This document shows, piece by piece, positions 1-64,000 of a stretch of DNA of 64,000 bases. The position numbers were made by a program, and so were the translations under genes. This DNA is from Halorientalis salina (GTDB taxonomy: Archaea; Halobacteriota; Halobacteria; Halobacteriales; Haloarculaceae). The stretch covers positions 558,001-622,000 of the forward strand of contig NZ_SOSC01000001.1 of NCBI RefSeq assembly GCF_005049285.1, read 5' to 3'. Position 1 is the stretch's first letter, and every line of letters begins with the position of its first letter. The notes beneath the pieces were generated by a model. The model was given only the letters and a program-made list of their open reading frames with translations, ran no database searches and was not told the origin of the DNA.

Positions 1-1
1 G

Positions 2-913
<912 letters not shown>

Positions 914-1262
914 CACTTCGGGTGAGGCGAACCGTGCTACCTCGCTGGCTGAACAACCAGTCGTCGTCATCGGGTGGTTCGAGAGAGCAAAGCTCTCTCG
1001 TCATCACGAAAGGCGCTCCGCACCTTTCGAACGACTACGCCCGATTGCTCGTGGAACGTTGTTCCACGCTGTTGACGCCTGCTGTATGCAGGGAGGCAGG
1101 CCCCATTGACAGGGCTGTACGCGCTGTAACGCACGTCCCTGGTCACAACTGGACGGCTACCTCTGACGTTCCACGCGAAAGCGTACTTGAGAACCGAGGA
1201 AACGCGCAACCTGAATATCCCCTTCGGGGAATCCTCGCCCTTTAACGCGGGGAGGATGTCAA
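914..1262 (+). mobile_element. 3' region and right end of the TnpB element, probable reRNA source
   Basis: This stretch follows the tnpB stop and has no convincing gene. It holds three hairpins: GAGAGAGC/GCTCTCTC (981-999), GTGGAAC/GTTCCAC (1051-1067) and TCCCC/GGGGA (1218-1230). It ends in an imperfect stem from ATCCTCGCCC to GGGGAGGAT, followed by GTCAA (1231-1262). In haloarchaeal IS1341-type elements a structure of this kind forms the right end, and the reRNA (omega RNA) runs from the tnpB 3' end into it. The last stem has mismatches (TTTAACGC where TTTAGGGC would pair fully), which may mean decay. The exact cleavage position is inferred. Confidence 0.6.
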
Positions 1263-1289
1263 TCGCCCTGGAAGTCCGGCTCGCTTCCG

Positions 1290-1308
1290 TCAGACCTCCG
1301 GTCTGACG
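1290..1308 (-). terminator. Perfect hairpin downstream of the fused beta-oxidation gene
   Basis: GTCAGACC, loop TCC, GGTCTGAC: an 8-bp perfect stem 12 bases beyond the stop codon of the leftward gene ending at 1321. It has no strong T-run, so a terminator or 3'-end stabiliser role is inferred. It could instead be a joint left at the TnpB element boundary. Confidence 0.4.
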
Positions 1309-1320
1309 ACGTTCGCCCGA

Positions 1321-3321
1321 TTATTTACCTTCGAAATCGGGCTCGCCGTCACCCATGAAGGCGGTCATGCCCTCCATGATGTCGTCGGTGCCGATGAGGT
1401 GGCCGAAGGCCTGGGCCTCGACTTCGAGACCGGCTTCCGTGTCGTCGCGACCCTTGAGCATCGCTTTCTTCGAGAACTCGTTGGCCAGCGGCGGGCCCTG
1501 CCCGAGTTCCGAGGCCAGCTCGAAGGCGCGGTCGTAGAGGTCGTCCTTGTCGACGACCTCGCTGACGAAGCCGTAGTCCTGCATCGTCTCGGCGTCGTAA
1601 TCCTGGTCCGCGGTCAGGATGATCTCCTTGGCGCGGCCCTCGCCGATGATGTTGGAGAGGCGCTGCGTGCCGCCCCAGCCGGGGATCAGGCCGAGGTTGT
1701 GCTCGGGCTGTCCGAAGGAAGACCGCGGCGTCGCGATGCGGATGTCCGTACACATCGAGAGTTCCATGCCGCCGCCGTAACAGTAGCCGTCGATACCGGC
1801 GACAACAGGTGCAGAGCACGCTTCGAGTTTGCCGAAGGTCTCCTGACCCGTCCGTGAGAGGTCGATGGCGTCGATCGGGTCCGCGCTGGTCGCCATCGCC
1901 TGAACGTCCGCACCGGCGGAGAACGCCTTCTCGCCGTCGCCCGTGATGAGGACCGACCGAATCTGGTCCTCTTCCTCGACGATGTCGACTGCGTCCTGCA
2001 GTTCCTCGAGGATTTCGAGGCTGATGGTGTTCATCCGGTGGGCGCGGTCGATCTCGATGTGCGCGACCTGCTTTTCGCTGTGGCCTTCGGGGACGTCGAT
2101 GTCCTTGCGCTCGAAGGTGATGACCTCGAAGTTCTCGCCGTCCTCGTCCTCGTCGCTACCGTAGAAGCCGCCCGCCTCTGCGGCCTCGTAGAGGTAGTCG
2201 TGGGCGTCGTAGCGTTCCTCGCCCGTCTCCTCGTAGAGTTCGTCGATCGTGTCGGCGAGGTTCTGCAGGCCGGCATCGTCACACAGGTTGGCCGGGCCGT
2301 CCGGGAAGCCCGCGCCGAGCATCGTCGCTTCGTCGACGTCTTCGGCCGGCGCGACGTCGTCCCCGACGAGGTAGGCGACTTCCTTGGCCATCGTGGCCAT
2401 CAGGCGCTCCTTGACGTCCTCGCGGATCTCGTCGGTCGGCACGTCGGCACCGTCGCCGTCCTCGTAGTCGTAGAAGCCTTTGCCGGTCTTCTTCCCGAGG
2501 TTCTCGTTCTCGACGGTCTCCTCGAGCATCGGGCACGGCTCGTAGGCCTCGCCCTCGACCTCGTGCATGTACTCGAGGACGTGGTAGGTGATGTCGTTGC
2601 CGACCTGGTCGCCCAGCTCGAAGGCGCCCATCGGCAGGCCGATGTCGTACTTGGTGGTGGAGTCGACCTCCTCGATGGTGGCCGTGCCGTCCTCGACGAT
2701 CCAGCAGGCCTCGTTCATCAGGGGAACGAGGATGCGGTTGACGATGAACCCGGGCGAGTCCTTGCGGACGCGGACGGGGGACTTCCCGAAGTCATCTGCG
2801 AGGTCCTCGATGACCTCGATGGTTTCCTCGGCGGTGTGTTCCCCGTTGATGACCTCGACGAGCTGCATGCGGATCGGCGGGTTGAAGAAGTGCATCCCGC
2901 AGAACTGCTCGGGACGCTCGGTGACCTCCGAGAGGTCCGTGATCGAAAGCGACGAGGTGTTCGTCGCGAAGATGGCGTGGTCGGGGGCGTACTCCTCGAC
3001 CTCGCCGTAGACGTCTTTCTTGATCTCCATCTTCTCGGGAACGGCCTCGATGATGACGTCGGCGCTGCCGACGGCCTCCTCCATGTCGACCAGCGGTGTC
3101 ACACGGTCTTCGGCCGCCTGGGCCTCTTCCTCGGAGATCTGCTCTTTCTCGGCGAGCTTTTCGAGGCTCCAGACGAGGTCCTCGTAGCCGTTCTGGACGA
3201 ACTCCTCTTTGATGTCACGCAGTCGAACTTCGTACCCCGCGAGTGCAGCGACCTCTGCGATTCCGTGGCCCATGTTGCCAGCGCCAAGAACCGCGATGGT
3301 CTCGATGTCGTCGAGTTGCAT
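1321..3321 (-). CDS. Fused 3-hydroxyacyl-CoA dehydrogenase / enoyl-CoA hydratase
   Basis: This 666-residue protein carries two beta-oxidation activities: hydration of 2-enoyl-CoA and NAD-dependent oxidation of 3-hydroxyacyl-CoA. Residues 1 to about 400 form the dehydrogenase, with the Rossmann motif VLGAGNMGHGIA, the family motif GMHFFNPPIRMQLVEVI and the substrate-side SPGFIVNRILVP. From about 430 follows a crotonase domain, with the oxyanion-hole segment FSAGADVQAM and the GYCYGGGMELSMCTDIRIA and GLIPGWGGTQRL segments. Domain order is the reverse of bacterial FadB and usual for archaeal fusions. ATG at 3321 was chosen because the nucleotide-binding strand starts just after it. It is divergent from the acyl-CoA dehydrogenases at 3513, which supply its substrate. 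Confidence 0.93.
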   Translation of the reverse strand: MQLDDIETIAVLGAGNMGHGIAEVAALAGYEVRLRDIKEEFVQNGYEDLVWSLEKLAEKEQISEEEAQAAEDRVTPLVDMEEAVGSADVIIEAVPEKMEIKKDVYGEVEEYAPDHAIFATNTSSLSITDLSEVTERPEQFCGMHFFNPPIRMQLVEVINGEHTAEETIEVIEDLADDFGKSPVRVRKDSPGFIVNRILVPLMNEACWIVEDGTATIEEVDSTTKYDIGLPMGAFELGDQVGNDITYHVLEYMHEVEGEAYEPCPMLEETVENENLGKKTGKGFYDYEDGDGADVPTDEIREDVKERLMATMAKEVAYLVGDDVAPAEDVDEATMLGAGFPDGPANLCDDAGLQNLADTIDELYEETGEERYDAHDYLYEAAEAGGFYGSDEDEDGENFEVITFERKDIDVPEGHSEKQVAHIEIDRAHRMNTISLEILEELQDAVDIVEEEDQIRSVLITGDGEKAFSAGADVQAMATSADPIDAIDLSRTGQETFGKLEACSAPVVAGIDGYCYGGGMELSMCTDIRIATPRSSFGQPEHNLGLIPGWGGTQRLSNIIGEGRAKEIILTADQDYDAETMQDYGFVSEVVDKDDLYDRAFELASELGQGPPLANEFSKKAMLKGRDDTEAGLEVEAQAFGHLIGTDDIMEGMTAFMGDGEPDFEGK

Positions 3322-3483
3322 AAGTCGAACATTGTTATTCTCTCTGTCGGGGGCTTTCAACGTTTTCGTTCTATATGCCAACGCTTGACACTGAGCTGCC
3401 TGTTTAAACGCAAATTCCTGTATTTAACATTGTTTAGCCGGTGGCCGACAACGACTTCCAAGTTTGGATACGATTACAAACTG

Positions 3484-3489
3484 TTATAT
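3484..3489 (+). promoter_or_regulatory. TATA box of first acyl-CoA dehydrogenase
   Basis: TTATAT is centred about 26 bases before the ATG at 3513, the spacing expected for a leaderless haloarchaeal transcript. It supports 3513 as the start over the upstream in-frame ATG at 3441. The 191-base divergent region (3322-3512) is AT-richer than its surroundings and must also hold the leftward promoter. Confidence 0.5.
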
Positions 3490-3512
3490 GTCACGTTCCC
3501 TCATACCCGTGC

Positions 3513-4664
3513 ATGGATTTCGAACTCCCCGACGAGCTGACCCAGATCCGCAAGGAGATCCGGAAGTTCGGCGAAAACGAGATCGAGCCGGTCGCTAGCA
3601 AGTACGACCGCGAGGAGAAGTACCCCCAGGAGGTCATGGACGAGGCCGCGAAGATGGGGCTGCTCGGCTCCCAGATTCCCGTCGAGTACGGCGGTGCCGG
3701 CTACTCGACGCTCGAAACCATCGTCATCTCCGAGGAACTGTTCTCGATCGACCCGGGTATCGGCTTCTGTATTTCGGCAGCCTCCTTCGGCTGTGAGGCC
3801 ATCATGGAGTTCGGGACCGAGGAACAGAAAGAGGAGTACCTCGAACCCGTCGCGGCCGGCGACGCCGTCTCCGGTGCCGCCATCTCCGAACCCGACACCG
3901 GTTCGGACGTCTCGTCGGTATCGACCCAGGCCGAGAAAGACGGCGACGAGTGGGTCATCAACGGCAACAAGATGTGGATCTCGAACGGGACCGTCGGCGA
4001 CTTCTTCGTCGTCCTCTGTCAGACCGATCCCGATGCTGACGGCCGGTACAACGGCTTCTCCCAGATCATCGTCGAGTCCGACCGCGACGGCTTCAAAGCG
4101 GACAAGATCACGGGCAAGCTGGGCATCCGGGCCTCCGACACGGCCGAACTCATCTTCGACGACGTGCGCGTCCCCGAGGAGAACCTCGTGGGTAACCGCG
4201 GGATGGGTTTCCTCCAGCAGATGCAGTTCTTCGACGAAACCCGGACCGGCGTCGCCGCACAGGGCGTCGGGATCGCGAAGGGCGCCGCCGATGCAGCCCT
4301 GGAGTACGCCCAGGAACGCGAGCAGTTCGGCCAGCCCATCGCCGAGTTCCAGGCCATCCAGCACAAACTCGCCGACATGTACACGAAGATCGAGGCGGCC
4401 CGCAACCTGACGTACAAGGCCGCCTGGCAGGTCGACCAGGGCGAAGACATCACCAAGCTCGCCTCCATGGCCAAGGAATACGGCTCCCGCATCGCCGTCG
4501 ACGTGGCCAACGAGGCCGTCCAGATCCACGGCGGCGCCGGCTACGTCGACGACTTCCCGGTCGAGCGGTTCTACCGGGACTCGAAGATCACCCAGATCTA
4601 CGAGGGGACCACCGAGATCCAGAAGAACATCATCGCCCGCGAACTCCTCGGCAAAGGCTTCTAA
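3513..4664 (+). CDS. Acyl-CoA dehydrogenase, tandem copy 1
   Basis: A FAD-dependent acyl-CoA dehydrogenase of 383 residues, normal length, which makes the 2,3-double bond of an acyl-CoA and passes electrons to electron-transfer flavoprotein. The helical N-terminal domain starts at [14 protein letters not shown]. The middle beta domain has [12 protein letters not shown] and [11 protein letters not shown] (FAD and substrate contacts). The C-terminal helical domain has [21 protein letters not shown], and the catalytic Glu lies in YEGTTEIQK near residue 363. It is the first of three tandem paralogs and has its own TATA box. Chain-length or branched-chain specificity cannot be read from the sequence. 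Confidence 0.94.
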
Positions 4665-4787
4665 ACGGAACGGTCCTCGACCGGATTCTGTTTTCTCGTT
4701 TATGCGTTTTTTGAGATAGCTAACGGAACCGAGATAGGGGCGTGCAGTCCGGCGATTCCTGTCCACAACATTATAAACAGTTTTTAA

Positions 4788-4820
4788 CTCGCTAGTGCGA
4801 GATTGCAAAGAAGTATTATA
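4788..4820 (+). promoter_or_regulatory. Promoter of second acyl-CoA dehydrogenase with adjoining palindrome
   Basis: TATTATA at 4814-4820 sits about 26 bases before ATG 4843 (leaderless spacing). Just upstream, CTCGC TAGT GCGAG (4788-4801) is a 5-bp inverted repeat placed where an activator or repressor could act. The operator role is inferred. Confidence 0.42.
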
Positions 4821-4842
4821 CTAATATTCCGAAGGGACGTAC

Positions 4843-5994
4843 ATGGATTTCGAGATCACGGAGGAACAAGAGCAGCTCCGCAGTGAGGTCAAGCGGTTCG
4901 CCGAGAACGAGATCAAACCGGTCGCCACGGAGTACGACGTCGACGAGAAGTATCCCCACGAGGTCATGGACAAGGCCGCCGAGATGGGGATGCTCGGCGC
5001 GAACATTCCGATCGAGTACGGTGGCGCGGGCTACTCGACGCTGGACGTCGCGATCCTCTCGGAGGAACTGTTCGCGGCCGATCCCGGTATCGCCCTGTGT
5101 ATCCAGTCGGCGACGTTCGGCAGCGACGCCCTCACCGGCTTCGGGACCGAAGAGCAAAAAGAGCGGTTCCTCGAACCCGTCGCGGCAGGCGACGCCATCA
5201 TGGGCGCGGCGATTTCCGAGCCCGACACCGGTTCGGACGTGTCCTCGGTGTCGACCCAGGCCGAGAAGGACGGCGACGAGTGGGTCATCAACGGCAACAA
5301 GATGTGGATCACCAACGGGTCCGTCGGTGACTACTTCGTCGTCCTCTGTCAGACCGATCCCGAGGCCGAGGGCCGATACAACGGCTTCTCCCAGATCGTC
5401 GTCGAGTCCGACCGCGACGGCTTCAAAGCGGACAAGATCACGGGCAAGCTGGGCATTCGCGCCTCCGACACGGCCGAACTCATCTTCGATGACGTGCGCG
5501 TCCCCGAGGAGAACCTCGTGGGTAACCGCGGGATGGGCTTCCTCCAGCAGATGCAGTTCTTCGACGAAACCCGGACTGGCGTCGCCGCGCAGGGTATCGG
5601 TACCGCCCGCGGTGCCGCCGAGCGCGCCCTGGAGTACGCCCAGGAACGCGAGCAGTTCGGCCAGCCCATCGCCGAGTTCCAGGCCATCCAGCACAAACTC
5701 TCGGACATGTTCACCGACATCGAGGCGGCGCGCAACCTGACCTACAAGTCCGCCTGGCAGGTCGATCAGGGCGAAGACATCACCAAACTCGCCTCCATGG
5801 CCAAGGAGTATTCCTCTCGGGTCGCCGTCGACGTGGCCAACGAGGCCGTCCAGATCCACGGCGGCTCCGGCTACGTCAACGACTTCGACGTCGAGCGGTT
5901 CTACCGCGACTCGAAGATCCTCCAGATCTACGAGGGGACCACCGAGATCCAGAAGAACATCATCGCCCGCGAACTCCTCGGCAAAGGCTTCTAA
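4843..5994 (+). CDS. Acyl-CoA dehydrogenase, tandem copy 2
   Basis: A second 383-residue acyl-CoA dehydrogenase, colinear with copy 1 and carrying the same landmarks: [33 protein letters not shown], and catalytic Glu in YEGTTEIQK. The middle section (about 5401-5570) is almost identical in DNA to copies 1 and 3, including third codon positions, while the N-terminal 100 residues differ more. It is followed by 168 bases and then copy 3. Different N-terminal and substrate-pocket residues suggest different acyl-CoA preferences, but this is inference. Confidence 0.94.
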   Translation: MDFEITEEQEQLRSEVKRFAENEIKPVATEYDVDEKYPHEVMDKAAEMGMLGANIPIEYGGAGYSTLDVAILSEELFAADPGIALCIQSATFGSDALTGFGTEEQKERFLEPVAAGDAIMGAAISEPDTGSDVSSVSTQAEKDGDEWVINGNKMWITNGSVGDYFVVLCQTDPEAEGRYNGFSQIVVESDRDGFKADKITGKLGIRASDTAELIFDDVRVPEENLVGNRGMGFLQQMQFFDETRTGVAAQGIGTARGAAERALEYAQEREQFGQPIAEFQAIQHKLSDMFTDIEAARNLTYKSAWQVDQGEDITKLASMAKEYSSRVAVDVANEAVQIHGGSGYVNDFDVERFYRDSKILQIYEGTTEIQKNIIARELLGKGF

Positions 5995-6162
5995 CGTCGG
6001 CACACCACGCTTTTCTTTCGCGACTCGACCGGGAGCCGTGCGACCCGGCCACCTCGTTTCAGACACACTGTTAAGTTAACTCTCGAATTGCCGAACGTCG
6101 TTAGCAAGACCGAAAATTATGAATGGGTTTGGAAAGTAGTGGTGGGTACGGGATCACATCAC

Positions 6163-7317
6163 ATGAACTTCGAGATCACGGACGAGCAACAACAGATCCG
6201 CGACGAGGTGCGTCGGTTCGCCGAAAACGAGATCAAGCCGGTCGCCAAGGAGTACGACCGCGAGGAGAAGACGCCACACGACCTCATCGAGAAGGGGGCG
6301 GAGATGGGGTTGACCGGGGCGCAGATCCCCATCGAGTACGGCGGGGCGGGATACGACGCCCTCGACGTGGCGATCATCATCGAGGAGATGTACGCCGCCG
6401 ATCCCGGGGTCGGCGGGGCGATCCTCGGAACGGCGTTCGGAAGCGAAGCAATCGTCGGCTTCGGGACCGAGGAGCAAAAGGAAAAGTACCTGCCACCGCT
6501 TGCCAACGGCGAGAAGATCATGGGGTCGGCGATCTCCGAGCCCGATACCGGCTCGGACGTCTCCTCCGTGAGCACGCGCGCGGAGAAAGACGGCGACGAG
6601 TGGGTCGTCAACGGCAACAAGATGTGGATCACCAACGGTTCCGTCGGTGATTTCTTCGTGGTGCTCTGTGAGACCGACCCCGACGCCGACGGCCGGTACA
6701 ACGGCTTCTCCCAGATCATCGTCGAATCCGACCGCGACGGCTTCGAGGCCGACAAGATCACGGGCAAACTGGGTATCCGTGCCTCCGACACGGCCGAACT
6801 CATCTTCGACGACGTGCGCGTCCCCGAGGAGAACCTCGTGGGCAACCGCGGCATGGGCTTTTTACAGCAGATGCAGTTCTTCGACGAGACGCGGACGCAG
6901 GTGGCGGCCCAGGGCGTCGGGATCGCGAAGGGTGCTGCGGAGCGCGCCCTGGAGTACGCCCAGGAGCGCGAGCAGTTCGGCCAACCGATCGGGGAGTTCC
7001 AGGCCATCCAGCACAAGCTCTCCGATATGTTCACCCGGACCGAGGCAGCGCGGAACCTGACCTACAAGTCGGCGTGGTCGGTCGACCACGAGGAAGAACA
7101 GCTGACCCAGTTGGCGTCGATGGCCAAGGAGTACGCCTCCCGCGTGGCCGTCGACGTGGCCAACGAGACCGTCCAGATCCACGGCGGTGCCGGCTACGTC
7201 GACGACTTCGACGCGGAACGGTTCTACCGCGACTCGAAGATCACCCAGATCTACGAGGGGACCACCGAGATCCAGAAGAACATCATCGCCCGCGAGCTCC
7301 TCGGCAAGGGCTTCTGA
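6163..7317 (+). CDS. Acyl-CoA dehydrogenase, tandem copy 3
   Basis: A 384-residue acyl-CoA dehydrogenase, the most divergent of the three in its first 120 residues (for example IIEEMYAADPGVGGAILGTA where the others have LSEELF...). The FAD/substrate motifs and the catalytic YEGTTEIQK are kept. One extra residue falls near VDHEEEQLTQLAS. ATG 6163 matches the start of the paralogs; the in-frame codon at 6088 would add an unmatched extension. An AAAATTATGA element near 6113-6122 could be the TATA box, giving a leader of about 20 bases. Confidence 0.93.
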   Translation: MNFEITDEQQQIRDEVRRFAENEIKPVAKEYDREEKTPHDLIEKGAEMGLTGAQIPIEYGGAGYDALDVAIIIEEMYAADPGVGGAILGTAFGSEAIVGFGTEEQKEKYLPPLANGEKIMGSAISEPDTGSDVSSVSTRAEKDGDEWVVNGNKMWITNGSVGDFFVVLCETDPDADGRYNGFSQIIVESDRDGFEADKITGKLGIRASDTAELIFDDVRVPEENLVGNRGMGFLQQMQFFDETRTQVAAQGVGIAKGAAERALEYAQEREQFGQPIGEFQAIQHKLSDMFTRTEAARNLTYKSAWSVDHEEEQLTQLASMAKEYASRVAVDVANETVQIHGGAGYVDDFDAERFYRDSKITQIYEGTTEIQKNIIARELLGKGF

Positions 7318-7542
7318 GTCGGGCGTTCCCGATAGCTTTTAAGCACCAGGAGCCGCGAGTATTCAGTATCATGGGCCGTGGCCCCTCACGTTCGGTGCGC
7401 TGGAACGCGGGACAGTTGCTCGTCCGGCCGGGACGGCGCTGTCGGTGTCGCTGATTCTCTCCGCCACAGCCGAACTGGCTGGGGCTCGTGAAGGGCTCGA
7501 AATCGACCGAAAACACCACCGAACCGGCGACTACACTCACCA

Positions 7543-8160
7543 ATGTTTGAACGACTCGACGCGATACGCACACACATCATCGAAGACGTCCGTACAGCAC
7601 TCGCCAAAGATCCCGCGGCCAAAAGCGCCCCGGAGGTCGCACTGTTGTATCCGGGGATCCACGCCGTGTGGTGCTACCGTCTCGCCCACGTGCTCTGGCA
7701 GTGGGACCACCGCCTGCTCGCCCGCGGGCTCTCGGAACTGGCCAGTGCGGTCACCGGCGTCGAAATCCACCCGGCGGCGACCATCGGCAAGCGACTGTTC
7801 ATCGATCACGGTACCGGCGTCGTCATCGGCGAGACGGCCGACATCGGCGACGACGTGCTCCTGTATCACGGCGTCACGCTCGGCGGCAAGTCGATGCGGC
7901 GGGAGAAACGACACCCGACCGTCGAGGACTGTGCGACGATCGGGGCGAACGCGACGCTGATCGGGCCGATCACCGTCGGCGAGGGGGCGACGATCGGGGC
8001 GGGAGCGGTCGTCTCCGAGGACGTGCCCAAGGGCGTCACGGTCGCGGGGAACCCGGCGAAGGTCATCGAAGGGGATACCGAGAACGTCGACGTGACCGAG
8101 GACGCGCCCGGCGACGAGTCGGTCGAACCGGAACAACCCCACTGGCTCGCCGACTGCTAG
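7543..8160 (+). CDS. cysE: Serine O-acetyltransferase
   Basis: Transfers acetyl from acetyl-CoA to serine, the first step of cysteine synthesis. The 205-residue protein has the short N-terminal helical domain of the CysE/EpsC class ([19 protein letters not shown]) and then left-handed beta-helix hexapeptide repeats. The catalytic pair is in [13 protein letters not shown] and [13 protein letters not shown]. The acidic tail after VIEG is a haloarchaeal addition. It stands alone: acyl-CoA dehydrogenases upstream and a DNA glycosylase downstream are unrelated in function. Confidence 0.93.
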
Positions 8161-8197
8161 CGGAACCCCTTTTTCGATTCGGTCCCTGCCGTCGTTC

Positions 8198-8809
8198 GTG
8201 TCGGACCCACACGAGACGCTCGCTGCTGACGACTACCTGGGACCGCTCGTCGAGCGCCACGGCACGTTGACCATCGAACCAGCCGCGGACTTCTTCCAGC
8301 GGTTCGTCGTGTCGGTGCTGCGCCAGCAGGTGTCGATGGCGTCGGCCGCCGCGACGAGAGAGCGGCTGTTCGAGGCCGTCGAGGTGACGCCCGAGGGCGT
8401 TCTGGCGGCCGACGAGGCGGTACTGCGGGACGCCGGCCTCTCCCGCCAGAAGACGCGGTACGTCGAGAACATCGCCGAGGCGTTCGTCGACGGCAGGGCG
8501 AGTCGCGATCGCTTCGCGAGCATGAGCGACGACGCGGTCAGAGCCGAGTTGACCGAAATTACGGGTGTCGGAGCGTGGACCGCGGACATGCAACTCGTGT
8601 TCTCGCTGGGTCGCGAGGACGTGTTCCCGGTCGGCGACCTGGGCATCCGGAAGGGAATGGAAACAGTCTTCGGCGAGGAGATGACCCGGGCGGAGATGCG
8701 AGGACGGGCCGAGCGGTGGGCCCCGTTTCGGAGCTACGCCAGCCTGTATCTCTGGCGGGCCGAGGAGGACATCACCGAGAGCGTGGCGGAAGTCAACGGG
8801 CAGAAGTGA
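8198..8809 (+). CDS. DNA-3-methyladenine glycosylase family protein (HhH-GPD)
   Basis: A base-excision glycosylase of the AlkA/HhH-GPD family, 203 residues. Visible are FFQRFVVSVLRQQVSMASA (the helix typical of AlkA-like enzymes), the helix-hairpin-helix ITGVGAWTADM near residue 125, and the Gly/Pro-Asp region VFPVGDLGIRKGM with the catalytic Asp. The start is GTG at 8198; no ATG precedes the conserved region. It lacks the N-terminal beta domain of E. coli AlkA, as usual for archaeal short forms. It begins 37 bases after cysE and is probably independent. Confidence 0.88.
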   Translation: MSDPHETLAADDYLGPLVERHGTLTIEPAADFFQRFVVSVLRQQVSMASAAATRERLFEAVEVTPEGVLAADEAVLRDAGLSRQKTRYVENIAEAFVDGRASRDRFASMSDDAVRAELTEITGVGAWTADMQLVFSLGREDVFPVGDLGIRKGMETVFGEEMTRAEMRGRAERWAPFRSYASLYLWRAEEDITESVAEVNGQK

Positions 8810-8815
8810 CGACTG

Positions 8816-9229
8816 TCAGACCGTGAACACCGGCCGGCTGCCGTCCCTGACGACGCGTTCCGAGACGCTCCCGATCTTCTGTCTGTGCGTCTGGCCCTGA
8901 TACCCCATCACGATCGCGTCGGCGTCGACATCTTCGGCGTAGTCGATGATCTCTTGGTGGGGGACGCCGTGACACACTCGCGTTTCGGTCTCGATACCGA
9001 GGTTGTCCGCGCGGTCGGCGAAGTCGTCGACCAGCGCGTGTCCCTGGTCTTCGAGTTCGTCGACGACGATCTCGGTACTACTGAGACTCGGTTCACCGTA
9101 CAGCCGCGTGTCGACGACGAACATCGAGTGCAGCTCCGAATCGAAGCGGTCGGCGAGTTCGAGCGCGTGCTCGGCCGCTCGGTTCGCGCCGTCGCTTCCG
9201 TCCAGCGGTACCAAGAGCGTGTCGTACAT
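8816..9229 (-). CDS. Universal stress protein, UspA family
   Basis: A single-domain UspA-fold protein of 137 residues. It opens with MYDTLLVPLDGSDGANRA and has the nucleotide-binding loop GYQGQTHRQKIGSVSERV near the C-terminus. The expected G-2x-G-9x-G(S/T) ATP motif is altered (GYQGQTHRQKIGSVS), so nucleotide binding is probable, not certain. It is convergent with the glycosylase gene (6 bases between stops). Its specific role is unknown, as for most haloarchaeal Usp paralogs. Confidence 0.9.
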   Translation of the reverse strand: MYDTLLVPLDGSDGANRAAEHALELADRFDSELHSMFVVDTRLYGEPSLSSTEIVVDELEDQGHALVDDFADRADNLGIETETRVCHGVPHQEIIDYAEDVDADAIVMGYQGQTHRQKIGSVSERVVRDGSRPVFTV

Positions 9230-9310
9230 GCGAAACCCGATGCCCGCATCGTCAATAGTAACTCTGTGGCTGTAGGTGCCTGCGGACAGGGAGTTCCCCG
9301 AAAGGTGAAC

Positions 9311-10663
9311 TTACTCCTCTTCGAGTTCCCGCTCGCTCCGTTCGCCGCCCTGTTCGTCGGCGCGGCGGTTGATGTCGACGAGGTAGTGTTCGAGGATGTC
9401 CCGCCCAAGTAGCAGGGGGTACTCCATGTGATCGCGGTCCTCGACACTCGCGGTGACGGTGTGCTGGGTGCCGCCGACGCCGACGACGAGGTCGACGACC
9501 GGACGGGATTTGCCCGACTTGAGGCTCCCGGATTTCACTTTCACGATGTCCTTGATCGGACCAGTCCCGATATCGGCGGCCAGGCGAGAGTCGATGCTCG
9601 TCCGGGTGGCTCCCGTGTCGGATTTGGCCATCACCGTCTCGGAGCCGCGGGTGCCGCTGAGGACGACCTCCTCGATGTACCCGACGACGACCGGTTTCGA
9701 TTGGGCGTTCTTTTTGGGTCGCGGCATACAGGCGGGTCGGGAATCGTCGAGCGACGCAGCCAGTCGTTCGACCGTCTCGTCGTCGACCTCGCCGCCGGCC
9801 CGCTCGATGGCCAGTTTCGCGATGTACGGCGCGGGGCTTCGGCCCGTCGCCTCGAATAGCCCCTTGAAGCCCGCGGTGGGATTGACTTCGAGGACCTTCC
9901 AGCCGTCAGCCCCCTCGACGATGTCGACGCCGGCGTAGTCGAGGCCGACGATATCGGCGGACCGGCGTGCCATGTCCGCCACCTCGTCGTCGATGCCGGC
10001 GGTCGCGTCCTCGACCGACCCGCCGAGCGCGACGTTCGTGCGCCACTCGCCGTCGGGCGCGTAGCGGTTCATCGCGCCGACGATGGTGTCGCCGACGACG
10101 TAGACCCTGAGGTCGCTGTGACGCTTCTCGTCGTGTTCGAGATATTCCTGGAGAAACGCCTGCCGGGAGCCGACCTGGGGGTTGACCGGGTCGTCCAGAT
10201 CGACCTTCCAGGCACCGCCGCCGTGAGTGCCGATGGCGGTCTTGTAGACCGCCTGGTCGCCGAAGCGGTCGCGGTCGGCGTTGAGTCGGTCGCCCGAGAG
10301 GGCGAGCAGGGCGTCGGGGACGGGGACGCCGTTCCGGGCGAGTGCGACGCCGGTCGCGAACTTGTGCATCGCCGTCAGCGTCGCGCTCGGTGGGTTGAGC
10401 ATCGGAGCGAGCTGTTCGAACGTCTGTGCCAGACCCAGTCCCTCAGCGGGATGTTCGTCCTTCGAGAGGAGGAGTCGGTTGGCGATGACGTCGACGTCCG
10501 GTTCGAGACTCGCGACGCCGTCCTGGATGTCGACGGCCGTGTTCTCGGCTCGAAGCCACGCCGTGTCGTACCCGAGGTCGGCCACCGCGTTGAGAATTGC
10601 CTTGGTTTCTTTGCTGTTGTGAAGGCTGAGGACCCCGACAGTGAGGTCCGCGTTGTCGGCCAT
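9311..10663 (-). CDS. RimK-type ATP-grasp ligase fused to a retropepsin-like (RimB/ATP-dependent zinc protease) domain
   Basis: 450 residues with two domains. Residues 1 to about 290 are RimK/LysX-like ATP-grasp: MHKFATGVALARNGVPVP, the lysine-containing VYKTAIGTHGGGAWKV, and the Mg-binding end VDIVEGADGWKVLEVNPTAG. Residues about 320-440 match the small aspartic-protease-like domain found in RimB-type proteins, with the active-site-like AKSDTGATRTSID and LLLGRDILEHYLVD. RimK enzymes add amino acids, often glutamate, to a C-terminus; the partner protease-like domain is thought to act on the tail. ATG 10663 fits the first beta strand. The tail is very acidic (ERSERELEEE). It is divergent from the aspartoacylase-family gene at 10804; the product of the pair is unknown. 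Confidence 0.85.
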   Translation of the reverse strand: MADNADLTVGVLSLHNSKETKAILNAVADLGYDTAWLRAENTAVDIQDGVASLEPDVDVIANRLLLSKDEHPAEGLGLAQTFEQLAPMLNPPSATLTAMHKFATGVALARNGVPVPDALLALSGDRLNADRDRFGDQAVYKTAIGTHGGGAWKVDLDDPVNPQVGSRQAFLQEYLEHDEKRHSDLRVYVVGDTIVGAMNRYAPDGEWRTNVALGGSVEDATAGIDDEVADMARRSADIVGLDYAGVDIVEGADGWKVLEVNPTAGFKGLFEATGRSPAPYIAKLAIERAGGEVDDETVERLAASLDDSRPACMPRPKKNAQSKPVVVGYIEEVVLSGTRGSETVMAKSDTGATRTSIDSRLAADIGTGPIKDIVKVKSGSLKSGKSRPVVDLVVGVGGTQHTVTASVEDRDHMEYPLLLGRDILEHYLVDINRRADEQGGERSERELEEE

Positions 10664-10774
10664 AGACTGGGTAGAACCCTGCCCGGAAAAAGGGCTACTA
10701 CTCACCCCGTAAAACATCGGGTAAACGCCATTTCGATCGAACGGAGCGTTATCGTGACCGAGCTAGGTCGACTG

Positions 10775-10782
10775 TTTTTATA
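10775..10782 (+). promoter_or_regulatory. TATA box for leaderless aspartoacylase-family gene
   Basis: TTTTTATA lies about 26 bases before ATG 10804. This predicts transcription starting at or next to the start codon and fixes that start. Confidence 0.55.
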
Positions 10783-10803
10783 GCTCCCAGTCCGAGGGCG
10801 GGC

Positions 10804-11823
10804 ATGAGCGAATCACGGGCGTTCACCTACAGCGACGGCGAGGTGGCTCCCGGAGAGACCGCGGACATCCGGTACAGCGTCAGCCAGACGTATCTCGGTG
10901 ATCCCATCCGAATCCCCGTGACGATCATCAACGCCGAGAAGCCCGGCCCGAGGGTGTTTCTCAGTGCGGCGGTCCACGGCGACGAACTCAACGGCATCGA
11001 GGTCGTCCGAGCGGTCGCACAGGAGTGGGCCCACGAGGGGCTTGAGGGGACACTCGTCTGTCTTCCCGTTCTGAACGTCCCGGCCTTCATGGCCCAGGAG
11101 CGGTACCTCCCGATTTACGACCGGGACCTCAACCGGTCGTTCCCCGGTGCGGAGGAAAGCACCAACGCCAAACGGATCGCCGCCCGCATCTTCGAGAACT
11201 TCATCGAACCCTGTGATGTCGGCATCGATTTTCACACGTCGACGCGCGGCCGGACGAACATGCTACACGTCCGGGCGGACACGAACGATCCGGCGGTCGG
11301 TCGGCTGGCCAAGGCGTTCGCCTCGAACGTCATCATCTCCAGCGAGGGTCCGAGTGGTTCGCTGCGCAGGGAAGCCAGTGACGCCGGCGTCCCGACCATC
11401 ACCGTCGAAATGGGGGAGGCCCACCGGTTCCAGCGGAAACTCATCGACCGGGCGCTCGAGGGCGTCGAGAGCGTCCTCGCAGAGTACGGACTGCGCCCGG
11501 CAGAGGCCGTCCACTGGCCGGGGTGGCGGACGATCATCGACGGCAACGAGGAGAAGACGTGGCTGCGGGCCGACGCCGGCGGCCTCGTCGAGATGCACTA
11601 CAGCCAGGGCTCGCTGGTCTACGAGGACGACCAAATATGCACCATCACGAACCCGTTCAAAGCCGAGACCGACACCATTCGAGCCCCCTTCACTGGTGTC
11701 CTCGTGGGAACGGTCGAGAACCCGCTGGTGTACCCCGGGAACCCGATCTGTCACCTGGTTCGACTCGACGAGCGAACGCTGCGAGCCGTCGAACGCGAAG
11801 CGGAGAACGGAGAGCGCTCGTAG
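10804..11823 (+). CDS. Succinylglutamate desuccinylase / aspartoacylase family hydrolase
   Basis: An M14-type zinc hydrolase of 339 residues. Zinc ligands are seen in SAAVHGDELNGIEVV (His, Glu) and in VGIDFHTSTRGR (His); the probable catalytic Glu is in ITVEMGEAHRF. The last 100 residues are the beta-barrel domain of the family. It cleaves an amide bond, but the substrate is not known; arginine catabolism genes are absent nearby. In bacteria, RimK, a RimB-like protease and an aspartoacylase-like hydrolase often occur together. Here the first two are fused and divergent from this gene, so a joint role in making and trimming a peptide-like modification is a reasonable inference. Confidence 0.87.
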   Translation: MSESRAFTYSDGEVAPGETADIRYSVSQTYLGDPIRIPVTIINAEKPGPRVFLSAAVHGDELNGIEVVRAVAQEWAHEGLEGTLVCLPVLNVPAFMAQERYLPIYDRDLNRSFPGAEESTNAKRIAARIFENFIEPCDVGIDFHTSTRGRTNMLHVRADTNDPAVGRLAKAFASNVIISSEGPSGSLRREASDAGVPTITVEMGEAHRFQRKLIDRALEGVESVLAEYGLRPAEAVHWPGWRTIIDGNEEKTWLRADAGGLVEMHYSQGSLVYEDDQICTITNPFKAETDTIRAPFTGVLVGTVENPLVYPGNPICHLVRLDERTLRAVEREAENGERS

Positions 11824-11927
11824 TTCGTCCGAGAACGTGTTGTCAAATAACACATTAAGCCATATTAACAAACTAGCTAGAACTAGGGAAGAGTTTACAG
11901 AACGGTCGGGGAAAACTTCGACACGAC

Positions 11928-12530
11928 ATGCCATAATCCCAGCGGGGCCAGAACGCGGCGTCCGAGTTCTCCCGGGAACAAGCGGAGTCTCCCTCGCAGA
12001 CGGGGAAGGGTGAGACCGAAACTGACACAGCGATCTCTCTCGACGAAACGTTCGATATCCGACGCAATTCGCGGCGACTGCGCGTGTTACAGTACCTGCT
12101 CGATTCGGACTCTGAGAGCGCAGAACTCGGCGAGGTCGCAGAGCACATCGCGGCGCAGGAGAACGACAAGCGGGTTTCATAGATCACCTCAACGGAGCGA
12201 AAGCGAGTGTACGTGGGGCTTTATCAGAACCACCTGCCACGGATGGACGCCGTCGGCGTCGTCGATTTCGACTCGGACCGAAAGCGGATTCAGGCATGTG
12301 ACCGCGCACGTGAACTACAAACCTACCTCCAGACCGATTCATCCAGCGGGCGAACCGGCGGTAATCGGTGGCCGATATACGATCTCGTCGTCGCGGGGTG
12401 TGGCGGACTCGCGCTGGCGGCGAGCCTGCTACTCGAAGGACCCGCCGTGCTGAATCCAGTGTCGATCACAGCCGCCGTAGTCGGCAGCGTTCTCGCACTT
12501 TCCCTGGGCCAGTTGTATACCGAGTCGTGA
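11928..12530 (+). pseudogene. DUF7344-type protein, broken by two in-frame stop codons
   Basis: Reading from ATG 11928, one frame codes for a haloarchaeal DUF7344-like protein: a winged-helix-like part (RRLRVLQYLLDSDSESAEL, then ELGEVAEHIAAQENDK), then TERKRVYVGLYQNHLPRMDAVGVVDF, then two C-terminal membrane helices (YDLVVAGCGGLALAASLLL and PVSITAAVVGSVLALSLG). The frame is interrupted by TAA at codon 3 (11934) and TAG at 12180. No other start precedes the conserved domain. Family members are thought to be small regulators with membrane anchors. The stops look like substitutions: the frame itself is unbroken for 600 bases. A sequencing error is possible but would need two events. Confidence 0.72.
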
Positions 12531-12700
12531 GCGAGGAGGCACAGTTCGATCCCGACCGAATCGGATCGACTGGTCGCATTGTTCGGGGAACGATACACAT
12601 CTATCCGGACAGTAGTCCGAAATTAACCTCGAAACGAACCAGTTAGTCACCGATTTACAACGATGGTGGGGTGAGCGCGTTCATCCGGGGGAGTGTGGAA

Positions 12701-12800
12701 CCACCTCGATTGGTGGGTGGTGGTACCGAGAAACGTCGGTCCAGGCCGACGTTTCGACCGCCTTATTGACGTGCGGTACCCGTCGGCCACAGCGGTGGCC
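12701..12800 (+). other. Highly structured region upstream of sdhC, candidate small RNA or leader
   Basis: The 380-base gap between the broken gene and sdhC has no convincing gene but several exact helices. CCACC/GGTGG is at 12701-12716. GGTACCG at 12722-12728 can pair with CGGTACC at 12774-12780 and would enclose a 10-bp perfect stem, GAAACGTCGG/CCGACGTTTC (12730-12755). GGCCAC/GTGGCC is at 12785-12800. Nested helices of this quality point to a folded RNA, but no known family (RNase P, SRP, box C/D) was recognised. A weak TATA-like ACTAAACA near 12878 may serve a leaderless sdhC. The strand of any RNA is uncertain. Confidence 0.35.
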
Positions 12801-12910
12801 TGGCACGGAAGGAAGGCCCGAACATGAGCGGCTCTGCGGGCGATTTTAGCGGGTCGCTGCAGGACCATGTAGAAACTACTAAACACCCCCGGTCCTTGGC
12901 TCAGAACGTT

Positions 12911-13303
12911 ATGAGTCAGTCGTACGACCGGGGCACCGTCGAGGACTTCGGACGGTGGAAAGAGTTCTCCGCCGGTATGTGGGCATGGATCTTCCACAAG
13001 TTCACCGGCTGGGTGCTGGTCGGCTATCTGTTCACCCACATCGCGGTGTTGAGCACCGCAACGCAGGGAGCGACGACGTACACGCAGACGATCCGGGGAC
13101 TGGAAGCCCTGGCAATCGTCCGCGTACTCGAAGTCGGGTTGCTGGCCGTTGCGGTGTTCCACATCCTCAACGGCGTCCGACTGCTGTTCGTCGACCTCGG
13201 CGTGGGTCTAGAGGCACAGGACAAGAGTTTCTACGCGTCGCTGGTGCTGTCGGGCGCCATCGTCGTCGCAAGCGTCCCGACGTTCGTCTCGGGGGCGTTC
13301 TGA
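12911..13303 (+). CDS. sdhC: Succinate dehydrogenase, cytochrome b556 subunit
   Basis: First membrane-anchor subunit of complex II, 130 residues. There are three membrane helices: [40 protein letters not shown] and [19 protein letters not shown]. Histidines in FHKFTG, LFTHIA and FHILNG are candidates for haem and quinone-site roles. The longer frame beginning at 12824 was rejected because [16 protein letters not shown] is the usual start and the upstream residues look random. The stop is one base before sdhD, and the order sdhC-D-B-A is the haloarchaeal one. Confidence 0.92.
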
Positions 13304-13304
13304 G

Positions 13305-13673
13305 ATGGCAGAGCACTACTCCTCGTTCAACAGGGGCAACACCCGCTGGTTCCTCCAGCGAATTACGGCCGTGTTCCTGATCGGCGTGCTTGCGTTCCAC
13401 TTCATGCTGTTGCACTTCGTGAATCACGCCGCCGAGATCACCTTCCTCGGGACCCAGGCACGGATGAGCCAGGTGGGCTACTTCGGGACGATGATCGCCT
13501 TTCTCGTGACCGCGACGTTCCACGGCGTCAACGGCGTCTACAACGCGCTCATCAACCAGGGCCTGGAAGGCACACAGAAGCAGGCCGTCAAGTGGGTGCT
13601 CGTCGTGGCCAGCCTCGTGTTGGTCGCACAGGGCTCCAGAACGGCGCTCTACATGGCAGGGATCATCGCATGA
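13305..13673 (+). CDS. sdhD: Succinate dehydrogenase, second membrane anchor subunit
   Basis: 122 residues with three predicted membrane helices: VFLIGVLAFHFMLLHFV, YFGTMIAFLVTATFHGVNGV and WVLVVASLVLVAQGSRTA. The pattern RITAVFLIGVLAFHF with a helix-1 His and the FHGVNG motif in helix 2 parallels SdhC. It overlaps sdhB by the ATGA junction at 13670-13673, implying translational coupling. Confidence 0.91.
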   Translation: MAEHYSSFNRGNTRWFLQRITAVFLIGVLAFHFMLLHFVNHAAEITFLGTQARMSQVGYFGTMIAFLVTATFHGVNGVYNALINQGLEGTQKQAVKWVLVVASLVLVAQGSRTALYMAGIIA

Positions 13674-14563
13674 GTACCGGAATTCAGGAATCAGAAACCG
13701 AAGCCGACACAGAGGAACAGGACACTGCGGCCGAGGAGTCAGCGGCCCAACGACAGCGCATGGAGACGAAACGCCAGCGCGCCGCCGAGCGGGACCTCCA
13801 GGAGAAAGCCGAGGAGGAACTCGACGACTCCGAGAACGCGGTCGAGCTGAAGGTCTTCCGCTACGACCCCGAGGTCGAGGGCAAAGAGGAGCCGCGGTTC
13901 GACACGTTCCACGTCCCCTTCTTCAAGGGGATGACCGTACTGGACGCGCTCATCTACGCCCGCGACCACTTCGATTCGAGTCTGACCTTCCGACACTCCT
14001 GTCGACAGGCGATCTGTGGGTCAGACGCGTTATTCATCAACGGCAGGCAGCGACTGGGCTGTAAGACCCAGATGGTCGACCTCGACTGGCCGGTCCGCAT
14101 CGAGCCGCTCCCACATCAGGACGTGGTCAAGGACCTCGTCGTCGACATGGAGCACTTCTACGACCAGATGGAGTCCGTCGAGCCGTACTTCGACCCCGAG
14201 GAGACGCCGAAGAAAAGCGACTTAGAAGAGCAGCGCCAGGACCGCGAGAACCGCGAGAAAATCAAGATGTCGACGCGGTGTATCTGGTGTGGCGCGTGTA
14301 TGTCCTCGTGTAACATCGCCGCGGGCGACAACGAGTACCTCGGTCCGGCGGCCATCAACAAGGCCTACCGGTTCGCGATGGACGAGCGGGAAGGCGAGAA
14401 CATGAAACAGCACCGGCTGAACATCATCGAGCAGGAACACGGTGTCTGGCGCTGTCAGACCCAGTTCTCCTGTACCGAGGTGTGCCCGAAGGACATCCCG
14501 CTCACCGAGCACATCCAGGAACTGAAACGCGAAGCCGTCAAGAACAACCTGAAGTTCTGGTAA
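13670..14563 (+). CDS. sdhB: Succinate dehydrogenase iron-sulfur subunit
   Basis: 297 residues. All three clusters are visible: [2Fe-2S] ligands in RHSCRQAICGSDALF and LGCKTQ, then CIWCGACMSSCN, and CQTQFSCTEVCPKD. The first 55 residues are a charged, Glu/Arg-rich extension that bacterial SdhB lacks but haloarchaeal forms often carry. The protein carries electrons from the flavoprotein to the SdhC/D anchor. The start is set by the overlap with the sdhD stop. Confidence 0.95.
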   Translation: MSTGIQESETEADTEEQDTAAEESAAQRQRMETKRQRAAERDLQEKAEEELDDSENAVELKVFRYDPEVEGKEEPRFDTFHVPFFKGMTVLDALIYARDHFDSSLTFRHSCRQAICGSDALFINGRQRLGCKTQMVDLDWPVRIEPLPHQDVVKDLVVDMEHFYDQMESVEPYFDPEETPKKSDLEEQRQDRENREKIKMSTRCIWCGACMSSCNIAAGDNEYLGPAAINKAYRFAMDEREGENMKQHRLNIIEQEHGVWRCQTQFSCTEVCPKDIPLTEHIQELKREAVKNNLKFW

Positions 14564-14585
14564 CCCCTAGCAACACCAATCACAC

Positions 14586-16415
14586 ATGTACGAACACGAC
14601 GTTCTGGTCATCGGCGGCGGCGGTGCAGGCCTCAGAGCCGCGATCGCGGCCCACGAAGAGGGTGCCGACGTGGCCATCGTGACGAAGCTCCATCCCGTTC
14701 GGAGTCACACGGGTGCGGCAGAGGGCGGTATCAACGCGGCGCTCCGGGACGGCGACTCCTGGGAAGACCACGCCTACGACACGATGAAGGGGTCGGACTT
14801 CCTGGGCGACGCCCCGGCGATCGAGACGTTCGCGAAGACCGCTCCCGAGGAAGTCATCAACCTCGAACACTGGGGGATGCCGTTCTCCCGAGAGGACGAC
14901 GGGCGCGTCTCACAGCGTCCGTTCGGCGGCCTCTCGTTCCCGCGAACCACCTACGCCGGCGCCGAAACCGGCCACCACATGCTCCACACGATGTACGAGC
15001 AGGTGGTCAAGCGAGGCATCGAGGTCTACGACGAGTGGTACGTGAGCCGCCTCGCCGTGACCGACCACGACGACCCGGAAGACCGCGTCTGTCACGGCTG
15101 TGTCGCCTACGACATCAAGTCCGGCGAGATTGCCGGCTTCAAGGCGACCGGTGGCGTGATCCTCGCGACCGGCGGGCTCGGACAGGCGTTCGACCACACC
15201 ACCAACGCGGTCGCCAACACCGGCGACGGGCCGGCGATGGCGTACCGCGCCGGCGTCCCGGTTGAGGACATGGAGATGATCCAGTTCCACCCGACGACGC
15301 TCCCCTCGACTGGCGTGCTCATCTCCGAGGGTGTCCGCGGTGAGGGAGGCATCCTCTACAACGACGAGGGCGAACGCCTCATGTTCGAGTACGGCTACGC
15401 GAACAACGAGGGGGAACTCGCCTCTCGTGACGTCGTCGCCCGCGCGGAACTCACCGAGGTCAACGAGGGCCGCGGGATCGACGACGAGTACGTCCACCTC
15501 GACATGCGCCACCTGGGCGAAGAGCGCATCCTCGACCGCCTGGAGAACATCCTCCACCTGGCGGAGGACTTCGAGGGCGTCGACGGCCTCGAAGAGCCGA
15601 TGCCGGTCAAGCCCGGCCAGCACTACGCGATGGGCGGGCTCGAAGTCGACGAGAACAGCGAAACCTGTATCAACGGCCTCTACGCCGCCGGCGAGTGTGC
15701 CTGCGTCAGTATGCACGGTGCCAACCGCCTCGGCGGGAACGCCTTGCCCGAACTGCTCGTCTTCGGTGCCCGCGCGGGCTATCACGCGGGCGGCCGAGAC
15801 CTCGGCGAGGCGAAGATCCCGACCGGTCCCTCGGCGAAAAGCGAGGACGGCCACGTCGATACGCCCGTCTCGCCCGGTGCCGTCGATGCCGGCGACGGGG
15901 ACGTCGCCGCGGACGGTGCCCTCGTCGAACCCCAAGAGGTCATCCAGCACCACGTCGAAGCGGAGGAGCGCCGCGTCACGGAACTGCTGGAGAAAGACGA
16001 CGGCGTCAACCACGCGGAGGTGCGCGCCGACGTCCAGGAGACGATGACGGACAACGTGAACGTCTTCCGCAACGAGGAGAACCTCAAGGAAGCCGTCGAG
16101 GACCTCCGCGTCGCTCGCGAGCGTTATCAGGACGTCTACGTCCGCGACCCGTCACGGACGTACAACACGGACCTCATCCACACCATCGAGACGCGCAACA
16201 TCATCGACGTCGCAGAGGCCATCACCCTCGGTGCGCTGGCCCGCGAGGAGTTCCGCGGTGCGCACTGGCGCGAACAGCACCAGGAGCGCAAAGACGACGA
16301 GTGGATCAAGCACACGATGGTCTCCTGGAACGACGGCCGGCCGGACCTCTACTACAAGCCCGTCGTCCTCGAAGGCGAGGACAAGACCTACGAGCCCAAA
16401 GAGCGGTCCTACTAA
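14586..16415 (+). CDS. sdhA: Succinate dehydrogenase flavoprotein subunit
   Basis: 609 residues. FAD-binding motif VIGGGGAGLRAAIAA at the N-terminus; covalent-flavin His in RSHTGAAEGGINAAL; substrate-site segment HPTTLPSTGVLISEGVRGEGG; second FAD segment MHGANRLGGNALPELLVFG. It oxidises succinate to fumarate in the TCA cycle. It is the last gene of the sdhCDBA operon, 22 bases after sdhB, and is followed by a T-rich terminator. Confidence 0.96.
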   Translation: MYEHDVLVIGGGGAGLRAAIAAHEEGADVAIVTKLHPVRSHTGAAEGGINAALRDGDSWEDHAYDTMKGSDFLGDAPAIETFAKTAPEEVINLEHWGMPFSREDDGRVSQRPFGGLSFPRTTYAGAETGHHMLHTMYEQVVKRGIEVYDEWYVSRLAVTDHDDPEDRVCHGCVAYDIKSGEIAGFKATGGVILATGGLGQAFDHTTNAVANTGDGPAMAYRAGVPVEDMEMIQFHPTTLPSTGVLISEGVRGEGGILYNDEGERLMFEYGYANNEGELASRDVVARAELTEVNEGRGIDDEYVHLDMRHLGEERILDRLENILHLAEDFEGVDGLEEPMPVKPGQHYAMGGLEVDENSETCINGLYAAGECACVSMHGANRLGGNALPELLVFGARAGYHAGGRDLGEAKIPTGPSAKSEDGHVDTPVSPGAVDAGDGDVAADGALVEPQEVIQHHVEAEERRVTELLEKDDGVNHAEVRADVQETMTDNVNVFRNEENLKEAVEDLRVARERYQDVYVRDPSRTYNTDLIHTIETRNIIDVAEAITLGALAREEFRGAHWREQHQERKDDEWIKHTMVSWNDGRPDLYYKPVVLEGEDKTYEPKERSY

Positions 16416-16418
16416 CCT

Positions 16419-16433
16419 CCCTTTTTTAACGGG
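16419..16433 (+). terminator. T-rich terminator after sdhA
   Basis: CCC-TTTTTT-AAC-GGG directly after the sdhA stop has a run of six T, the kind of signal that ends archaeal transcription. The following bases to 16618 hold no gene that I can see. Confidence 0.45.
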
Positions 16434-16618
16434 AATTTCCGCGCTTCCGCTCTACAGCACACAGACCCCACGCTACGCACTCTTTTGTACTACTCACCCT
16501 CTGAACCCCGTAGCGTCTGCTAGGTAACTGCTACGAACCGGAAGCCGACGAGTAACAAAACCGGTAGCGAATGAGGAGCAGCCACGGCCACTGCCGATCA
16601 CCGCATTCGTTACAAACG

Positions 16619-18796
16619 ATGACCGAGACGACTCACGCTTCGATTCTCGTATCGCTTCTCCTCTGTGCCGGTCTCGTCGCGACCGGCCCCGTATCCGGCG
16701 TCGCTCTCGCCGGCCACGACGACGGGGAGCACCACCACGACGGCTACGACTTCGACGCGAACCTCACGTCCAGTGTAGTGCACTGGCAGGGACAGGACCT
16801 CTACGTCCAGGGCAACGCCAGCGAGGTCACGTACGAACTCCATTCGGTGTCCGACAGTGGAGGGCAAGCTACCGTCGACGAGTTCGTCGACACCGTCACG
16901 CTCGACGAGCGCGCGTCGGCCGTCGTCGATTCGTCGTCCCTGGAACCCGGCGAATACGTCCTCCTCGACGACGAGGACAGAGTCGTCCGAACGAACGATC
17001 GGGGCGTCCAGACCGGGACGGCACCGCAGAGCGATACTGACGCGGTCGACGAGGCGGCGTTCAGAATCGCCGAGCAGGAGTTCAGTGTCACGCCCGAGCA
17101 GGACACGTCGGCCCCGGGCTCCAGTCTCGATTTCGACGTCGACTCGAATCGCGGGGAGTACGACGTGGAGATCACGGCCACGGACGTTTCCAGCGGCGAA
17201 CTGCGGGAAATCTTCGGCGGGACGGAGACCGACGACGGAACGCGAGTTTCGGAGGTCTCCGACGAGATCGAAGCCGATCTGACGGACGTCGACACCGGCA
17301 CGTACACGTTCACGTTCTCGGTGACCGACACCGACGAGGACTCGACAGCGACGATCACCGTCTCCGAAGCCGAGGAGATGGCGTTCGTCGACGACAACGT
17401 TCGGGCAGCCGCCGGCGATACGCGGACGATCGATATCAGCACGGAACCCGGCGACAGTGGGACCCTCGTCGTCGGATCGGCGGACAAGGGCTACCGGGCC
17501 GAAGTCGAGTTCGAGGACGGTGACGACGACGGCCGCGTCTCGCTCACGGTGAACACGTTCCTCGCCGGGAATCGCACGGGGAGCGGCGAGCGGACGGCCT
17601 GGAGCGCCGACGACGGCGACGTGATCACTGGCGTCGACCTGACGACCCCCGCGCTGGACGAGCACCTCGCGGCGACGGACTACGAGATGGCGGTCAATTC
17701 CGGCGGCGAACTACAGGACGTCGGGCTGTTCGATCTCCACGAGCCGTCGGTGTCGAACCTCACTCTTCGGACCGCGCCCGAGCGCCAGTACGAGGATTCG
17801 CTATCGGAGATGACTCGCACGCGGACTGACCGGGTCGCGGTCGACGACGTGCTGATCGCCGACGTGAACGCGACGGGCGTGTTCGGCCTGCTGGACGCCC
17901 AGCCCGGGGACGACGACACCGAGCGGTTCCGGTCGCTGGTCGGGTCGCGGAACGCGTCGTTCTGGCTCGAACTCGACGAGACCCTGGGGAACCAGCAACC
18001 CCGTCTGGACACCGCCGAGAGCTTCGAGAACGACGCGATTCGGGCGTATCCCGATCCGGAAAACGGAACGATTACTGTCGTGATGGACGAAGCGTCGCTG
18101 GCGTTCAGGAACGGCCAGTCATCGATACAGACTGGTGAACGCTACGAGGTCTGGTTCGAACTCGACGGGGACAGTGCGGTCGTCTCGTCGGACCAGCCGG
18201 TCAGTTCGACCGTCGAGTTCACCGAGCGAACTGCCACCATCGAGACGGGCGAGAGCGACCAGCTCTGGTTGCCGGCGACGCGCAACGCGACGGTCGACGG
18301 CTCGACGACGGTCGCCCCCGGCACGGAAATCGGGTTCAACTACCGACTGGACGGGCTCCTGAGCGGGGCCACGGAAACGGAGGTCCGGTCAAACGGGACC
18401 TTCGCTGCGCTGGTCGACCTGTCGGACACCGACCCCGGAACCAACGTGAGCGTCAGTCTTCGCGACTTCGATGCGGAAGCCGGCGGCGTCGTGCAGGCGG
18501 CCTCCGAGAAGCCGAGCGAGCCGATGACACCGATCACAGAATCGCCGATTACAACGACCGAACGCTCGACAGGTGACGCCACCGAAACGACGACGGAAGA
18601 GACGACCGAAACGACGGCAGAACCCGTCGAGCCGACGACCACCACGGCAGGGACGGTCACGGCAACGAACGCGAGCGACGAACCGAGGGACACCACCGCG
18701 GGGAACACGACCGAGGACGGGGCCGGCTTCACCGTCGGCGTGGCGCTTCTGGCGCTCCTCGGGGTCGTCCTGCTCGGAGTGCGACGACAGCCGTGA
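16619..18796 (+). CDS. Secreted BGTF-type surface glycoprotein with C-terminal membrane anchor
   Basis: 725 residues. An N-terminal signal peptide (SILVSLLLCAGLVATGPVSGVALA) precedes a BGTF-like surface domain beginning near HWQGQDLYVQGNAS. Repetitive beta-rich domains with many Asp and N-glycosylation sequons follow, then a Thr-rich linker (about residues 640-695) suited to O-glycosylation, then the anchor FTVGVALLALLGVVLLG and RRQP. The layout is that of PGF-CTERM archaeosortase substrates, but the tripeptide is GAGF in place of PGF. S-layer or other cell-surface function is inferred. ATG 16619 puts the signal peptide at the N-terminus; the frame at 16571 would bury it. Confidence 0.8.
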   Translation: MTETTHASILVSLLLCAGLVATGPVSGVALAGHDDGEHHHDGYDFDANLTSSVVHWQGQDLYVQGNASEVTYELHSVSDSGGQATVDEFVDTVTLDERASAVVDSSSLEPGEYVLLDDEDRVVRTNDRGVQTGTAPQSDTDAVDEAAFRIAEQEFSVTPEQDTSAPGSSLDFDVDSNRGEYDVEITATDVSSGELREIFGGTETDDGTRVSEVSDEIEADLTDVDTGTYTFTFSVTDTDEDSTATITVSEAEEMAFVDDNVRAAAGDTRTIDISTEPGDSGTLVVGSADKGYRAEVEFEDGDDDGRVSLTVNTFLAGNRTGSGERTAWSADDGDVITGVDLTTPALDEHLAATDYEMAVNSGGELQDVGLFDLHEPSVSNLTLRTAPERQYEDSLSEMTRTRTDRVAVDDVLIADVNATGVFGLLDAQPGDDDTERFRSLVGSRNASFWLELDETLGNQQPRLDTAESFENDAIRAYPDPENGTITVVMDEASLAFRNGQSSIQTGERYEVWFELDGDSAVVSSDQPVSSTVEFTERTATIETGESDQLWLPATRNATVDGSTTVAPGTEIGFNYRLDGLLSGATETEVRSNGTFAALVDLSDTDPGTNVSVSLRDFDAEAGGVVQAASEKPSEPMTPITESPITTTERSTGDATETTTEETTETTAEPVEPTTTTAGTVTATNASDEPRDTTAGNTTEDGAGFTVGVALLALLGVVLLGVRRQP

Positions 18797-18799
18797 CGG

Positions 18800-19480
18800 T
18801 CAGCCTGCGAACTCGCCGAGGCCGGTCTGTTCGGACTCGTCGGGTTCGATCACTCCCGGGGAGTCGTTGGTGGGGTCGTTGACGGCCGTCGAGATGGGGT
18901 ACGCGTCGAGGTCGTCGTTCGGGTAGGGGCGACACAGCTCGGCGCGTTCGTCGGGGGAGGCCGTGAGCCACGTCGATTCCTCGTCCCGGGGCAAGACCAC
19001 GGCCATCCGATGGTGGAGCGGTTCGACGAGGTCGTTGGGTTCCGTCGTCAGTACCGTGACGGTATCGCGCTGCCGGTCGTCTCCCTCCCAGCGTTGCCAC
19101 AGGCCGGCCATCGCGAAGACCGGGTCGTCCTCGCGATAGACCCGATACGGCTGTTTCGGTCCCCGTGCCGTCTCTTTCCACTCGTAGAACCCCGAGGAGA
19201 GGACCAGGCACGGACGGGACTCCCAGGCGTCGCTGAACGCCGGTTTGTCGCCCGCGGTCTCGGCGCGGGCGTTGATGAAGCCCTCGTCGTCCGGATCGGC
19301 CCAACTGGGCCGGAATCCCCAGTCGAACCGCTGGATAGTGTCCGGCCGGTCGCTGGTGACGACCTCGACCGGGTCGGTCGGGGCGATGTTGTAGCGGGGC
19401 TCGTACGCTTCCGGCACGGCAGCGCCGAATCGGGATTCGAGTTCGGCCCGCGGGGCGAACAGTGAGGTGCGACCGCACAT
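18800..19480 (-). CDS. SOS response-associated peptidase (SRAP/HMCES/YedK family)
   Basis: Shields abasic sites in single-stranded DNA by a thiazolidine crosslink from Cys2. Visible are MCGRTSL at the very N-terminus (Cys2), NIAPTD, SGFYEWK (catalytic Glu) and PLHHRMAVVL (catalytic His). At 226 residues it has normal length. Start 19480 is certain because Cys2 must be exposed by Met removal; the longer frame to 19795 is spurious. It ends 4 bases from the stop of the surface-protein gene (convergent). Confidence 0.94.
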   Translation of the reverse strand: MCGRTSLFAPRAELESRFGAAVPEAYEPRYNIAPTDPVEVVTSDRPDTIQRFDWGFRPSWADPDDEGFINARAETAGDKPAFSDAWESRPCLVLSSGFYEWKETARGPKQPYRVYREDDPVFAMAGLWQRWEGDDRQRDTVTVLTTEPNDLVEPLHHRMAVVLPRDEESTWLTASPDERAELCRPYPNDDLDAYPISTAVNDPTNDSPGVIEPDESEQTGLGEFAG

Positions 19481-19565
19481 AGTCGCGTGTAGGGGTTCCA
19501 GGAGGTAGTGTTGTCGGTGGTGCGGACCGAGGAATTTTGAGCGCGAGTCCGGTAGTATCGAGGAG

Positions 19566-20891
19566 ATGTTACTCCGGGGAACAATCGTCGTCGACGCCGA
19601 GCGGGTCATCGGGGACGGGGCGGTGGTCGTCTCGGGTGATCGAATCGAAGCGGTCGGACCGGCAACCGACCTCGAAGTCGAGTATCCGGACCGCGAGCGT
19701 CGGCGCTTCGACATCGTCATGCCGGGCCTGGTCGGCGGCCACGTCCACTCCGTGCAATCGCTCGGGAGGGGGATCGCCGACGACACCGCGCTCATGGAGT
19801 GGTTGGTCGACTACGTCCTGCCGATGGAGGCCGAACTGGACGCCGAGGGGATGCGACTCGCGGCGGAACTCGGCTACCTGGAGTGTATCGAGTCGGGGAC
19901 CACGACGGTCGTCGATCACCTCTCGGTGAACCACGCCGACGCGGCCTTCGAGGCGGCGATCGAATCTGGCATCCGCGCCCGCATGGGCAAGGTGTTGATG
20001 GACAAAGATTCCCCGCCGGGCCTGTCGGAGTCGACCGACGCGGCATTGGCCGAGAGCGAACGGCTCATCCGCCGGTACCACGGGGCCGAGGACGGGCGGA
20101 TCAAATACGCGGTCACGCCGCGATTCGCCGTGACCTGTACCGAGGCCTGCCTGCGCGGCTCGCGGGAGTTGGCGGACGAGTACGAGGGGGTACGGATCCA
20201 CACCCACGCCAGCGAGAACCGCGACGAAATCGCCACCGTCGAGTCGGAGACGGGCAAACGCAATATCCACTGGCTCGACGAAGTGGGATTGACCGGCGAG
20301 GACGTGGTCCTGGCCCACTGCGTCTGGACCGACGACTCCGAGCGTGAAGTTCTCGCCGAGACCGGGACGCACGTCTGCCACTGCCCGTCCTCGAACATGA
20401 AGCTCGCGTCGGGTATCGCCCCAATCGCCGACTACCTCGACCGCGGGATCAACGTCGCCCTGGGCAACGACGGGCCGCCCTGCAACAACACGCTCGATCC
20501 GTTCACGGAGATGCGCCAGGCGAGTCTCCTCCAGAAGGTCGACCGGTTGGACCCGACGACGACGCCAGCGGGGACGATATTCGAGATGGCAACGCGGAAC
20601 GGTGCACGGGCCGCCGGGTTCGACCGGGTGGGCGAACTCCGGGCGGGATGGAAGGCAGATCTCGTGGGTATTCGGACCGATGCGGCGCGGGCGACGCCGG
20701 TCCACGACGTCCATTCTCATCTCGTGTTCGCGGCTCACGGCGACGACGTGGCGTTCACGATGGTCGACGGACGGGTGGTGTACGACGACGGCGAACACGT
20801 CGCCGTCGACGCAGCGCGGATCAAGGAGCGAGCACGCGAGTACGAACTGCGGTCCACGCCGAGCAATGGCGCGAACACGGGGTCCCAATAG
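19566..20891 (+). CDS. Amidohydrolase, 5'-deoxyadenosine/MTA/SAH deaminase-like
   Basis: 441-residue metal-dependent deaminase of the ATZ/TRZ branch. Metal ligands: HVHSVQSLGR, HTHASENRDE and the Asp in LGNDGPPCNN. VLAHCVWTDD and HCPSSNMKLASGIAPI are typical of enzymes deaminating adenosine derivatives (MTA, SAH, 5'-deoxyadenosine). The second histidine of the first metal motif (usually HxH) is kept as H-V-H. The substrate is inferred. It is divergent from the SRAP gene, with 85 bases between. Confidence 0.86.
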   Translation: MLLRGTIVVDAERVIGDGAVVVSGDRIEAVGPATDLEVEYPDRERRRFDIVMPGLVGGHVHSVQSLGRGIADDTALMEWLVDYVLPMEAELDAEGMRLAAELGYLECIESGTTTVVDHLSVNHADAAFEAAIESGIRARMGKVLMDKDSPPGLSESTDAALAESERLIRRYHGAEDGRIKYAVTPRFAVTCTEACLRGSRELADEYEGVRIHTHASENRDEIATVESETGKRNIHWLDEVGLTGEDVVLAHCVWTDDSEREVLAETGTHVCHCPSSNMKLASGIAPIADYLDRGINVALGNDGPPCNNTLDPFTEMRQASLLQKVDRLDPTTTPAGTIFEMATRNGARAAGFDRVGELRAGWKADLVGIRTDAARATPVHDVHSHLVFAAHGDDVAFTMVDGRVVYDDGEHVAVDAARIKERAREYELRSTPSNGANTGSQ

Positions 20892-20939
20892 GGAGCATCG
20901 CAGGGTTGATACTGTTGCTACCCGTAGGACAGAGTGCTC

Positions 20940-21044
20940 GGAAGGGTGGCTCAGTGGTAGAGCGCCGACGGTCGGACGTGCCAGAAACCCGGCCGTGGGT
21001 TACCCCGCTCAGGGCTTCGCGTGGTTCAAATCCCGCCCCTTCCA
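20940..21044 (+). tRNA. tRNA-like sequence with abnormal anticodon arm (degenerate or unusual intron-bearing tRNA)
   Basis: The ends are tRNA-like. A 7-bp acceptor stem GGAAGGG/CCCTTCC with discriminator A closes at 21044. U8 and G9 are followed by a perfect D arm (GCTC/GAGC, loop AGTGGTA with A14, G18, G19, A21). The T loop TTCAAAT is canonical. The 5' T stem carries an extra base (GCG-T-GG against CCCGC). Total length is 105. After CCGAC the matching GTCGG follows at once, leaving no loop, and no split of the remaining bases gives a 5-bp anticodon stem with U33. ACG(T)GCC/GGCCGT forms a separate hairpin. An intron, a chimera made by integration, or a pseudogene are all possible; no anticodon is assigned. 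Confidence 0.42.
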
Positions 21045-21204
21045 CTTCTGCACAGACCACGCGAGGCGTTTCATCGCCGAGCGGTACCTCTGTGCAGAAG
21101 TTGAGCAAGGGATTTGAAGTAGACCAGTCGCGCACAGCGAAGCGAGCACGTCTGGGCGTAGTTCAAATCCCGCCCCGTCCACTTTCTGTACAGCACCCGC
21201 GAGG
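21024..21204 (+). repeat. Duplicated tRNA 3' end with inverted repeats (probable old integration site)
   Basis: The T-loop and acceptor end of the tRNA-like gene plus the next 20 bases (21024-21066) recur at 21161-21204, starting GTTCAAATCCCGCCCC and ending CGCGAGG, with a few changes. Between them GGGATTTGAA (21109-21118) is the inverse of TTCAAATCCC. An 11-bp perfect inverted repeat, CTTCTGCACAG/CTGTGCAGAAG (21045-21055, 21090-21100), starts right after the tRNA. Direct repeats of a tRNA 3' end are the usual footprint of tyrosine-integrase elements; no integrase gene is present here. Confidence 0.55.
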
Positions 21205-21270
21205 TCGTGTCCGCCGCGGACACGAACACGTCGTATTTAGGACGGCTGGGACGAAATATCACCGGTACCG

Positions 21271-21969
21271 ATGGTCCTGTATCCGAGCGAACAGTGGTTG
21301 CACGAGTACTGTCGGGCGCTCAACGAGAGCGACGATTTCGAGGCGTTCGGCTTCAGCGAGGACGTACTGCTCGTCGTCACCGACCTCCGCCTGGACGAAT
21401 TCACGATCGGTGACCTCAGCGGGGACGCCCTCGATGGGGTTCCAACCGACGTGCGCGAGCGTCTGTCCGACATGACGCTGGCGGAGGCGGTCGATAGCCT
21501 CGACGGGAGCGTCCGGTCGTCGCTGCCGGAATCGGTGGGACAGCTCGTCGATCAGGCGGACCGGTACGTCGAGAACGGGACCATCTTCGTCTACATCGAA
21601 CTGGACCGTGGCAGTTGTTTCGGGCCGGCACTCGTCGACGACCCGGCGGCACTCGAATACGGTGCGGTGTTTCGGGCCCCTGCCAAGACGTGGCAATCCA
21701 TCGTCGCGGGACGGCCGGCCGCGGCGGCCGTGGCGAGCGGTGATCTCGAAATTTTCGGGAATCGATTGCTGCTGGTCAAACACCTGGCGGAGTTGCAACT
21801 GCTCTGTGATATCGCGGCCGAGGACGTCGATTCGGAGTTCCTGTTTCCCACCTACGATCGCTCGCTGTGCCAGTTCGTCCTCGACGAGTCGCTCCGCAAG
21901 CCGATTCACGTCCAGAAGGAACTCACGCGCGAGGCGGCGCTGGCGCTGCGATCGATCACGCCGTTTTGA
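21271..21969 (+). CDS. SCP2 sterol-binding-like domain protein
   Basis: 232 residues. The first 150 resemble the haloarchaeal SCP2-like fold: YPSEQWLHEYCRALNES, then alternating beta segments (VLLVVTDL, GTIFVYIELD) and YGAVFRAPAKTWQSIVAG with the following GDLEIFGNRLLLVKH, the usual SCP2 end. The C-terminal 60 residues are not recognised. SCP2 domains bind lipids or acyl-CoAs; the ligand here is unknown. A GTATTTAG element at 21233-21240 is the likely TATA box. Confidence 0.65.
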   Translation: MVLYPSEQWLHEYCRALNESDDFEAFGFSEDVLLVVTDLRLDEFTIGDLSGDALDGVPTDVRERLSDMTLAEAVDSLDGSVRSSLPESVGQLVDQADRYVENGTIFVYIELDRGSCFGPALVDDPAALEYGAVFRAPAKTWQSIVAGRPAAAAVASGDLEIFGNRLLLVKHLAELQLLCDIAAEDVDSEFLFPTYDRSLCQFVLDESLRKPIHVQKELTREAALALRSITPF

Positions 21970-22089
21970 GCGGTCGGCGGACCGAGCAGACGAGTACGAA
22001 CCGCGTTTCGTCCGGTCGCGAGTCGAAGGCGGTCACTACGGCGGCGAACGGTCGGTAGGGCTTAGTGGGTGCCAGCGGACGGACCGACC

Positions 22090-23271
22090 ATGCAAGCTGT
22101 GATTCTCGCTGCGGGCGAAGGGACGCGAATGCGTCCTCTGACCGAGTCGCTGCCGAAACCGATGTTGCCGGTCGCCGATAGGCCGCTCGTCGCCCACACC
22201 GCCGACGCGGCGGTCGAGGCCGGCGTCGACGATCTGGTCCTGGTGGTCGGGTACGAACAGCAGGTCGTCAGGGACTACTTCGGCGACAGCTACCGGGGCG
22301 TTCCCGTTTCGTACGCAGTCCAGGAGCAACAGCTCGGGACGGCACACGCGGTCCAGGCCGCGCGCGAGCACCTCGACGGGGAGTTCGCGGTGCTGAACGG
22401 CGACGATCTGTACGATCCGGCCGGGCTCGCCGATCTGTTCTCGGGCGGGCCAGCCGTCGGTACCTACGAGGTCGAAGATCCCCGGCCGTACGGCGTCTTC
22501 TCCATCCAAGACGGCGCGGTGACGGGCATCGAGGAGAAACCCGAGGACCCGCCGTCGAACCGGATCAACGTGGGCGCGTACGTCTTCCCCGCGGAGGCGC
22601 GGGACTGGCTGGACGTGCCCCGGAGCGAGCGCGGCGAACACGAGATCACGGACGTGCTGGAGCGGGTCATCGAGGCGTTCGAGGTCCGGACGGTCGACAT
22701 CGAGCGGTGGATGGGCGTCGGGCGGCCCTGGGAGCTACTGGAGGCAAACGAGTGGAAACTGGCCGAGATGGAGTCGTCGGTCCGCGGCGAGGTCCGCGGC
22801 GACGCCGAGCTCAGGGGGACGGTCGTCGTCGAGGAGGGCGCGACGATCGAACCGGGCGTCGTCATCGAGGGACCGGTCCTGGTTCGCAGCGGTGCCGAGG
22901 TCGGTCCGAACGCGTACGTTCGCGGCGCGACGCTTCTGGACGAGGACACCGAGGTCGGGCACGGGGTCGAAGTGAAGAACACCGTCGTCATGGCGGGGAC
23001 GAACGTGCCACACGTCAGTTACGTCGGCGATAGCGTTCTCGGACGGGACGTGAACCTCGGTGCGGGGACCCAGGTCGCGAACCTGCGACACGACGACGCG
23101 GACGTGACACTGATGGTCAAAGGCGAGCAGGTCTCGACCGGACGCCGGAAGTTCGGGATCGTCGCCGGTGACGGCGTCAAGACGGCCATCAACACGAGTT
23201 TGAACGCGGGCACGAAACTCTCGGCCGGCGCGGTGACGAAGCCCGGCGAGTCGGTCACTCGAGACCGCTGA
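22090..23271 (+). CDS. Bifunctional sugar-1-phosphate nucleotidylyltransferase/acetyltransferase, GlmU-like
   Basis: 393 residues. The N-terminal nucleotidyltransferase starts with VILAAGEGTRMRPLT and LPKPMLPV; Mg-binding Asp in VLNGDDLYD. From about residue 235 a left-handed beta-helix follows, with hexapeptide repeats and the end motifs NTVVMAGTNVPHVSYVGDS, GAGTQVANLRHDD and GTKLSAGAVTKPGE, as in archaeal GlmU-type enzymes that acetylate glucosamine-1-phosphate and make UDP-GlcNAc. This feeds glycosylation of surface proteins. ATG 22090 is preferred to the GTG at 22069. Its stop overlaps the convergent hydrolase gene. Confidence 0.9.
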   Translation: MQAVILAAGEGTRMRPLTESLPKPMLPVADRPLVAHTADAAVEAGVDDLVLVVGYEQQVVRDYFGDSYRGVPVSYAVQEQQLGTAHAVQAAREHLDGEFAVLNGDDLYDPAGLADLFSGGPAVGTYEVEDPRPYGVFSIQDGAVTGIEEKPEDPPSNRINVGAYVFPAEARDWLDVPRSERGEHEITDVLERVIEAFEVRTVDIERWMGVGRPWELLEANEWKLAEMESSVRGEVRGDAELRGTVVVEEGATIEPGVVIEGPVLVRSGAEVGPNAYVRGATLLDEDTEVGHGVEVKNTVVMAGTNVPHVSYVGDSVLGRDVNLGAGTQVANLRHDDADVTLMVKGEQVSTGRRKFGIVAGDGVKTAINTSLNAGTKLSAGAVTKPGESVTRDR

Positions 23272-24088
23272 GACCGCTGGAGTCGTCCTCGGATTCGGGC
23301 GCGAGCGTCCCGTTTTCCGGCGCGTCGATGTCGTCGCTCCGTGCCGCGCTCCATGCCCAGAGGACCCGACGGATGCGTTCGTGGGCCACCTCGTAGCTGA
23401 CGTTCGCCGGCAGGTCGTCTGCCTGCCCGGTGTAGCTCCCGAACTGGGTGTGGTTGACACCTTCGAGAGTGATGACGGTGGCGTTCTCCGGGAGGTTCCG
23501 GTCGGTCGCGGTGGACTCCGCGCTCGTCACGACCCCGTCACGTGAGCCCAGGACTTGCAACGCCGAGAGGTCGGTCCCGTTGATGGACTGCTCGCAGTAC
23601 GAGCCCGCGAGGACGACACCGTCGACTCGCTCGGGGTTGTTACTCGCGTACTGACAGGCCATCGAGCCGCCGAGCGAGTGGCCGCCGACGTACCACGTGC
23701 GGATTTCGGGTGCCTGTTCGCGGAAGACGCCGGCCCGGTCGGGGTCGAGGACCGACAGCGTGAATGGCATCTTCGGGACGTACACCCTGACGCCGGTTTC
23801 GGCGGCGTAGGGAGCCAGAACGGGGACGTAGGCCTCGGGGTCGACGTGACCGCCGGGATAGAAGACGAGGCCGACGCTCGCGGGTTCGTCGCCGGTCTGG
23901 GAGATGACGTAACTGCCGCGGCGTTCCTCGACGGTCACGTTCGCGTCGTCGGTGGCCGCCGCCACGGACCCCGAGCGGGGCTGGTGCGGGTTGGCGGCCC
24001 AGCCGACGCCCAGGGTCGCAACGACGACCATGACGGCGAGCAGCCAGACGATAGCGCGCTTTCCGTTCGACACCACGACAGTTCGCAT
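23255..24088 (-). CDS. Membrane-anchored alpha/beta hydrolase
   Basis: 277 residues with an N-terminal anchor (AIVWLLAVMVVVATLGVGW) and an extracellular alpha/beta-hydrolase domain. The nucleophile elbow is GGHSLGGSMA (Ser), followed by SYCEQSIN and LGSRDGVV; the likely catalytic His is in GVNHTQFGSY. The early motif VGLVFYPGGHVDPEAY forms the oxyanion side. The family includes dienelactone-hydrolase-like esterases. The natural substrate is unknown. It overlaps the glmU-like 3' end by 17 bases, and the last residues are acidic. Confidence 0.8.
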   Translation of the reverse strand: MRTVVVSNGKRAIVWLLAVMVVVATLGVGWAANPHQPRSGSVAAATDDANVTVEERRGSYVISQTGDEPASVGLVFYPGGHVDPEAYVPVLAPYAAETGVRVYVPKMPFTLSVLDPDRAGVFREQAPEIRTWYVGGHSLGGSMACQYASNNPERVDGVVLAGSYCEQSINGTDLSALQVLGSRDGVVTSAESTATDRNLPENATVITLEGVNHTQFGSYTGQADDLPANVSYEVAHERIRRVLWAWSAARSDDIDAPENGTLAPESEDDSSGLSGLE

Positions 24089-24192
24089 ACCGGGTGCTAC
24101 TGGGGGAGGGGTAATACCGCTTTTCCACTCCACGTGGTAGCGTGCGCCGTTGCAGGAGTTATTAGTGAGTTGGGAGAGTGTGCCACTCACGG

Positions 24193-25044
24193 ATGATTGA
24201 TAAACCAGACCTGAGCGGGCAAACCGCCTTTATCACTGGAACGACGCGCGGCATCGGAAAGCAGTTGGCGCTCGCACTCGCCGAGCAGGGATGTAACATC
24301 GTCTCGACGGGCAAAACCGTCGACGACTCCGACTCGGACCTTGAGGGAACGATTCACAAGACGGCCGAGGAGTGCGCCGAGAAGGGTGTGGACACGCACG
24401 CCATTCAACTGAACGTCCGCGACGAGGACGTCGTCGACGCGGCCATCGAGGAGGCCATCGACGAGATGGGCGAGATCAACATCGTCATCAACAACGCTTC
24501 GGCCATCCAGATGGCGAACGTCGAGGAGATGCCGGCCAACCGGTACGACCTCATGAACGAGGTCAACGTGCGCGGCACGTATCTCGTCTCCCGCGGGTTC
24601 ATCGACCACCTCCAGGACGTCGAGGAGGACGCCTGGATCCTGACGAACGCGCCGCCGGTCAAGATCGACCGCGCGCCGGGGAAGGCCGCGTACTCCTGGT
24701 CGAAAATGGGAATGTCGTTCATCACGCTCTCGCTGGCCCAGGAAGTCGGCGGCTACGACATCGGCTGTAACTCCTTCTGGCCGGTGACCGCGATCGACAC
24801 GCGCGCGACCCGCTACTTCGGCATGGGCACGGAGGACGACTGGCGCACCCCCGAGATCGTCTCGGATACGGTCCTGGAGATCCTCAACCGCGACCCGGCC
24901 GAGTTCACCGGCGAGTACGTCTACGACGAGGAACTCCTCCGCGAGGCCGGCGTTTCCGACTTCTCGGAGTACAACCTCACCGAGGGTGACCCGGCACCGA
25001 TGTCCGCACAGATATTCGACCCCGACTACTCCCGGTCGGAGTAA
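24193..25044 (+). CDS. Short-chain dehydrogenase/reductase, HSDL2-like
   Basis: 283 residues. Cofactor motif TGTTRGIGKQLA and NNAS; catalytic YSWSK (Tyr/Lys). The order NAPPVKIDRAPGKAAYSWSKMGMSF and the C-terminal RDPAEFTGEYVYDEELL match the HSDL2-like group, whose substrate is thought to be a fatty acyl compound. The position expected for the catalytic Ser, 13-14 residues before the Tyr, is Pro/Ala (NAPP). The start is ATG 24193; the GTG at 24178 adds nothing conserved. Confidence 0.86.
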   Translation: MIDKPDLSGQTAFITGTTRGIGKQLALALAEQGCNIVSTGKTVDDSDSDLEGTIHKTAEECAEKGVDTHAIQLNVRDEDVVDAAIEEAIDEMGEINIVINNASAIQMANVEEMPANRYDLMNEVNVRGTYLVSRGFIDHLQDVEEDAWILTNAPPVKIDRAPGKAAYSWSKMGMSFITLSLAQEVGGYDIGCNSFWPVTAIDTRATRYFGMGTEDDWRTPEIVSDTVLEILNRDPAEFTGEYVYDEELLREAGVSDFSEYNLTEGDPAPMSAQIFDPDYSRSE

Positions 25045-25130
25045 CGCCACCGTGAAACATCGCTGTCTTCGGGGCCTCCCGTCGATGGCGATATGTGGGA
25101 TTAAGTAGGTCGGTTGCACAGGTTCCAATA

Positions 25131-25319
25131 ATGGTTGACCCGACATCGGATCTCGACGAGGACGTATCAGAGGACGACGCACCCACCTGCAGGACGTGCG
25201 GTGAACCGATCGTGGATTCACCGAACCACCGCGTTATCACGTGGGTCGAGGACGGCCAGGTCCAGTCAGCACACTTCTGTGACGAGGACTGCCGACTCGA
25301 CTGGGACGGCGCCCAGTAA
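25131..25319 (+). CDS. Small zinc-finger protein (haloarchaeal DUF7576-like)
   Basis: 62 residues, acidic, with four cysteines: CRTCG and HFCDEDC, plus His in SAHFC. Proteins of this size with a CxxC...HxC...C knuckle are common and uncharacterised in haloarchaea. ATG 25131 is chosen since the upstream ATG at 25095 adds a basic, unrelated stretch. A pyrimidine-rich tract (CTCTCTTCTTTCTCTG) follows the stop. Confidence 0.7.
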   Translation: MVDPTSDLDEDVSEDDAPTCRTCGEPIVDSPNHRVITWVEDGQVQSAHFCDEDCRLDWDGAQ

Positions 25320-25578
25320 TCTCTCTTCTTTCTCTGCTTCGGTATCGAACGGCGGCAACCGTTGCTGTTAGCGGTCCCGGCTCACAGATCCTGCTCTGGC
25401 ACGGTACTATCGCCCGAAGAAGTGGGGAGAGACCCACTTGGAAACGAGTTGGGAGCGATGCCAGTGGCACGGATACTCGTATCGGGAGAGTCCGACCACC
25501 AGCAACTGTCCGTAAGTGTGTAGTTTGTATTGCAGTTTCGCCAGTCATACGAGGGGATTCATAGCGGATACAGCGCGG

Positions 25579-25613
25579 AAACCCACCCTTTAGGGGTGGG
25601 CTAGCTTACACAT
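25579..25613 (+). mobile_element. Orphan right-end hairpin of an IS200/IS605 (TnpB-type) element
   Basis: CCCACCC-TTTAG-GGGTGGG (7 bp, 25582-25600) has the CCCTTTA core also found at the TnpB right end near 1238. It follows 250 bases without a gene, and no tnpA or tnpB frame was found beside it. It is read as a decayed element end or a miniature relic. The rest of 25320-25818 shows no gene that I can support. Confidence 0.4.
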
Positions 25614-25818
25614 CTCGAACGGATCAAACCGGGGCCGCCCGGACAGGGGACTATCGACTGGCCGGCGACCGGGTCCGAGTGCCGCGTTTCCATCGCGCCC
25701 CCGGTACGGGTAGTGGAGACGTAGGCGGGGCCAACGGGGACACAGGTACGCGCAAACCCGTGTTCGCCCGGTGTTCGAAGCTCCGGTAGGCTGTACCGGT
25801 CACCGCAGTCGGGAACGG

Positions 25819-26253
25819 TTACTCGAACTCGCCGTCGGGAACGTCGGTTTCGGGCTGGCTCGCCATCTCCAGGCGGTGGTGTGGCAGGAAGTGCGCGAGG
25901 TCGGTCGTCGTGACGATGCCGACCGGTTCGCCGCCTTCGGTGACGGGGAGTTTCTTGACGCCGTTGTTCCCCATGCGGTCGCCCGCGTTCTCGACGGTGT
26001 CGCTGGGCCGGATGGTGACGACCGGGTCGGACATCAGTTCCTCGACCGTCGTCGACTGGGGGTCCTGCCCGTTTCCGATGCTCTTGACCACGTCGTGTTC
26101 GGTGATGATGCCCTCGATCGGGTTCTCCCCGATGACGAGCGATCCGACACCTTCCTCCGCGAAGACGCGAGCAATGTCGTCGATAGTGGTCTCCCGCTCG
26201 ACGGTTTTGACCGGCGAACTCATGATCTCGCTGACTGGCGTGTCGTCTGCCAT
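25819..26253 (-). CDS. CBS-domain protein
   Basis: 144 residues made of two tandem CBS motifs (about 8-60 and 70-130), a ligand-sensing pair that usually binds adenosine nucleotides. Motifs: VSEIMSSPVKTVERETTI, GIITEHDVVKSI, VEELMSDPVVTIRPSDTV, GIVTTTDLAHFL. No fused effector domain. The start at 26253 directly precedes the first CBS motif; the extra nine residues in the longer frame are basic and unlikely. A partner cannot be named from context. Confidence 0.9.
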   Translation of the reverse strand: MADDTPVSEIMSSPVKTVERETTIDDIARVFAEEGVGSLVIGENPIEGIITEHDVVKSIGNGQDPQSTTVEELMSDPVVTIRPSDTVENAGDRMGNNGVKKLPVTEGGEPVGIVTTTDLAHFLPHHRLEMASQPETDVPDGEFE

Positions 26254-26439
26254 GACTACGTTGGCGGTGGTACGCCGCACTCTTAAGCGTAGCCCTCAAC
26301 GCGACACACCCGAGAAAACCCACCAGCCGTCAAACTGCCGGACAGAAATGTTCGCAACCGACGGTTGTCGAGCGGGCAGCAAGCACGATAAGTCTGCCCG
26401 AGCATCGATCCGGTGTTCACGTACTTCTGTCCGAGAGTC

Positions 26440-27078
26440 TCAGTTCGTCCCGACCAGTGCGTCGAGGACCTTCGACTGGGCGATAGTGAGGTGCTCCGTG
26501 AACGTCGACAGGGAGATATCCAGGGTCTCGGCGATCTCGCTGCCGTTGGTTTCTCGCGGATGTTCGAAGTACCCCATCTCGTACGCGGTTTCGATGACCT
26601 CGCGCTGTCGCTCGGTGAGTCGGCCCCGGTCGACGAGGACGAGGTTCTCGCTGTCGAGGTCGCCCGACCGTGAAAGATGCTGGAGCTGGACGTCACCGTA
26701 CTGCGCCCGGAGGTCTGCCACGAGCGACCGGACCACGTCGACGTCCGGCGCGTAGAAGGTCAGTACCAGGCGGCCGTTCTCGGCCCGGACGTCCTGGAGC
26801 GGACAGTCCCGGCGCTCGACGGCCTCACACACGCAGCTCCGGTCGCGCTCGCGTTCGAACCGGTACCTCGTCTCGGTGTGCGTCTCGAAGACCGGCGTCA
26901 CGCCCTCGCGGTCGATCTCCGAGTCGGCAGTGAACTCCTCGGTGACCGGTCCCTCGCCGGTCGCGGCGTTCCAGGAGATGTTCGATACCTCGTCACCGGT
27001 CTCCGCCGAGATCTCGCCGGCCGGGCACGACCCCGGGGCCAGAACCGACATCGCGACCTGCAACCCTGCCGTGCCCAT
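26440..27078 (-). CDS. HTH-10 family (bacterio-opsin activator-like) transcription regulator
   Basis: 212 residues. The C-terminal 55 residues form the HTH-10 domain: LTERQREVIETAYEMGYFEHPRE, then SEIAETLDISLSTFTEHLT as recognition region. The N-terminal 150 residues are a sensor part with cysteines (CVCEAVERRDC) that might bind metal or sense redox. It is divergent from the cytochrome oxidase gene at 27540, across a 460-base gap, so control of that gene is plausible but unproven. Confidence 0.85.
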   Translation of the reverse strand: MGTAGLQVAMSVLAPGSCPAGEISAETGDEVSNISWNAATGEGPVTEEFTADSEIDREGVTPVFETHTETRYRFERERDRSCVCEAVERRDCPLQDVRAENGRLVLTFYAPDVDVVRSLVADLRAQYGDVQLQHLSRSGDLDSENLVLVDRGRLTERQREVIETAYEMGYFEHPRETNGSEIAETLDISLSTFTEHLTIAQSKVLDALVGTN

Positions 27079-27539
27079 ACGCCCCCTACGAAGCCCCCCA
27101 GTATTGAGGTTCTACCGAAGGTGTTCGCCTCGGCCGACCACGACCGCGCTGGTCGACGCCAGTCGACGACCTGTCCCGACGGGGATGGAAAAACACCCTC
27201 GATGTTTTGGCCCTGGATTGATTCCCCAGCGGGCGGAACCTACGGATGCAGCCGGAATCGACCAGCGGGTTTCGGTTGCGTGGACAGTTCGAGAGTCCGG
27301 CCGAGTCAGCGAGGCGGCCCGGCTGTCGGCAGGCGGCTCGGACAGTTCCCGACGCTGCTCGCCCCGTGGAACTGGACCGAAACGCATTGGTGTCCACTAC
27401 CTGCGACAGCCGGCCAGTATCGGCCGTCTCGCGGGCGGTCCGACGGAAATAGCGGTATTTTTTGCGACGTATAAGTAGGGGTGACCGAATCTATTCGCGA
27501 CAATTGCCATAGCGGTGACGCCGGAACACGCGCGTATCA
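27079..27539. other. Long intergenic region between HTH-10 regulator and coxA
   Basis: 460 bases with no gene I can support; short frames on both strands are Arg/Pro-rich and uneven. TATAAG at 27470-27475 is the best promoter for coxA and would give a leader of about 40 bases. Confidence 0.5.
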
Positions 27540-29342
27540 ATGGCTACAGCGTCGTGGATCAGTATCGCGGTAATGAGTGGACTCCTCTTCGCGGTGATGC
27601 TCTGGGTGACTCGGGTCGAGGACTGGCGGTCGTACGCGCTGTCGGTGTCCGGTGACCGCGGGTTCGGACGCGAGTCGGGGCACGGTCACGCCGAAAAGCC
27701 CAGCGGCATCACGCGGTGGCTGACGACCGTCGATCACAAGGACATCGGCCTGCTGTACGGCACCTTCGGCATCCTCGCGTTCGCCTGGGGCGGCATCGCC
27801 GTGCTGTTGATGCGCGTCGAACTCGCCGGCCCGGCCGAGGACATCATGAGCGCGAGCCTGTACAACGGGCTGATGACGAGTCACGGGGTCACGATGCTGT
27901 TCCTGTTCGGGACGCCAATCCTCGCCGCGTTCTCGAACTACATGATCCCGATACTCATCGGCGCGGACGACATGGCGTTCCCCCGCATCAACGCCATCGC
28001 CTTCTGGCTGCTCCCGCCGGGTGCCCTGCTGATCTGGGGCGGCTTCTTCCTGCCGGCGATCGAACCGGCGCAGACCGCCTGGACGATGTACACGCCGCTG
28101 TCCATCGAACAGACCAATCGCGCCGTCGACCTGATGTTGCTCGGGTTGCACCTGACCGGCGTCTCGGCGACGATGGGGGCGATCAACTTCATCGCGACTA
28201 TCCTCACCGAGCGCGGCGAGGACGTGACCTGGGCGAACCTGGACATCTTCTCGTGGACCATCCTCGTGCAATCCGCACAGATCCTGTTCGTCTTCCCGCT
28301 CCTGGGCAGCGCGCTCATCATGCTCCTGCTGGACCGGAACTTCGGGACCGCGTTCTTCACGGCCGACGGTGGCGGCGCGCTGCTCTGGCAGCACCTGTTC
28401 TGGTTCTTCGGTCACCCCGAGGTGTACGTCCTCGTCCTCCCGCCGATGGGACTCGTGAGCTACATTCTGCCGAAGTTCTGCGGCCGGAAGCTGTTCGGGT
28501 TCAAGTTCGTCGTCTACTCGACGCTCGCGCTGGGCGTCATGTCCTTCGGCGTCTGGGCCCACCACATGTTCGCGACGGGCATCGACCCGCGGCTCCGGGC
28601 GTCCTTTATGGCGGTCTCCATCGCCATCGCGATACCGAGCGCGGTCAAGACGTTCAACTGGATCGCAACGATGTGGAACGGGAAGTTGCGGCTGACCGCG
28701 CCCTTCCTGTTCTGTGCTGGCTTCGTGTTCAACTTCATCATCGGCGGCGTCACGGGCGTCTTCGAGGCCTCGATTCCGATCGACCTCGTCCTCCACGACA
28801 CGTACCACGTCGTCTCACACTTCCACTACGTCATCATGGGTGCCATCGCCTTCGCCGTCTTCGCGGGCGTCTACTACTGGTTCCCGCTGGTGACCTGGAA
28901 GATGTACCAGCGCACGCTGGCGAAGTGGCACTTCTGGCTCTCGATGGTCGGCACCAACCTCACCTTCTTCCCCATGGTCCTGCTGGGCTATCTCGGGATG
29001 CCGCGCCGCTACGCGACCTACGAGATCACCGCGGGACCGCTGAACGTGTTCACTATCCTGCACCAGCTGGCGACGGTCGGCGCGTTCGTGCTGGCCGTCG
29101 GCCAGCTCATCTTCGTCTGGAACATCGTGACCTCCTGGCTGGAAGGCCCCGACATCGGAACCGACGACCCGTGGAACCTCGAGGAAACGCGGATCTCCGG
29201 CCGTGAGTGGGCCTGGTTCGAGGAGCAGCGCGAGACCGCCATGCCGGACGGCGGTGAGCGAACGGAGAGTTCGCGATCCTCGTCTGTCCAGAGGTCAGAC
29301 GGCGGTGAACGAACTGATGGTTCGGAGTCCTCGTCGGACTGA
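27540..29342 (+). CDS. coxA: Haem-copper terminal oxidase subunit I
   Basis: 600 residues, twelve or more membrane helices. Haem and copper ligands are visible: His in TSHGVTMLF, GHPEVYVLVLP (CuB His and cross-linked Tyr), WAHHMF, and HFHYVI. Both proton channels are seen: D channel Asp in GADDMAFPRIN with Glu in GHPEVY, and K channel Lys in AIPSAVKTFNW. This is an A-type oxidase reducing oxygen to water. Subunit II and III genes are not adjacent. The C-terminus ends in an unusual 17-residue repeat of Ser/Gly/Glu/Arg. Halocyanin at 31.7 kb could be an electron donor. Confidence 0.95.
   Translation: MATASWISIAVMSGLLFAVMLWVTRVEDWRSYALSVSGDRGFGRESGHGHAEKPSGITRWLTTVDHKDIGLLYGTFGILAFAWGGIAVLLMRVELAGPAEDIMSASLYNGLMTSHGVTMLFLFGTPILAAFSNYMIPILIGADDMAFPRINAIAFWLLPPGALLIWGGFFLPAIEPAQTAWTMYTPLSIEQTNRAVDLMLLGLHLTGVSATMGAINFIATILTERGEDVTWANLDIFSWTILVQSAQILFVFPLLGSALIMLLLDRNFGTAFFTADGGGALLWQHLFWFFGHPEVYVLVLPPMGLVSYILPKFCGRKLFGFKFVVYSTLALGVMSFGVWAHHMFATGIDPRLRASFMAVSIAIAIPSAVKTFNWIATMWNGKLRLTAPFLFCAGFVFNFIIGGVTGVFEASIPIDLVLHDTYHVVSHFHYVIMGAIAFAVFAGVYYWFPLVTWKMYQRTLAKWHFWLSMVGTNLTFFPMVLLGYLGMPRRYATYEITAGPLNVFTILHQLATVGAFVLAVGQLIFVWNIVTSWLEGPDIGTDDPWNLEETRISGREWAWFEEQRETAMPDGGERTESSRSSSVQRSDGGERTDGSESSSD
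29247..29336 (+). repeat. Two tandem palindromic repeats inside the 3' end of coxA
   Basis: A unit beginning GACGGCGGTGARCGAAC occurs at 29247 and 29298, 51 bases apart (17 codons). Each copy carries a small palindrome: GCGAAC/GTTCGC (29258-29274) and CGAAC/GTTCG (29310-29324). They code for DGGERTESSRSSS and DGGERTDGSESSS beyond the conserved oxidase fold. The form resembles the short GAAC/GTTC palindromes scattered in haloarchaeal genomes. Confidence 0.6.
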
Positions 29343-29388
29343 CGGGGAGTCCCAGTAGTTTTACCCCGCGAGTCGCCAGTCCTCTCGT

Positions 29389-29691
29389 ATGACAGAGGAA
29401 CGAGACCCGGAGGCGACCCTGGACCAGTGGAAAGCGGAGATGCAGGCCGAACACGCCGAGGCCATCGCGAACCCCGACCCCGAGGAGGATCACCAGATCG
29501 AGGGTGTCGTCCAAGTCAACTACCGCGTCTACTACGAGTACGACGAAGACAGTGACGCGCTCGAACGGACGCGGGAAGAGCAAGTAGACGAGTTGACGGA
29601 CCCGGAACTGCGCTCGTGTGCCTGCGGCGTCCGGGGGATGACGCCCGACGAAGCGCGAGAACACATGGCCGCGAGTCGCAACCAATCGTAG
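29389..29691 (+). CDS. Uncharacterised acidic protein with two close cysteines
   Basis: 100 residues, not recognised. Very acidic, with RSCACGVRGMTPDEAREHM near the end: the CxC plus the following helix might bind a metal. A central tyrosine-rich strand reads VNYRVYYEYDED. A TAGTTTTAC element about 30 bases before the ATG supports a leaderless transcript of its own. Real coding is supported by strong acidic bias and codon use. Confidence 0.65.
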   Translation: MTEERDPEATLDQWKAEMQAEHAEAIANPDPEEDHQIEGVVQVNYRVYYEYDEDSDALERTREEQVDELTDPELRSCACGVRGMTPDEAREHMAASRNQS

Positions 29692-29773
29692 CGAGGACGC
29701 AAGCACCTATCGACTACGTGAAACGATTTAATTCATAACAGACCTGTGAGTATCGCCACTGACTGTCTTCCAG

Positions 29774-30583
29774 ATGATAGATTCGCTCCTCCGCATCCTG
29801 ATCGGTGTCGTCGTCAGTATCGTCGCAGCGGCGATTCTGATGCCGCTGACGTTTCTCATCGCGAAACTACTGCGCCGGATCATCGGCGGAAAGACGGCCC
29901 AATCCGTCTGTCAGCGCGTGGGGAAACCGAGCCTGAACACGGATCTGGCGGACAAGGTGGAGACGGCGATCATCGGCGGTCTCATCGGTGGCGTGGTGTT
30001 CGCGAGTCTCAGTCCGGCCCTCGCGCCGGCGATGTACGACTTCCACGTCGACAGCGGCATCGTCGATCAGCCGGAACCGGACCTTTCGGTCCACGAACTT
30101 CGCGGCGTCTCCGAGGAGACCATCTCCGAGGAGTTCGAAGTCCGCGCGGACGAGAACTACTCGGTGTACGTACTCGAACTTCACAACGACGACAACAGGG
30201 CCCTCTCGGATTACAACTTGAACGTCAGGTTCCCGGGATGTGTCGAGCGGACCTCGATGGGGGCGACGACGTTCGGGGCAGCCGTCGTCAGCAACGAAAC
30301 CGAGCAGGTCCAGGTCGGCGAGTTCAGCAACCGCTCGGCCAACGCGACCTGTTACGGGGCGATCCAGATCGACGAGTTCTCGACGCAGAGTTCGACGGTC
30401 GTTACCTTCCTCGTCAACGATACTGCGGACGAGAGCCGAACGGAAATGTATCCCGCACCGGAAAACGAGAGCTCGGTCTACCTGTCCAATTCCTATACCT
30501 GGAAGTACAACAGCCGCAGTTACTACGAACCCGCCGAACTGACGAGCTACAACACGACGATCGCTAACAACAGCGCGGCCTGA
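29774..30583 (+). CDS. Uncharacterised membrane protein with extracellular beta-rich domain
   Basis: 269 residues, function unknown. There are two N-terminal membrane helices (ILIGVVVSIVAAAILMPLTFLI and ETAIIGGLIGGVVFASLSPAL) with a short basic loop between. A domain of about 180 residues follows with many N-glycosylation sequons (NYS, NET, NRS, NAT, NDT, NES, NTT, NNS) and two cysteines (PGCVER and NATCYG) that could pair, so it is probably outside the cell. The genes on either side give no clue. Confidence 0.7.
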   Translation: MIDSLLRILIGVVVSIVAAAILMPLTFLIAKLLRRIIGGKTAQSVCQRVGKPSLNTDLADKVETAIIGGLIGGVVFASLSPALAPAMYDFHVDSGIVDQPEPDLSVHELRGVSEETISEEFEVRADENYSVYVLELHNDDNRALSDYNLNVRFPGCVERTSMGATTFGAAVVSNETEQVQVGEFSNRSANATCYGAIQIDEFSTQSSTVVTFLVNDTADESRTEMYPAPENESSVYLSNSYTWKYNSRSYYEPAELTSYNTTIANNSAA

Positions 30584-30676
30584 CGAGACTACTCGGTTGG
30601 GCCTGCGTCGGACTGTGATCGAAATCAGAAGCCTCTCGATTCCAGCGGTGTCCAGGCGGACCGAACGGAGTCCAGT

Positions 30677-31651
30677 TCACGGCTCGCTGTCGTACCGTGG
30701 CATCGAGAGCGTCGTCGCGAGCGGGAGGTAACAGAGTTGATGCTCCAGAGCGAGATCGCTGGCCCCCGGCCGGGTCGCACTCGCCGCGACCGACGCAGTC
30801 GACAGCGTCGTCGCCTCGGCATAACAGGAGGCGTAGTTCAGCCGGAAGAAGTCCTCGACGAGCGTCGTATCGAAGTGCCTCGTCATCGCATCGAACACGG
30901 CCCTGCCCCGTTCCCGGGCGGACCGACAGTCCGGTTCCGGAAAGAACTCGCGCGCGAAATACGCGTACGCGCGGTCCGACTCGAAATACCCGGGGAGAAC
31001 CTCCTCGATGGAGTTTCGGCCGGCCTGGAGCGTGTCCTCGTCGACGCAGTCGGCAAGCGGTGCAACCGACCGCGCTTCCGGCCGGTCGCCCGCGCTCGCG
31101 CGCTCCTGAAACGCCTCGATACAGCAATCCGGGTACCCGTGTAGCGACCCCTGATACCGTTCGAACTCGGCACGCGTTCCCTCGACGACGGCATCGAGGT
31201 TCCGGTCGAGAATCGTTTCCGGGGCCGGCGCGTCGCCGGCACGGAAGAAATACACCCGGAGCCCCCACTCGACGGAGCGCCCGTATCGCAGCCACTCCGG
31301 GACGACGACGGTCTCTCCGGGGTAGGCCGTCCGGAGTAGCTCGACCTCGGGGAGCCGGTCGGCCACCTCGCGTATCCGATCGGCGGCGTCTCGTAACGAG
31401 GCTCGTTCCACCGCGTCGACCGAGACCTCCGTCGTCTGAAGGAGCAATCGGGACTGCGTGACGGTCTCGATTCGCTCGGTGCTTCGGCCGCCGTCCCCGC
31501 TGGCGCTCGCGTACGCGCGCGCTGCCTGTTCGATGCTTCGGAGGTACGAGCGGTCGATCGGGACGCTGGCACCGCGGCGGTGACCGGTACGCACCGACGC
31601 CGTCTCCAGGGCGATGATCGTGGGAAGGGAAGCCACTGCAGCACGGTTCAT
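30677..31651 (-). CDS. DUF483-like protein
   Basis: 324 residues from ATG 31651, or 334 from 31681. It carries the signature LHGYPDCCIEAFQE with two adjacent cysteines, as in archaeal DUF483 proteins of unknown function. Other landmarks are WGLRVYFFRAGDAPAPE and FFRLNYASCYAEATTL. The long N-terminal helical part (YLRSIEQAARAYASAS) is less conserved-looking. No membrane segment is seen. I cannot assign a reaction. The second start is preferred because the ten extra residues look unrelated. Confidence 0.6.
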   Translation of the reverse strand: MNRAAVASLPTIIALETASVRTGHRRGASVPIDRSYLRSIEQAARAYASASGDGGRSTERIETVTQSRLLLQTTEVSVDAVERASLRDAADRIREVADRLPEVELLRTAYPGETVVVPEWLRYGRSVEWGLRVYFFRAGDAPAPETILDRNLDAVVEGTRAEFERYQGSLHGYPDCCIEAFQERASAGDRPEARSVAPLADCVDEDTLQAGRNSIEEVLPGYFESDRAYAYFAREFFPEPDCRSARERGRAVFDAMTRHFDTTLVEDFFRLNYASCYAEATTLSTASVAASATRPGASDLALEHQLCYLPLATTLSMPRYDSEP

Positions 31652-31722
31652 GCCGTGAGGCTCCACGTCCAGCACCCTCAATCATCCGCCGGCCGCTGTT
31701 CGCGTGGGATCCGCCGGGCCGA

Positions 31723-32253
31723 CTACCCGTGGAACTCGTCCCAGCCGACCGCTTCCTGGTCGACGATGGTGTCACTCTCCGGCACATCGCCGTCCGGCGG
31801 CATACTCCCCTCGGCGGGGCCACCGGGTTCGTCGACCACGATCCGGCCGAGCATCCCCAGGGTCTTGTGAGGGATACAGAAGTAATCGTACGTCCCCGCC
31901 ACGTCGAAAGTGTGTTCGAAGGTCGCCCCCTCCTCGGACAATGTTTCGCTGTTCCAGGGTTCGGCGTCCTGGGGGATCCGAGTCACGGTCGCACCTCCGT
32001 TCCCGTCCGCATAGGCTGTCGAGGAGTGTGCCCCGGACGCGTTCACCCACGTGACGGTCGTCCCGGATTCGACGAACAGCCCCATGGGATCGAAGATGTA
32101 CTCCGAGCCGTCGGTCCGCATCTCGACGGTGTTTTCCCCGTCACCACCGCCGTCGGTCGGGCTACCGCCATCGCCACCGCCGTTTCCGCCACAACCAGCA
32201 AGCCCGATCAGTGACGCGGTCCCGATACCTGTAAGGAAGGTACGGCGACGCAT
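31723..32253 (-). CDS. Halocyanin-like blue copper lipoprotein
   Basis: 176 residues. Twin-arginine signal MRRRTFLTGIGTASLIG and lipobox LAGC predict Tat export and a lipid anchor on Cys20. A Gly/Asp linker leads to a plastocyanin-like domain with type-1 copper ligands His (ASGAHSS), Cys and His (YFCIPHKTLGM) and Met (LGMLG). It moves electrons at the outer membrane face, for example to a terminal oxidase. A 30-residue acidic tail follows the domain. Start 32253 places the RR motif at the N-terminus. Confidence 0.92.
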   Translation of the reverse strand: MRRRTFLTGIGTASLIGLAGCGGNGGGDGGSPTDGGGDGENTVEMRTDGSEYIFDPMGLFVESGTTVTWVNASGAHSSTAYADGNGGATVTRIPQDAEPWNSETLSEEGATFEHTFDVAGTYDYFCIPHKTLGMLGRIVVDEPGGPAEGSMPPDGDVPESDTIVDQEAVGWDEFHG

Positions 32254-32401
32254 ACCGGAACAGTCCACGGCCAGCCCCAAGACTTCCAGTGAGAGCAGGA
32301 TGTCCATTCGAAGCCGAGATGTCGCGCGACCGAACATGGGGCGTGAGGGCCCGTGACCGACAACGGTGTGTTTTTTGCGCCCCGGATTCCCACACCGAGT
32401 A

Positions 32402-34279
32402 ATGACCGACACCGCGGAGTACGACTACGAGGAGTTGGGGCTGGTCGCCGGGCTGGAGATCCACCAGCAACTGGACACCGAAGAGAAGCTGTTCTGCGGG
32501 TGTCCGACGGCGCTGCGTGAACCCGAAGACGCCGTCCGGCGGTTCACCCGGTATCTGCACCCCACCAAGAGCGAACTCGGGGAGATCGACGACGCCGCCC
32601 TCGAAGAGAGCATGGTCGACCGCGAGTTCGAGTACCTCGCCTACGACACGACCTGTCTCGTCGAGGAAGACGACGAGCCGCCCCACCGCGTCGACCGCGA
32701 GGCCATGGACACCGCCATGGAGATCGCACAGCTACTCGATATGAACGTGGTCGACCAGGTCAACGTCATGCGGAAGATCGTCGTCGACGGGTCGAACACC
32801 TCCGGCTTCCAGCGCTCGATGATGGTCGCCAACGAGGGCGTCATCGAGACCGAGGACGGCCCGGTCGGCATCGAGGACATGCTGCTGGAAGAGGAGTCCT
32901 GCCAGCGCGTCGAGGAGACCGACGACGGCGTCCGCTTCAGCCTCGACCGCCTCGGCATCCCACTGGTCGAGATCGGCACCAAACCCGACATCCGCTCGCC
33001 CGAACAGGCCAAAGAGGCCGCAGAGCGCATCGGGATGTTGCTGCGCTCGACGGGGAAGGTCAAACGCGGCCTGGGCACCATCCGCCAGGACGTCAACGTC
33101 TCCATCGCCGAGGGGGCCCGCATCGAGATGAAGGGCGTCCAGAGCTTAGAGGACATCGACGACCTCGTTCGCAACGAAGTCCGCCGCCAGGTCGAACTGC
33201 TGGACATCAAAGACGAACTCCACGACCGCGACGCCGAGGTCGGCGACCCACAGGACGTGACCGAAGTCTTCGAAGACACCGAGTCGGGCGTCATCGGCGG
33301 CGCACTCTCCTCGGGCGGGAAAGTGATGGGACTGCCGCTCTCCGGGTTCGACGGCCTCGTCGGCCGGGAGATTCAGCCCGACCGCCGGCTCGGAACCGAG
33401 TTCTCCGACCACGCCAAGCGCCACGGCGCGGGCGGCATCTTCCACACCGACGAACTCCCGGCCTACGGCGTCACGGAGGACGAAGTCGCGGCGCTTCGGG
33501 ACGCAGTGGGTGCCGGCCCCGAGGACGCCGTCGCCATCGTCGCCGACGACCCCGACACGGCGGAGTTGGCCATCGGAGCCGTCGCCGAGCGGGCCGAAAC
33601 CGCGATGGACGGCGTCCCCGAGGAGACCCGGGACGCCACCGAGGACGGCACTTCCCGCTATCTGCGCCCGCTCCCGGGCGCAGCGCGGATGTACCCCGAG
33701 ACAGACGTGCCGCCGGTCGAACCCGACCCGGCGGCGGTCGAGACGCCGGAACTGCTCACCGAGAAGGTAGAGCGATACCGGACCGAACTCGATCTCGGCG
33801 AGGGACTGGCCAATCAGGTCGCCTACGGCCAGCGCTGGGCGCTGTTCGAGGAGGCCGTCGAGACCGGGGTCGACCCCAACCTCGCGGCTCGCACGCTCGA
33901 ATCCGACGTGACGGAACTCCGCCGCCACGACGTCCCCGTCGAGAACCTGACCGACGACCACTTCCGTGGGGTGTTCTACCTGCTCGCCGACGGCGAACTC
34001 GCAAAGGAGGGCGTTCCGGACCTGCTGACCGCGCTGGCCGAGGACCCCGAGTTGACCGCCCCCGAGGCCGCAGACCAGGAAGACCTCGGGAGCGCCGGCG
34101 AGGACGAGGTCCGCGACGCCGTCGTCGAGGTCGTCGAGCGCAACGCCGAGCAGGTCGCCGAGGAGGGAATGGGTGCCTTCTCCGGCCTGATGGGCGAGTG
34201 CATGGGCGCGCTGCGCGGCCAGGCCGACGGCGACCTGGTCAGCGAGGTGCTGCGCGAGGAGATCCAGAAGCGAGCCTGA
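32402..34279 (+). CDS. gatE: Glutamyl-tRNA(Gln) amidotransferase subunit E
   Basis: 625 residues. Archaea make Gln-tRNA by amidating Glu-tRNA(Gln) with GatDE; GatE is the kinase/amidase and tRNA-binding subunit. Motifs: GLVAGLEIHQQLDTEEKLFCG, SNTSGFQRSMMVANEG, IPLVEIGTKPDI, GLGTIRQDVNVSI. An AspRS-like insertion domain spans about residues 270-420 and the YqeY-like tail carries GMGAFSGLMGECMGALRGQADG. GatD is not adjacent. ATG 32402 is used; the frame at 32366 starts inside the promoter region, which has GTGTTTTTTGCG. Confidence 0.96.
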   Translation: MTDTAEYDYEELGLVAGLEIHQQLDTEEKLFCGCPTALREPEDAVRRFTRYLHPTKSELGEIDDAALEESMVDREFEYLAYDTTCLVEEDDEPPHRVDREAMDTAMEIAQLLDMNVVDQVNVMRKIVVDGSNTSGFQRSMMVANEGVIETEDGPVGIEDMLLEEESCQRVEETDDGVRFSLDRLGIPLVEIGTKPDIRSPEQAKEAAERIGMLLRSTGKVKRGLGTIRQDVNVSIAEGARIEMKGVQSLEDIDDLVRNEVRRQVELLDIKDELHDRDAEVGDPQDVTEVFEDTESGVIGGALSSGGKVMGLPLSGFDGLVGREIQPDRRLGTEFSDHAKRHGAGGIFHTDELPAYGVTEDEVAALRDAVGAGPEDAVAIVADDPDTAELAIGAVAERAETAMDGVPEETRDATEDGTSRYLRPLPGAARMYPETDVPPVEPDPAAVETPELLTEKVERYRTELDLGEGLANQVAYGQRWALFEEAVETGVDPNLAARTLESDVTELRRHDVPVENLTDDHFRGVFYLLADGELAKEGVPDLLTALAEDPELTAPEAADQEDLGSAGEDEVRDAVVEVVERNAEQVAEEGMGAFSGLMGECMGALRGQADGDLVSEVLREEIQKRA

Positions 34280-34432
34280 GACCGACGGCCCCGGGATCCC
34301 ACCGACCGTAATTCACTCACGGGAGCGCGTGGTAGACGGGGTCGGTGGGTCACGATCCTCTCGAAACATCATTTCCTCATCTCGACGGTCCTCGCGGTCG
34401 CGCTCGTTCCAGTCGTCGAACCGTCAGCCCCG

Positions 34433-34792
34433 TTGGTGATCGTCGGCTACGGGGCGGCTCTGGGCGTCCTGGTCGACCTGGACCACTTCCTGCTCGCTCG
34501 CTGGAACACCGGGAACTGGCGAGCGACGACCGACGTCGTCCGAAACCCGCGGCTGCTCCTCTTCGACCAGGAATCGATCTTCGAGCACGGTGAGGTCGGG
34601 GCGAAACAGCGACTCCGCAGTCACGTGGTCATCACCGGCTGCCTCGTCGCCGGACTCCTGCCGGTCAGCCAGCCGTTGGCCGTTGTCTCCGGCGTAGTGC
34701 TAGTCGGTCACATCCTCTCGGACATCGTCTGGGACTTTACCCCCGTCTTCGGGCCGCCCCAGGCGTCGGTGCGAAAGCAGCGAAAAGGCTGA
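34433..34792 (+). CDS. Small membrane protein, metal-dependent-hydrolase-like (YdjM-like), start uncertain
   Basis: 119 residues from GTG 34433. It has DLDHFLLARWNTGNW (the DxDH pattern of YdjM-like membrane hydrolases) and two membrane helices. The same frame stays open upstream for about 30 codons and encodes a good helix (HHFLISTVLAVALVPVV), but no ATG, GTG or TTG start is found there. GTG 34345 lies in a neighbouring frame, and skipping one base near 34354 would join it to the conserved frame. Either the start is at 34433 and one helix is lost, or the gene has a frameshift at its 5' end. Confidence 0.5.
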   Translation: MVIVGYGAALGVLVDLDHFLLARWNTGNWRATTDVVRNPRLLLFDQESIFEHGEVGAKQRLRSHVVITGCLVAGLLPVSQPLAVVSGVVLVGHILSDIVWDFTPVFGPPQASVRKQRKG

Positions 34793-34918
34793 TACAGTCC
34801 ACGGAGGGTGATTTCAGCGGGTTCGAGCACCGGCGACAGCTCCATCGCGGACGACGACTCGGTGCGTCACGCTGTGATCACTACGCTGACCGTCGTCTCG
34901 GCGCGGTCTCGTCGACTC

Positions 34919-35200
34919 TTACTGCAGTTCGAGCGCGCCGCGGTCGACGGCCCGCTTGACGTCGTCGCCGTGGTACGACATCGTGCTGGTGGCGATGGTC
35001 CCCGTCACCGGGCCGTCCAGTCGGAGCGTGAGTTCCGCGGGGTACTCGCCCTCGGCCGTCGTCTCGTCGGTAGCGTCGACGACTTCGACCCCCTGACCCG
35101 GCGTCAGGCCGAGGAACCGCTCGCGAACCTGGAACCGCTCGCCCGTCTCGATAGCTGTGCTGTCGTCCTCGTCGGCCGGCCGCTGGAGCATCTGAGGCAT
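34919..35200 (-). CDS. Uncharacterised small acidic protein
   Basis: 93 residues, not recognised. It looks beta-rich (ERFQVRERFLGLTPGQGVEVV, GEYPAELTLRLDGPVTG) and has no cysteine or membrane segment. ATG 35200 is preferred over 35344 because upstream residues are basic and the region (35201-35270) is AT-rich with TATA-like sequences suited to a promoter. The divergent 35201-35412 gap shows no gene. Confidence 0.55.
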   Translation of the reverse strand: MPQMLQRPADEDDSTAIETGERFQVRERFLGLTPGQGVEVVDATDETTAEGEYPAELTLRLDGPVTGTIATSTMSYHGDDVKRAVDRGALELQ

Positions 35201-35412
35201 TTCGTTTCGTTTTACAACTTCCACCTGTTTAGAGTTTATAGTAGATATGCCCGGTCTTTTATATCCCCTAACGATTTCGGGGGAAGACTGGTACCTATTG
35301 ACAACACCGGCATCGGCCCGAACACACGGGCTCCTCGAAATCAACGGCAGCGATGCCAGAGGGCCAGTTTCCGCAAAGACGACGAGACGCGATGTAGCGC
35401 CGGCGGGAGAAC

Positions 35413-36153
35413 TCAGCGGTCGTCGCGGTCAGATCGCTCGCCGGTCGCGCGCTGGGCGGCCTTGCGGAACAGCCCCCGCAGGGTGCGGGCCTCGCGGCCG
35501 GTCGGGTGGGCGCGACCGAGGAGGCGACGCCAGAGCCGCCGTACTTTGGGCCGTTTCTCCTCGGGGTGGTCGATCGCGACGAGGAAGTCCGCGAACTGGT
35601 CGTGGAGCCCCTCGATGGCCGCTTCCTCGGCCCGTTCGTGTCGCTGGTCGGGATGCTGGGTCGAGTCGAGCGTGAGCGTCCGCAACTCGTAGAGGACGAT
35701 GGTCGCCGCCTGGCCGAGGTTCAACACGGGGTAGTCCTCGCTGGCCGGGATCGAACAGATCTCGTCCAACTCTGCCAGTTCGTCGTTGGTCAGGCCGACC
35801 CGTTCCCGGCCGAAGACGATGGCGGTGTCGGCCTCGACGCCGTCGAGACCGTCGGCGAGTTCCCGGGGCGTCGAGAACGGATACCGGGTGTGTTTCGTCG
35901 GGTCCTCGTTCGTGACGGCCGTACAGCCGACGGTGTGGTACTCGGCGACCAGTTCCTCGAACTGGATAACCCGTGCGTTCGGCAGGACGTCCTCGCGGGC
36001 CTGGCCGGCGAAGCCGTACGCCTCCCCGTCGGGGTCGAGTTCGGGCGGGTCGACCAGCAACAGCTCCGAGAAGCCGAAGTTCTTCATCGACCTGGCGATG
36101 GTTCCGACGTTCCCCGGTTCCGTAGCGTCGACGACGGCGACAGCGAGCGACAT
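35413..36153 (-). CDS. trmJ: tRNA/rRNA 2'-O-methyltransferase, TrmJ-type SPOUT
   Basis: 246 residues. SPOUT knot motifs: VVDATEPGNVGTIARSMKNFG at the N-terminus, IVFGRERVGLTNDEL in the middle, and PASEDYPVLNLGQAATIVLYEL. TrmJ methylates ribose 32 of tRNA using S-adenosylmethionine. A C-terminal helical extension ends in a basic region (RRLLGRAHPTGREARTLRGL). It starts one base after the stop of the upstream gene 36155-36682, so both are probably one transcript. Confidence 0.88.
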   Translation of the reverse strand: MSLAVAVVDATEPGNVGTIARSMKNFGFSELLLVDPPELDPDGEAYGFAGQAREDVLPNARVIQFEELVAEYHTVGCTAVTNEDPTKHTRYPFSTPRELADGLDGVEADTAIVFGRERVGLTNDELAELDEICSIPASEDYPVLNLGQAATIVLYELRTLTLDSTQHPDQRHERAEEAAIEGLHDQFADFLVAIDHPEEKRPKVRRLWRRLLGRAHPTGREARTLRGLFRKAAQRATGERSDRDDR

Positions 36154-36154
36154 C

Positions 36155-36682
36155 TCAGAGGTCCAGGTCGTCCAGGTTCACGTCGAGGGCGTCCAGGTCC
36201 TCGTCGTCCAGTTTCTCCAACTCCTCTTCGAGCGTCGGGATGTCGTCGCTGATGTCGGGCTCTTCGGGGAGGTCGTCCGGGTCGGTGTTGACGTGGTCGA
36301 GGCCGCCGTACCCCTCGGGGGCGCGGCCGCCGCCGGCGAACCACTCCTGGAACTCGTCTTCGAGAACGGTGTCGCCGGCGTACTCCGAGCCGCCCTCCTC
36401 GCGGAACCAGTAGAGGAAGTCCGCCTCGTGGTCCGGACAGAGCAGGACTTCGCCCAGCGGTTCGCCGTAGATGACGCGGGCGACGTTACATTCCTGGATG
36501 TTCTCTTCGCCGTGAATCAGATAACACGCGTCGCAGGGTTCGCCCATCATCGTCGACAGCCGGACGATTCGGTCGCGCGTGTCCGGTTCCATCATCTCCA
36601 GCGGGCGCAACTCCCCGTTCTCGTCGAACACTTCCGCTTCGTCGAACCGCCAGCCGCGCAGCCCGATGTTGACCTTGCCCAT
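36155..36682 (-). CDS. Uncharacterised protein with Cys/His cluster, upstream of trmJ
   Basis: 175 residues, family not recognised. Cysteines in [22 protein letters not shown] and [14 protein letters not shown] suggest a zinc or iron site. The last 60 residues are Asp/Glu-rich and low in complexity. It opens with [15 protein letters not shown]. Tight linkage to trmJ (one base apart) hints at an RNA-related role, but that is only context. Confidence 0.7.
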
Positions 36683-36793
36683 ACGTGGTAGCTAGCCGAC
36701 TGACCGACATAAGCAGCATGGACTCGGGGTCGGCGCCGAATCGGATTGTTTTTCAGAATTGAAAGCTAACGGCCAAAACACTTAATTATCGAT

Positions 36794-38932
36794 ATGACCG
36801 TCACACCGCGCATTCGAGTTTTATACGTCGGGTCGGACGCCGATTTCGAAAGCGCAGTTGCCAGTGATATCGATACTGAGACTGAGGTCGTTCGGAAACG
36901 GCAGACCGTTTCCGGCGAGTTGGACGAGCTATCCGACGGGTCGTTCGATTGCGTGGTTTGTGACTCCGAGTTACCCGAGGACGACTGGACGGCGGTACAC
37001 CGGGCAGTGCAGGAAACAGCACCCGCCACGCCGTTCGTCCTCCTCGCGTACGACGACAGCGTCGTCAGCTCGGCACTCGACGCGGGGATCACCGAGTACG
37101 TCCTGGTGAACTCGGACCCGGAGCCGTACATAACTGCAGCCAGGCGGATCTCGCATGCGGCCGAGCGGTACCGAGCCACGAACGGGTCGGCGAACGACGA
37201 GTGGGGCCAATCGTTACTGGCGGAAACGACGGACACGATCTGCGTCGTCGACGATGGCGGAACGATCCAGTACGTCAGCCCGTCCGCGAACCGGCTGTTC
37301 GACGGTGCCGGTCGAGACCTGAAGGGAGAGACGATCGAATCGATCGTCCACCCCGACGATACCGAGCGGGTTCGCGAGGCCTTCGAGACAGTGCTCGCGT
37401 CGCCGGACCGGGCAGTGACAGTTCAGTTCCGAACCCGGTGTGGCGACGGGGAACGGAACTGGGTCGAGTGTCGGGCTCGCAATCGGATCTCGAACCCGGA
37501 TATAGGGGGCGTCGTCGTGACGCTCACCGACATCTCCGAACACAAGCACCGTGAGCGTGAACTCCGACGGTTTCGGGCAGTGATCGAGCAGGCCGGACAC
37601 GCGATTTACATCACGGACACCGACGGGACGATAGAGTACGTCAACCCGGCGTTCGAGGAATCGACCGGCTACAGCTACGAGGAAGCAGTCGGAGACTGCC
37701 CGAACATCCTGAACTCCGGCGAGCACAGTAGCGAGTACTACGCGTCGCTGTGGGACACGATCCTCTCGGGCAACGTCTGGAAGGGGGAAGTCATAAACGA
37801 GCGAAAGGACGGCCATCGGTACGTCATCGAGCAGACCATCGCACCCGTCGAAGACGCCGAGGGGAACATCGACCGGTTCGTCGCGATCAACACGGACATC
37901 ACCCAGCGGAAGGCATACGAACAGAAGCTAGAACAGTACGAGCAGATAATCGAGAACCTGCCCGTCGGCGTGTTTCGGACGACGCCCGGCGAATCCGGGG
38001 AGTTCGTCGAGGTGAACGCCACGCTGGTATCGATGTACGACGCCTACTCGAAAAGCGAGCTATTGGACCGGAACGTCAGCGATTTCTACGCCGATACCGA
38101 CGACCGCACCGCGTTCAGTCGTCGGCTTTGCGAGGAAGGCTCCATTACCGGACTGGAAGTCGAACAGGAAACGCTCGCCGGCGAACGGCTACAGGTGTCG
38201 CTCACGGCGATGAAGACCGAAGAGGACGGCGACGTCTACTTCGACGGCGTCCTCCAGGACATCACCGAGCGGAAACGCCGCGAACGGGAACTCGAACGGA
38301 AAAACGAGCAGCTCGAACAGTTCGCCAGCATCGTCACGCACGACCTCCGGAATCCGCTCAACGTCGCCCAGTCGCGACTCGAAATAATCGAGCAACGGTG
38401 CGAGAGCGAGGAGTTCGGCGAGAACGTCGCTATCATCGACGAGCAACTCGTCCGGATGGAGGAACTCATCGAGGACGTCCTGGCGATCGCGCGACACGGC
38501 AAACGTGTCGAGGAGACCGAGCCGATGGATCTGGGGGCGCTTGTCGAGAGCTGCTGGCAGACGGTCGAGACGGCCGAGGCCGAGATCATCGTCGACACGG
38601 ACCTGACCGTCGAGGTCGATACCAGCCGGGCACAGCAACTGTTCGAGAACCTGTTCCGAAACGCCATCGAACACGGCGGGCGGGACGTCACCGTCCGGGT
38701 CGACACGCTCCCAGACGGCTTCTACGTCGAAGACGACGGCCCCGGCATCGACCCTGCGGAACGGGGTTCCGTCTTCGAGCACGGTTTCACGACCAACGAA
38801 TCCGGAACCGGGTTCGGGCTCAGCATCGTTCAGGAGATCGTCGACGCCCACGGCTGGGACATCAACGCCACGGCGGGCACGCGTGGCGGCGCACGGTTCG
38901 AGATAACCGGTCTCGACACCGATCACGAATAG
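36794..38932 (+). CDS. Receiver-like/PAS multi-sensor histidine kinase
   Basis: 712 residues, soluble. Order: receiver-like domain (1 to about 115; Asp in VVCDSELPEDD), then three PAS domains (about 135-250, 255-375, 380-495), with PAC ends such as VTLTDISEHKHRERE and INTDITQRKAYEQKLEQYE. HisKA follows with phosphorylated His516 in VTHDLRNPLN, then the HATPase domain with N box NLFRNAIEHGG, DDGPGI and GTGFGLSIV. No membrane helix, so it senses a cytoplasmic signal, unknown here. No response regulator is adjacent. Confidence 0.92.
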   Translation: MTVTPRIRVLYVGSDADFESAVASDIDTETEVVRKRQTVSGELDELSDGSFDCVVCDSELPEDDWTAVHRAVQETAPATPFVLLAYDDSVVSSALDAGITEYVLVNSDPEPYITAARRISHAAERYRATNGSANDEWGQSLLAETTDTICVVDDGGTIQYVSPSANRLFDGAGRDLKGETIESIVHPDDTERVREAFETVLASPDRAVTVQFRTRCGDGERNWVECRARNRISNPDIGGVVVTLTDISEHKHRERELRRFRAVIEQAGHAIYITDTDGTIEYVNPAFEESTGYSYEEAVGDCPNILNSGEHSSEYYASLWDTILSGNVWKGEVINERKDGHRYVIEQTIAPVEDAEGNIDRFVAINTDITQRKAYEQKLEQYEQIIENLPVGVFRTTPGESGEFVEVNATLVSMYDAYSKSELLDRNVSDFYADTDDRTAFSRRLCEEGSITGLEVEQETLAGERLQVSLTAMKTEEDGDVYFDGVLQDITERKRRERELERKNEQLEQFASIVTHDLRNPLNVAQSRLEIIEQRCESEEFGENVAIIDEQLVRMEELIEDVLAIARHGKRVEETEPMDLGALVESCWQTVETAEAEIIVDTDLTVEVDTSRAQQLFENLFRNAIEHGGRDVTVRVDTLPDGFYVEDDGPGIDPAERGSVFEHGFTTNESGTGFGLSIVQEIVDAHGWDINATAGTRGGARFEITGLDTDHE

Positions 38933-39019
38933 CGCGGGGAGGCCAAACATGCCCTCGATCGAGTGGCGCCGAACGACCGGGAACCGACAGTTTTTGTCCG
39001 TCCCACCCAACCGGAAGAC

Positions 39020-40156
39020 ATGCGCAACGTCGACGCGGCCGGGCTGGGCATCGGCGACGATCACCCGCCCCGCATCATGGGCGTCCTTAACGTCTCCAGC
39101 GAATCACCGTACGAACCCAGCGTCTTCGACGACGCGGGGGAAGCCGCCGCCTACGTCGACGAGCAACTCATCGACCAGGGGGCAGACATCGTCGACGTCG
39201 GCCTCGAATCCGCCAACAAGAAGTTCGAGGTCCTCTCAGCGGAGGGGGAACTGGACCGACTCGACACCGCCGTCGAAACCATCGAGAGCGTCAGCGGTGA
39301 CGCGGTCTTCTCGATCGAAACCCGCTATCACGAGGTCGCCGAGGCGGCCCTCGATCGGGGGTTCGACATGGTCAACGACATCTGTGGCTTCGCCGACCCC
39401 GAGATGCCACGGGTCTGTGAAGCGTACGACGTGGCCGTCGCGAAGATGGCCAGCCCGCCGGACCTCGAACGCCCCGGCGCGGTCGAAAAACCCGACGACA
39501 TCTACGACGCCCTCGAACTGAACGGCTTCACCGACAAGACCATCCTCGATCCGGCCTTCGGCGGGTGGAGCGAGGACAAGACCCTCGAAGACGACCGCGA
39601 GACGTTCCGCCGACTCAGGGAGTTCCGGGGCTACGGCTACCCGATTTTGGTCTCGATCAACCGGAAGAACTTCCTCCGGGACCTGGCGGGCCGCTCCACC
39701 GAGGCGGCGCTCCCGGTGAGTCTCGCGGCCACCTCGATGGCCGTCGAGCGCGGGGCCCACGTGATCCGAACCCACGACGTGGCCGAAACCCGGGACGCCG
39801 CGATCATCGGTGACGCCTTCACTCGGGACCGACTCCGCGACGCCGACGCAGGCGTCGAAGAACTCGACGTGAGCACCACCGGAGAGGTCGAACGACACGC
39901 CGAGCGCCTGGGAGTCGACGCGTCGTACCCCGAGGACGCGGTCTGCAAGGTGTTCGAACTCTCCGGACTCGACGCCGCTGCTCGCGACCAGCTTCGGACC
40001 CAGGCCGGCACCTACGGAGCCACCGTCGCCGAGGGAACGGGCGACCGGTTGCTCCTGTTCGGCACCGTCGGAACCCTCGACCGTCTCGCCGACGGCTTCG
40101 ACGGGTCGGATCGGATCGAACGTGCCCTCGAACGAATCGGAGATTCACTTAAATGA
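39020..40156 (+). CDS. folP: Dihydropteroate synthase-like protein
   Basis: 378 residues. A TIM-barrel pterin-binding enzyme joining pterin diphosphate to p-aminobenzoate in folate-type cofactor synthesis. Motifs: GVLNVSSESPYEPS (in place of bacterial GVLNVTPDSF), GADIVDVGLES, VNDICGFADPEM, LVSINRKNFLRDL, and HVIRTHDVAETRDA. The C-terminal 90 residues are an extra domain. No folC fusion, unlike some haloarchaeal FolP. The MptE gene downstream makes the pterin diphosphate substrate, which supports the call. ATG 39020 fits the family start. Confidence 0.85.
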   Translation: MRNVDAAGLGIGDDHPPRIMGVLNVSSESPYEPSVFDDAGEAAAYVDEQLIDQGADIVDVGLESANKKFEVLSAEGELDRLDTAVETIESVSGDAVFSIETRYHEVAEAALDRGFDMVNDICGFADPEMPRVCEAYDVAVAKMASPPDLERPGAVEKPDDIYDALELNGFTDKTILDPAFGGWSEDKTLEDDRETFRRLREFRGYGYPILVSINRKNFLRDLAGRSTEAALPVSLAATSMAVERGAHVIRTHDVAETRDAAIIGDAFTRDRLRDADAGVEELDVSTTGEVERHAERLGVDASYPEDAVCKVFELSGLDAAARDQLRTQAGTYGATVAEGTGDRLLLFGTVGTLDRLADGFDGSDRIERALERIGDSLK

Positions 40157-40356
40157 GAGGGTCCCGTCCGGCGAATACGCCGAGAGATCGAATCGCAGGA
40201 GGGCGACGGTCCGGGGTGTCTGACGGAGAGAGAAAACTTATGCCAGATGCGCCAGAACACTCAGGTGAAGGCCGAAAGGGCACCCGGGTAGGGGTACCAG
40301 GTTGTGCCATTTCGGCTCGTCCCGATTTATCTGGACCTACGTGGTGAGCGACAGGT

Positions 40357-41046
40357 ATGGAATTCGAGAGCTGGAACCCCGTCTACGAGCGCATACTCGC
40401 GGACTTCGGGTTCGACCGCGCCGCCGACGAACGGGCACGTGACGTCATCGCGACGTTGACCGATCCCTTCGACCTTTCGCGTCTCTCGCTTGCCGACCGT
40501 CGGGTCGCCATCGCCGGCGCTGGTCCGTCGCTCACCGGCGAAATCGACCGAGCGGCGTCGGCCGACGCCGTCCTCGCCGCGTCGACGGCGGCCGATCGGC
40601 TGCTGGCGAACGGCGTCGACGTGGACTGTATGGTTACGGACCTCGACAAGACGCCCGAGACCGCCCGGAGACTCACCGAGCGGGGCGTCCCGGTTGCAGC
40701 ACACGCCCACGGGGACAACGTTCCGGCGGTCCGCCGGTACGTTCCGACCTTCGAGGGAGCGTGGGTGTTGCCGACGACGCAGGCCGAGCCGGTCGGTCCG
40801 GTTCTGAACGTCGGCGGGTTCACCGACGGCGACCGGGCCGCCTTCCTCGCCGATCACCTGGACGCCGCCGAACTGGTGTTCGTCGGGTGGGACTTCGACG
40901 ACCCGGACGTGACTCCGACGAAGCGCCGGAAGTTGGTGTGGGCCGAGCGACTGCTGTACTGGCTCGAACGCCGACGCGGCGAACGGTTCGACGTACTCGA
41001 CGGCCGCCGCGAGGCGCTGGACACGGCGGCGCTACCGGTGGACTAG
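40357..41046 (+). CDS. mptE: 6-hydroxymethyl-7,8-dihydropterin diphosphokinase, MptE-type
   Basis: 229 residues of the archaeal DUF115/COG1634 family, which replaces bacterial FolK. Motifs: VAIAGAGPSLTGEIDRA (nucleotide-binding), VDCMVTDLDKTPE, AHAHGDNVPAV and VGWDFDD. It supplies pterin diphosphate to the adjacent dihydropteroate synthase. GATTTAT at 40324-40330 gives near-leaderless spacing. The stop overlaps the stop of the convergent gene at 41043 by 3 bases. Confidence 0.88.
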   Translation: MEFESWNPVYERILADFGFDRAADERARDVIATLTDPFDLSRLSLADRRVAIAGAGPSLTGEIDRAASADAVLAASTAADRLLANGVDVDCMVTDLDKTPETARRLTERGVPVAAHAHGDNVPAVRRYVPTFEGAWVLPTTQAEPVGPVLNVGGFTDGDRAAFLADHLDAAELVFVGWDFDDPDVTPTKRRKLVWAERLLYWLERRRGERFDVLDGRREALDTAALPVD

Positions 41047-41741
41047 TCGAAGCGGCGGTCGACTTCCTCGAGCACCTCGTCGATGGTCCGTCGCTCAGCC
41101 TCGACGAGGACGCGCCGGACCTCGTCGGTGTAGTCGAGCGTCACGGACGGTGTGGGCATCCCGAGCGCCAGCGGGCCGGCCAGCAGTTCCCCGGTGTCGA
41201 CGGTCTCGGTGAACCGGAAGGCGTCGGGGTACTCGCGGAGCGGTTCGGTAAAGGCGAAGTGCTCTTCGACGAGTTGCTCGGCCTCGGACCGTGAGAGCGT
41301 CGCCTCGACGGCCGGCCAGAACTCGTCTTCCTCGGCCTCGACGATCGGTCTGGCAGCCTCGGCCAGACGGCGCTGTTGCTCGACCAGGCGCTCTCGGATC
41401 TCGCCTCGGCGCTCCTCGGAGAGGTCCTCGCGCAGCGACTGGTAGAACGTATCGTGAGACAGCGCCTCGTCGCTGTAGTCCTCGAACTCCGCGTCGGGGG
41501 TTTCCGCGTAATCCAGCAGCACCTGTACCTGATCGAGCACGTCCTGTTCGTACGATTCAAGGGCCGGTTTGACGACGTGACGGTCCAGCAGGTAGTTCTT
41601 CTTGACGAGTTTGCTGACGACCCGACCGCCCTGCGACGTGCCACCGGCGAACGCCGCCGTCACGTCGAACCGGTCGTAGGCCGCCGTCATGATGTCGTCG
41701 ACGTACGTCTCGAACCCCGTTTCGAGGGCCTCTCTGGTCAT
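41043..41741 (-). CDS. Uncharacterised helical acidic protein
   Basis: 232 residues, not recognised. It begins MTREALETGFETYVDDIMTA and contains FAGGTSQGGRVVSKLVKKN, then long charged helices that may coil (EERRGEIRERLVEQQRRLAEAARP). It ends in a helix VEAERRTIDEVLEEVDRRFD. No cysteines or membrane segments. It is convergent with mptE; codon bias and acidity support it as real. Confidence 0.7.
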   Translation of the reverse strand: MTREALETGFETYVDDIMTAAYDRFDVTAAFAGGTSQGGRVVSKLVKKNYLLDRHVVKPALESYEQDVLDQVQVLLDYAETPDAEFEDYSDEALSHDTFYQSLREDLSEERRGEIRERLVEQQRRLAEAARPIVEAEEDEFWPAVEATLSRSEAEQLVEEHFAFTEPLREYPDAFRFTETVDTGELLAGPLALGMPTPSVTLDYTDEVRRVLVEAERRTIDEVLEEVDRRFD

Positions 41742-41799
41742 ACTACCGACGTTCGATCGACCCCGACCTAATTCTGTCGGACGTTCAAGGGATCGAGTC

Positions 41800-41823
41800 G
41801 GCCGGCGGGTTGGTCCAGCCGGC
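41800..41823 (-). terminator. GC hairpin downstream of quinone oxidoreductase gene
   Basis: GGCCGGC/GCCGGCC, a 7-bp perfect stem with a 10-base loop, sits 46 bases beyond the stop of the leftward gene ending at 41869. A role in 3'-end formation is inferred; there is no clear T-run. Confidence 0.3.
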
Positions 41824-41868
41824 CAGCGGAGCGACGCCGCCTCCCCGCTAGTTCCCCCGTGTAACCGC

Positions 41869-42840
41869 TCAGGGCTTCAGGACGACTTTCCCGCTGGATT
41901 TGCGGTCCTCGATGAACTCGTGGGCCTCGGCAGCCTCGTCCAGGGAGAACTCGTGGCCGACGATGACTTCCAGGTCGCCGGTCCCGAGGGCCTCGGTGAG
42001 CTTCGGCACGGCCTGGAAGACGCGACCCGGATCGCGGTACATCGCCTGCCCCAGGTGGTAGCCGATGACGGTGTGGTTGTTGAAGAGGAGGTCGCTCGTG
42101 TTGGGCTTGCCCGGCTCGCCGCTGGCGGCCCCGAACGAGACCATCCGCCCGAAGTGTTTCAGGCACTTCATGCTCTCGGTGGTCGTGTCGCTGCCGATGC
42201 CGTCGAGCACGAGATCGACGCCGTCGCCGTCGGTGTGGTCGTTGACAGCCTCGACGAAGTCGACTTCGGTGTACTGGATCGGGTGGTCACACCCGAGGTC
42301 CTCGGCGAGCCCGAGTTTCTCGTCGGTGCTCGCGGTGCCGTACACTTCGGCACCGGCGTTGCTGGCGAGCTGGACGGCGGCGGTCCCGACGCCACCCGCG
42401 GCAGCGTGAATCAGCACGGACTCGTCCTCGGTGAGGTCGCCCCACTCGAACAGGCAGTTGTGCGCGGTGAGGAACTGAACGGGGAAGCCAGCGCCCTCCG
42501 AGAAACTCATGTTCTCGGGCAGGTCGAACACGCCCGAGGCGTTGGCGATGGCGTACTCCGCATAGCCGCCGTGGTTGACGAAGCCCATGACCTCGTCGCC
42601 GACCTCGCGGCCGACCCCGTCACCGACGGCGTCGACGACGCCCGCGACTTCCATCCCGGGCGTGTAGTTGGGCTCCGGCCCGCCCTGGTAGTGGCCGCGG
42701 CGCTGCATGATGTCCGCGAAGTTGATCCCCGCAGCCTTCACTTCGACGCGGAGTTCGCCCGCATCCGGTTCCGGTTTCTCGGTGTCGTTGACCTCGATGA
42801 CCGAACTGTCGCCAAACTCTGTTACCTCTACAGCTTTCAT
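41869..42840 (-). CDS. NADPH:quinone oxidoreductase family (zinc-free MDR) protein
   Basis: 323 residues of the medium-chain dehydrogenase superfamily, quinone-reductase branch. N-terminal barrel with AGINFADIMQRRGHYQGG, TPGMEVAGVVDAVG; Rossmann motif AAAGGVGTAAVQLA; then DGIGSDTTTESMKCL, and end SGKVVLKP. Structural and catalytic zinc cysteines are absent, as in this branch. It reduces quinones or enones with NADPH; the exact substrate is unknown. It is divergent from the FAD oxidase at 43039. Confidence 0.9.
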   Translation of the reverse strand: MKAVEVTEFGDSSVIEVNDTEKPEPDAGELRVEVKAAGINFADIMQRRGHYQGGPEPNYTPGMEVAGVVDAVGDGVGREVGDEVMGFVNHGGYAEYAIANASGVFDLPENMSFSEGAGFPVQFLTAHNCLFEWGDLTEDESVLIHAAAGGVGTAAVQLASNAGAEVYGTASTDEKLGLAEDLGCDHPIQYTEVDFVEAVNDHTDGDGVDLVLDGIGSDTTTESMKCLKHFGRMVSFGAASGEPGKPNTSDLLFNNHTVIGYHLGQAMYRDPGRVFQAVPKLTEALGTGDLEVIVGHEFSLDEAAEAHEFIEDRKSSGKVVLKP

Positions 42841-43038
42841 GATTTACCATTGTAAACAGATGGGCATAAATCACACCCATCCGGCACCACGGACCGGAAG
42901 CCAAAGGGAAACCGACCACGCTCGAACGGCGAAGTCCGACGCGACCCACGACGGACCGCCGTCGTGTGTCCCGGTCGGTATGAACCACCTGTCGTTTGCG
43001 GCGTAAGTTTAAGCCACCGGGGGCGTGCCATACTGGAC

Positions 43039-44463
43039 ATGGGATACGATTGCGAGTTCCTCACAGACGTCGTCGAGGACGGGTCGGTGTCGTTCGGCGA
43101 CTCGGCGCGGGAGAGTCACGCGGCGGACTGGGCCGCCGACGAGGCCGGTACCGGCGTCACGCCCGACGCCGTCGTCTGGCCCGAATCGACGGCCGACGTC
43201 TCGGCAGTGCTCGACGCCGCCAACGACCGCGGGATCCCGGTGACACCGTACGCCGCCGGAACGAGCCTGGAGGGCAACGCCGTGCCCGAGTACGCGGGCA
43301 TCAGTATGGACCTCACGCGCATGAACGACGTGCTGGAGGTCCGAGCGGACGACTTCCAGATCGACGTCCAGCCCGGCGTCATGGGCACTGCCATCGACGA
43401 AACGGTCAACGCCGAGGGCCTTTTTTTCCCGCCGCTCCCCTCCTCGGGCGGCATCTCGACGATCGGCGGGATGATCGCCAACGACGCCAGCGGGATGCAG
43501 ACGGTCAAGTACGGCGAGATCGCCGACTGGGTGCTCGAACTGGAGGCGGTCCTCGCGGACGGGTCGGTCGTCACCGCCGGGTCGAAGGCCGTCAAGACCT
43601 CCAGCGGCTACAATCTGAAGGACGTACTCATCGGCAGCGAGGGCACCCTCGGCGTGGTGACCCGAGCGACGCTCGAACTCGAAGGCATCCCCCAGCAGAT
43701 CCGTGGTGGGCGGGCGATCTTCCCGACGCTCGACGACGCCGCCGAAGCCGTCTTCGACGCCGTCCGGTCGGGCGTCGACGTGGCCAAGATCGAACTGGTC
43801 GACGCGATCAGTGCCGAGATGGCTAACGACTATCTCGGGACCGACCTCCCCGACGCGCCGATGACGTTCGTCGAGTTCCACGCCAACCACGGCGTCGAGG
43901 AGGAGATCGACTTCTGCCGGACCATCTTCGAGTCCCACGACGCGGAGCGCTTCGAGATGGCCGACGAGGACGCGATGGACGAACTCTGGGAGGCCCGGAG
44001 CGAACTCGCCTTCGCCCTCCAGACCTGGGACCCCGATAGAAAGCCGCTCCATCCGGGCGACGTGACCGTCCCCATCAGCAAACTCCCCGAGATCATCCGC
44101 TACGCGAAGGACCTCGGCGCGGAACACGACACGGTCGTTCCCTGCTTCGGACACGCCGGCGACGGCAACGTCCACTATACGCCGCTGGTCGACCACAGCG
44201 ACCCCGACGACGTCGCGACGGGCGAGGAGATCTACACGGCTGTCGTCGAGAAGGCCATCGAACTGGGCGGGACCTGCACCGGCGAACACGGCGTCGGTCG
44301 GGGCAAACGGGAGTACCTGGAACTCGAACACGGTGCCGAAAGCGTCGAGGCGATGCGGGCGGTCAAGCGCGCACTGGACCCCAGGGACACGCTCAATCCC
44401 GGGAAGATCTTCCCCGAGACCGCACAGGGAGAGCGCGTCCAGGCCGAACCGACCGACGACTGA
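43039..44463 (+). CDS. FAD-linked oxidase, GlcD / D-lactate dehydrogenase-like
   Basis: 474 residues of the VAO/PCMH flavoprotein family. FAD motifs: VTPYAAGTSLEGNAVPEYAG, PPLPSSGGISTIGGMIANDASG, YNLKDVLIGSEGTLGVVT. The C-terminal substrate domain contains VPCFGHAGDGNVHYTPL and GEHGVGRGKREYL (metal/substrate His). It oxidises a 2-hydroxyacid such as D-lactate or glycolate. No GlcE or GlcF gene is adjacent, so the D-lactate dehydrogenase type is preferred. ATG 43039 begins the family-like sequence. Confidence 0.88.
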   Translation: MGYDCEFLTDVVEDGSVSFGDSARESHAADWAADEAGTGVTPDAVVWPESTADVSAVLDAANDRGIPVTPYAAGTSLEGNAVPEYAGISMDLTRMNDVLEVRADDFQIDVQPGVMGTAIDETVNAEGLFFPPLPSSGGISTIGGMIANDASGMQTVKYGEIADWVLELEAVLADGSVVTAGSKAVKTSSGYNLKDVLIGSEGTLGVVTRATLELEGIPQQIRGGRAIFPTLDDAAEAVFDAVRSGVDVAKIELVDAISAEMANDYLGTDLPDAPMTFVEFHANHGVEEEIDFCRTIFESHDAERFEMADEDAMDELWEARSELAFALQTWDPDRKPLHPGDVTVPISKLPEIIRYAKDLGAEHDTVVPCFGHAGDGNVHYTPLVDHSDPDDVATGEEIYTAVVEKAIELGGTCTGEHGVGRGKREYLELEHGAESVEAMRAVKRALDPRDTLNPGKIFPETAQGERVQAEPTDD

Positions 44464-44481
44464 CGACGCGGTCCGGGACGG

Positions 44482-46179
44482 TCAGTCGTGGACGAGCACG
44501 TCGAGCACGTCGACGCCGTCGGCATCGAGCGCCCGTTCTAACGCCGGGCCGATTTCCTCGGGCGTCTCGACGCGCTCGGCGTCGGCCCCGTGACTCTCCG
44601 CGTTTTTCACCAGGTCGACCGGCGGGTCGAAGTCCATCCCGACGTAGTCGTGGTCCTCGTCCGTGCCGCCGAAGATCGCCTGGGTGTTGTCCTTGAGGAT
44701 GCGGTAGTTGCGGTTGTCCGGGACGACGACCGTCAGGTCGAGATCGTGGCGGACGGCCGAGTAGATCGAGTGGGGGTAGTAGAGGTACGAGCCGTCGCCG
44801 ACGTAGCCGATGACCTCGCGCGGGTCCTCGCGCATCGACTCGGCCAGCGCCGCGCCGACCGAGGCCGGCAACCCGTAGCCGAGGCCGCCGCCCTTGTTCG
44901 AGACCATGCCCTCGGCCTCCATCTCCCAGCGGATGAGCAGCGGGTACTTCGAGGTCACCCCTTCGTCGACGACGTACGCGTCGGGAGCCGTCTCGCGCAT
45001 CGTGTCGACGAGTTCGTGTTTCCCGGCGCGGGTGTCCCCCTCCGGCCGTTCGTCCACGCTCATGCCCTCGATGGTGTCGGCGAGCGAGGCTTTCATCGTC
45101 TCGACCGTCTGGAGGCGCTGCTCGCGCGTCTCGGCGGCCAGGCGGTCGTCGAGTCGCTCGGTCAGTTGCTCCATGACCAGGCCGGGGTCGCCGACCACCG
45201 CGGCGTCCGCCGGCTGGTTCTTTCCGACCTGCCAGGCGTCGTCGGAGACGTGGATGCAGGTGGTGTCCGAACCCACCAGATCGTCGTCGTGGCGCAGCAG
45301 CGTCGTGTTGGTCGAACACCCGACGAACACGACCGTGTCGCTGCTCATGAGCATGCTCGCCAGCCCCTCGTCCGGCGGGATGTAGGAGATCCACTGGTCG
45401 TGCCCCGTCGGGAAGTTGACTTCGCAGGCGAGGATTTCGCCGTGAACGCGCGCACCGACGGTTTCGGCGAAATCGACGGCCGCGTCGACGGCGTCGGCCC
45501 CCGAGCGCGCGACGTGGTCGCCCAATACGAGAACCGGGTCGTCGGCCTCGACGAGCAAGTCCGTCGCGTGTTCGACCTGAGCGGGGTCGCCCCGGCCGGC
45601 ATTCGGAATCGGGCCGAGCGGTTCGATCTCCTCGGGGTCGGTCTCCTCGAGCATGGTGTCCATGGGCAACCCGAGGAAGACCGGGCCGGTCGGCGGTGTC
45701 AGGGCGACGCGGAACGCCCGCCGGAGCATCGTCGGCAGCGCCTCGACGTCGAGGACTTCGGCGGACCACTTCGTGAACTGATCGACCATGTCGACCAGAT
45801 CGCCGTACAGCAGCGGTTCCTCGTGGCGGAAGTCCCGCTCGTGGTTCCCGGCGGTGACGACCAGCGGCGTCCCGGCGAAGGAAGCGGCGTAGATGTTGCC
45901 GAGGCCGTGGGCCAGCCCTGGCGTGATGTGGAGGTTCACGACCCCGGCGGGCATCACATCGTCGTCGTGGTGGCTGTGATATCGGCGGGTGCTGGCGTAG
46001 CCCGAGGCCATCCCGACCGCGATGTCCTCGTGGAGGCCCAGGACGTACTCTAAGTCGCTATCGCTGATCGATTCCAGGACGGGGAGTTCGGTCGTGCCGG
46101 GGTTCCCGAAGACGTGTTCGACGCCGTACTGTTCCAAGGCGTCGACGAACAGGTCCGCGCCCGTGTACTCGTCTGGCAT
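44482..46179 (-). CDS. Thiamine-diphosphate 2-oxoacid decarboxylase, benzoylformate decarboxylase-like, copy 1
   Basis: 565 residues. The N-terminal PYR domain has VEHVFGNPGTTELPVLESI, the cofactor-activating Glu in LGLHEDIAVGMASGYA, and NLHITPGLAHGLGN, whose His matches the His of benzoylformate decarboxylase by motif. The C-terminal PP domain has VGYVGDGSYLYYP with the distal Asn in VVPDNRNYRILKDN binding Mg-diphosphate. Carboligase and acetolactate-synthase functions remain possible. It is convergent with the GlcD-like gene, which could give a 2-oxoacid from a 2-hydroxyacid. A close paralog is at 59437-61131. Confidence 0.88.
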   Translation of the reverse strand: MPDEYTGADLFVDALEQYGVEHVFGNPGTTELPVLESISDSDLEYVLGLHEDIAVGMASGYASTRRYHSHHDDDVMPAGVVNLHITPGLAHGLGNIYAASFAGTPLVVTAGNHERDFRHEEPLLYGDLVDMVDQFTKWSAEVLDVEALPTMLRRAFRVALTPPTGPVFLGLPMDTMLEETDPEEIEPLGPIPNAGRGDPAQVEHATDLLVEADDPVLVLGDHVARSGADAVDAAVDFAETVGARVHGEILACEVNFPTGHDQWISYIPPDEGLASMLMSSDTVVFVGCSTNTTLLRHDDDLVGSDTTCIHVSDDAWQVGKNQPADAAVVGDPGLVMEQLTERLDDRLAAETREQRLQTVETMKASLADTIEGMSVDERPEGDTRAGKHELVDTMRETAPDAYVVDEGVTSKYPLLIRWEMEAEGMVSNKGGGLGYGLPASVGAALAESMREDPREVIGYVGDGSYLYYPHSIYSAVRHDLDLTVVVPDNRNYRILKDNTQAIFGGTDEDHDYVGMDFDPPVDLVKNAESHGADAERVETPEEIGPALERALDADGVDVLDVLVHD

Positions 46180-46307
46180 GGTGATACCGTGACTGGGCCG
46201 GCCATCCCTAAAATAGTTCACCCATATCCCACAGGTTCTTCATCTGTTGTCTCTCGTACGGTGAGGGTGAAGATTGGAAAGAATATCGCCCATCCATGAC
46301 TGGCAGC

Positions 46308-46967
46308 CTACGGAGTCGCCTCGCCCGCCTGCCCCTCACGTTCGTAGAGATAATACGAGTAGACAGTCAGTGCGAGCGAGGAAACGACGACCGGGCCGAC
46401 GGCCAGATAGACCGCGTACTGGCCGGAGAACCCGCCGACGAACGCGATCACACCGGACAGCTTGAACAGCGGTGCACCGACCTCGTGTGTGCGATCCCAC
46501 ACGTCCTCGTCGCTCAACGTCCAGGGCGTCCGAATGCCGACGAACCAGTTCTGTTCGGTCCGTTCGAGCAGGGTGCCGATGAAAAAGACGAGAAACCCGA
46601 CGCCGCTGAACACGACGGCGTCGACCGCCACGTCGTATCCCACGTTAACCGCGAGGACGACGGCGTGGACCATCGCGAGAAAGGCCGTCAGGACGACGAC
46701 GAACTCGTCGTACACGTCACGGAACGCCTCGATGTTCGCCCGGTTCGGGTCGATCCGAGGGACGGCGAACAGGAACCCGACGAGGACGGCGGTGAGCAGC
46801 GGGAGGAAGAACTGCCCCCAGACCTTCGGCGTCGTGTCGTTCGGATTCCCGGCTGCGTCCCAGTGGACGACCATTGTCTCGGGGAGCCGTGGGTCGACCA
46901 GGACGCTGGCGACGGCCATCCCGGCGACGAGGGTTCCAGCCAGGGCAGCGGCGGATTTCGACCGCAT
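46308..46967 (-). CDS. SdpI-family membrane protein with DUF1648-like N-terminus
   Basis: 219 residues, six predicted membrane helices. The N-terminal part has LPETMVVHWDAAGNPN, the DUF1648 signature. The SdpI part has NWFVGIRTPWTLSDEDVWDRTHEVG, the strongly conserved NxxxGIRTPWT...W motif. Bacillus SdpI gives immunity to the toxin SdpC; in archaea, where no such toxin is seen here, its function is unknown. Confidence 0.88.
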   Translation of the reverse strand: MRSKSAAALAGTLVAGMAVASVLVDPRLPETMVVHWDAAGNPNDTTPKVWGQFFLPLLTAVLVGFLFAVPRIDPNRANIEAFRDVYDEFVVVLTAFLAMVHAVVLAVNVGYDVAVDAVVFSGVGFLVFFIGTLLERTEQNWFVGIRTPWTLSDEDVWDRTHEVGAPLFKLSGVIAFVGGFSGQYAVYLAVGPVVVSSLALTVYSYYLYEREGQAGEATP

Positions 46968-47012
46968 ACGTGATACTCTAGTGAATAGAAACTAAAACGC
47001 TGGGTGTCGGGG

Positions 47013-48014
47013 TTACTGTGGCGCGAGCGCTTCCATCGTCTGGAGGATCTGGTCGTGGTCGGCAGCCCGGGGGAAGGAGATGTTGATCGCGTCGAGCCCG
47101 TCGATGTTCGCGAAGGCGTCGAGTTGCTCGGCGGCCTGCTCGGGCGTCCCGGCCACGGCAATCTCCCCGATCAACTCGTCGGGCAGTGCGTCCATCGCCG
47201 CCTCTCTGTTGCCGCTGGCCCACTGCTCGGACACCTCGTAGGCCTCGTCCTCGTAGCCCTGGCGAGCCAACGCGTCGCGATAGAACGTGCCCATCCCACC
47301 TATATAAAATCCGATATGTTGCCTGACGAGCCGTTCGGCTTCCTCGGGGTCGTCCAGTGCACAGCAGTTCAGCGAGAGCGTCACCCGCTGGTCCTCTCGG
47401 TTGCGGTCGCCCATCTCGGACCCGTTGTCGAAGTCCTCCATGCGGTCGGCCAGTCCTTCTCGGGTGAGCATCAGCGCGTGCCAGCCGTCGGCGAACCGGC
47501 CGGCGAGTTCGACGGACTTGGGGCCCATCCCGGCGGCGTCGATCGGCGGGACGGGGTCCGGCGGATCACAGCGCAGTTTGAATCCGGACAGCTGGAAGTA
47601 CTCGCCGTCGTACTCGACTTCCTCGCCGGCCATGACCTGTTTGACGATGTCGATCGTCTCGCGCGTGCGCCGGAGCGGGTTGCCGAACTCCTCGCCGTGC
47701 CACCCCTCGATGACGATGGGGCCGCTCGGGCCGATCCCCAGGCGGAAGCGACCGTCGGAGACCTCCTGGAGTGTCGTCGCGGTCTGGCCCATCAGCGACG
47801 GCGTCCGCGAGTAGATCGGCATGATCGAGGTCCCGATCCCGATCTCGTCGGTTTCGGTCGCGATACGCGTCAGCGTCGTGACGGCGTCCCGACCCCACGT
47901 CTCGGGCAACCAGGCGCGCTCGTACCCAAGTTGCTCCCCACGCTCCGCCTGTTCGACAAGCGTCTCGACGCTGGGCTGTGCAGCCACCGGCAGGTACACG
48001 TCTCGTGTTACCAT
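47013..48014 (-). CDS. LLM-class F420-dependent oxidoreductase
   Basis: 333 residues of the luciferase-like monooxygenase family using coenzyme F420. Motifs: YERAWLPETWGRDAVTTLT, IGIGTSIMPIYSRTPSLMGQTA, RFRLGIGPSGPIVIEGWHG, and MGPKSVELAGRFADGWHALM. It belongs to a haloarchaeal group near methylene-tetrahydromethanopterin reductases, but the substrate is not set. It starts at the edge of the AT-rich island. Confidence 0.86.
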   Translation of the reverse strand: MVTRDVYLPVAAQPSVETLVEQAERGEQLGYERAWLPETWGRDAVTTLTRIATETDEIGIGTSIMPIYSRTPSLMGQTATTLQEVSDGRFRLGIGPSGPIVIEGWHGEEFGNPLRRTRETIDIVKQVMAGEEVEYDGEYFQLSGFKLRCDPPDPVPPIDAAGMGPKSVELAGRFADGWHALMLTREGLADRMEDFDNGSEMGDRNREDQRVTLSLNCCALDDPEEAERLVRQHIGFYIGGMGTFYRDALARQGYEDEAYEVSEQWASGNREAAMDALPDELIGEIAVAGTPEQAAEQLDAFANIDGLDAINISFPRAADHDQILQTMEALAPQ

Positions 48015-48099
48015 GCTTTCGACGCCTCCCTCGCGATACTAATACGTTTACCCTCCGGTGGACAGTGAAACGAGTCCAGCGTCCCTCCCACCGTTCTCC

Positions 48100-48757
48100 C
48101 ACGGCGCAACCCATATTTGAACAAAGTGACATAAACTTACTATTAGTTTTAATCGTAGCTCATGTACTCACCATATCTATATATGAGTATTTCTTGTTTA
48201 AACCCATAATTCACCAGATATACTATGATCTTACGGCATTATTTTTATTATCTCGTTTTATTGGCACTCTTTTTCAAAATCCAGGAGTGATTTTTAACAG
48301 AGGATCCAATATTGGCCAGTCATATATTTACCAGCGGAATATAGAATTTATAGGCACATTATCGGTTGTTTTCTGTCCATCTCGAATTGTGATTGCATTT
48401 TCCCCCAACCATCACCCGACTACATCTGTAGTATAAAACTTTTATTAAGTTTATTAAGAGGTCGGCTAAGCGGTGACGGCCGGGACATCGCGGATTGGTT
48501 GAGCGGCAGACAACAGAATAACACTGGTATTTATGTTATTAACAGCAATTATTGCCACCACGCACTGTTCGTCATTATGAAACGCATTCTTCTACCCATC
48601 TGTACGATAATATACGAAATATATTGCTCTTAGAAATATCTATAGCGATAGAGTGAATCATATAACGAGATTATACACTGGTATTCGGACGAACATTCGG
48701 CTGTGTATTCTTTTGCACTAGCAGAGGACGAGCCTCCGGCCCAGTCCACTGTATCAC
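48100..48757. other. AT-rich gene-free island
   Basis: About 650 bases whose composition contrasts sharply with the GC-rich surroundings, with runs such as ATTTTTATTATCTCG and TTTATTAAGTTTATTAAG. An open frame at 47978-48436 has hydrophobic residues but no internal start, and reads GC-rich random sequence before 48100; I do not accept it as a gene. The island may be foreign DNA, a relic, an origin-like or a control region. No tRNA, IS end or integrase is visible. Confidence 0.6.
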
Positions 48758-48778
48758 GTGACGGACCCTCGAGAATGG

Positions 48779-49570
48779 TCAGGAGTGTGCGAGGTTGAGT
48801 TCGAGTTCGTTGACGATGCGGTGGAGGAGTTCGGGAACGTCCTCTTCCAGTCGTTCACCTTTCATTCGGTGGGTCGGCCCGGCAACGGCGAACGCGCCGA
48901 GGACGTAGTCGTCCGGGTTCATAATCGGAACGGCTACCGCACGGAGTCCCTTCGTGGTCTCTTCTTCGTTCAGCGCGAATCCGCGCTCCCGTATCCGTTC
49001 GAGTTCGGCGAACAGTTCGTCTTCGTCGGCGATCGTGTTCTCGGTCGCATCCGGGAGCCCGTAGGTCTCGACGATGTCATCGACCGTCTCGCGAGGTAAC
49101 TCCGCCAGAATCGCCTTCCCGGCCGCGGGCTGATGGATGTGGAACCGCTTGCCCACGCGGCCCTTCGAGAACACACCGTGACTCCCGGCCTCCCGATACA
49201 ACACGACGGCGCGGCCGTGCTCTCTGACGGTGAACTGGGCGGTTTCGCCCGATTCACGTGCGAGTTCTCGGAGTTTCTCCTGGACGAGCGTGTTCCCCTC
49301 GATCTGGCTACGGACGTGCGCACCGAGATCAAGGAAGCGGAGGCCGAGACGGTATTCGTCACCGTTCTTCGTGACGAAATCGCCGGCCCGAAGCGTGGTT
49401 AGATGCTTGTGGACGGAACTCTTCGAGAGCCCCGTCGCGTCTGCGAGTTCCGTGACCCGTGCGCCCTCGCGCTCTTTTAATTCCGTAATAATGCCGAACG
49501 ACCGTTCCAGGCTCTTCAGCGTCCGGCCGTCGACCGAGGCCCCCGTCCCGTCCGTTTGCGAGTCTTCCAT
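48779..49570 (-). CDS. IclR-family transcriptional regulator
   Basis: 263 residues. Winged helix near residues 25-85 (ELADATGLSKSSVHKHLTTL), then the IclR ligand-binding domain with LGLRFLDLGAHVR, GRAVVLYREAGSHG, HIHQPAAGKAILAEL, and the end GAFAVAGPTHRMKGERLEE. IclR proteins sense catabolic metabolites, often aromatic or dicarboxylic. It lies directly downstream of the enoyl-CoA hydratase and hydroxyacyl-CoA dehydrogenase genes, same strand, 83 bases away, and is the likely local regulator. Confidence 0.92.
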   Translation of the reverse strand: MEDSQTDGTGASVDGRTLKSLERSFGIITELKEREGARVTELADATGLSKSSVHKHLTTLRAGDFVTKNGDEYRLGLRFLDLGAHVRSQIEGNTLVQEKLRELARESGETAQFTVREHGRAVVLYREAGSHGVFSKGRVGKRFHIHQPAAGKAILAELPRETVDDIVETYGLPDATENTIADEDELFAELERIRERGFALNEEETTKGLRAVAVPIMNPDDYVLGAFAVAGPTHRMKGERLEEDVPELLHRIVNELELNLAHS

Positions 49571-49653
49571 CGTGTGTCCCTATCCCTCTCCACCCTAATA
49601 ACATTCACTAATAAGAAACGATCGAGCGGCACCGGACCGGTTGTGTGCCGAAC

Positions 49654-50466
49654 CTACCGACCGGAGAACTCGGGGTCGCGGCCGTCGAGGAACGCCTCGA
49701 TGCCCTCGTCTTTGTCCTCGGTCGCGAACAGCTGGACGAACAGTTCTGACTCGTATTCGACGCCGGCATCGAGCCCCATCCGGGAGCTCTCCCGGATCGC
49801 CTTCTTCGCGAGTTCGAGCGCGACGGGGCTCTTTTCAGCCATCCCGCCAGCCAGCTCGTAGACGCGGTCGTCGATCGTGTCCTCATCGCAGACCTCGTCG
49901 ACGAGCCCGATGTCCGCCGCTTCCGTGGCGTCGATGAGCTCGCCCGAGAGGATCAGCCGCATCGCCTGTCCCTCGCCGACGAGGCGCGTGAGTCGCTGCG
50001 TGCCGCCACCGCCCGGAATCAGGCCAAGGTTGATCTCCGGCTGGCCGAGTTTCGCGCCCTCCTGGGCGATGCGCACGTCGCAGGCCTGGGCGAGTTCACA
50101 GCCGCCGCCGAGCGCGTGCCCGTTGATCCGCGCGATGACCGGGATGGAGAGTTCGTCGACGGTCTCGTAGACGCGGGGTCGCTCGCTGGCCTCGCGCTGT
50201 TCGACCAGGTCGCGGTCCTTGAACTCGGTCACGTCCGCGCCCGCGACGAACGCACCGGAGCCGTCGCCGCCGGTGAGCACCAGCACGCGCACCTCGTCGT
50301 CGGCCTCCGCGGTTGCCAGGGCGTCTTTCAGTTCCCTTCGGACCTGTTCGTTCAGTGCGTTCCGCGCGTCCGGGCGCTCGATTGCCACGGTGGCCACGCG
50401 GTCCGCGTCGTCACCGACCGTCACCGAGAGGAGGTCGTAGGACTGGTCGGCCAGTGACTCACTCAT
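49654..50466 (-). CDS. Enoyl-CoA hydratase/isomerase family protein
   Basis: 270 residues, crotonase fold. Oxyanion-hole motif SGAFVAGADVTEFKDR, GHALGGGCELAQACDVRIA, and GLIPGGGGTQRLTRL with catalytic Glu region QPEINLGL. It hydrates 2-enoyl-CoA. It overlaps the 3' end of the 3-hydroxyacyl-CoA dehydrogenase gene by 8 bases, so the two are co-translated and act in sequence. Confidence 0.92.
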   Translation of the reverse strand: MSESLADQSYDLLSVTVGDDADRVATVAIERPDARNALNEQVRRELKDALATAEADDEVRVLVLTGGDGSGAFVAGADVTEFKDRDLVEQREASERPRVYETVDELSIPVIARINGHALGGGCELAQACDVRIAQEGAKLGQPEINLGLIPGGGGTQRLTRLVGEGQAMRLILSGELIDATEAADIGLVDEVCDEDTIDDRVYELAGGMAEKSPVALELAKKAIRESSRMGLDAGVEYESELFVQLFATEDKDEGIEAFLDGRDPEFSGR

Positions 50467-51349
50467 CGTCCTCGCCCCAGTCGCCGCTCATCCCGACCTT
50501 CTCGCCGTCCTCCCAGACGTAGAACCCCTCGCCGGACTTCTTCCCGAGGTTGCCCGCGCGGACCTTCCGGCGGAGCGCCTGCGGCGGCTTGAACCGCTCG
50601 CCGAGTTCCTCGCGCAGGTGTTCGGCGATGTGGAGTCGCACGTCGAGGCCGACGTGGTCGCCGAGTTCGATGGGGCCCATCGGGTAGCCGTACCCCTTCC
50701 GCATCGCGGCGTCGATGTCCGCCGGGCTGGCGACGCCCTGCTCGACCATCCGGATGGCCTCCAGACCCAGCGCGAGGCCGAGCCGCGACGTGGCGAACCC
50801 GGCGCTGTCTCGGACGACGACGGCCTCCTTCTCGATGCCCTCGACGTAGTCGACGGCGCGGGATTCGACCGCGTCGCTGGTCTGCTCGGCGACGACGATC
50901 TCGACCAGGTCCATGATGTGGGGCGGGTTGAAGAAGTGGAGACCGACGGCCCGTTCGGGGTGGTCCAGGACGGACGCCATCTCGGTCACCGAGAGCGAGG
51001 AGGTGTTCGACGCGATGATCGCGTCGTCGGGCGCGGACGCCTCCACGTCGGCGAATACGTCCTGTTTGATGTCCATGTCCTCGGGGACCGCCTCGACGGC
51101 GAGGTCGGCGTCAGAGACTGCTTCCGAGAGGTCGGTCGTGCCGGAAATCCGGTCGAGCGTCGCGTCCATCTCGGCTTCGGTCACCTTCTCGCGCTCGACA
51201 CCCTCCGCGAGGTTCGACCGGATGCCCTCGATGCCGTCCTCGACCAGTTCCGTCTCGATGTCCCGCAGGACGACCTCGTGGCCGGCCATGGCCGACACCT
51301 GCGCGATTCCGTGCCCCATACTACCTGCTCCGAGTACAGCAACCTGCAT
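50459..51349 (-). CDS. 3-hydroxyacyl-CoA (3-hydroxybutyryl-CoA) dehydrogenase
   Basis: 296 residues. Rossmann motif VAVLGAGSMGHGIAQ at the N-terminus, catalytic His in VGLHFFNPPHIMDLVEIV, and the dimerising C-terminal domain with GYGYPMGPIELGDHVGLDV. It oxidises 3-hydroxyacyl-CoA with NAD. A single-function counterpart of the N-terminal half of the fusion at 1321. ATG 51349 matches the family start. It is divergent from the thiolase at 51452, so the promoters share about 100 bases. Confidence 0.93.
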   Translation of the reverse strand: MQVAVLGAGSMGHGIAQVSAMAGHEVVLRDIETELVEDGIEGIRSNLAEGVEREKVTEAEMDATLDRISGTTDLSEAVSDADLAVEAVPEDMDIKQDVFADVEASAPDDAIIASNTSSLSVTEMASVLDHPERAVGLHFFNPPHIMDLVEIVVAEQTSDAVESRAVDYVEGIEKEAVVVRDSAGFATSRLGLALGLEAIRMVEQGVASPADIDAAMRKGYGYPMGPIELGDHVGLDVRLHIAEHLREELGERFKPPQALRRKVRAGNLGKKSGEGFYVWEDGEKVGMSGDWGEDDE

Positions 51350-51451
51350 ACGGGGAGAAACAGACAGTGCAGTCAAAAGCGTTTCTTCCTGGCAGTGTGG
51401 GAGGGTGGCGCAAACAGAAAACGGTAAACCGCACGTAGCGCAAGCAGTGGT

Positions 51452-52621
51452 ATGCGAGACGCCTACCTCGTGGGAGCCGCGCAGACGGACTTCGGCGCGT
51501 TCCCGCGCGAATCGTATCGATCACTGTTCTCGACGGCGTTCGAGGGGGCCGTCGACTCCGTCGACGGCGAGTTCGACAGGACGGAAGTCGACGAGGCCTA
51601 CGTCGGCACCCTCGGCGTCGGCGGCCGCCAGCTTGGACTCAGCGGCCCCGCAGTCACCGAGTTCGTCGGTCTCGACGGCGCGTCGTGTACCCGCGTCGAA
51701 AACGCCTGTGCGGCCAGTGGTACCGCGCTCCGGCAGGCCACGCTCGCCATCAGGGCGGGCGCGGCCGACATCGCCATCGCCGGCGGGTTCGAGGTGATGA
51801 CCGACATGAGCGGCGACCAGACCCGCTACTGGCTCGGCGTCAGCGGCGAGACCGAGTGGGAGCGCATGTCCGGGACCACCTTCGCCGGCGTCTACGCCCA
51901 GATGGCCGACGCCCACATGGCCGAACACGGCACGACCCGGGAACACCTCTCGCGAGTCGCCGCCAAGAACCACGCCAACGGCGCGAAGAACCCCCACGCC
52001 CACCTGGGCTTCGAGTGTTCCCTCGAAGACGCGATGAATGCGCCGGGCGTCGCGGACCCGCTCAACCTCTACGACTGCTGTCCGACCTCAGACGGGGCCA
52101 GCGTCGCCATCCTGGCCAGCGAGGAGGCCGCCGAGGAACTGACCGACACCCCGATCCGCGTCGCCGGGGCCGGTCAGGCCAGTTCCCGCGTCGGCCTGTT
52201 CCAGCGACCCACGCTGACGGGCATCCCCGCGACCACCGATGCCGCCGAGCAGGCCTACGACGAGGCCGGCGTCGAGGCCGACGACATCGACTTCGCGGAG
52301 GTTCACGACTGTTTCTCCATCGCGGAACTCATGGCCTACGAGGACCTGGGCTTCTGCGAGAAGGGCGAGGCCGGGCCGTACATCACGAGCGGCACGACGG
52401 AACCGGACGGCGAGCGCCCCGTGAACCTCTCGGGCGGACTGAAATCGAAGGGGCACCCCATCGGCGCGACCGGCGGCGGGCAGGCCGTCGAGGTGTTCAA
52501 GCAACTCCGGGGTGAAGCCGGCGACCGCCAGGTTTCGGGCCTCGGCCGCGGTCTCACCCACAACGTCGGTGGATCGGGCGGAGCCGTCGCCGTCCACGTC
52601 TTCGAGGAGGGATGGGCGTGA
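51452..52621 (+). CDS. Archaeal thiolase (acetyl-CoA acetyltransferase/SCP-x type)
   Basis: 389 residues. The nucleophilic Cys is in VENACAASGTALRQA. The histidines are in AEVHDCFSIAEL and LKSKGHPIGATG. The second catalytic Cys of FadA-type thiolases is replaced by THNVGGSGG, which is usual in the archaeal/SCP-x group. It joins or cleaves acyl-CoA units. It overlaps the next gene by 10 bases, and the DUF35 gene follows, an arrangement known for the archaeal thiolase/HMG-CoA synthase complex and for thiolase-like retro-aldolases of steroid degradation. Confidence 0.9.
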   Translation: MRDAYLVGAAQTDFGAFPRESYRSLFSTAFEGAVDSVDGEFDRTEVDEAYVGTLGVGGRQLGLSGPAVTEFVGLDGASCTRVENACAASGTALRQATLAIRAGAADIAIAGGFEVMTDMSGDQTRYWLGVSGETEWERMSGTTFAGVYAQMADAHMAEHGTTREHLSRVAAKNHANGAKNPHAHLGFECSLEDAMNAPGVADPLNLYDCCPTSDGASVAILASEEAAEELTDTPIRVAGAGQASSRVGLFQRPTLTGIPATTDAAEQAYDEAGVEADDIDFAEVHDCFSIAELMAYEDLGFCEKGEAGPYITSGTTEPDGERPVNLSGGLKSKGHPIGATGGGQAVEVFKQLRGEAGDRQVSGLGRGLTHNVGGSGGAVAVHVFEEGWA

Positions 52622-53580
52622 CCGACGCCATCGAGAGCGCGGGCGCGTACACGCCGCGATACCGCATCGACGCCGACGCCTTCGCCGAGGCCTGGGGGAC
52701 CTTCGACGCGCCGGGCGTCCAGCGGAAAGCCGTCCCCGGCGCCGACGAGGACGCGGTCACGATGGCCGTCGAGGCCGCCAAGACCGCCCTCGACGGGTCG
52801 GCTCACGACCGCGAGGGCCTCGCGGGACTGGCCTTCGCCTCGACCACGCCACCCGTCGACGAGGGCGACGTGGCCGCGACCGTCGCGGAGATACTCGGAC
52901 TCGACAACACCGTCGAAACGGCGGCGTTCACCCAGTCGACCGGCGCTGGCGGGAGCGCCATCCGCTGGGGGACAGAGGTCCCCGACGGCCCGACGCTCGT
53001 CGTGGCCGCGGACGCCCCGCTCGGCGACCCCGACGACGCCCTCGACCACGCCGCCGGCGCGGGGGCCGTCGCCTTCCTGCTGGCCGAGGACGGCCCAGTC
53101 GAGATCAGAGAGACGGCGACCTATACAGAGGAGTTCCCGGGGACGCGGTTCCGCGAACGCGGCGCCGACGCCGTCGACTCCTACGACGCCACCGCCTACG
53201 AGCGGGACGCCTACGGGACCGTCGTCGCGGGCGCGGTCGACGCGCTGGACGAGGCCCCACCGGCCATCGCGCCAACGGCACCGAACGGCAAGCGGCCCTA
53301 CCGCGCCGCCCGGCGACTCGACGGCGACGCCGACGTGTACGAGACGGCCGGCGACCTCGGGGACACGGGCGCGGCCGGTCCACTGTTCGGCCTCGCTGCT
53401 GCCTGGGCCGACGGCGAAGACGACGTGGCGCTCGTGGCTTTCGGCGACGGGGCTAGCGCGGTCGCCGTCCGCGTCGTCGGGACCCTCGACGCCTCCTGGG
53501 ACCGGGAGACCGTCGACGTGTCCTACGCGGAGTACGCGCGCAAGCGTGGCCACGTCGTCGAGACGGGAGGTGACGACTGA
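52612..53580 (+). CDS. HMG-CoA synthase-like protein lacking the catalytic cysteine and histidine
   Basis: 322 residues with the thiolase-fold layout of archaeal HMG-CoA synthase: AGAYTPRYRID near the start, an internal repeat, VVVAADAPLGDPDDALDHAAGAGAVA, and the APNGKRPYRAAR segment. In active archaeal enzymes a Cys sits near the middle of the first half and a His precedes PNGK. This protein has no Cys anywhere, and reads AFTQSTGAGGSA and PTAPNGKRP at these places. It is probably not a synthase; a structural partner linking the thiolase to the DUF35 protein is likely. It overlaps the thiolase gene upstream and shares one base with the DUF35 gene. Confidence 0.75.
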   Translation: MGVTDAIESAGAYTPRYRIDADAFAEAWGTFDAPGVQRKAVPGADEDAVTMAVEAAKTALDGSAHDREGLAGLAFASTTPPVDEGDVAATVAEILGLDNTVETAAFTQSTGAGGSAIRWGTEVPDGPTLVVAADAPLGDPDDALDHAAGAGAVAFLLAEDGPVEIRETATYTEEFPGTRFRERGADAVDSYDATAYERDAYGTVVAGAVDALDEAPPAIAPTAPNGKRPYRAARRLDGDADVYETAGDLGDTGAAGPLFGLAAAWADGEDDVALVAFGDGASAVAVRVVGTLDASWDRETVDVSYAEYARKRGHVVETGGDD

Positions 53581-53996
53581 TGGGAGCGTACCTGAGCGTC
53601 CCGTCGTGGTGGCGGAACCTCGACGGCCGGTATCGGCTCGAACTCGGCCAGTGTCCGGACTGTGGCGCACACACGTTCCCCGCCGAGGGGGCCTGCGTCG
53701 AGTGCAACTCCACCGCGGACTTCGAGACCGTCGAACCCGAGGGGACCGGCGAAGTCGTCGCAGGGACGACCATCACGGGCGGAGCGCCGCCGGAGTTCGC
53801 CGACCTCCAGACCCAGGAAGGGTCGTTCGGCGTGGCCGTCGTCGAACTCGACGAGGGCGCTCGCGTGCCCGGCATGCTGACCGACTGCGACCCGACCACA
53901 GTCGAGCGGGGCGACCGCGTCGAGGCGGTCGTCCGACGGATCTACGAACAGGAGGGCATCGTCCGGTACGGTGTCAAGTTCCGACCGATGGACTGA
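53580..53996 (+). CDS. DUF35 Zn-ribbon/OB-fold acyl-CoA-associated protein
   Basis: 138 residues. Zinc ribbon CPDCGAHTFPAEGACVEC at residues about 24-42, then an OB-fold (GTGEVVAGTTITGGAPPEF to IVRYGVKFRPMD). DUF35 proteins bind CoA esters and hold thiolase and HMG-CoA-synthase-like proteins together, or act with thiolase-like lyases. The stop of the upstream gene overlaps its first base (TGATG), so they are coupled. Confidence 0.88.
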   Translation: MGAYLSVPSWWRNLDGRYRLELGQCPDCGAHTFPAEGACVECNSTADFETVEPEGTGEVVAGTTITGGAPPEFADLQTQEGSFGVAVVELDEGARVPGMLTDCDPTTVERGDRVEAVVRRIYEQEGIVRYGVKFRPMD

Positions 53997-54072
53997 CGGG
54001 CGGGAAACCCCGAACCAGTTTCTCTCGGTTTCGTACCGAACTATTAATGTCACTCCGCCCGACTGCTATTGT

Positions 54073-55236
54073 ATGCTCGATTACGTGGGCCTAGAGAGCG
54101 ATTTGACCGAAGAAGAGCGCATGGTGCGCGACACCGCGCGCGAGTTCGTCGAAGAGAAGGTCAAACCCGACGTCGGACAGCACTGGATCGACGGCACGTT
54201 CCCGAAAGACCTCATCCCCGAGATGGGCGAACTGGGATTCTACGCGCCGAACCTCGACGGGTACGGTCTTCCGAACCTGAGCGAGACAGCGTACGGCCTG
54301 CTCATGCAGGAACTGGAAGCCGGCGACTCGGGGCTCCGTTCGATGGCGTCAGTGCAGGGCGCGCTCGTGATGTACCCGATTCACGCCTTCGGCAGCGAGG
54401 CACAGAAAGACGAGTGGCTCCCCGCACTCGGCGCCGGCGAGGCCGTCGGCTGTTTCGGCCTCACCGAACCCGAACACGGCTCGAACCCCGCGGCGATGGA
54501 GACCCACGCCGAGGCAGACGGTGACGGCTACGTGCTCAACGGCGCGAAGACCTGGATCACGAACTCCCCCATCAGCGACGTGGCGGTCGTCTGGGCGAAG
54601 GATCGCTCGACCGACGGCAACCCCGTCCGTGGCTTCCTCGTCGAGACCGACCGCGACGGCGTCGGCACGAACAAGATCGACGAGAAACTCTCGCTCCGGG
54701 CCTCGATCACCGGCGAGATCAGCCTCAACGACGTGCACGTCCCCGAGGAGAACGTCCTGCCCGGCGTCGAAGGGATGAAAGGACCGCTGTCCTGTCTCAG
54801 CCAGGCGCGCTACGGGATCGCCTGGGGCGCGGTCGGCGCGGCGATGGACTGTTTCCAGGTGGCCAAAGATTACGCCACCGACCGCGAGCAGTTCGGCAAG
54901 CCCATCGGCGGCTTCCAGCTCCAGCAGGAGAAACTCGCCGAGATGGCGACCCAGATCACGAACGCCCAACTGCTGGCCCACCGGATGGCCGAGTTGAAGG
55001 AGCGGGGCGACCTCGAACCCCAGCACATCTCGATGGGCAAGCGCAACAACGTCCGGATGGCTCGCGAGCAGTCCCGGGTCGCCCGCGAGATGCTCGGCGG
55101 CAACGGCATCACGGCCGACTACTCGCCGATGCGTCACGTGACCAACCTCGAAACCGTCTACACCTACGAGGGGACCCACGACATCCACTCGCTGATCATC
55201 GGCCACGACATCACCGGCATCCCGGCCTTCGAATAG
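54073..55236 (+). CDS. Glutaryl-CoA dehydrogenase-like acyl-CoA dehydrogenase
   Basis: 387 residues. Besides the general fold it has features of the glutaryl-CoA branch: GLRSMASVQGALVMYPIHAFG (the Arg that in glutaryl-CoA dehydrogenase contacts the distal carboxylate), CFGLTEPEHGSNPAAM, and the end MRHVTNLETVYTYEGTHD with catalytic Glu, then LIIGHDITGIPAF. Such enzymes oxidise and decarboxylate glutaryl-CoA, or only oxidise it. It is directly followed by a thiolase with no space, consistent with crotonyl-CoA going on to acetyl-CoA. ATG 54073 is used; the earlier frame at 53971 overlaps the DUF35 gene. Confidence 0.85.
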   Translation: MLDYVGLESDLTEEERMVRDTAREFVEEKVKPDVGQHWIDGTFPKDLIPEMGELGFYAPNLDGYGLPNLSETAYGLLMQELEAGDSGLRSMASVQGALVMYPIHAFGSEAQKDEWLPALGAGEAVGCFGLTEPEHGSNPAAMETHAEADGDGYVLNGAKTWITNSPISDVAVVWAKDRSTDGNPVRGFLVETDRDGVGTNKIDEKLSLRASITGEISLNDVHVPEENVLPGVEGMKGPLSCLSQARYGIAWGAVGAAMDCFQVAKDYATDREQFGKPIGGFQLQQEKLAEMATQITNAQLLAHRMAELKERGDLEPQHISMGKRNNVRMAREQSRVAREMLGGNGITADYSPMRHVTNLETVYTYEGTHDIHSLIIGHDITGIPAFE

Positions 55237-56376
55237 ATGACGGCGGACACCGATCCCGTCGTCGTCGCCGCTCGCCGAACCCCCCAGGGCAAGCAGGACG
55301 GCGTCTACGCCGACGTTCGGAGCGAGGACCTGGCCGTGCCCCTCGTCGACGAGTTGCTGGCCGAGACCGACCTCCACGGCGACGACGTCGACGACCTCCA
55401 GTGGGGCTGTGCCAAGCAGGTCAAAGAGCAGGGGAACAACCTCGCGCGAGTCATCGCCCTCCTCTCCGACCTCGGTGAGAACGTCCCGGGCACGACGATC
55501 GACCGCCTCTGTGGCTCCTCGGCCCAGGCCATCGCGGCCGCCTCGGACGCCATCCGGGCGGGTCAGCGCGACTGTCTCATCGCGGGCGGCGTCGAGAACA
55601 TGTCCCGGGTGCAGCGCGACCAGGGCATCGACTCCTACCCCGGCATCCGCGAGCGCTACGACACCGACGCGCTCCAGATGGGCATGACCGCCGAGGCCGT
55701 CGCCGAGCGCTTCGACGTCGCTCGTGAGGCCCAAGACGAGTACGGCGCTCGCTCTCAGCAACGCGCCGTCGCGGCCACCGAGGAGGGACGCTTCGACGAG
55801 GAGATCCTCCCCATCGACACCGGCGAGGAAGTCGTCACCGAAGACGAGGGGCTCCGCCCCGGCACGACCGCCGAGAAGTTGGGTGACCTCCCCACGGTGT
55901 TCAAAGAAGACGGCACCGTCACGCCCGGCACCGCCAGTCAGATCTCCGACGGCGCGGCCGCCGTCATGCTGACCTCCCGGAAGTTCGCCGAGGAGCGCGG
56001 CCTGGAGATCATGGCCGAGGTCGGCGCCCACAACGTCGCGGGCGTCGACCCCGAGATCATGGGCATCGGTCCGGTGCCCGCCGTCCGCGGACTCATGGAC
56101 CGCGCCGGAACGACCATCGACGACTACGACCTGGTCGAACTCAACGAGGCCTTCGCGAGTCAGACGCTGTATTGTCAGCGAGAACTCGGCATCGACGACG
56201 AGAGATTCAACGTCAACGGCGGGGCCATCGCCATCGGCCACCCGCTCGGGGCGTCCGGCGCGCGCCTGCCCGTGACGCTCATCCACGAGATGCACCGCCG
56301 CGACGCCGACCGCGGGCTCTCGACGATGTGTATCGGCTACGGCCAGGGCATCGCTATCGAGTTCCGGGTTCCCTGA
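55237..56376 (+). CDS. Acetyl-CoA C-acyltransferase (FadA-type thiolase)
   Basis: 379 residues with a complete catalytic set: nucleophile Cys in [16 protein letters not shown], His in [17 protein letters not shown], and the second Cys in [17 protein letters not shown]. It cleaves 3-ketoacyl-CoA with CoA. The gene starts at the first base after the stop of the glutaryl-CoA dehydrogenase-like gene. The window thus has two thiolases of different subfamilies within 4 kb. Its insertion loop region begins at [20 protein letters not shown]. Confidence 0.93.
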
Positions 56377-56527
56377 GACATACTGCCGTCACTGGTTTCG
56401 GATTCGACCGCCTGACAGCGTGCGCTCACCCGGAAACGTTCTACAGTAATCAATCTGAGCCGAGGCTCACCGTTCGGATTCACAGAAAAAGTGGGACAGA
56501 CGTCTTGTCCTACGAGAAGTCGTGTCC

Positions 56528-57667
56528 CTACAGGAGGCGGTCGGAGATGATGTTCTTCTGGATCTCGCTGGTGCCCTCGTAGATCTTCGTGATCCGGGCG
56601 TCCCGGTAGTAGCGCTCGACCGGGTGATCGGAGACGTAGCCGGCACCGCCGTGGACCTGGATGGCCTCGTCGGCCACGTCGACGGCGTGTTCCGAGGCGA
56701 ACAGCTTCGCCATGCTGGCGAACTTCGCGGCGAGGTCGTCGTCGCCGTTCTCGACGGCCGAGGCCGCGCGGTAGGTCAGCGACCGCGCGGCTTCGACGTT
56801 CGTCGCCATCTCGGCGAGTTTGTGCTCGATGGCCTGGAACTCGCCGATCTTCTGGCCGAACTGCTCACGCTCGCCGGCGTAGTCCAGCGCCGCGTCGAGG
56901 GCCGCCTGTGCGGCACCGACAGCCTGGGACGCGACACGGGTGCGACCGTGAGCGAAGAAGTCCATCAGCTGGTAGAACCCTTTGTCGACCTCGCCGATGA
57001 CGTTCTCCTCGGGGACGCGCACGTCGTCGACGATGACCTCCGCGAGGTCCGAGGCGCGGATGCCGAGCTTGTTGTCGATCTTCTCGGTCTTGAACCCGTC
57101 CAGATCAGTGGGCACGAGGAACGCCGTGATGCCGCGGTGACCCTCGTCGGGTGAGGTCTTGGTCATCATGACGCCCACGTCGGCCACGGTGCCGTTCGTG
57201 ATCCACATCTTGTTGCCGTTGATCACGTACTCGTCGCCGTCCTTCTCCGCGTGCGTCTCGATGCCGGCGACGTTCGAGCCGTGGGCCGGCTCCGAAATGG
57301 CGGAATAGGAGGCCGATTCCCCGTTGGCGATCTTTGGCAGCCACTCCTCTTTCATCCACTCGTCACCGTACTCGACGATCATGTTCGTCCCGAACCCGGC
57401 GCTGCCGACGGCGCTCCCGATGCCGGGGTCGGCCCGCCAGAGTTCCTCGGTCACGAGAACCGCTTCGAGCAGGTCCATCCCCGCCCCGCCGTACTCGACC
57501 GGGATGTGCGGTGCGACGAAATCGAACTCCGCGGCCTGTTTCCGGAGGGCCTCGGGATAGCTGCCTTCCTCGTCGTGTTCCTTCGCAACCGGTGCGATCT
57601 CGTTCTCGCCGAACTCGCGGACGGCCTGCCGAATAGCGCGGTGCTCGTCCGATAGTTGAAACGCCAT
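56528..57667 (-). CDS. Acyl-CoA dehydrogenase, fourth short-chain-type copy
   Basis: 379 residues. Motifs: [56 protein letters not shown], and catalytic Glu in YEGTSEIQKNIISDRLL. It is clearly more distant from the three tandem copies than they are from each other. ATG 57667 gives the family start. It is convergent with the thiolase gene across 150 bases, in which I see no gene. Confidence 0.93.
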   Translation of the reverse strand: MAFQLSDEHRAIRQAVREFGENEIAPVAKEHDEEGSYPEALRKQAAEFDFVAPHIPVEYGGAGMDLLEAVLVTEELWRADPGIGSAVGSAGFGTNMIVEYGDEWMKEEWLPKIANGESASYSAISEPAHGSNVAGIETHAEKDGDEYVINGNKMWITNGTVADVGVMMTKTSPDEGHRGITAFLVPTDLDGFKTEKIDNKLGIRASDLAEVIVDDVRVPEENVIGEVDKGFYQLMDFFAHGRTRVASQAVGAAQAALDAALDYAGEREQFGQKIGEFQAIEHKLAEMATNVEAARSLTYRAASAVENGDDDLAAKFASMAKLFASEHAVDVADEAIQVHGGAGYVSDHPVERYYRDARITKIYEGTSEIQKNIISDRLL

Positions 57668-57783
57668 ACAACGCAATTAGGATTGGTCTGTAAAATATAT
57701 TCTGATAGTTCCCAAACCCGTTAGCTGATGGTTAGCAACGCGTGAAAAATGGTAACCGAGTTGTCCGTTCCAACCCGGGCCGT

Positions 57784-59352
57784 TCAGCTCTCTTTCCGGA
57801 GTTCGTACTTCTGAACCTTCCCGGTTGTCGTCCGGGGGAGTTCCTCGCGGAACTCGACCTGGCGGGGGTGTTTGTACTCAGCGATGTTGTCGAGCGCGTA
57901 CTGTTTGATCTCCTCGGCGGTCACGTCCTCGCCGGGTTCGTACCCTGGCGCGGGGACGATGAGCGCTTTGACCGTCTCGCCACGGCGGTCGTCTTCGATG
58001 CCGACCACGGCGGCGTCGGCGACCGCCTCGTGTTCGTAGAGGAGTTCCTCGACCTCACGCGGGTAGACGTTGTAGCCGCCGGTGACGATCATGTGTTTCT
58101 CGCGGTCGACGACGAAGAAGAAGTCGTCCTCGTCCCAGTAGCCCAGGTCCTCGGTGTGGAACCAGCGCTTGCCACCTTCCTCGGTGAAGGCCGCCTCGTT
58201 CGCTCCCGGAAGCTCGTAGTAGCCCTGCATGACGTTCGGCCCGGAGACGACGAGTTCGCCGACGATCTCGTCTAAGTCCATCTCCTCTTCGTCGACCGGT
58301 CCCTCCGCGACACGGGGCATCTCCTCGAAGTCCTGGTCGACGATCTTGGCGTCGACCGCCTCGATCGGCTGGCCGATACTCCCCTTGCGCCGGGCATCGG
58401 GGCGGTTCGCGTGCGTGACCGGACTCGTCTCGGTCAGCCCGTAGCCCTCGAACAGTTCGACGCCGAACAGGTCCTCGAAGGTCTCTAAGACCTCCATCGG
58501 GAGACTCGACCCGCCGGAGTTGACGAACCGGAGACTGGAGAGGTCCCGCGACTCGGCGTCGGGCTGGGTGATCATGTCGTTGAACATCGCCGGGACGCCG
58601 TACATTACGGTGATCTCTTCGTTCTCGATCAGGTCGAAGACGACCTGCGGGTCCCACTCGGCGACCGGGTAGTACGTCGCGCCCGTGAACACGGCCGCGT
58701 TCATGACCGCGGACATCCCGTAGATGTGGAACAGCGGAAGCGTCCCGACCAGCTTGTCCTCCGGTCCGATCGGCGGGTCGAGCAGCGTCATGTTCGACCG
58801 GGTGTTCGATGCGAGGTTGTGGTGGGAGAGGAGCACGCCCTTCGGCGTCCCCGTCGTCCCCGAGGTGTATGGCTGGACGGCGGTGTCGTCGTCTGCCCGC
58901 TCGACGAGGGGCAGCGTCTCGTCGGCCAGGAACGCCTCGAAGTCGGTCGCGCTCTCGGCGGGTTCGCCGACGCTGACGACGGTGTTCACGTCGGTGTCGG
59001 ACTGGACCTCCGCGACCGCCTCGGCGTTCGCCGAGAGCGTGACGACGGCCTTCGCGCCACTGTCCGAGAGGAGGTGGCTGATCTCCCGGGCCTTGTACTG
59101 CGGGTTCATCGGGACGACGATGCCACCGGCGCGCAGCGTTCCGTAGAAGGCGGTCACGAACTGCGGGAGGTTCGGCAGGTAAATCCCGACGCGGTCGCCC
59201 TCGCCGATGCCGCGCTCGTCGAGTGCAGCGGCGAACTGACCGGTTCGCTCCCAGAGCGTCTCGTACGTCTGTTCGTTTCCGTTGAAGGAAATAGCAACCG
59301 ACTCGGGCGTCTCCGATACCGTATCCGCGACTTCCGTAACGAGATTCGTCAT
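57784..59352 (-). CDS. Long-chain-fatty-acid/aromatic-acid CoA ligase (AMP-forming)
   Basis: 522 residues of the acyl-adenylate superfamily. P-loop-like motif PYTSGTTGTPKGVLLSHHN, GYGLTETSPVTHANR, YWDEDDFFFVVDREKHMIVTGG, YPREVEELLYEHEAV, and the C-terminal lysine motif PRTTTGKVQKYEL. It activates a carboxylic acid to its CoA ester with ATP, the entry step for the cluster. Chain-length or aromatic preference cannot be fixed. It has 116 bases to the acyl-CoA dehydrogenase downstream and 84 to the ThDP enzyme upstream, all on one strand. Confidence 0.9.
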   Translation of the reverse strand: MTNLVTEVADTVSETPESVAISFNGNEQTYETLWERTGQFAAALDERGIGEGDRVGIYLPNLPQFVTAFYGTLRAGGIVVPMNPQYKAREISHLLSDSGAKAVVTLSANAEAVAEVQSDTDVNTVVSVGEPAESATDFEAFLADETLPLVERADDDTAVQPYTSGTTGTPKGVLLSHHNLASNTRSNMTLLDPPIGPEDKLVGTLPLFHIYGMSAVMNAAVFTGATYYPVAEWDPQVVFDLIENEEITVMYGVPAMFNDMITQPDAESRDLSSLRFVNSGGSSLPMEVLETFEDLFGVELFEGYGLTETSPVTHANRPDARRKGSIGQPIEAVDAKIVDQDFEEMPRVAEGPVDEEEMDLDEIVGELVVSGPNVMQGYYELPGANEAAFTEEGGKRWFHTEDLGYWDEDDFFFVVDREKHMIVTGGYNVYPREVEELLYEHEAVADAAVVGIEDDRRGETVKALIVPAPGYEPGEDVTAEEIKQYALDNIAEYKHPRQVEFREELPRTTTGKVQKYELRKES

Positions 59353-59436
59353 GACAGTACCGTAGCATTGCCACCTCGATACAAAAGCCTTCTCGATTGT
59401 GACCTCTCCACAACCCAGGACCGACCACCGGCCGCG

Positions 59437-61131
59437 TCAGTCGTGGACGAGCACGTCGAGTACGTCGACGCCGTCAGCATCGAGTGCGCGCTCTAACGCC
59501 GGTTCGATAGCCTCGTGCGTCTCGACGCGCTCGGCGTCGGCCCCGTGACTCTCCGCGTTTTTCACCAGGTCGACCGGCGGGTCGAAGTCCATCCCGACGT
59601 AGTCGTGGTCGGCGTCCGAGCCGCCGAATATCTTCTGTGTGTTGTCCTTGAGGATGCGGTAGTTGCGGTTGTCCGGGACGACGACGGTCAGATCTAGATC
59701 GTGGCGGACGGCGGAGTATATCGACTGCGGGTAGTAGAGGTACGAGCCGTCGCCGACGTAGCCGACGACGGTCCGGGGCTGGTCGTGCATCGACTCGGCC
59801 AGCGCCGCACCGACCGAGGCTGGCAGCCCGTAGCCCAGGCCGCCGCCCTTGTTCGAGAGGAACTGTTCCGGGGCCATCGGCCAGCGCAACAGCATGGGAT
59901 ACTTCGCGGTGATGCCCTCGTCGACGACGTACGCGTCGGGAGCCACGTCACGCAAGGCGTCGACGAGTTCGGCTTTCGAGGCGCGGGTGTCGCCCTCCGG
60001 GGCCTCGTCCTCGCTGATGCGTCGCAGCGTCCCGCTGAGCGAGTCCTTGGTCTCGCGAACGGCGTCGAGACGACGGTCGCGTTCGGCCTCGGACAGGCGG
60101 TCGTCGAGGCGTTCGGCCAGTTGTTCCATGACCAAACCGGAGTCGCCGACGACGGCGGCGTCCGCCGGCTGGTTCTTCCCGACCTGCCAGGCGTCGTCGG
60201 AGACGTGGATACAGGTCGTATCCGATCCAACGAGTTCCTCGTCGTGGCGCAGCAGCGTCGTGTTGGTCGAACAGCCGGCGAAGACGATGGTGTCCGTGTC
60301 CATCAGCGAGCGGCCGAGCCCCTCGTCCGGCGGCATGTGGGAGACCCACTGCTCGTGGTCGCCAGGGAAGTTGACTTCGGAGGCGAGCATCTCGCCGTGG
60401 ACGCGCGCGCCGACTGTCTCGGCGAAGTCGACGGTCGCCTCGACGGCGTCGACCCCTGCACGGGCGATGTGGTCGCCGACCACCAGGAGGGGTTCGTCGG
60501 CCTCGACGAGCAAGTCCGTCGCCTGTTCGACCTGGGCGGGGTCGCCCCGGCCAGCGTTGGGGATGGGTCCCAGCGGTTCGATCTCGTCGGGGTCAATCTC
60601 CTCGAGCATCGTGTCCATGGGCAATCCGAGGAAGACCGGGCCGGTCGGGGGCGTCAGGGCGACGCGGAAGGCCCGCCGGAGCATCGTCGGCAGTGCCTCG
60701 ACGTCGAGGACCTCGTCCGACCACTTCGTGAACTGGTCGACCATCTCCGCGAGTTCGCCGTGCAACAGCGGTTCCTCGTGGCGGAAGTCCCGCTCGTGGT
60801 TCCCGGCGGTGACGACCAGCGGCGTCCCAGTGAAGGACGCCCCGTAGATGTTACCGAGGCCGTGGGCCAGCCCCGGCGTGATGTGGAGGTTCACGACGCC
60901 CGCAGGCATCACGTCGTCGTGGTGGCTGTGATACCGGCGGGTACTGGCGTAGCCCGAGGCCATCCCGACCGCGATGTCCTCGTGGAGGCCCAGGACGTAC
61001 TCCAGGTCGCTGTCGCTGATCGACTCTAAGACTGGGAGTTCGGTCGTGCCGGGGTTGCCGAACACGTGTTCGACGCCGTACTGGTCCAGCGCGTCGACGA
61101 ACAGGTCGGCGCCGGTATAGCTGTCGGTCAT
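59437..61131 (-). CDS. Thiamine-diphosphate 2-oxoacid decarboxylase, benzoylformate decarboxylase-like, copy 2
   Basis: 564 residues, with the same motifs as copy 1: HVFGNPGTTELPVLESI, LHEDIAVGMASGYAST, NLHITPGLAHGLGNIYG, and VGYVGDGSYLYYP. It differs from copy 1 by one Asp codon in the HSHHDD run and in scattered positions, mostly in the middle domain (about residues 340-400). The longer frame to 61293 adds an unrelated Cys/Arg-rich leader and is rejected. It is flanked by the acyl-CoA ligase and the TRAP transporter, so a 2-oxoacid brought in by the transporter is a possible substrate. Confidence 0.88.
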   Translation of the reverse strand: MTDSYTGADLFVDALDQYGVEHVFGNPGTTELPVLESISDSDLEYVLGLHEDIAVGMASGYASTRRYHSHHDDVMPAGVVNLHITPGLAHGLGNIYGASFTGTPLVVTAGNHERDFRHEEPLLHGELAEMVDQFTKWSDEVLDVEALPTMLRRAFRVALTPPTGPVFLGLPMDTMLEEIDPDEIEPLGPIPNAGRGDPAQVEQATDLLVEADEPLLVVGDHIARAGVDAVEATVDFAETVGARVHGEMLASEVNFPGDHEQWVSHMPPDEGLGRSLMDTDTIVFAGCSTNTTLLRHDEELVGSDTTCIHVSDDAWQVGKNQPADAAVVGDSGLVMEQLAERLDDRLSEAERDRRLDAVRETKDSLSGTLRRISEDEAPEGDTRASKAELVDALRDVAPDAYVVDEGITAKYPMLLRWPMAPEQFLSNKGGGLGYGLPASVGAALAESMHDQPRTVVGYVGDGSYLYYPQSIYSAVRHDLDLTVVVPDNRNYRILKDNTQKIFGGSDADHDYVGMDFDPPVDLVKNAESHGADAERVETHEAIEPALERALDADGVDVLDVLVHD

Positions 61132-61210
61132 GCGGATATCCGTACTGCGTCGGCCCGGGTCAAAACAGTTGCATTCTGCGACCGAACGGAAACCGCGATG
61201 GCACAGCGAC

Positions 61211-63583
61211 TTACCGCTCTCGAAGCTCTGCGGCCGGCGTGACCAGCTTCGGGAGGCGGTCGAGTTGCACCAGTGCCAGCCCGGCGAGTGCAATCGCCGC
61301 AGTGGCTATCTGGAGCATCGTCGCGGTGCTCCCGCCGATGTACGTCGACAGCGCGGGGCTGTACATCGCGCCGAACGACAGGACGAGATACGCGAGTCGG
61401 TGAGGGATCCCGAGCACGTGTCGACCGTCGAAGCCGATGGTGACGGCCGTCAGCGCGACGACGCCGACGAACACGCACGCCGTCGCGATGGGTGTTCCCG
61501 TCACCGTCCAGGTGACGAGGCTCTCGTTGGCCACGAGCGCGTAGGGGATGAGAAATCCGGCAGCGCCGATCCGCATGGCCTGTTTGGCCGAGAGCAGGAA
61601 CCCGCTGTCCGCGATCCGCGAGGCGACGGCGACGCCGACCGCGACCGGCGGCGTGATCGCCGACAGCATCGCGAAGTAGAACACGAACAGGTGGGCCGTG
61701 ATCTCGGTGACGCCCAGTTCCTGGAGCGGCGCGGTCAGCAGCGCCGCGACCAGCACGTACGCGGCCGGCGTCGGCATGCCGAGACCGAACAGGATGCTCG
61801 TGATCATCGCCAGGACGAGCGCGACCAGCAGGACGCCGCCCGCCAGCGCGACCATCCGGAGGCTGATCTTCCCGGAGAGGCCGGTCTGGGTGAGCATCTT
61901 GATGATGACGCCCATCGCGGCCAGCACGCCCACGAGCGGGGCCATGTCGAGGGCCCCCTTCTTGAACCCGCGCAGGGTCTTCACCGTCGTGACGAACCAC
62001 TGCTTGGCGACGGTGAGGCCGACGAACTGCCCGGACGCCGCGTCCGAACCGTCCGTGCCGGTGACCCACGCCGCTTCGGGTTCGTCGCTGAGGAACAGCA
62101 GTGCGGTGTCACGGACGTACATCACGGCGATCAGCGTCAGCACGGTGTAGAAGCCGGTCGCCAGCGCGGCGAGTTGCATCACTGCGAGGGCGTACACCAG
62201 CACTGCCATGGGAATCAGGAAGTAGCGACCCTGGAAGAACTGTTCGAGGCTCGCTGCGAACTCGTCGCCAGCGCTTCCGTCGGTCGACTGGACGGCTGCC
62301 TGCAGGAACCGCGCCGCGAGGAGCGCGACCATCGTCGCACCGCCCGACACGAGAAGCGACAAGCCGGCGACGGTCCGCGTTGCGTAGAAGGCACCGACGC
62401 CCAGCAGGGCGTAGCCCACGACGATCAGCGCCTCTCGACTGAACAGGACTTCGGCGATGCCGCCGGTGTCCTCGCCGCGGTCGCTCGTCCAGCCGTACCG
62501 GAGGACCGCGAACTGGACGGCCACGCCGACGCTGAAGTAGAACAACAGCGCCGGGATGAGGCCGGCCTGGATGATGCGGACGTAGGGAACGCCGATGAAG
62601 TCGGCCATCAGGAACGCGGCGACGCCCATGACCGGGGGCATGATCTGTCCCCCGCTGGAGGCGACGCTCTCGATGGCGGCCGTGTAATCTTTCCGGACGC
62701 CCTGTTCTTTCATCATCGGGATGGTGAAGCTCCCGGTCGTCGCGGCGTTGGCCGCCGCGCTCCCGGTGATCGACCCCATCGCCATCGAGGAGATCACCGC
62801 GACGTGGACGATGCCACTGCGGAGTCGTTTCCCGAGTTGTCCGCTCAGACTCAGGATGACATCGAGGATGCCGTAGGCCCGAGCCAGCCCGGCGAACATG
62901 ATGAAGATGGCGACGTACTTCGCGCCGGCCTGGGTGATGAAGCCGTACGCACCGGAGTTGTTGATCTGCGTCGCGCCGTACAGTGCGATGTCACGCGTGC
63001 TCTGTCCGGTGTGCTGTAAGAAGCCGGGGAACACGGAGCCGAACAGCGCGTAGAGGACGGACGCGACGGCCACGAGCGCGATCGACCAGCCGTAGGCGCG
63101 TCGCGTCGCATCGATGACCATCGCGACGACGATGATCCCGAGCGTGAGTTCGAGGTTCGTGTACCCGAGAATGATCTTCGCGTCGCCGGTCAACCGCTCG
63201 TACCCGGTCACGAAGAAATAGCCCGTGCCCGCCGCCGCGACGGCCGTGCCCAGGCACAGGACGGTATCCAGACGAACGTAGACGCGTTGGATGCGTTTGC
63301 TGAGCCTGCTGGCGATCGGCCCGGTGGCCACGGCGGTCCCCTTCGAGATCCCTTCGTACGCGAGAAACAGGTAGTACAGGGTCAGCCCGAAGTGCATGAA
63401 GAGGATGCTGTGGATGATCTGTGAGAACGGGCGCTGCCACGCGTAGTAAACGGTGTACGCCGTGAGCGCCACAGCCAGCAGTGCAACGAGCGGGAACAGG
63501 AGTTGCTCCGGGAGCGACCGCTCGGCGAAGGCGGCCCTGAGATCGCTGGGCGACGTGGGTTGTTCGTCGATTGTCTCAGTCAT
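61211..63583 (-). CDS. TAXI-type TRAP transporter fused permease (DctQM-like)
   Basis: 790 residues, about 18 to 20 membrane helices, combining the small (Q) and large (M) TRAP subunits. N-terminal helices SILFMHFGLTLYYLFLAYEG precede the M domain, which has GLARAYGILDVILSLSG, MAMGSITGSAAANAATTGSF, SGGQIMPPVMGVAAFLMADF and SILFGLGMPTPAAYVLVAAL. Sodium-driven carboxylate uptake is the family role. It starts 19 bases after the stop of the solute-binding gene, so both form one operon. Confidence 0.92.
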   Translation of the reverse strand: MTETIDEQPTSPSDLRAAFAERSLPEQLLFPLVALLAVALTAYTVYYAWQRPFSQIIHSILFMHFGLTLYYLFLAYEGISKGTAVATGPIASRLSKRIQRVYVRLDTVLCLGTAVAAAGTGYFFVTGYERLTGDAKIILGYTNLELTLGIIVVAMVIDATRRAYGWSIALVAVASVLYALFGSVFPGFLQHTGQSTRDIALYGATQINNSGAYGFITQAGAKYVAIFIMFAGLARAYGILDVILSLSGQLGKRLRSGIVHVAVISSMAMGSITGSAAANAATTGSFTIPMMKEQGVRKDYTAAIESVASSGGQIMPPVMGVAAFLMADFIGVPYVRIIQAGLIPALLFYFSVGVAVQFAVLRYGWTSDRGEDTGGIAEVLFSREALIVVGYALLGVGAFYATRTVAGLSLLVSGGATMVALLAARFLQAAVQSTDGSAGDEFAASLEQFFQGRYFLIPMAVLVYALAVMQLAALATGFYTVLTLIAVMYVRDTALLFLSDEPEAAWVTGTDGSDAASGQFVGLTVAKQWFVTTVKTLRGFKKGALDMAPLVGVLAAMGVIIKMLTQTGLSGKISLRMVALAGGVLLVALVLAMITSILFGLGMPTPAAYVLVAALLTAPLQELGVTEITAHLFVFYFAMLSAITPPVAVGVAVASRIADSGFLLSAKQAMRIGAAGFLIPYALVANESLVTWTVTGTPIATACVFVGVVALTAVTIGFDGRHVLGIPHRLAYLVLSFGAMYSPALSTYIGGSTATMLQIATAAIALAGLALVQLDRLPKLVTPAAELRER

Positions 63584-63602
63584 TGGTTAGTCGGGAGGCG
63601 GT

Positions 63603-64000
63603 CTACTGCTCCTCGCCGCGGACGAACTCGTCGGACCAGAGGCCCTTGTCCTCGTAGAAGTCGGCTGCCGCCGGGTGGAACGGGATATCGGTGTAGGCGT
63701 TCTTGGTCCACGCCTCCCCCTCGGCCATCGGTGCCAGCAGGCCGGTGTCTTCCTGAAGTGCCTCGCGCTGTTCCCACAGCGTCTCGAGGAACGACGTCAG
63801 GGTGTCGTAGTCGTGGTCCTCGCGCACGATGAAGTTGTACGCCAGCGTCGGCGTGCTGAGCGTGTCCGGCGTGTACCCGTAGTCCTCGAACTGGCTCATG
63901 TCGATGTCCGAGACGACGATCGCCGGGTCGTCTTCCAGTTCCGAGACGATCTCTTCGGGCCAGTTCAGCACCCGGAGATCGACGGTGCTTTTCATCTGCT
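63603..64000 (-). CDS. TAXI-family TRAP transporter solute-binding protein (C-terminal part, runs off window)
   Basis: Only the last 130 or so residues are inside the window: DMSQFEDYGYTPDTLSTPTL, NFIVREDHDYDTLTSFLETL and FHPAAADFYEDKGLW, the C-terminal lobe of a TAXI-type extracytoplasmic binding protein. The N-terminus and export signal lie beyond 64000. It supplies the fused permease downstream; the ligand is unknown but is probably an organic acid or amino acid. Confidence 0.85.
   Translation of the reverse strand, partial: QMKSTVDLRVLNWPEEIVSELEDDPAIVVSDIDMSQFEDYGYTPDTLSTPTLAYNFIVREDHDYDTLTSFLETLWEQREALQEDTGLLAPMAEGEAWTKNAYTDIPFHPAAADFYEDKGLWSDEFVRGEEQ

Follow-up and report, generated by a model that had tools for sequence, protein, structure and literature searches.

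What does a RimK-type glutamate ligase do in a genome that does not encode its known target? In bacteria, RimK extends the C-terminal Glu of a separate protein, bS6 (which ends ...DSEE in E. coli and ...DNADE in Pseudomonas), and RimB removes the tail (PMC11957791, Table 1). No ribosomal protein bS6 was found in the source genome of Halorientalis salina, and the window analysed here, a stretch of 64,000 nucleotides of this haloarchaeon, carries the ligase in one chain with a RimB-type protease, divergent from an AstE-family hydrolase. The features of the locus are as follows (positions in the window).

9311–10663, minus strand: RimK–RimB fusion protein, 450 aa from Met19 (domain matches and orthologue starts).
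9743–10663, minus strand: RimK-like ATP-grasp ligase domain, residues 19–325 of the 468-aa reading frame (PF08443, TIGR00768 and fold match).
9365–9715, minus strand: RimB-type retropepsin domain, residues 335–451 (PF05618, structure alignment and invariant residues).
9311–9364, minus strand: variable acidic C-terminal tail ending ...ELEEE, the proposed glutamate acceptor (orthologue tail counts and shuffle test).
10664–10803, no strand: divergent intergenic region between the fusion and AstE genes, exactly 140 bp from Met19.
10804–11823, plus strand: AstE/aspartoacylase-family zinc hydrolase, 339 aa (PF24827, zinc-site residues and predicted fold).

The longest open reading frame of the fusion (9311–10717, minus strand) encodes 468 aa from the first ATG. 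We favour Met19 (10663) as the start because orthologues begin there and because a preliminary description of this DNA gave 450 aa. That description had read the ligase and the protease-like domain as a single 450-residue chain, which the frame from Met19 and the domain matches bear out. The ligase part matches PF08443 (6e-23, 81.8 versus a 21-bit cut-off, residues 118–289) and TIGR00768 (2.5e-44, 151.7 versus a curated cut-off of 143.4 bits, residues 29–292). The C-terminal domain matches PF05618 (3e-10, 40.5 versus a 27-bit cut-off, residues 387–451) and is the sole match to this family in the source genome. The label of PF05618, Zn_protease ('ATP-dependent zinc protease'), is a misnomer for the RimB family. 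Below-threshold matches to the aspartyl-protease families PF13975 and PF13650 start at residue 359 and take in the DTG of the motif SDTGATRTSID.

RloA of P. aeruginosa is a polyglutamate-cutting retropepsin: D48 is catalytic, K46, R114 and R137 coordinate polyglutamate, and R114A and R137A are the mutants with the strongest effect (PMC12239564; structures 9g58 and 9g59). Aligned with 9g58, 9g59 and 2pma, the haloarchaeal domain has D367 within DTGA as the predicted catalytic Asp and K365, R405 and R428 as equivalents of the RloA polyGlu-binding residues. All four are invariant in an alignment of 51 haloarchaeal orthologues (numbering is that of alignment A2 plus 18). Against 9g59, the arginines of 'RPV' and 'DR' face R114 and R137, respectively, with a spacing of 23 in both proteins. 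RloA differs in being secreted and in having an operon that also codes for RloB and RloC. In an AlphaFold2 model built with the 51 orthologues, the ligase half is modelled well and matches RimK (5zk6, 7qyr) and LysX (5k2m) with a TM-score of ~0.78 normalised to the target, and the RimB half is of low confidence over most of residues 346–450 (450-aa count).

The ligase domain scores higher with the NCBIfam models for MptN (122 bits) and LysX_arch (119 bits) than with that for E. coli RimK (64 bits), which leaves room for a small molecule or a carrier protein as acceptor. The ligase would then add Glu to a cofactor or an amino-carrier protein, and the retropepsin domain would be a structural or regulatory remnant. 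Against this stand the scores themselves, which are far under the equivalog cut-offs (350, 275.6 and 331 bits, respectively; the S6-glutamate ligase equivalog PRK10446 is missed at 63.6 versus 331), the invariance of the catalytic and substrate residues of the retropepsin domain, and the separate stand-alone RimK-like paralogues of the source genome. We give this reading the smallest chance of all those considered here.

The partner gene matches AstE_AspA_cat (PF24827; 3e-49, 167.5 versus a 25-bit cut-off), and both its zinc-site residues H58, E61 and H144 and its candidate bases E202/E205 are invariant in a 37-sequence alignment. It falls below the equivalog cut-offs for DoeB (88.7/402.7 bits), AstE (29.3/305.7) and aspartoacylase (41.1/180). 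Its predicted zinc-hydrolase fold is closest to DoeB (6twm), and CphZ (8ein) is also among the matches, at an identity to these two enzymes of only ~16–23%. The gene lies on the other strand behind a shared region of 140 bases, just as the preliminary description had it. Judged by eye, TTTTTATAG within this region looks like an archaeal TATA box; it precedes the ATG of AstE by ~25–30 bp. A sigma-70 promoter scan is uninformative for archaea. The source genome holds a second AstE gene of the same clade, 57% identical, on contig C3 (L207:1465-2544, minus strand). PADLOC returned no matches for the fusion or the AstE partner, and we therefore reject a role of the fusion in defence.

Based on a scan of genome contigs, we found 325 relatives and retained 80 named haloarchaeal loci. 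The fused form is present in all 80. AstE is divergent from it on the same contig in 69, at a distance of mostly 86–266 bp (six gaps are wider, 354 to 1499 bp); at one locus AstE lies 2.4 kb off in the same orientation, and ten gave no AstE match above the threshold, in several cases on contigs that are short or truncated. Recurring in 69 of 80 named loci, the divergent pair is not due to chance. When strong matches only (E < 1e-100) were tallied by hand for 58 relatives, 39 had both genes, four AstE only, none the fusion only and 15 neither (Fisher p = 1.3e-10, which kinship among the genomes makes optimistic). The preliminary description had set co-occurrence across haloarchaea beforehand as its own test, and this strong co-occurrence fails to refute it. 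Across 393 genomes of the phylum, PF05618 frames in the order of the window are ~450 aa or more almost throughout, and those of other lineages are mostly stand-alone frames of 150–300 aa.

Could the two genes be neighbours merely through conserved haloarchaeal gene order, with no joint function? Other genes do recur nearby, AlkA-like genes at 54 and sdhC at 43 of the 80 loci (a universal stress protein homologue is found within the fetched flanks of only 8). Moreover, AstE outlasts the fusion in the window's own genus, where G001 has a frameshift in the fusion gene, G002 and G006 retain short remnants of it (L042, L043, L046), and the adjacent AstE is intact. On the other side, genes of the AstE family are linked to RimK and RimB in methanogens, in bacteria and in divergent plasmid copies, and a fusion on a Haladaptatus plasmid lies near an AstE of yet another clade. 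Mere gene order is therefore a very improbable explanation.

The linkage outside haloarchaea takes the form of split operons. In 19 of 20 methanogen loci (L052-L071, read with 1.5-kb flanks), RimB, RimK and AstE follow in a row on one strand. The remaining locus, L056, has RimB and RimK with no AstE match, an absence that is not established because the sequence ends ~550 bp past RimK. In bacteria, whose distribution is drawn from plasmid records only, the order is RimB–RimK–AstE on plasmids of Salinivibrio, Acaryochloris and Phaeobacter and RimK–AstE–RimB on those of Vibrio nigripulchritudo and V. europaeus, and a Photobacterium plasmid has the trio by homology. These operons contain the same three protein families as the haloarchaeal locus, tightly linked, in agreement with the earlier proposal that the three activities belong together; they differ in having all three genes on one strand and in the clades of their RimK and AstE proteins.

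The preliminary description had also stated that in bacteria RimK and RimB are separate neighbours with a hydrolase alongside. This holds for the split operons, but single-chain hybrids exist in bacteria too. For example, the RimBK hybrid of Desulfotalea psychrophila cuts polyGlu, and glutamylation of RpsF by it was not seen (PMC11957791); Thioclava and Aureibacter have single chains of ~457 aa. In these bacterial fusions RimB is N-terminal, whereas in the haloarchaeal proteins it is C-terminal, which sets the latter apart from the RimBK hybrids. In a tree of RimK domains (with long branches and an arbitrary root), the fusions of haloarchaea group together in a single clade with support of 99/98. 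Bacterial and methanogen proteins make up another clade (100/97), which includes the RimB-first fusions of Thioclava and Aureibacter, and the stand-alone haloarchaeal RimK-like paralogues are likewise separate from the haloarchaeal fusions. The reversed domain order and the separate RimK clade suggest that the haloarchaeal fusion arose independently of the bacterial ones. A tree of AstE likewise places the haloarchaeal partner in a clade of its own, separate from bacterial and methanogen AstE. Together with the Haladaptatus case, this makes it seem that the association of RimK–RimB with AstE formed more than once.

With the ligase, the protease and the hydrolase in place, the question becomes what is glutamylated. 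Glu is the C-terminal residue in 79 of the 80 fusions, and 66 end in Glu-Glu. The tails extend 12–33 residues past the last conserved motif, GRD[VI]L..Y, and are hypervariable: 72 are distinct beyond a short core, 44% of the residues past this core are Glu, and the longest terminal Glu run in any of them is not above 4. As background, 342 genes called from 464 kb of the source genome end in Glu in 15% of cases and in Glu-Glu in 1.2%. For the remaining orthologue groups encoded beside the fusion at the named loci, terminal Glu amounts to 0–29%, and the AstE partner ends in Glu in 8 of 70 sequences. Upon shuffling of the distinct tails, 28 ± 4 of 73 end in Glu and 11 ± 3 in Glu-Glu, compared to 72 and 59 observed, although the 80 sequences are related and these statistics are not fully independent. 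Acidic composition by itself does not account for the excess.

This conservation of the terminal Glu is new in this analysis. The preliminary description, which spoke of a tail on a target not known in haloarchaea, had missed the near-universal Glu at the end of a variable linker; it points to the fusion itself as a possible acceptor, and not only to another target. Some relatives do without the tail: among 13 divergent paralogues (48–63% identical) nine end in Glu, and L032, L037 and L038 are without an acidic tail and L039 ends in Gln. The methanogen and bacterial RimB and RimK proteins examined have no such acidic tail.

We put at about even the chances that the locus encodes a self-contained module for glutamylation and deglutamylation, a haloarchaeal counterpart of the Rim system, with its own C-terminus as a likely acceptor. 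We infer the reactions, the substrate and the acceptor role from the sequences. The RimK domain would add L-glutamate to a C-terminal carboxylate at the expense of ATP. The RimB domain would act as a homodimerising retropepsin that cuts oligo- or poly-alpha-glutamate, and the AstE-family zinc hydrolase would act on the oligo-Glu so released or on its capped end. On the fusion's own C-terminus, RimK would extend, RimB would trim or release and AstE would handle the products, a part that AstE-family enzymes play in cyanophycin clusters (PMC10206079). Two facts, the absence of bS6 and the Glu that closes nearly every fusion after a flexible linker, make the C-terminus of the protein itself the likeliest nameable acceptor. 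The tail may then prime the synthesis of poly-alpha-glutamate in a manner akin to glycogenin, or its lengthening and trimming may regulate the protein itself. The former idea, a self-priming poly-alpha-glutamate synthase that unites ligase, endoprotease and acceptor tail in one chain, grows Glu on itself and cuts it free, is a possibility that we raise tentatively.

The precedent from Pseudomonas can also be read differently. Its RimK-family ATP-grasp glutamate ligase and retropepsin-like RimB share the catalytic DTG and the polyGlu-binding positions with the haloarchaeal protein, but they are separate chains that target bS6, and the haloarchaeal fusion differs further in its RimK clade and its acidic tail ending in Glu (PMC11957791, PMC7343187). 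By analogy, the haloarchaeal module may write and erase Glu on one or more other proteins with a C-terminal Glu, ribosomal or cytosolic, with the acidic tail as an intramolecular regulator that sits in the active site of RimB or of RimK. For cleavage, RimB requires six Glu in a row, or five if the run begins with the encoded terminal Glu (PMC11957791, Table 1). No fusion tail ends in more than four Glu in a row, so a tail that has not been extended could be bound and yet escape cleavage. Nevertheless, no such target can be named, and an autoinhibitory tail has no obvious need for Glu as its very last residue. We thus consider this reading rather unlikely.

A further reading dispenses with a protein primer: the module would make and break a free alpha-glutamyl peptide or solute, serving as osmolyte, counter-ion or nitrogen store, and AstE would end the breakdown or remove a cap in the manner of CphZ. 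Pseudomonas RimB does stimulate poly-alpha-Glu synthesis by RimK, yielding free polymer in vitro and in vivo (PMC11957791), and AstE-family enzymes of cyanophycin clusters are dipeptide hydrolases (PMC10206079). The bacterial matches are mostly marine or halophilic, and genes for MscS-type mechanosensitive channels and Mg transporters lie beside some RimB–RimK–AstE operons (L082, L085, L196, L052). This osmotic linkage is sporadic, concerns only a few loci and is kept as a weak hint. As a free polymer leaves the conserved terminal Glu unexplained, we regard this reading as improbable.

If the self-glutamylating module is real, no cycle of glutamylation on a protein tail would have been described in archaea before it, within the literature that we searched. 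That search, which covered freely readable papers, returned nothing relevant on RimK in haloarchaea or on the RimB–RimK–AstE trio, and we make no claim to a first description of the trio. A 2009 amidoligase survey by Iyer and colleagues reportedly may mention such neighbourhoods. In bacteria, RimK and RimB are emerging as a system for ribosome tuning and poly-alpha-glutamate synthesis. A widespread one-chain haloarchaeal version, with an AstE partner and no bS6, suggests that the logic of this system is more ancient, or more readily transferred, than its role in ribosomes implies. Through the conserved C-terminal Glu, a vague target also gives way to one testable prediction. Such a modification could be missed by standard proteomics, because trypsin leaves only the five-residue C-terminal peptide ELEEE in the protein of the window.

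Finally, the scan brought up several minor observations on related genes. Some methanogen matches to PF05618 (those of the query 25–138 type, L072, L077 and similar Methanosarcinaceae loci) seem to have no DTG motif; PF05618 may thus combine active retropepsins with relatives that are inactive. Downstream of the Aureibacter fusion, three small DUF1843 proteins, a radical SAM protein and a methyltransferase are encoded (L086:4492-8820), possibly a peptide-modification cluster. At L050:7659-10575, a 125-aa stand-alone retropepsin-like gene has an integrase-like gene in its vicinity and is followed directly by one for a HEAT-repeat protein kinase; PADLOC gave only a weak PDC-M08B match there (E 0.0064). 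A second stand-alone retropepsin-like frame, of 110 aa and with a DSG motif (L049:6998-7330, minus strand), is flanked by BrxC and PglX in a BREX defence locus and runs in the opposite orientation.

Follow-up and report, generated by a model that had tools for sequence, protein, structure and literature searches.

The trio of adjacent genes at positions 51452-53996 of the window, i.e., the whole 64,000-nucleotide stretch of Halorientalis salina DNA analysed here, probably encodes a catabolic thiolase in which the HMG-CoA synthase (HMGS)-like subunit is a pseudoenzyme, serving as a dead scaffold or as a CoA-pocket partner, as judged from sequence comparisons. The initial annotation, made from the sequence alone, had described three overlapping genes in the order thiolase, HMGS-like protein and DUF35 protein, and the three plus-strand open reading frames bear this out, with overlaps by coordinates of 10 bases between the thiolase and HMGS-like genes and of 1 base between the HMGS-like and DUF35 genes (Table 1). 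The adjacency of three such genes is shared with the archaeal thiolase/HMGS/DUF35 complex. The HMGS-like protein falls below the cut-offs of both archaeal HMGS families, TIGR00748 and PRK04262, scores 17.7 bits against the haloarchaeal HMG-CoA synthase family NF041302 (cut-off 800) and matches the PF08541 profile only at E 0.082; a search of the organism's own genome with this profile, which matches the window protein so weakly, returned nothing at threshold.

Table 1. Features of the trio and its neighbourhood, with window positions, strand and supporting evidence
Feature	Position	Strand	Evidence
IclR-type regulator	48779..49570	-	PcaR/PcaU family 151.7 bits, under cut-off 284.75
Enoyl-CoA hydratase	49654..50466	-	best NCBIfam PaaF 273.3 bits, under cut-off 371
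3-Hydroxyacyl-CoA dehydrogenase, divergent neighbour	50459..51376	-	homologs near part of relatives
Thiolase subunit, archaeal acetyl-CoA acetyltransferase type, 389 aa	51452..52621	+	Thiolase_C_1 E 5e-45; NCBIfam PRK06064 427 bits (cut-off 420); 6esq_A E 5.3e-80
Cys86 codon, thiolase nucleophile position (NACAASG)	51707..51709	+	column retained in 164/164 covered dead-HMGS loci
HDCF motif (His285, Cys287) of thiolase	52304..52315	+	His and Cys columns retained in 166/166 dead-HMGS loci with adjacent thiolase
His335 codon (GHPIG) of thiolase	52454..52456	+	retained in 164/164 covered loci
HMGS-like subunit without catalytic Glu, Cys, His, 322 aa	52612..53580	+	PRK04262 119.2 bits (cut-off 244); TIGR00748 74.7 bits (cut-off 353.35); model closest to 6esq/6et9, PhlA-type and MucABC chains; triple T/T/T
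Thr78 codon, catalytic Glu position of HMGS	52843..52845	+	profile alignment
Thr110 codon, catalytic Cys position, directly before model helix 111-121	52939..52941	+	profile alignments and model
Thr222 codon, catalytic His position (PTAPNGK)	53275..53277	+	profile alignment
DUF35 subunit, ChsH2-type zinc ribbon and OB fold, 138 aa	53580..53996	+	zf-ChsH2 and OB_ChsH2_C over cut-offs; 6esq_E E 8.5e-17
Acyl-CoA dehydrogenase, following trio	54076..55236	+	profile matches
Second, classical thiolase, FadA/PcaF-like	55237..56376	+	TIGR01930 445.8 bits, over cut-off
Acyl-CoA dehydrogenase	56528-57676	-	profile matches
Acyl-CoA ligase	57784-59352	-	profile matches
TPP enzyme, benzoylformate-decarboxylase-like	59437-61293	-	profile match, under cut-off
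TRAP fused permease	61211-63583	-	profile match

Alignment with archaeal HMGS, a check that the initial annotation had proposed, places Thr78, Thr110 and Thr222 at the positions of the catalytic Glu, Cys and His, respectively. Two earlier observations, the lack of any cysteine in the middle protein (0 Cys in 322 residues) and the Thr in place of His before PNGK (PTAPNGK; Thr222), are thereby confirmed. The loss of the Glu had not been mentioned. Because four of the 12 window proteins counted, the HMGS-like protein included, have no Cys, zero Cys alone is weak evidence, and it is the position-specific loss that counts. Nor is PNGK a hallmark, since its Lys is present at that place in 3/13 sequences of the window's own subclade in the alignment table. 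A single-sequence phmmer alignment had put Gln at the Cys position, and a Cys-to-Gln replacement would recall KSQ/chain-length-factor proteins; this placement was ruled out by the profile alignments, which shift by two residues to Thr110. The nucleophile of an HMGS/thiolase-type fold sits directly before a helix. The available part of one published account agrees with this rule (PMC6392133).

The HMGS-like subunit is predicted to adopt the HMGS/thiolase-superfamily fold by a model of moderate confidence (pLDDT 72.7) that was built from six sequences. Its top Foldseek rows are 6et9_I and 6esq_I, with Z 31.5 over 310 residues and an rmsd of 3.5 against 6esq_I, and the Z scores against PhlA of 5m3k, a MucABC chain and a 9skh chain are 31.0, 31.6 and 32.0, respectively.

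The window thiolase possesses the full set of Cys86, His285, Cys287 and His335. Among the 168 surveyed loci in which the HMGS-like protein lacks Glu and Cys (dead-HMGS loci), 166 adjoin a thiolase, which contains HDCF by pattern in 164 cases, and the remaining two (L166 and L207) start at a contig edge, on the side on which a thiolase would be expected. The initial annotation had also raised a retro-aldol reaction. A retro-aldolase like that of steroid side-chain degradation, in which Ltp2 or Sal works with a DUF35 protein, would suit the combination of a thiolase fold with a DUF35 subunit of ChsH2-type domains, as well as the surroundings of one fused relative from Novosphingobium sp. ES2-1, which include genes for a P450, a FadD3-type ligase and lipid transfer. 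However, Ltp2 and Sal have the motif YDHF or YDCY, and SCP-2 thiolases have His at the position of the aldolase Tyr, giving HDCF, according to the available text of PMC12329534. Since the window thiolase also has HDCF in place of the aldolase motif, and with the nucleophile Cys and the GHP His retained, a retro-aldolase is very unlikely.

The view that a dead HMGS-like trio is peculiar to the window locus did not survive the survey, in which Glu and Cys are both missing from 168 of the 208 distinct HMGS-like sequences; the other 40 possess Glu, Cys and His. The 208 correspond to 225 alignment rows minus identical cores, after fragments and DUF35-only stretches, which lack the three columns, had been dropped, and were drawn from part of the matches listed in a genome search with at least 184 matching genomes. 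A scan of named genomes yielded five loci. Dead members are present outside the haloarchaea too, and the haloarchaeal members are mostly fused to DUF35. In the dead set, Glu is lost in 168/168 and His in 153/168 (retained in 15/168), and the residue triples have Thr at the Cys position in 148/168. This prevalence of Thr, the predicted location of Thr110 at the nucleophile place of the fold and the many motifs conserved in the 154 haloarchaeal sequences would all fit an HMGS-like subunit with a new activity of its own via Thr110 or another residue. Yet the Cys position is occupied by Pro in 2/13 sequences of the window's subclade, by Pro, Ala or Trp in some haloarchaeal members and by Ile, Leu, Met, Phe, Val, Ala or Gln in others, the losses of Glu and His extend to all and to most members, respectively, and the HMGS-like gene evolves faster than the thiolase gene (dN/dS of 0.37 and 0.32 vs. 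0.16 and 0.17 in two pairs each). We thus regard an activity of its own as distinctly improbable.

Phylogenetically, the tested dead sequences fall on one side of a branch with support of 100/96 without PhlA; with PhlA, the support is 98/85 and PhlA is found on the dead-family side, on a long branch and with an unsure placement. Tree building started from 92 rows, for which group B had been reduced from 139 to 41, with two plasmid loci added, and the intact sequences from 30 to 6, and then used 67 rows, after a further reduction of group B and the removal of the long-branched L039; the plasmid loci, four of which are in the trees, are outside the 208.

A separate intact HMGS, for which the initial annotation had suggested surveying haloarchaeal genomes, is encoded elsewhere in the host genome: it is of the halo type, scores 865.2 bits against NF041302, and has E86, C123 and H247. 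By family match, all 292 sampled Halobacteria have an HMGS candidate, which is of the halo type in 289 (285 over the cut-off and four strong matches below it); in the other three, it is an archaeal HMGS that retains Glu, Cys and His. Such a distribution would fit a decaying copy of archaeal HMGS that is no longer needed beside the bacterial-type enzyme of the haloarchaea. Against decay, nearly all collected dead members have open frames and thiolase linkage, both pairs tested show the HMGS-like gene under purifying selection, and the dead family extends beyond the haloarchaea. Derivation of the haloarchaeal dead family from the archaeal HMGS of early Halobacteriales was also rejected, with a p-AU of 0.0009 for joining to the HMGS of the three genomes; therefore, the dead family did not arise by recent decay within that archaeal HMGS lineage, and we consider decay extremely unlikely.

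The gene order differs from that of the archaeal complex, with which the initial annotation had equated it. By the adjacency rule, 33 of the 40 intact HMGS have an adjacent thiolase, which is downstream in 33/33, whereas the thiolase is upstream in 150/166 dead-HMGS loci with an adjacent thiolase, including that of the window, and downstream in 16/166. The family matches of the neighbours do place the window trio inside a catabolic cluster, as had been claimed. Among relatives, the set mostly has acid-degradation genes as its neighbours, but the context is uneven: Halobaculum lipolyticum has its group A trio next to thiamine genes, and neighbour queries around the closest relative (L119) yielded, apart from the trio, a single acyl-CoA dehydrogenase. 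The earlier proposal of a repurposed complex with a pseudo-synthase thus stands with regard to the dead HMGS fold, the intact thiolase, the catabolic cluster and the separate HMGS, and lacks support with regard to retro-aldol cleavage and gene order.

A link to phenylacetate (paa) degradation is suggested by the trio-type set found inside a paa cluster in 3/10 annotated haloarchaeal regions, with the Haloferax mediterranei copy inside such a cluster, and by the dead HMGS-like member carried by 113 of the 115 genomes with haloarchaeal PaaK, a count that ignores relatedness and genome size. Five matching genomes were left out of this count: G021, G218 and G285, which have intact archaeal HMGS, G145, whose match is a true halo HMGS, and G002, whose weak match of 81 residues was judged the same. 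PaaK over the cut-off was not found in the window genome. A classical thiolase is also present in the window and in all three paa clusters; therefore, the trio may not perform the obvious thiolysis step. The trio is a candidate thiolase for haloarchaeal phenylacetate degradation. The substrate might conceivably be an acid that the TRAP system imports and beta-oxidation breaks down in the window, and an intermediate of phenylacetate degradation in many fused relatives.

For the catabolic thiolase with a pseudoenzyme partner, we propose that the thiolase subunit would catalyse CoA-dependent cleavage (or formation) of a 3-oxoacyl-CoA via Cys86, His285, Cys287 and His335, and that the DUF35 subunit would join the subunits and close the CoA site. 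The HMGS-like subunit would make no HMG-CoA and would instead be retained as a structural partner, completing the complex and probably also its shared CoA or acyl cavity. It is possible, albeit doubtful, that a large pseudo-HMGS family, found in haloarchaea, in other archaea of their phylum and in some Proteobacteria, supplies catabolic thiolases with an obligatory subunit, whose dead site still holds the CoA/acyl arm and sets the substrate range. If so, a site used for channelling in the mevalonate complex was turned into a specificity chamber that takes up aromatic-derived 3-oxoacyl-CoAs, among them those of the haloarchaeal phenylacetate pathway. Retention of a dead HMGS beside so many thiolases makes the purpose of such a subunit testable. 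Plasmid records name the HMGS-like proteins as hypothetical, zinc-ribbon, OB-fold, ACP synthase or HMG-CoA synthase; therefore, mislabelling of some of them as enzymes of the mevalonate pathway is likely.

Among known systems, the Methanothermococcus thermolithotrophicus complex (6esq) is the best PDB match for each of the three window proteins, and its thiolase residues and HMGS-like fold recur in the window. Unlike in that complex, Glu, Cys and His of HMGS are all Thr in the window and the neighbours are catabolic; the order thiolase-HMGS also differs from HMGS-thiolase of the intact loci, as found in the survey and not in M. thermolithotrophicus itself. PhlABC and its relatives, MucABC and the 9SKH acyltransferase (PDB 5M3K, 9VBO and 9SKH), likewise combine an active thiolase with a DUF35 protein and an HMGS-like partner. 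In PhlA, the Cys and Glu positions are Gly115 and Cys83 in the available text of PMC6392133, and an inactive HMGS-like partner was published for PhlA in the parts available of two reports (PMC6392133; PMC2954200). The initial annotation had missed this precedent. The window shares with PhlABC, as so described, an HMGS-like protein that lacks Cys and Glu and adjoins a thiolase that looks active. Because such a dead partner is published for the bacterial PhlABC, the trio is a widespread and apparently unnamed variant of this kind; among the matches listed in a literature search of titles and abstract starts, with subscription literature outside its scope, no haloarchaeal dead HMGS was named. The trio could also be a PhlABC-like acyltransferase, whose thiolase Cys passes the acyl group to a non-CoA carbon nucleophile, e.g., a phenol, beside a PhlA-like dead partner. 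PhlA, the sole characterised dead partner in the tree, is on the dead-family side, lacks the same Cys and Glu and scores much like the 6esq and MucABC chains in fold comparison with the model. Nevertheless, the window thiolase is far closer to 6esq_A (E 5.3e-80) than to PhlC (E 1.6e-30), its neighbours are those of beta-oxidation and not of a biosynthetic setting like that of PhlABC, the gene order is unlike phlACB as given in the available text (PMC6392133), and PhlA stands outside the dead family on its long branch; we therefore deem an acyltransferase unlikely. BbsAB benzoylsuccinyl-CoA thiolase (PDB 7PXP) is also a catabolic thiolase with a DUF35 partner (7pxp_C, E 5.2e-49), for which the accessible portion of PMC12329534 mentions no HMGS-like subunit, and the window thiolase scores 185.1 bits against the BbsB family, far under its cut-off of 750. 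The steroid aldolases Ltp2-ChsH2 and Sal-Shy share the thiolase fold and DUF35 with the trio and are set apart from it by their catalytic motif.

The three genes of the window were confirmed at the positions noted initially (see the table), with overlaps of 10 and 1 bases. The first encodes a thiolase (NCBIfam PRK06064, 427 bits with a cut-off of 420) and the third a DUF35 protein of the ChsH2-type zinc-ribbon/OB-fold (Pfam). No Pfam family matches the middle, HMGS-like protein over cut-off, and its matches to HMG-CoA synthase models of NCBIfam are all far below their cut-offs. The thiolase/HMGS/DUF35 complex of M. thermolithotrophicus is the best PDB match of each protein by sequence search. 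In a profile alignment, Thr78, Thr110 and Thr222 occupy the Glu, Cys and His positions of intact archaeal HMGS, and in a structure model of the HMGS-like protein built from 6 sequences (pLDDT 72.7, pTM 0.79) a helix begins at 111, directly past Thr110. That this protein contains no Cys, as the initial annotation pointed out, is true and by itself unremarkable, as Cys is absent from four of 12 window proteins, counting this one. The annotation's core claim, that the HMGS-like member is without an active site, is right and extends well beyond the window.

The window HMGS-like protein is matched in 184 of the 292 sampled Halobacteria genomes, five of which are not counted as members. Among the 208 distinct HMGS-like sequences from fetched loci that cover all three catalytic columns, 40 possess Glu, Cys and His and 168 possess neither Glu nor Cys; 15 of these 168 "dead" sequences retain the His. 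They comprise 139 sequences of group B (mostly DUF35-fused haloarchaeal members), 13 of group A (the subclade of the window) and an additional pair; of the remaining sequences, 12 belong to other archaea of the phylum and 2 to Proteobacteria. By phmmer match to the window DUF35, fusion to DUF35 is found in 137/139 group B and 0/13 group A sequences; the same test detects DUF35 in just 4 of the 14 non-haloarchaeal dead members, and both of the two checked by Pfam bear DUF35 domains. As all HMGS-type NCBIfam models remain under cut-off for the window protein and the three relatives scanned, the dead-HMGS trio is a variety of an already known type of complex, widely distributed and apparently still without a name. 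At loci L096 and L106, from two genomes of the same genus, the group A trio is accompanied ~2 to 4 kb away by another dead HMGS-like gene, which is unfused and has a separate thiolase downstream. Plasmids of Novosphingobium, Diaphorobacter and Variovorax likewise encode fused HMGS-like/DUF35-type proteins next to a thiolase, within catabolic clusters (L126, L127, L236 and L237; residues counted for L126 and L127).

A thiolase adjoins 166 of the 168 dead HMGS-like genes (150 upstream, 16 downstream), and its residues are kept wherever the columns are covered (Cys86 in 164, His285 in 166, Cys287 in 166 and His335 in 164). At the intact loci an adjacent thiolase is found in 33/40, always downstream, and none by the adjacency rule in 7. 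The window order, with the thiolase upstream, therefore differs from that of all 33, contrary to the earlier statement that the trio matches the archaeal gene order. dN/dS values against two relatives are 0.37 and 0.32 for the HMGS-like gene, 0.16 and 0.17 for the thiolase and 0.28 and 0.30 for DUF35; the HMGS-like gene is under constraint, about half as tight as that on the thiolase. A mirror case occurs at 4/33 intact loci: in the neighboring thiolase, Asp replaces the nucleophile Cys and HDS[FY] replaces HDCF, so that here it is the thiolase that seems inactive and the HMGS that seems functional. Three of the four are in Halobacteriales genomes without halo-type HMGS (G218, G285 and G021). 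At L091-L095 the open frames, 456-526 aa long, code for HMGS that retains Glu, Cys and His, and no thiolase adjoins them by the adjacency rule; the N-terminal extension of L091 resembles a putative zinc-ribbon DUF35.

A survey for a separate HMGS with intact Cys and His, as suggested initially, found a halo-type HMGS in the Halorientalis salina genome itself (865.2 bits; E86, C123 and H247). The 30 further loci with the best matches all carry these three residues. Halo-type HMGS is over cut-off in 285/292 genomes and strongly matched in four more (E 1e-169 to 1e-197), while G021, G218 and G285 have a weak match to it and an archaeal HMGS in which Glu, Cys and His are all retained. Every sampled genome thus has an HMGS candidate besides the dead protein, residues having been checked in the genomes and loci named here.

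An unrooted tree of 67 rows places the dead sequences on one side of a branch, with support 100/96 when PhlA is left aside and 98/85 when it is included; PhlA, L090 and L126 are on long branches and of unsure placement. A grouping of the haloarchaeal members with the archaeal HMGS of three early Halobacteriales was rejected (p-AU 0.0009). The simplest reading of these sequences would be a single loss followed by spread.

The window neighbours include an IclR regulator, a hydratase, a hydroxyacyl-CoA dehydrogenase, two acyl-CoA dehydrogenases, a classical thiolase, an acyl-CoA ligase, a TRAP permease and two TPP enzymes. The trio of Halorientalis litorea has a TRAP system and a TPP enzyme on one side and a CoA-transferase pair on the other. 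Four of 11 wide group A loci have a TRAP permease of this type adjoining the thiolase, and five contain CoA-transferase sequence (one with a single subunit, one 4 kb off); the remaining loci, including the closest relative L119, have neither. Acyl-CoA or beta-oxidation neighbours were seen in 9/10 annotated haloarchaeal plasmid regions, the exception being Halobaculum lipolyticum (group A), with thiamine genes in their place. In three of the ten (Haloferax mediterranei, Haloarcula sinaiiensis and Halorubrum ezzemoulense), the fused form lies within PaaK-bearing phenylacetate degradation (paa) clusters. PaaK is over cut-off in 115/292 genomes, and a dead-family member is found in 113 of these 115 versus 66 of the 177 others (Fisher p 1.3e-30, kinship ignored); PaaK at >=50% identity lies inside the short fetched stretch at 32/108 group B loci of >=5.5 kb. 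Since the Halorientalis salina genome has no PaaK over cut-off, the substrate of the window trio may differ from that of its phenylacetate-linked relatives. L232 and L234 (Haladaptatus and Halalkalicoccus), of another haloarchaeal subgroup, lie beside two UbiD decarboxylases and proteins annotated as phenylacetic acid catabolic.

Features of the window and of related loci
Feature	Location	Strand	Remark
Trio thiolase	window 51452-52621	+	
Trio HMGS-like	window 52612-53580	+	
Trio DUF35	window 53580-53996	+	
TPP enzyme flanking cluster	window 44482-46221		closest to benzoylformate decarboxylase, under cut-off; the two alike by eye
TPP enzyme flanking cluster	window 59437-61293		as preceding
Second dead HMGS-like gene	L096:6997-8115	-	
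Second dead HMGS-like gene	L106:11918-12949	+	
Mirror-case thiolase	L035, L037, L038, L078		beside intact archaeal HMGS

By analogy with PhlABC, a bacterial complex of thiolase, DUF35 protein and HMGS-like partner, the trio would most likely form a thiolase complex whose HMGS-like subunit serves as a structural or pocket-forming element. In PhlABC, all three proteins are required, the substrate is acted on by PhlC residues only, and PhlA is without the Cys and Glu (PMC6392133); an "inactive" partner was on record in 2010 (PMC2954200). The retro-aldol reaction proposed initially is disfavored, because the HDCF motif of the window resembles that of SCP-2 thiolases and is unlike that of aldolases, as described in PMC12329534. 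The structures nearest to the HMGS-like model, sharing its fold, are the 6esq/6et9 chains (6et9 and 6esq being the top Foldseek ranks), PhlABC-type complexes and MucABC, with Z of 31.0 to 32.0.
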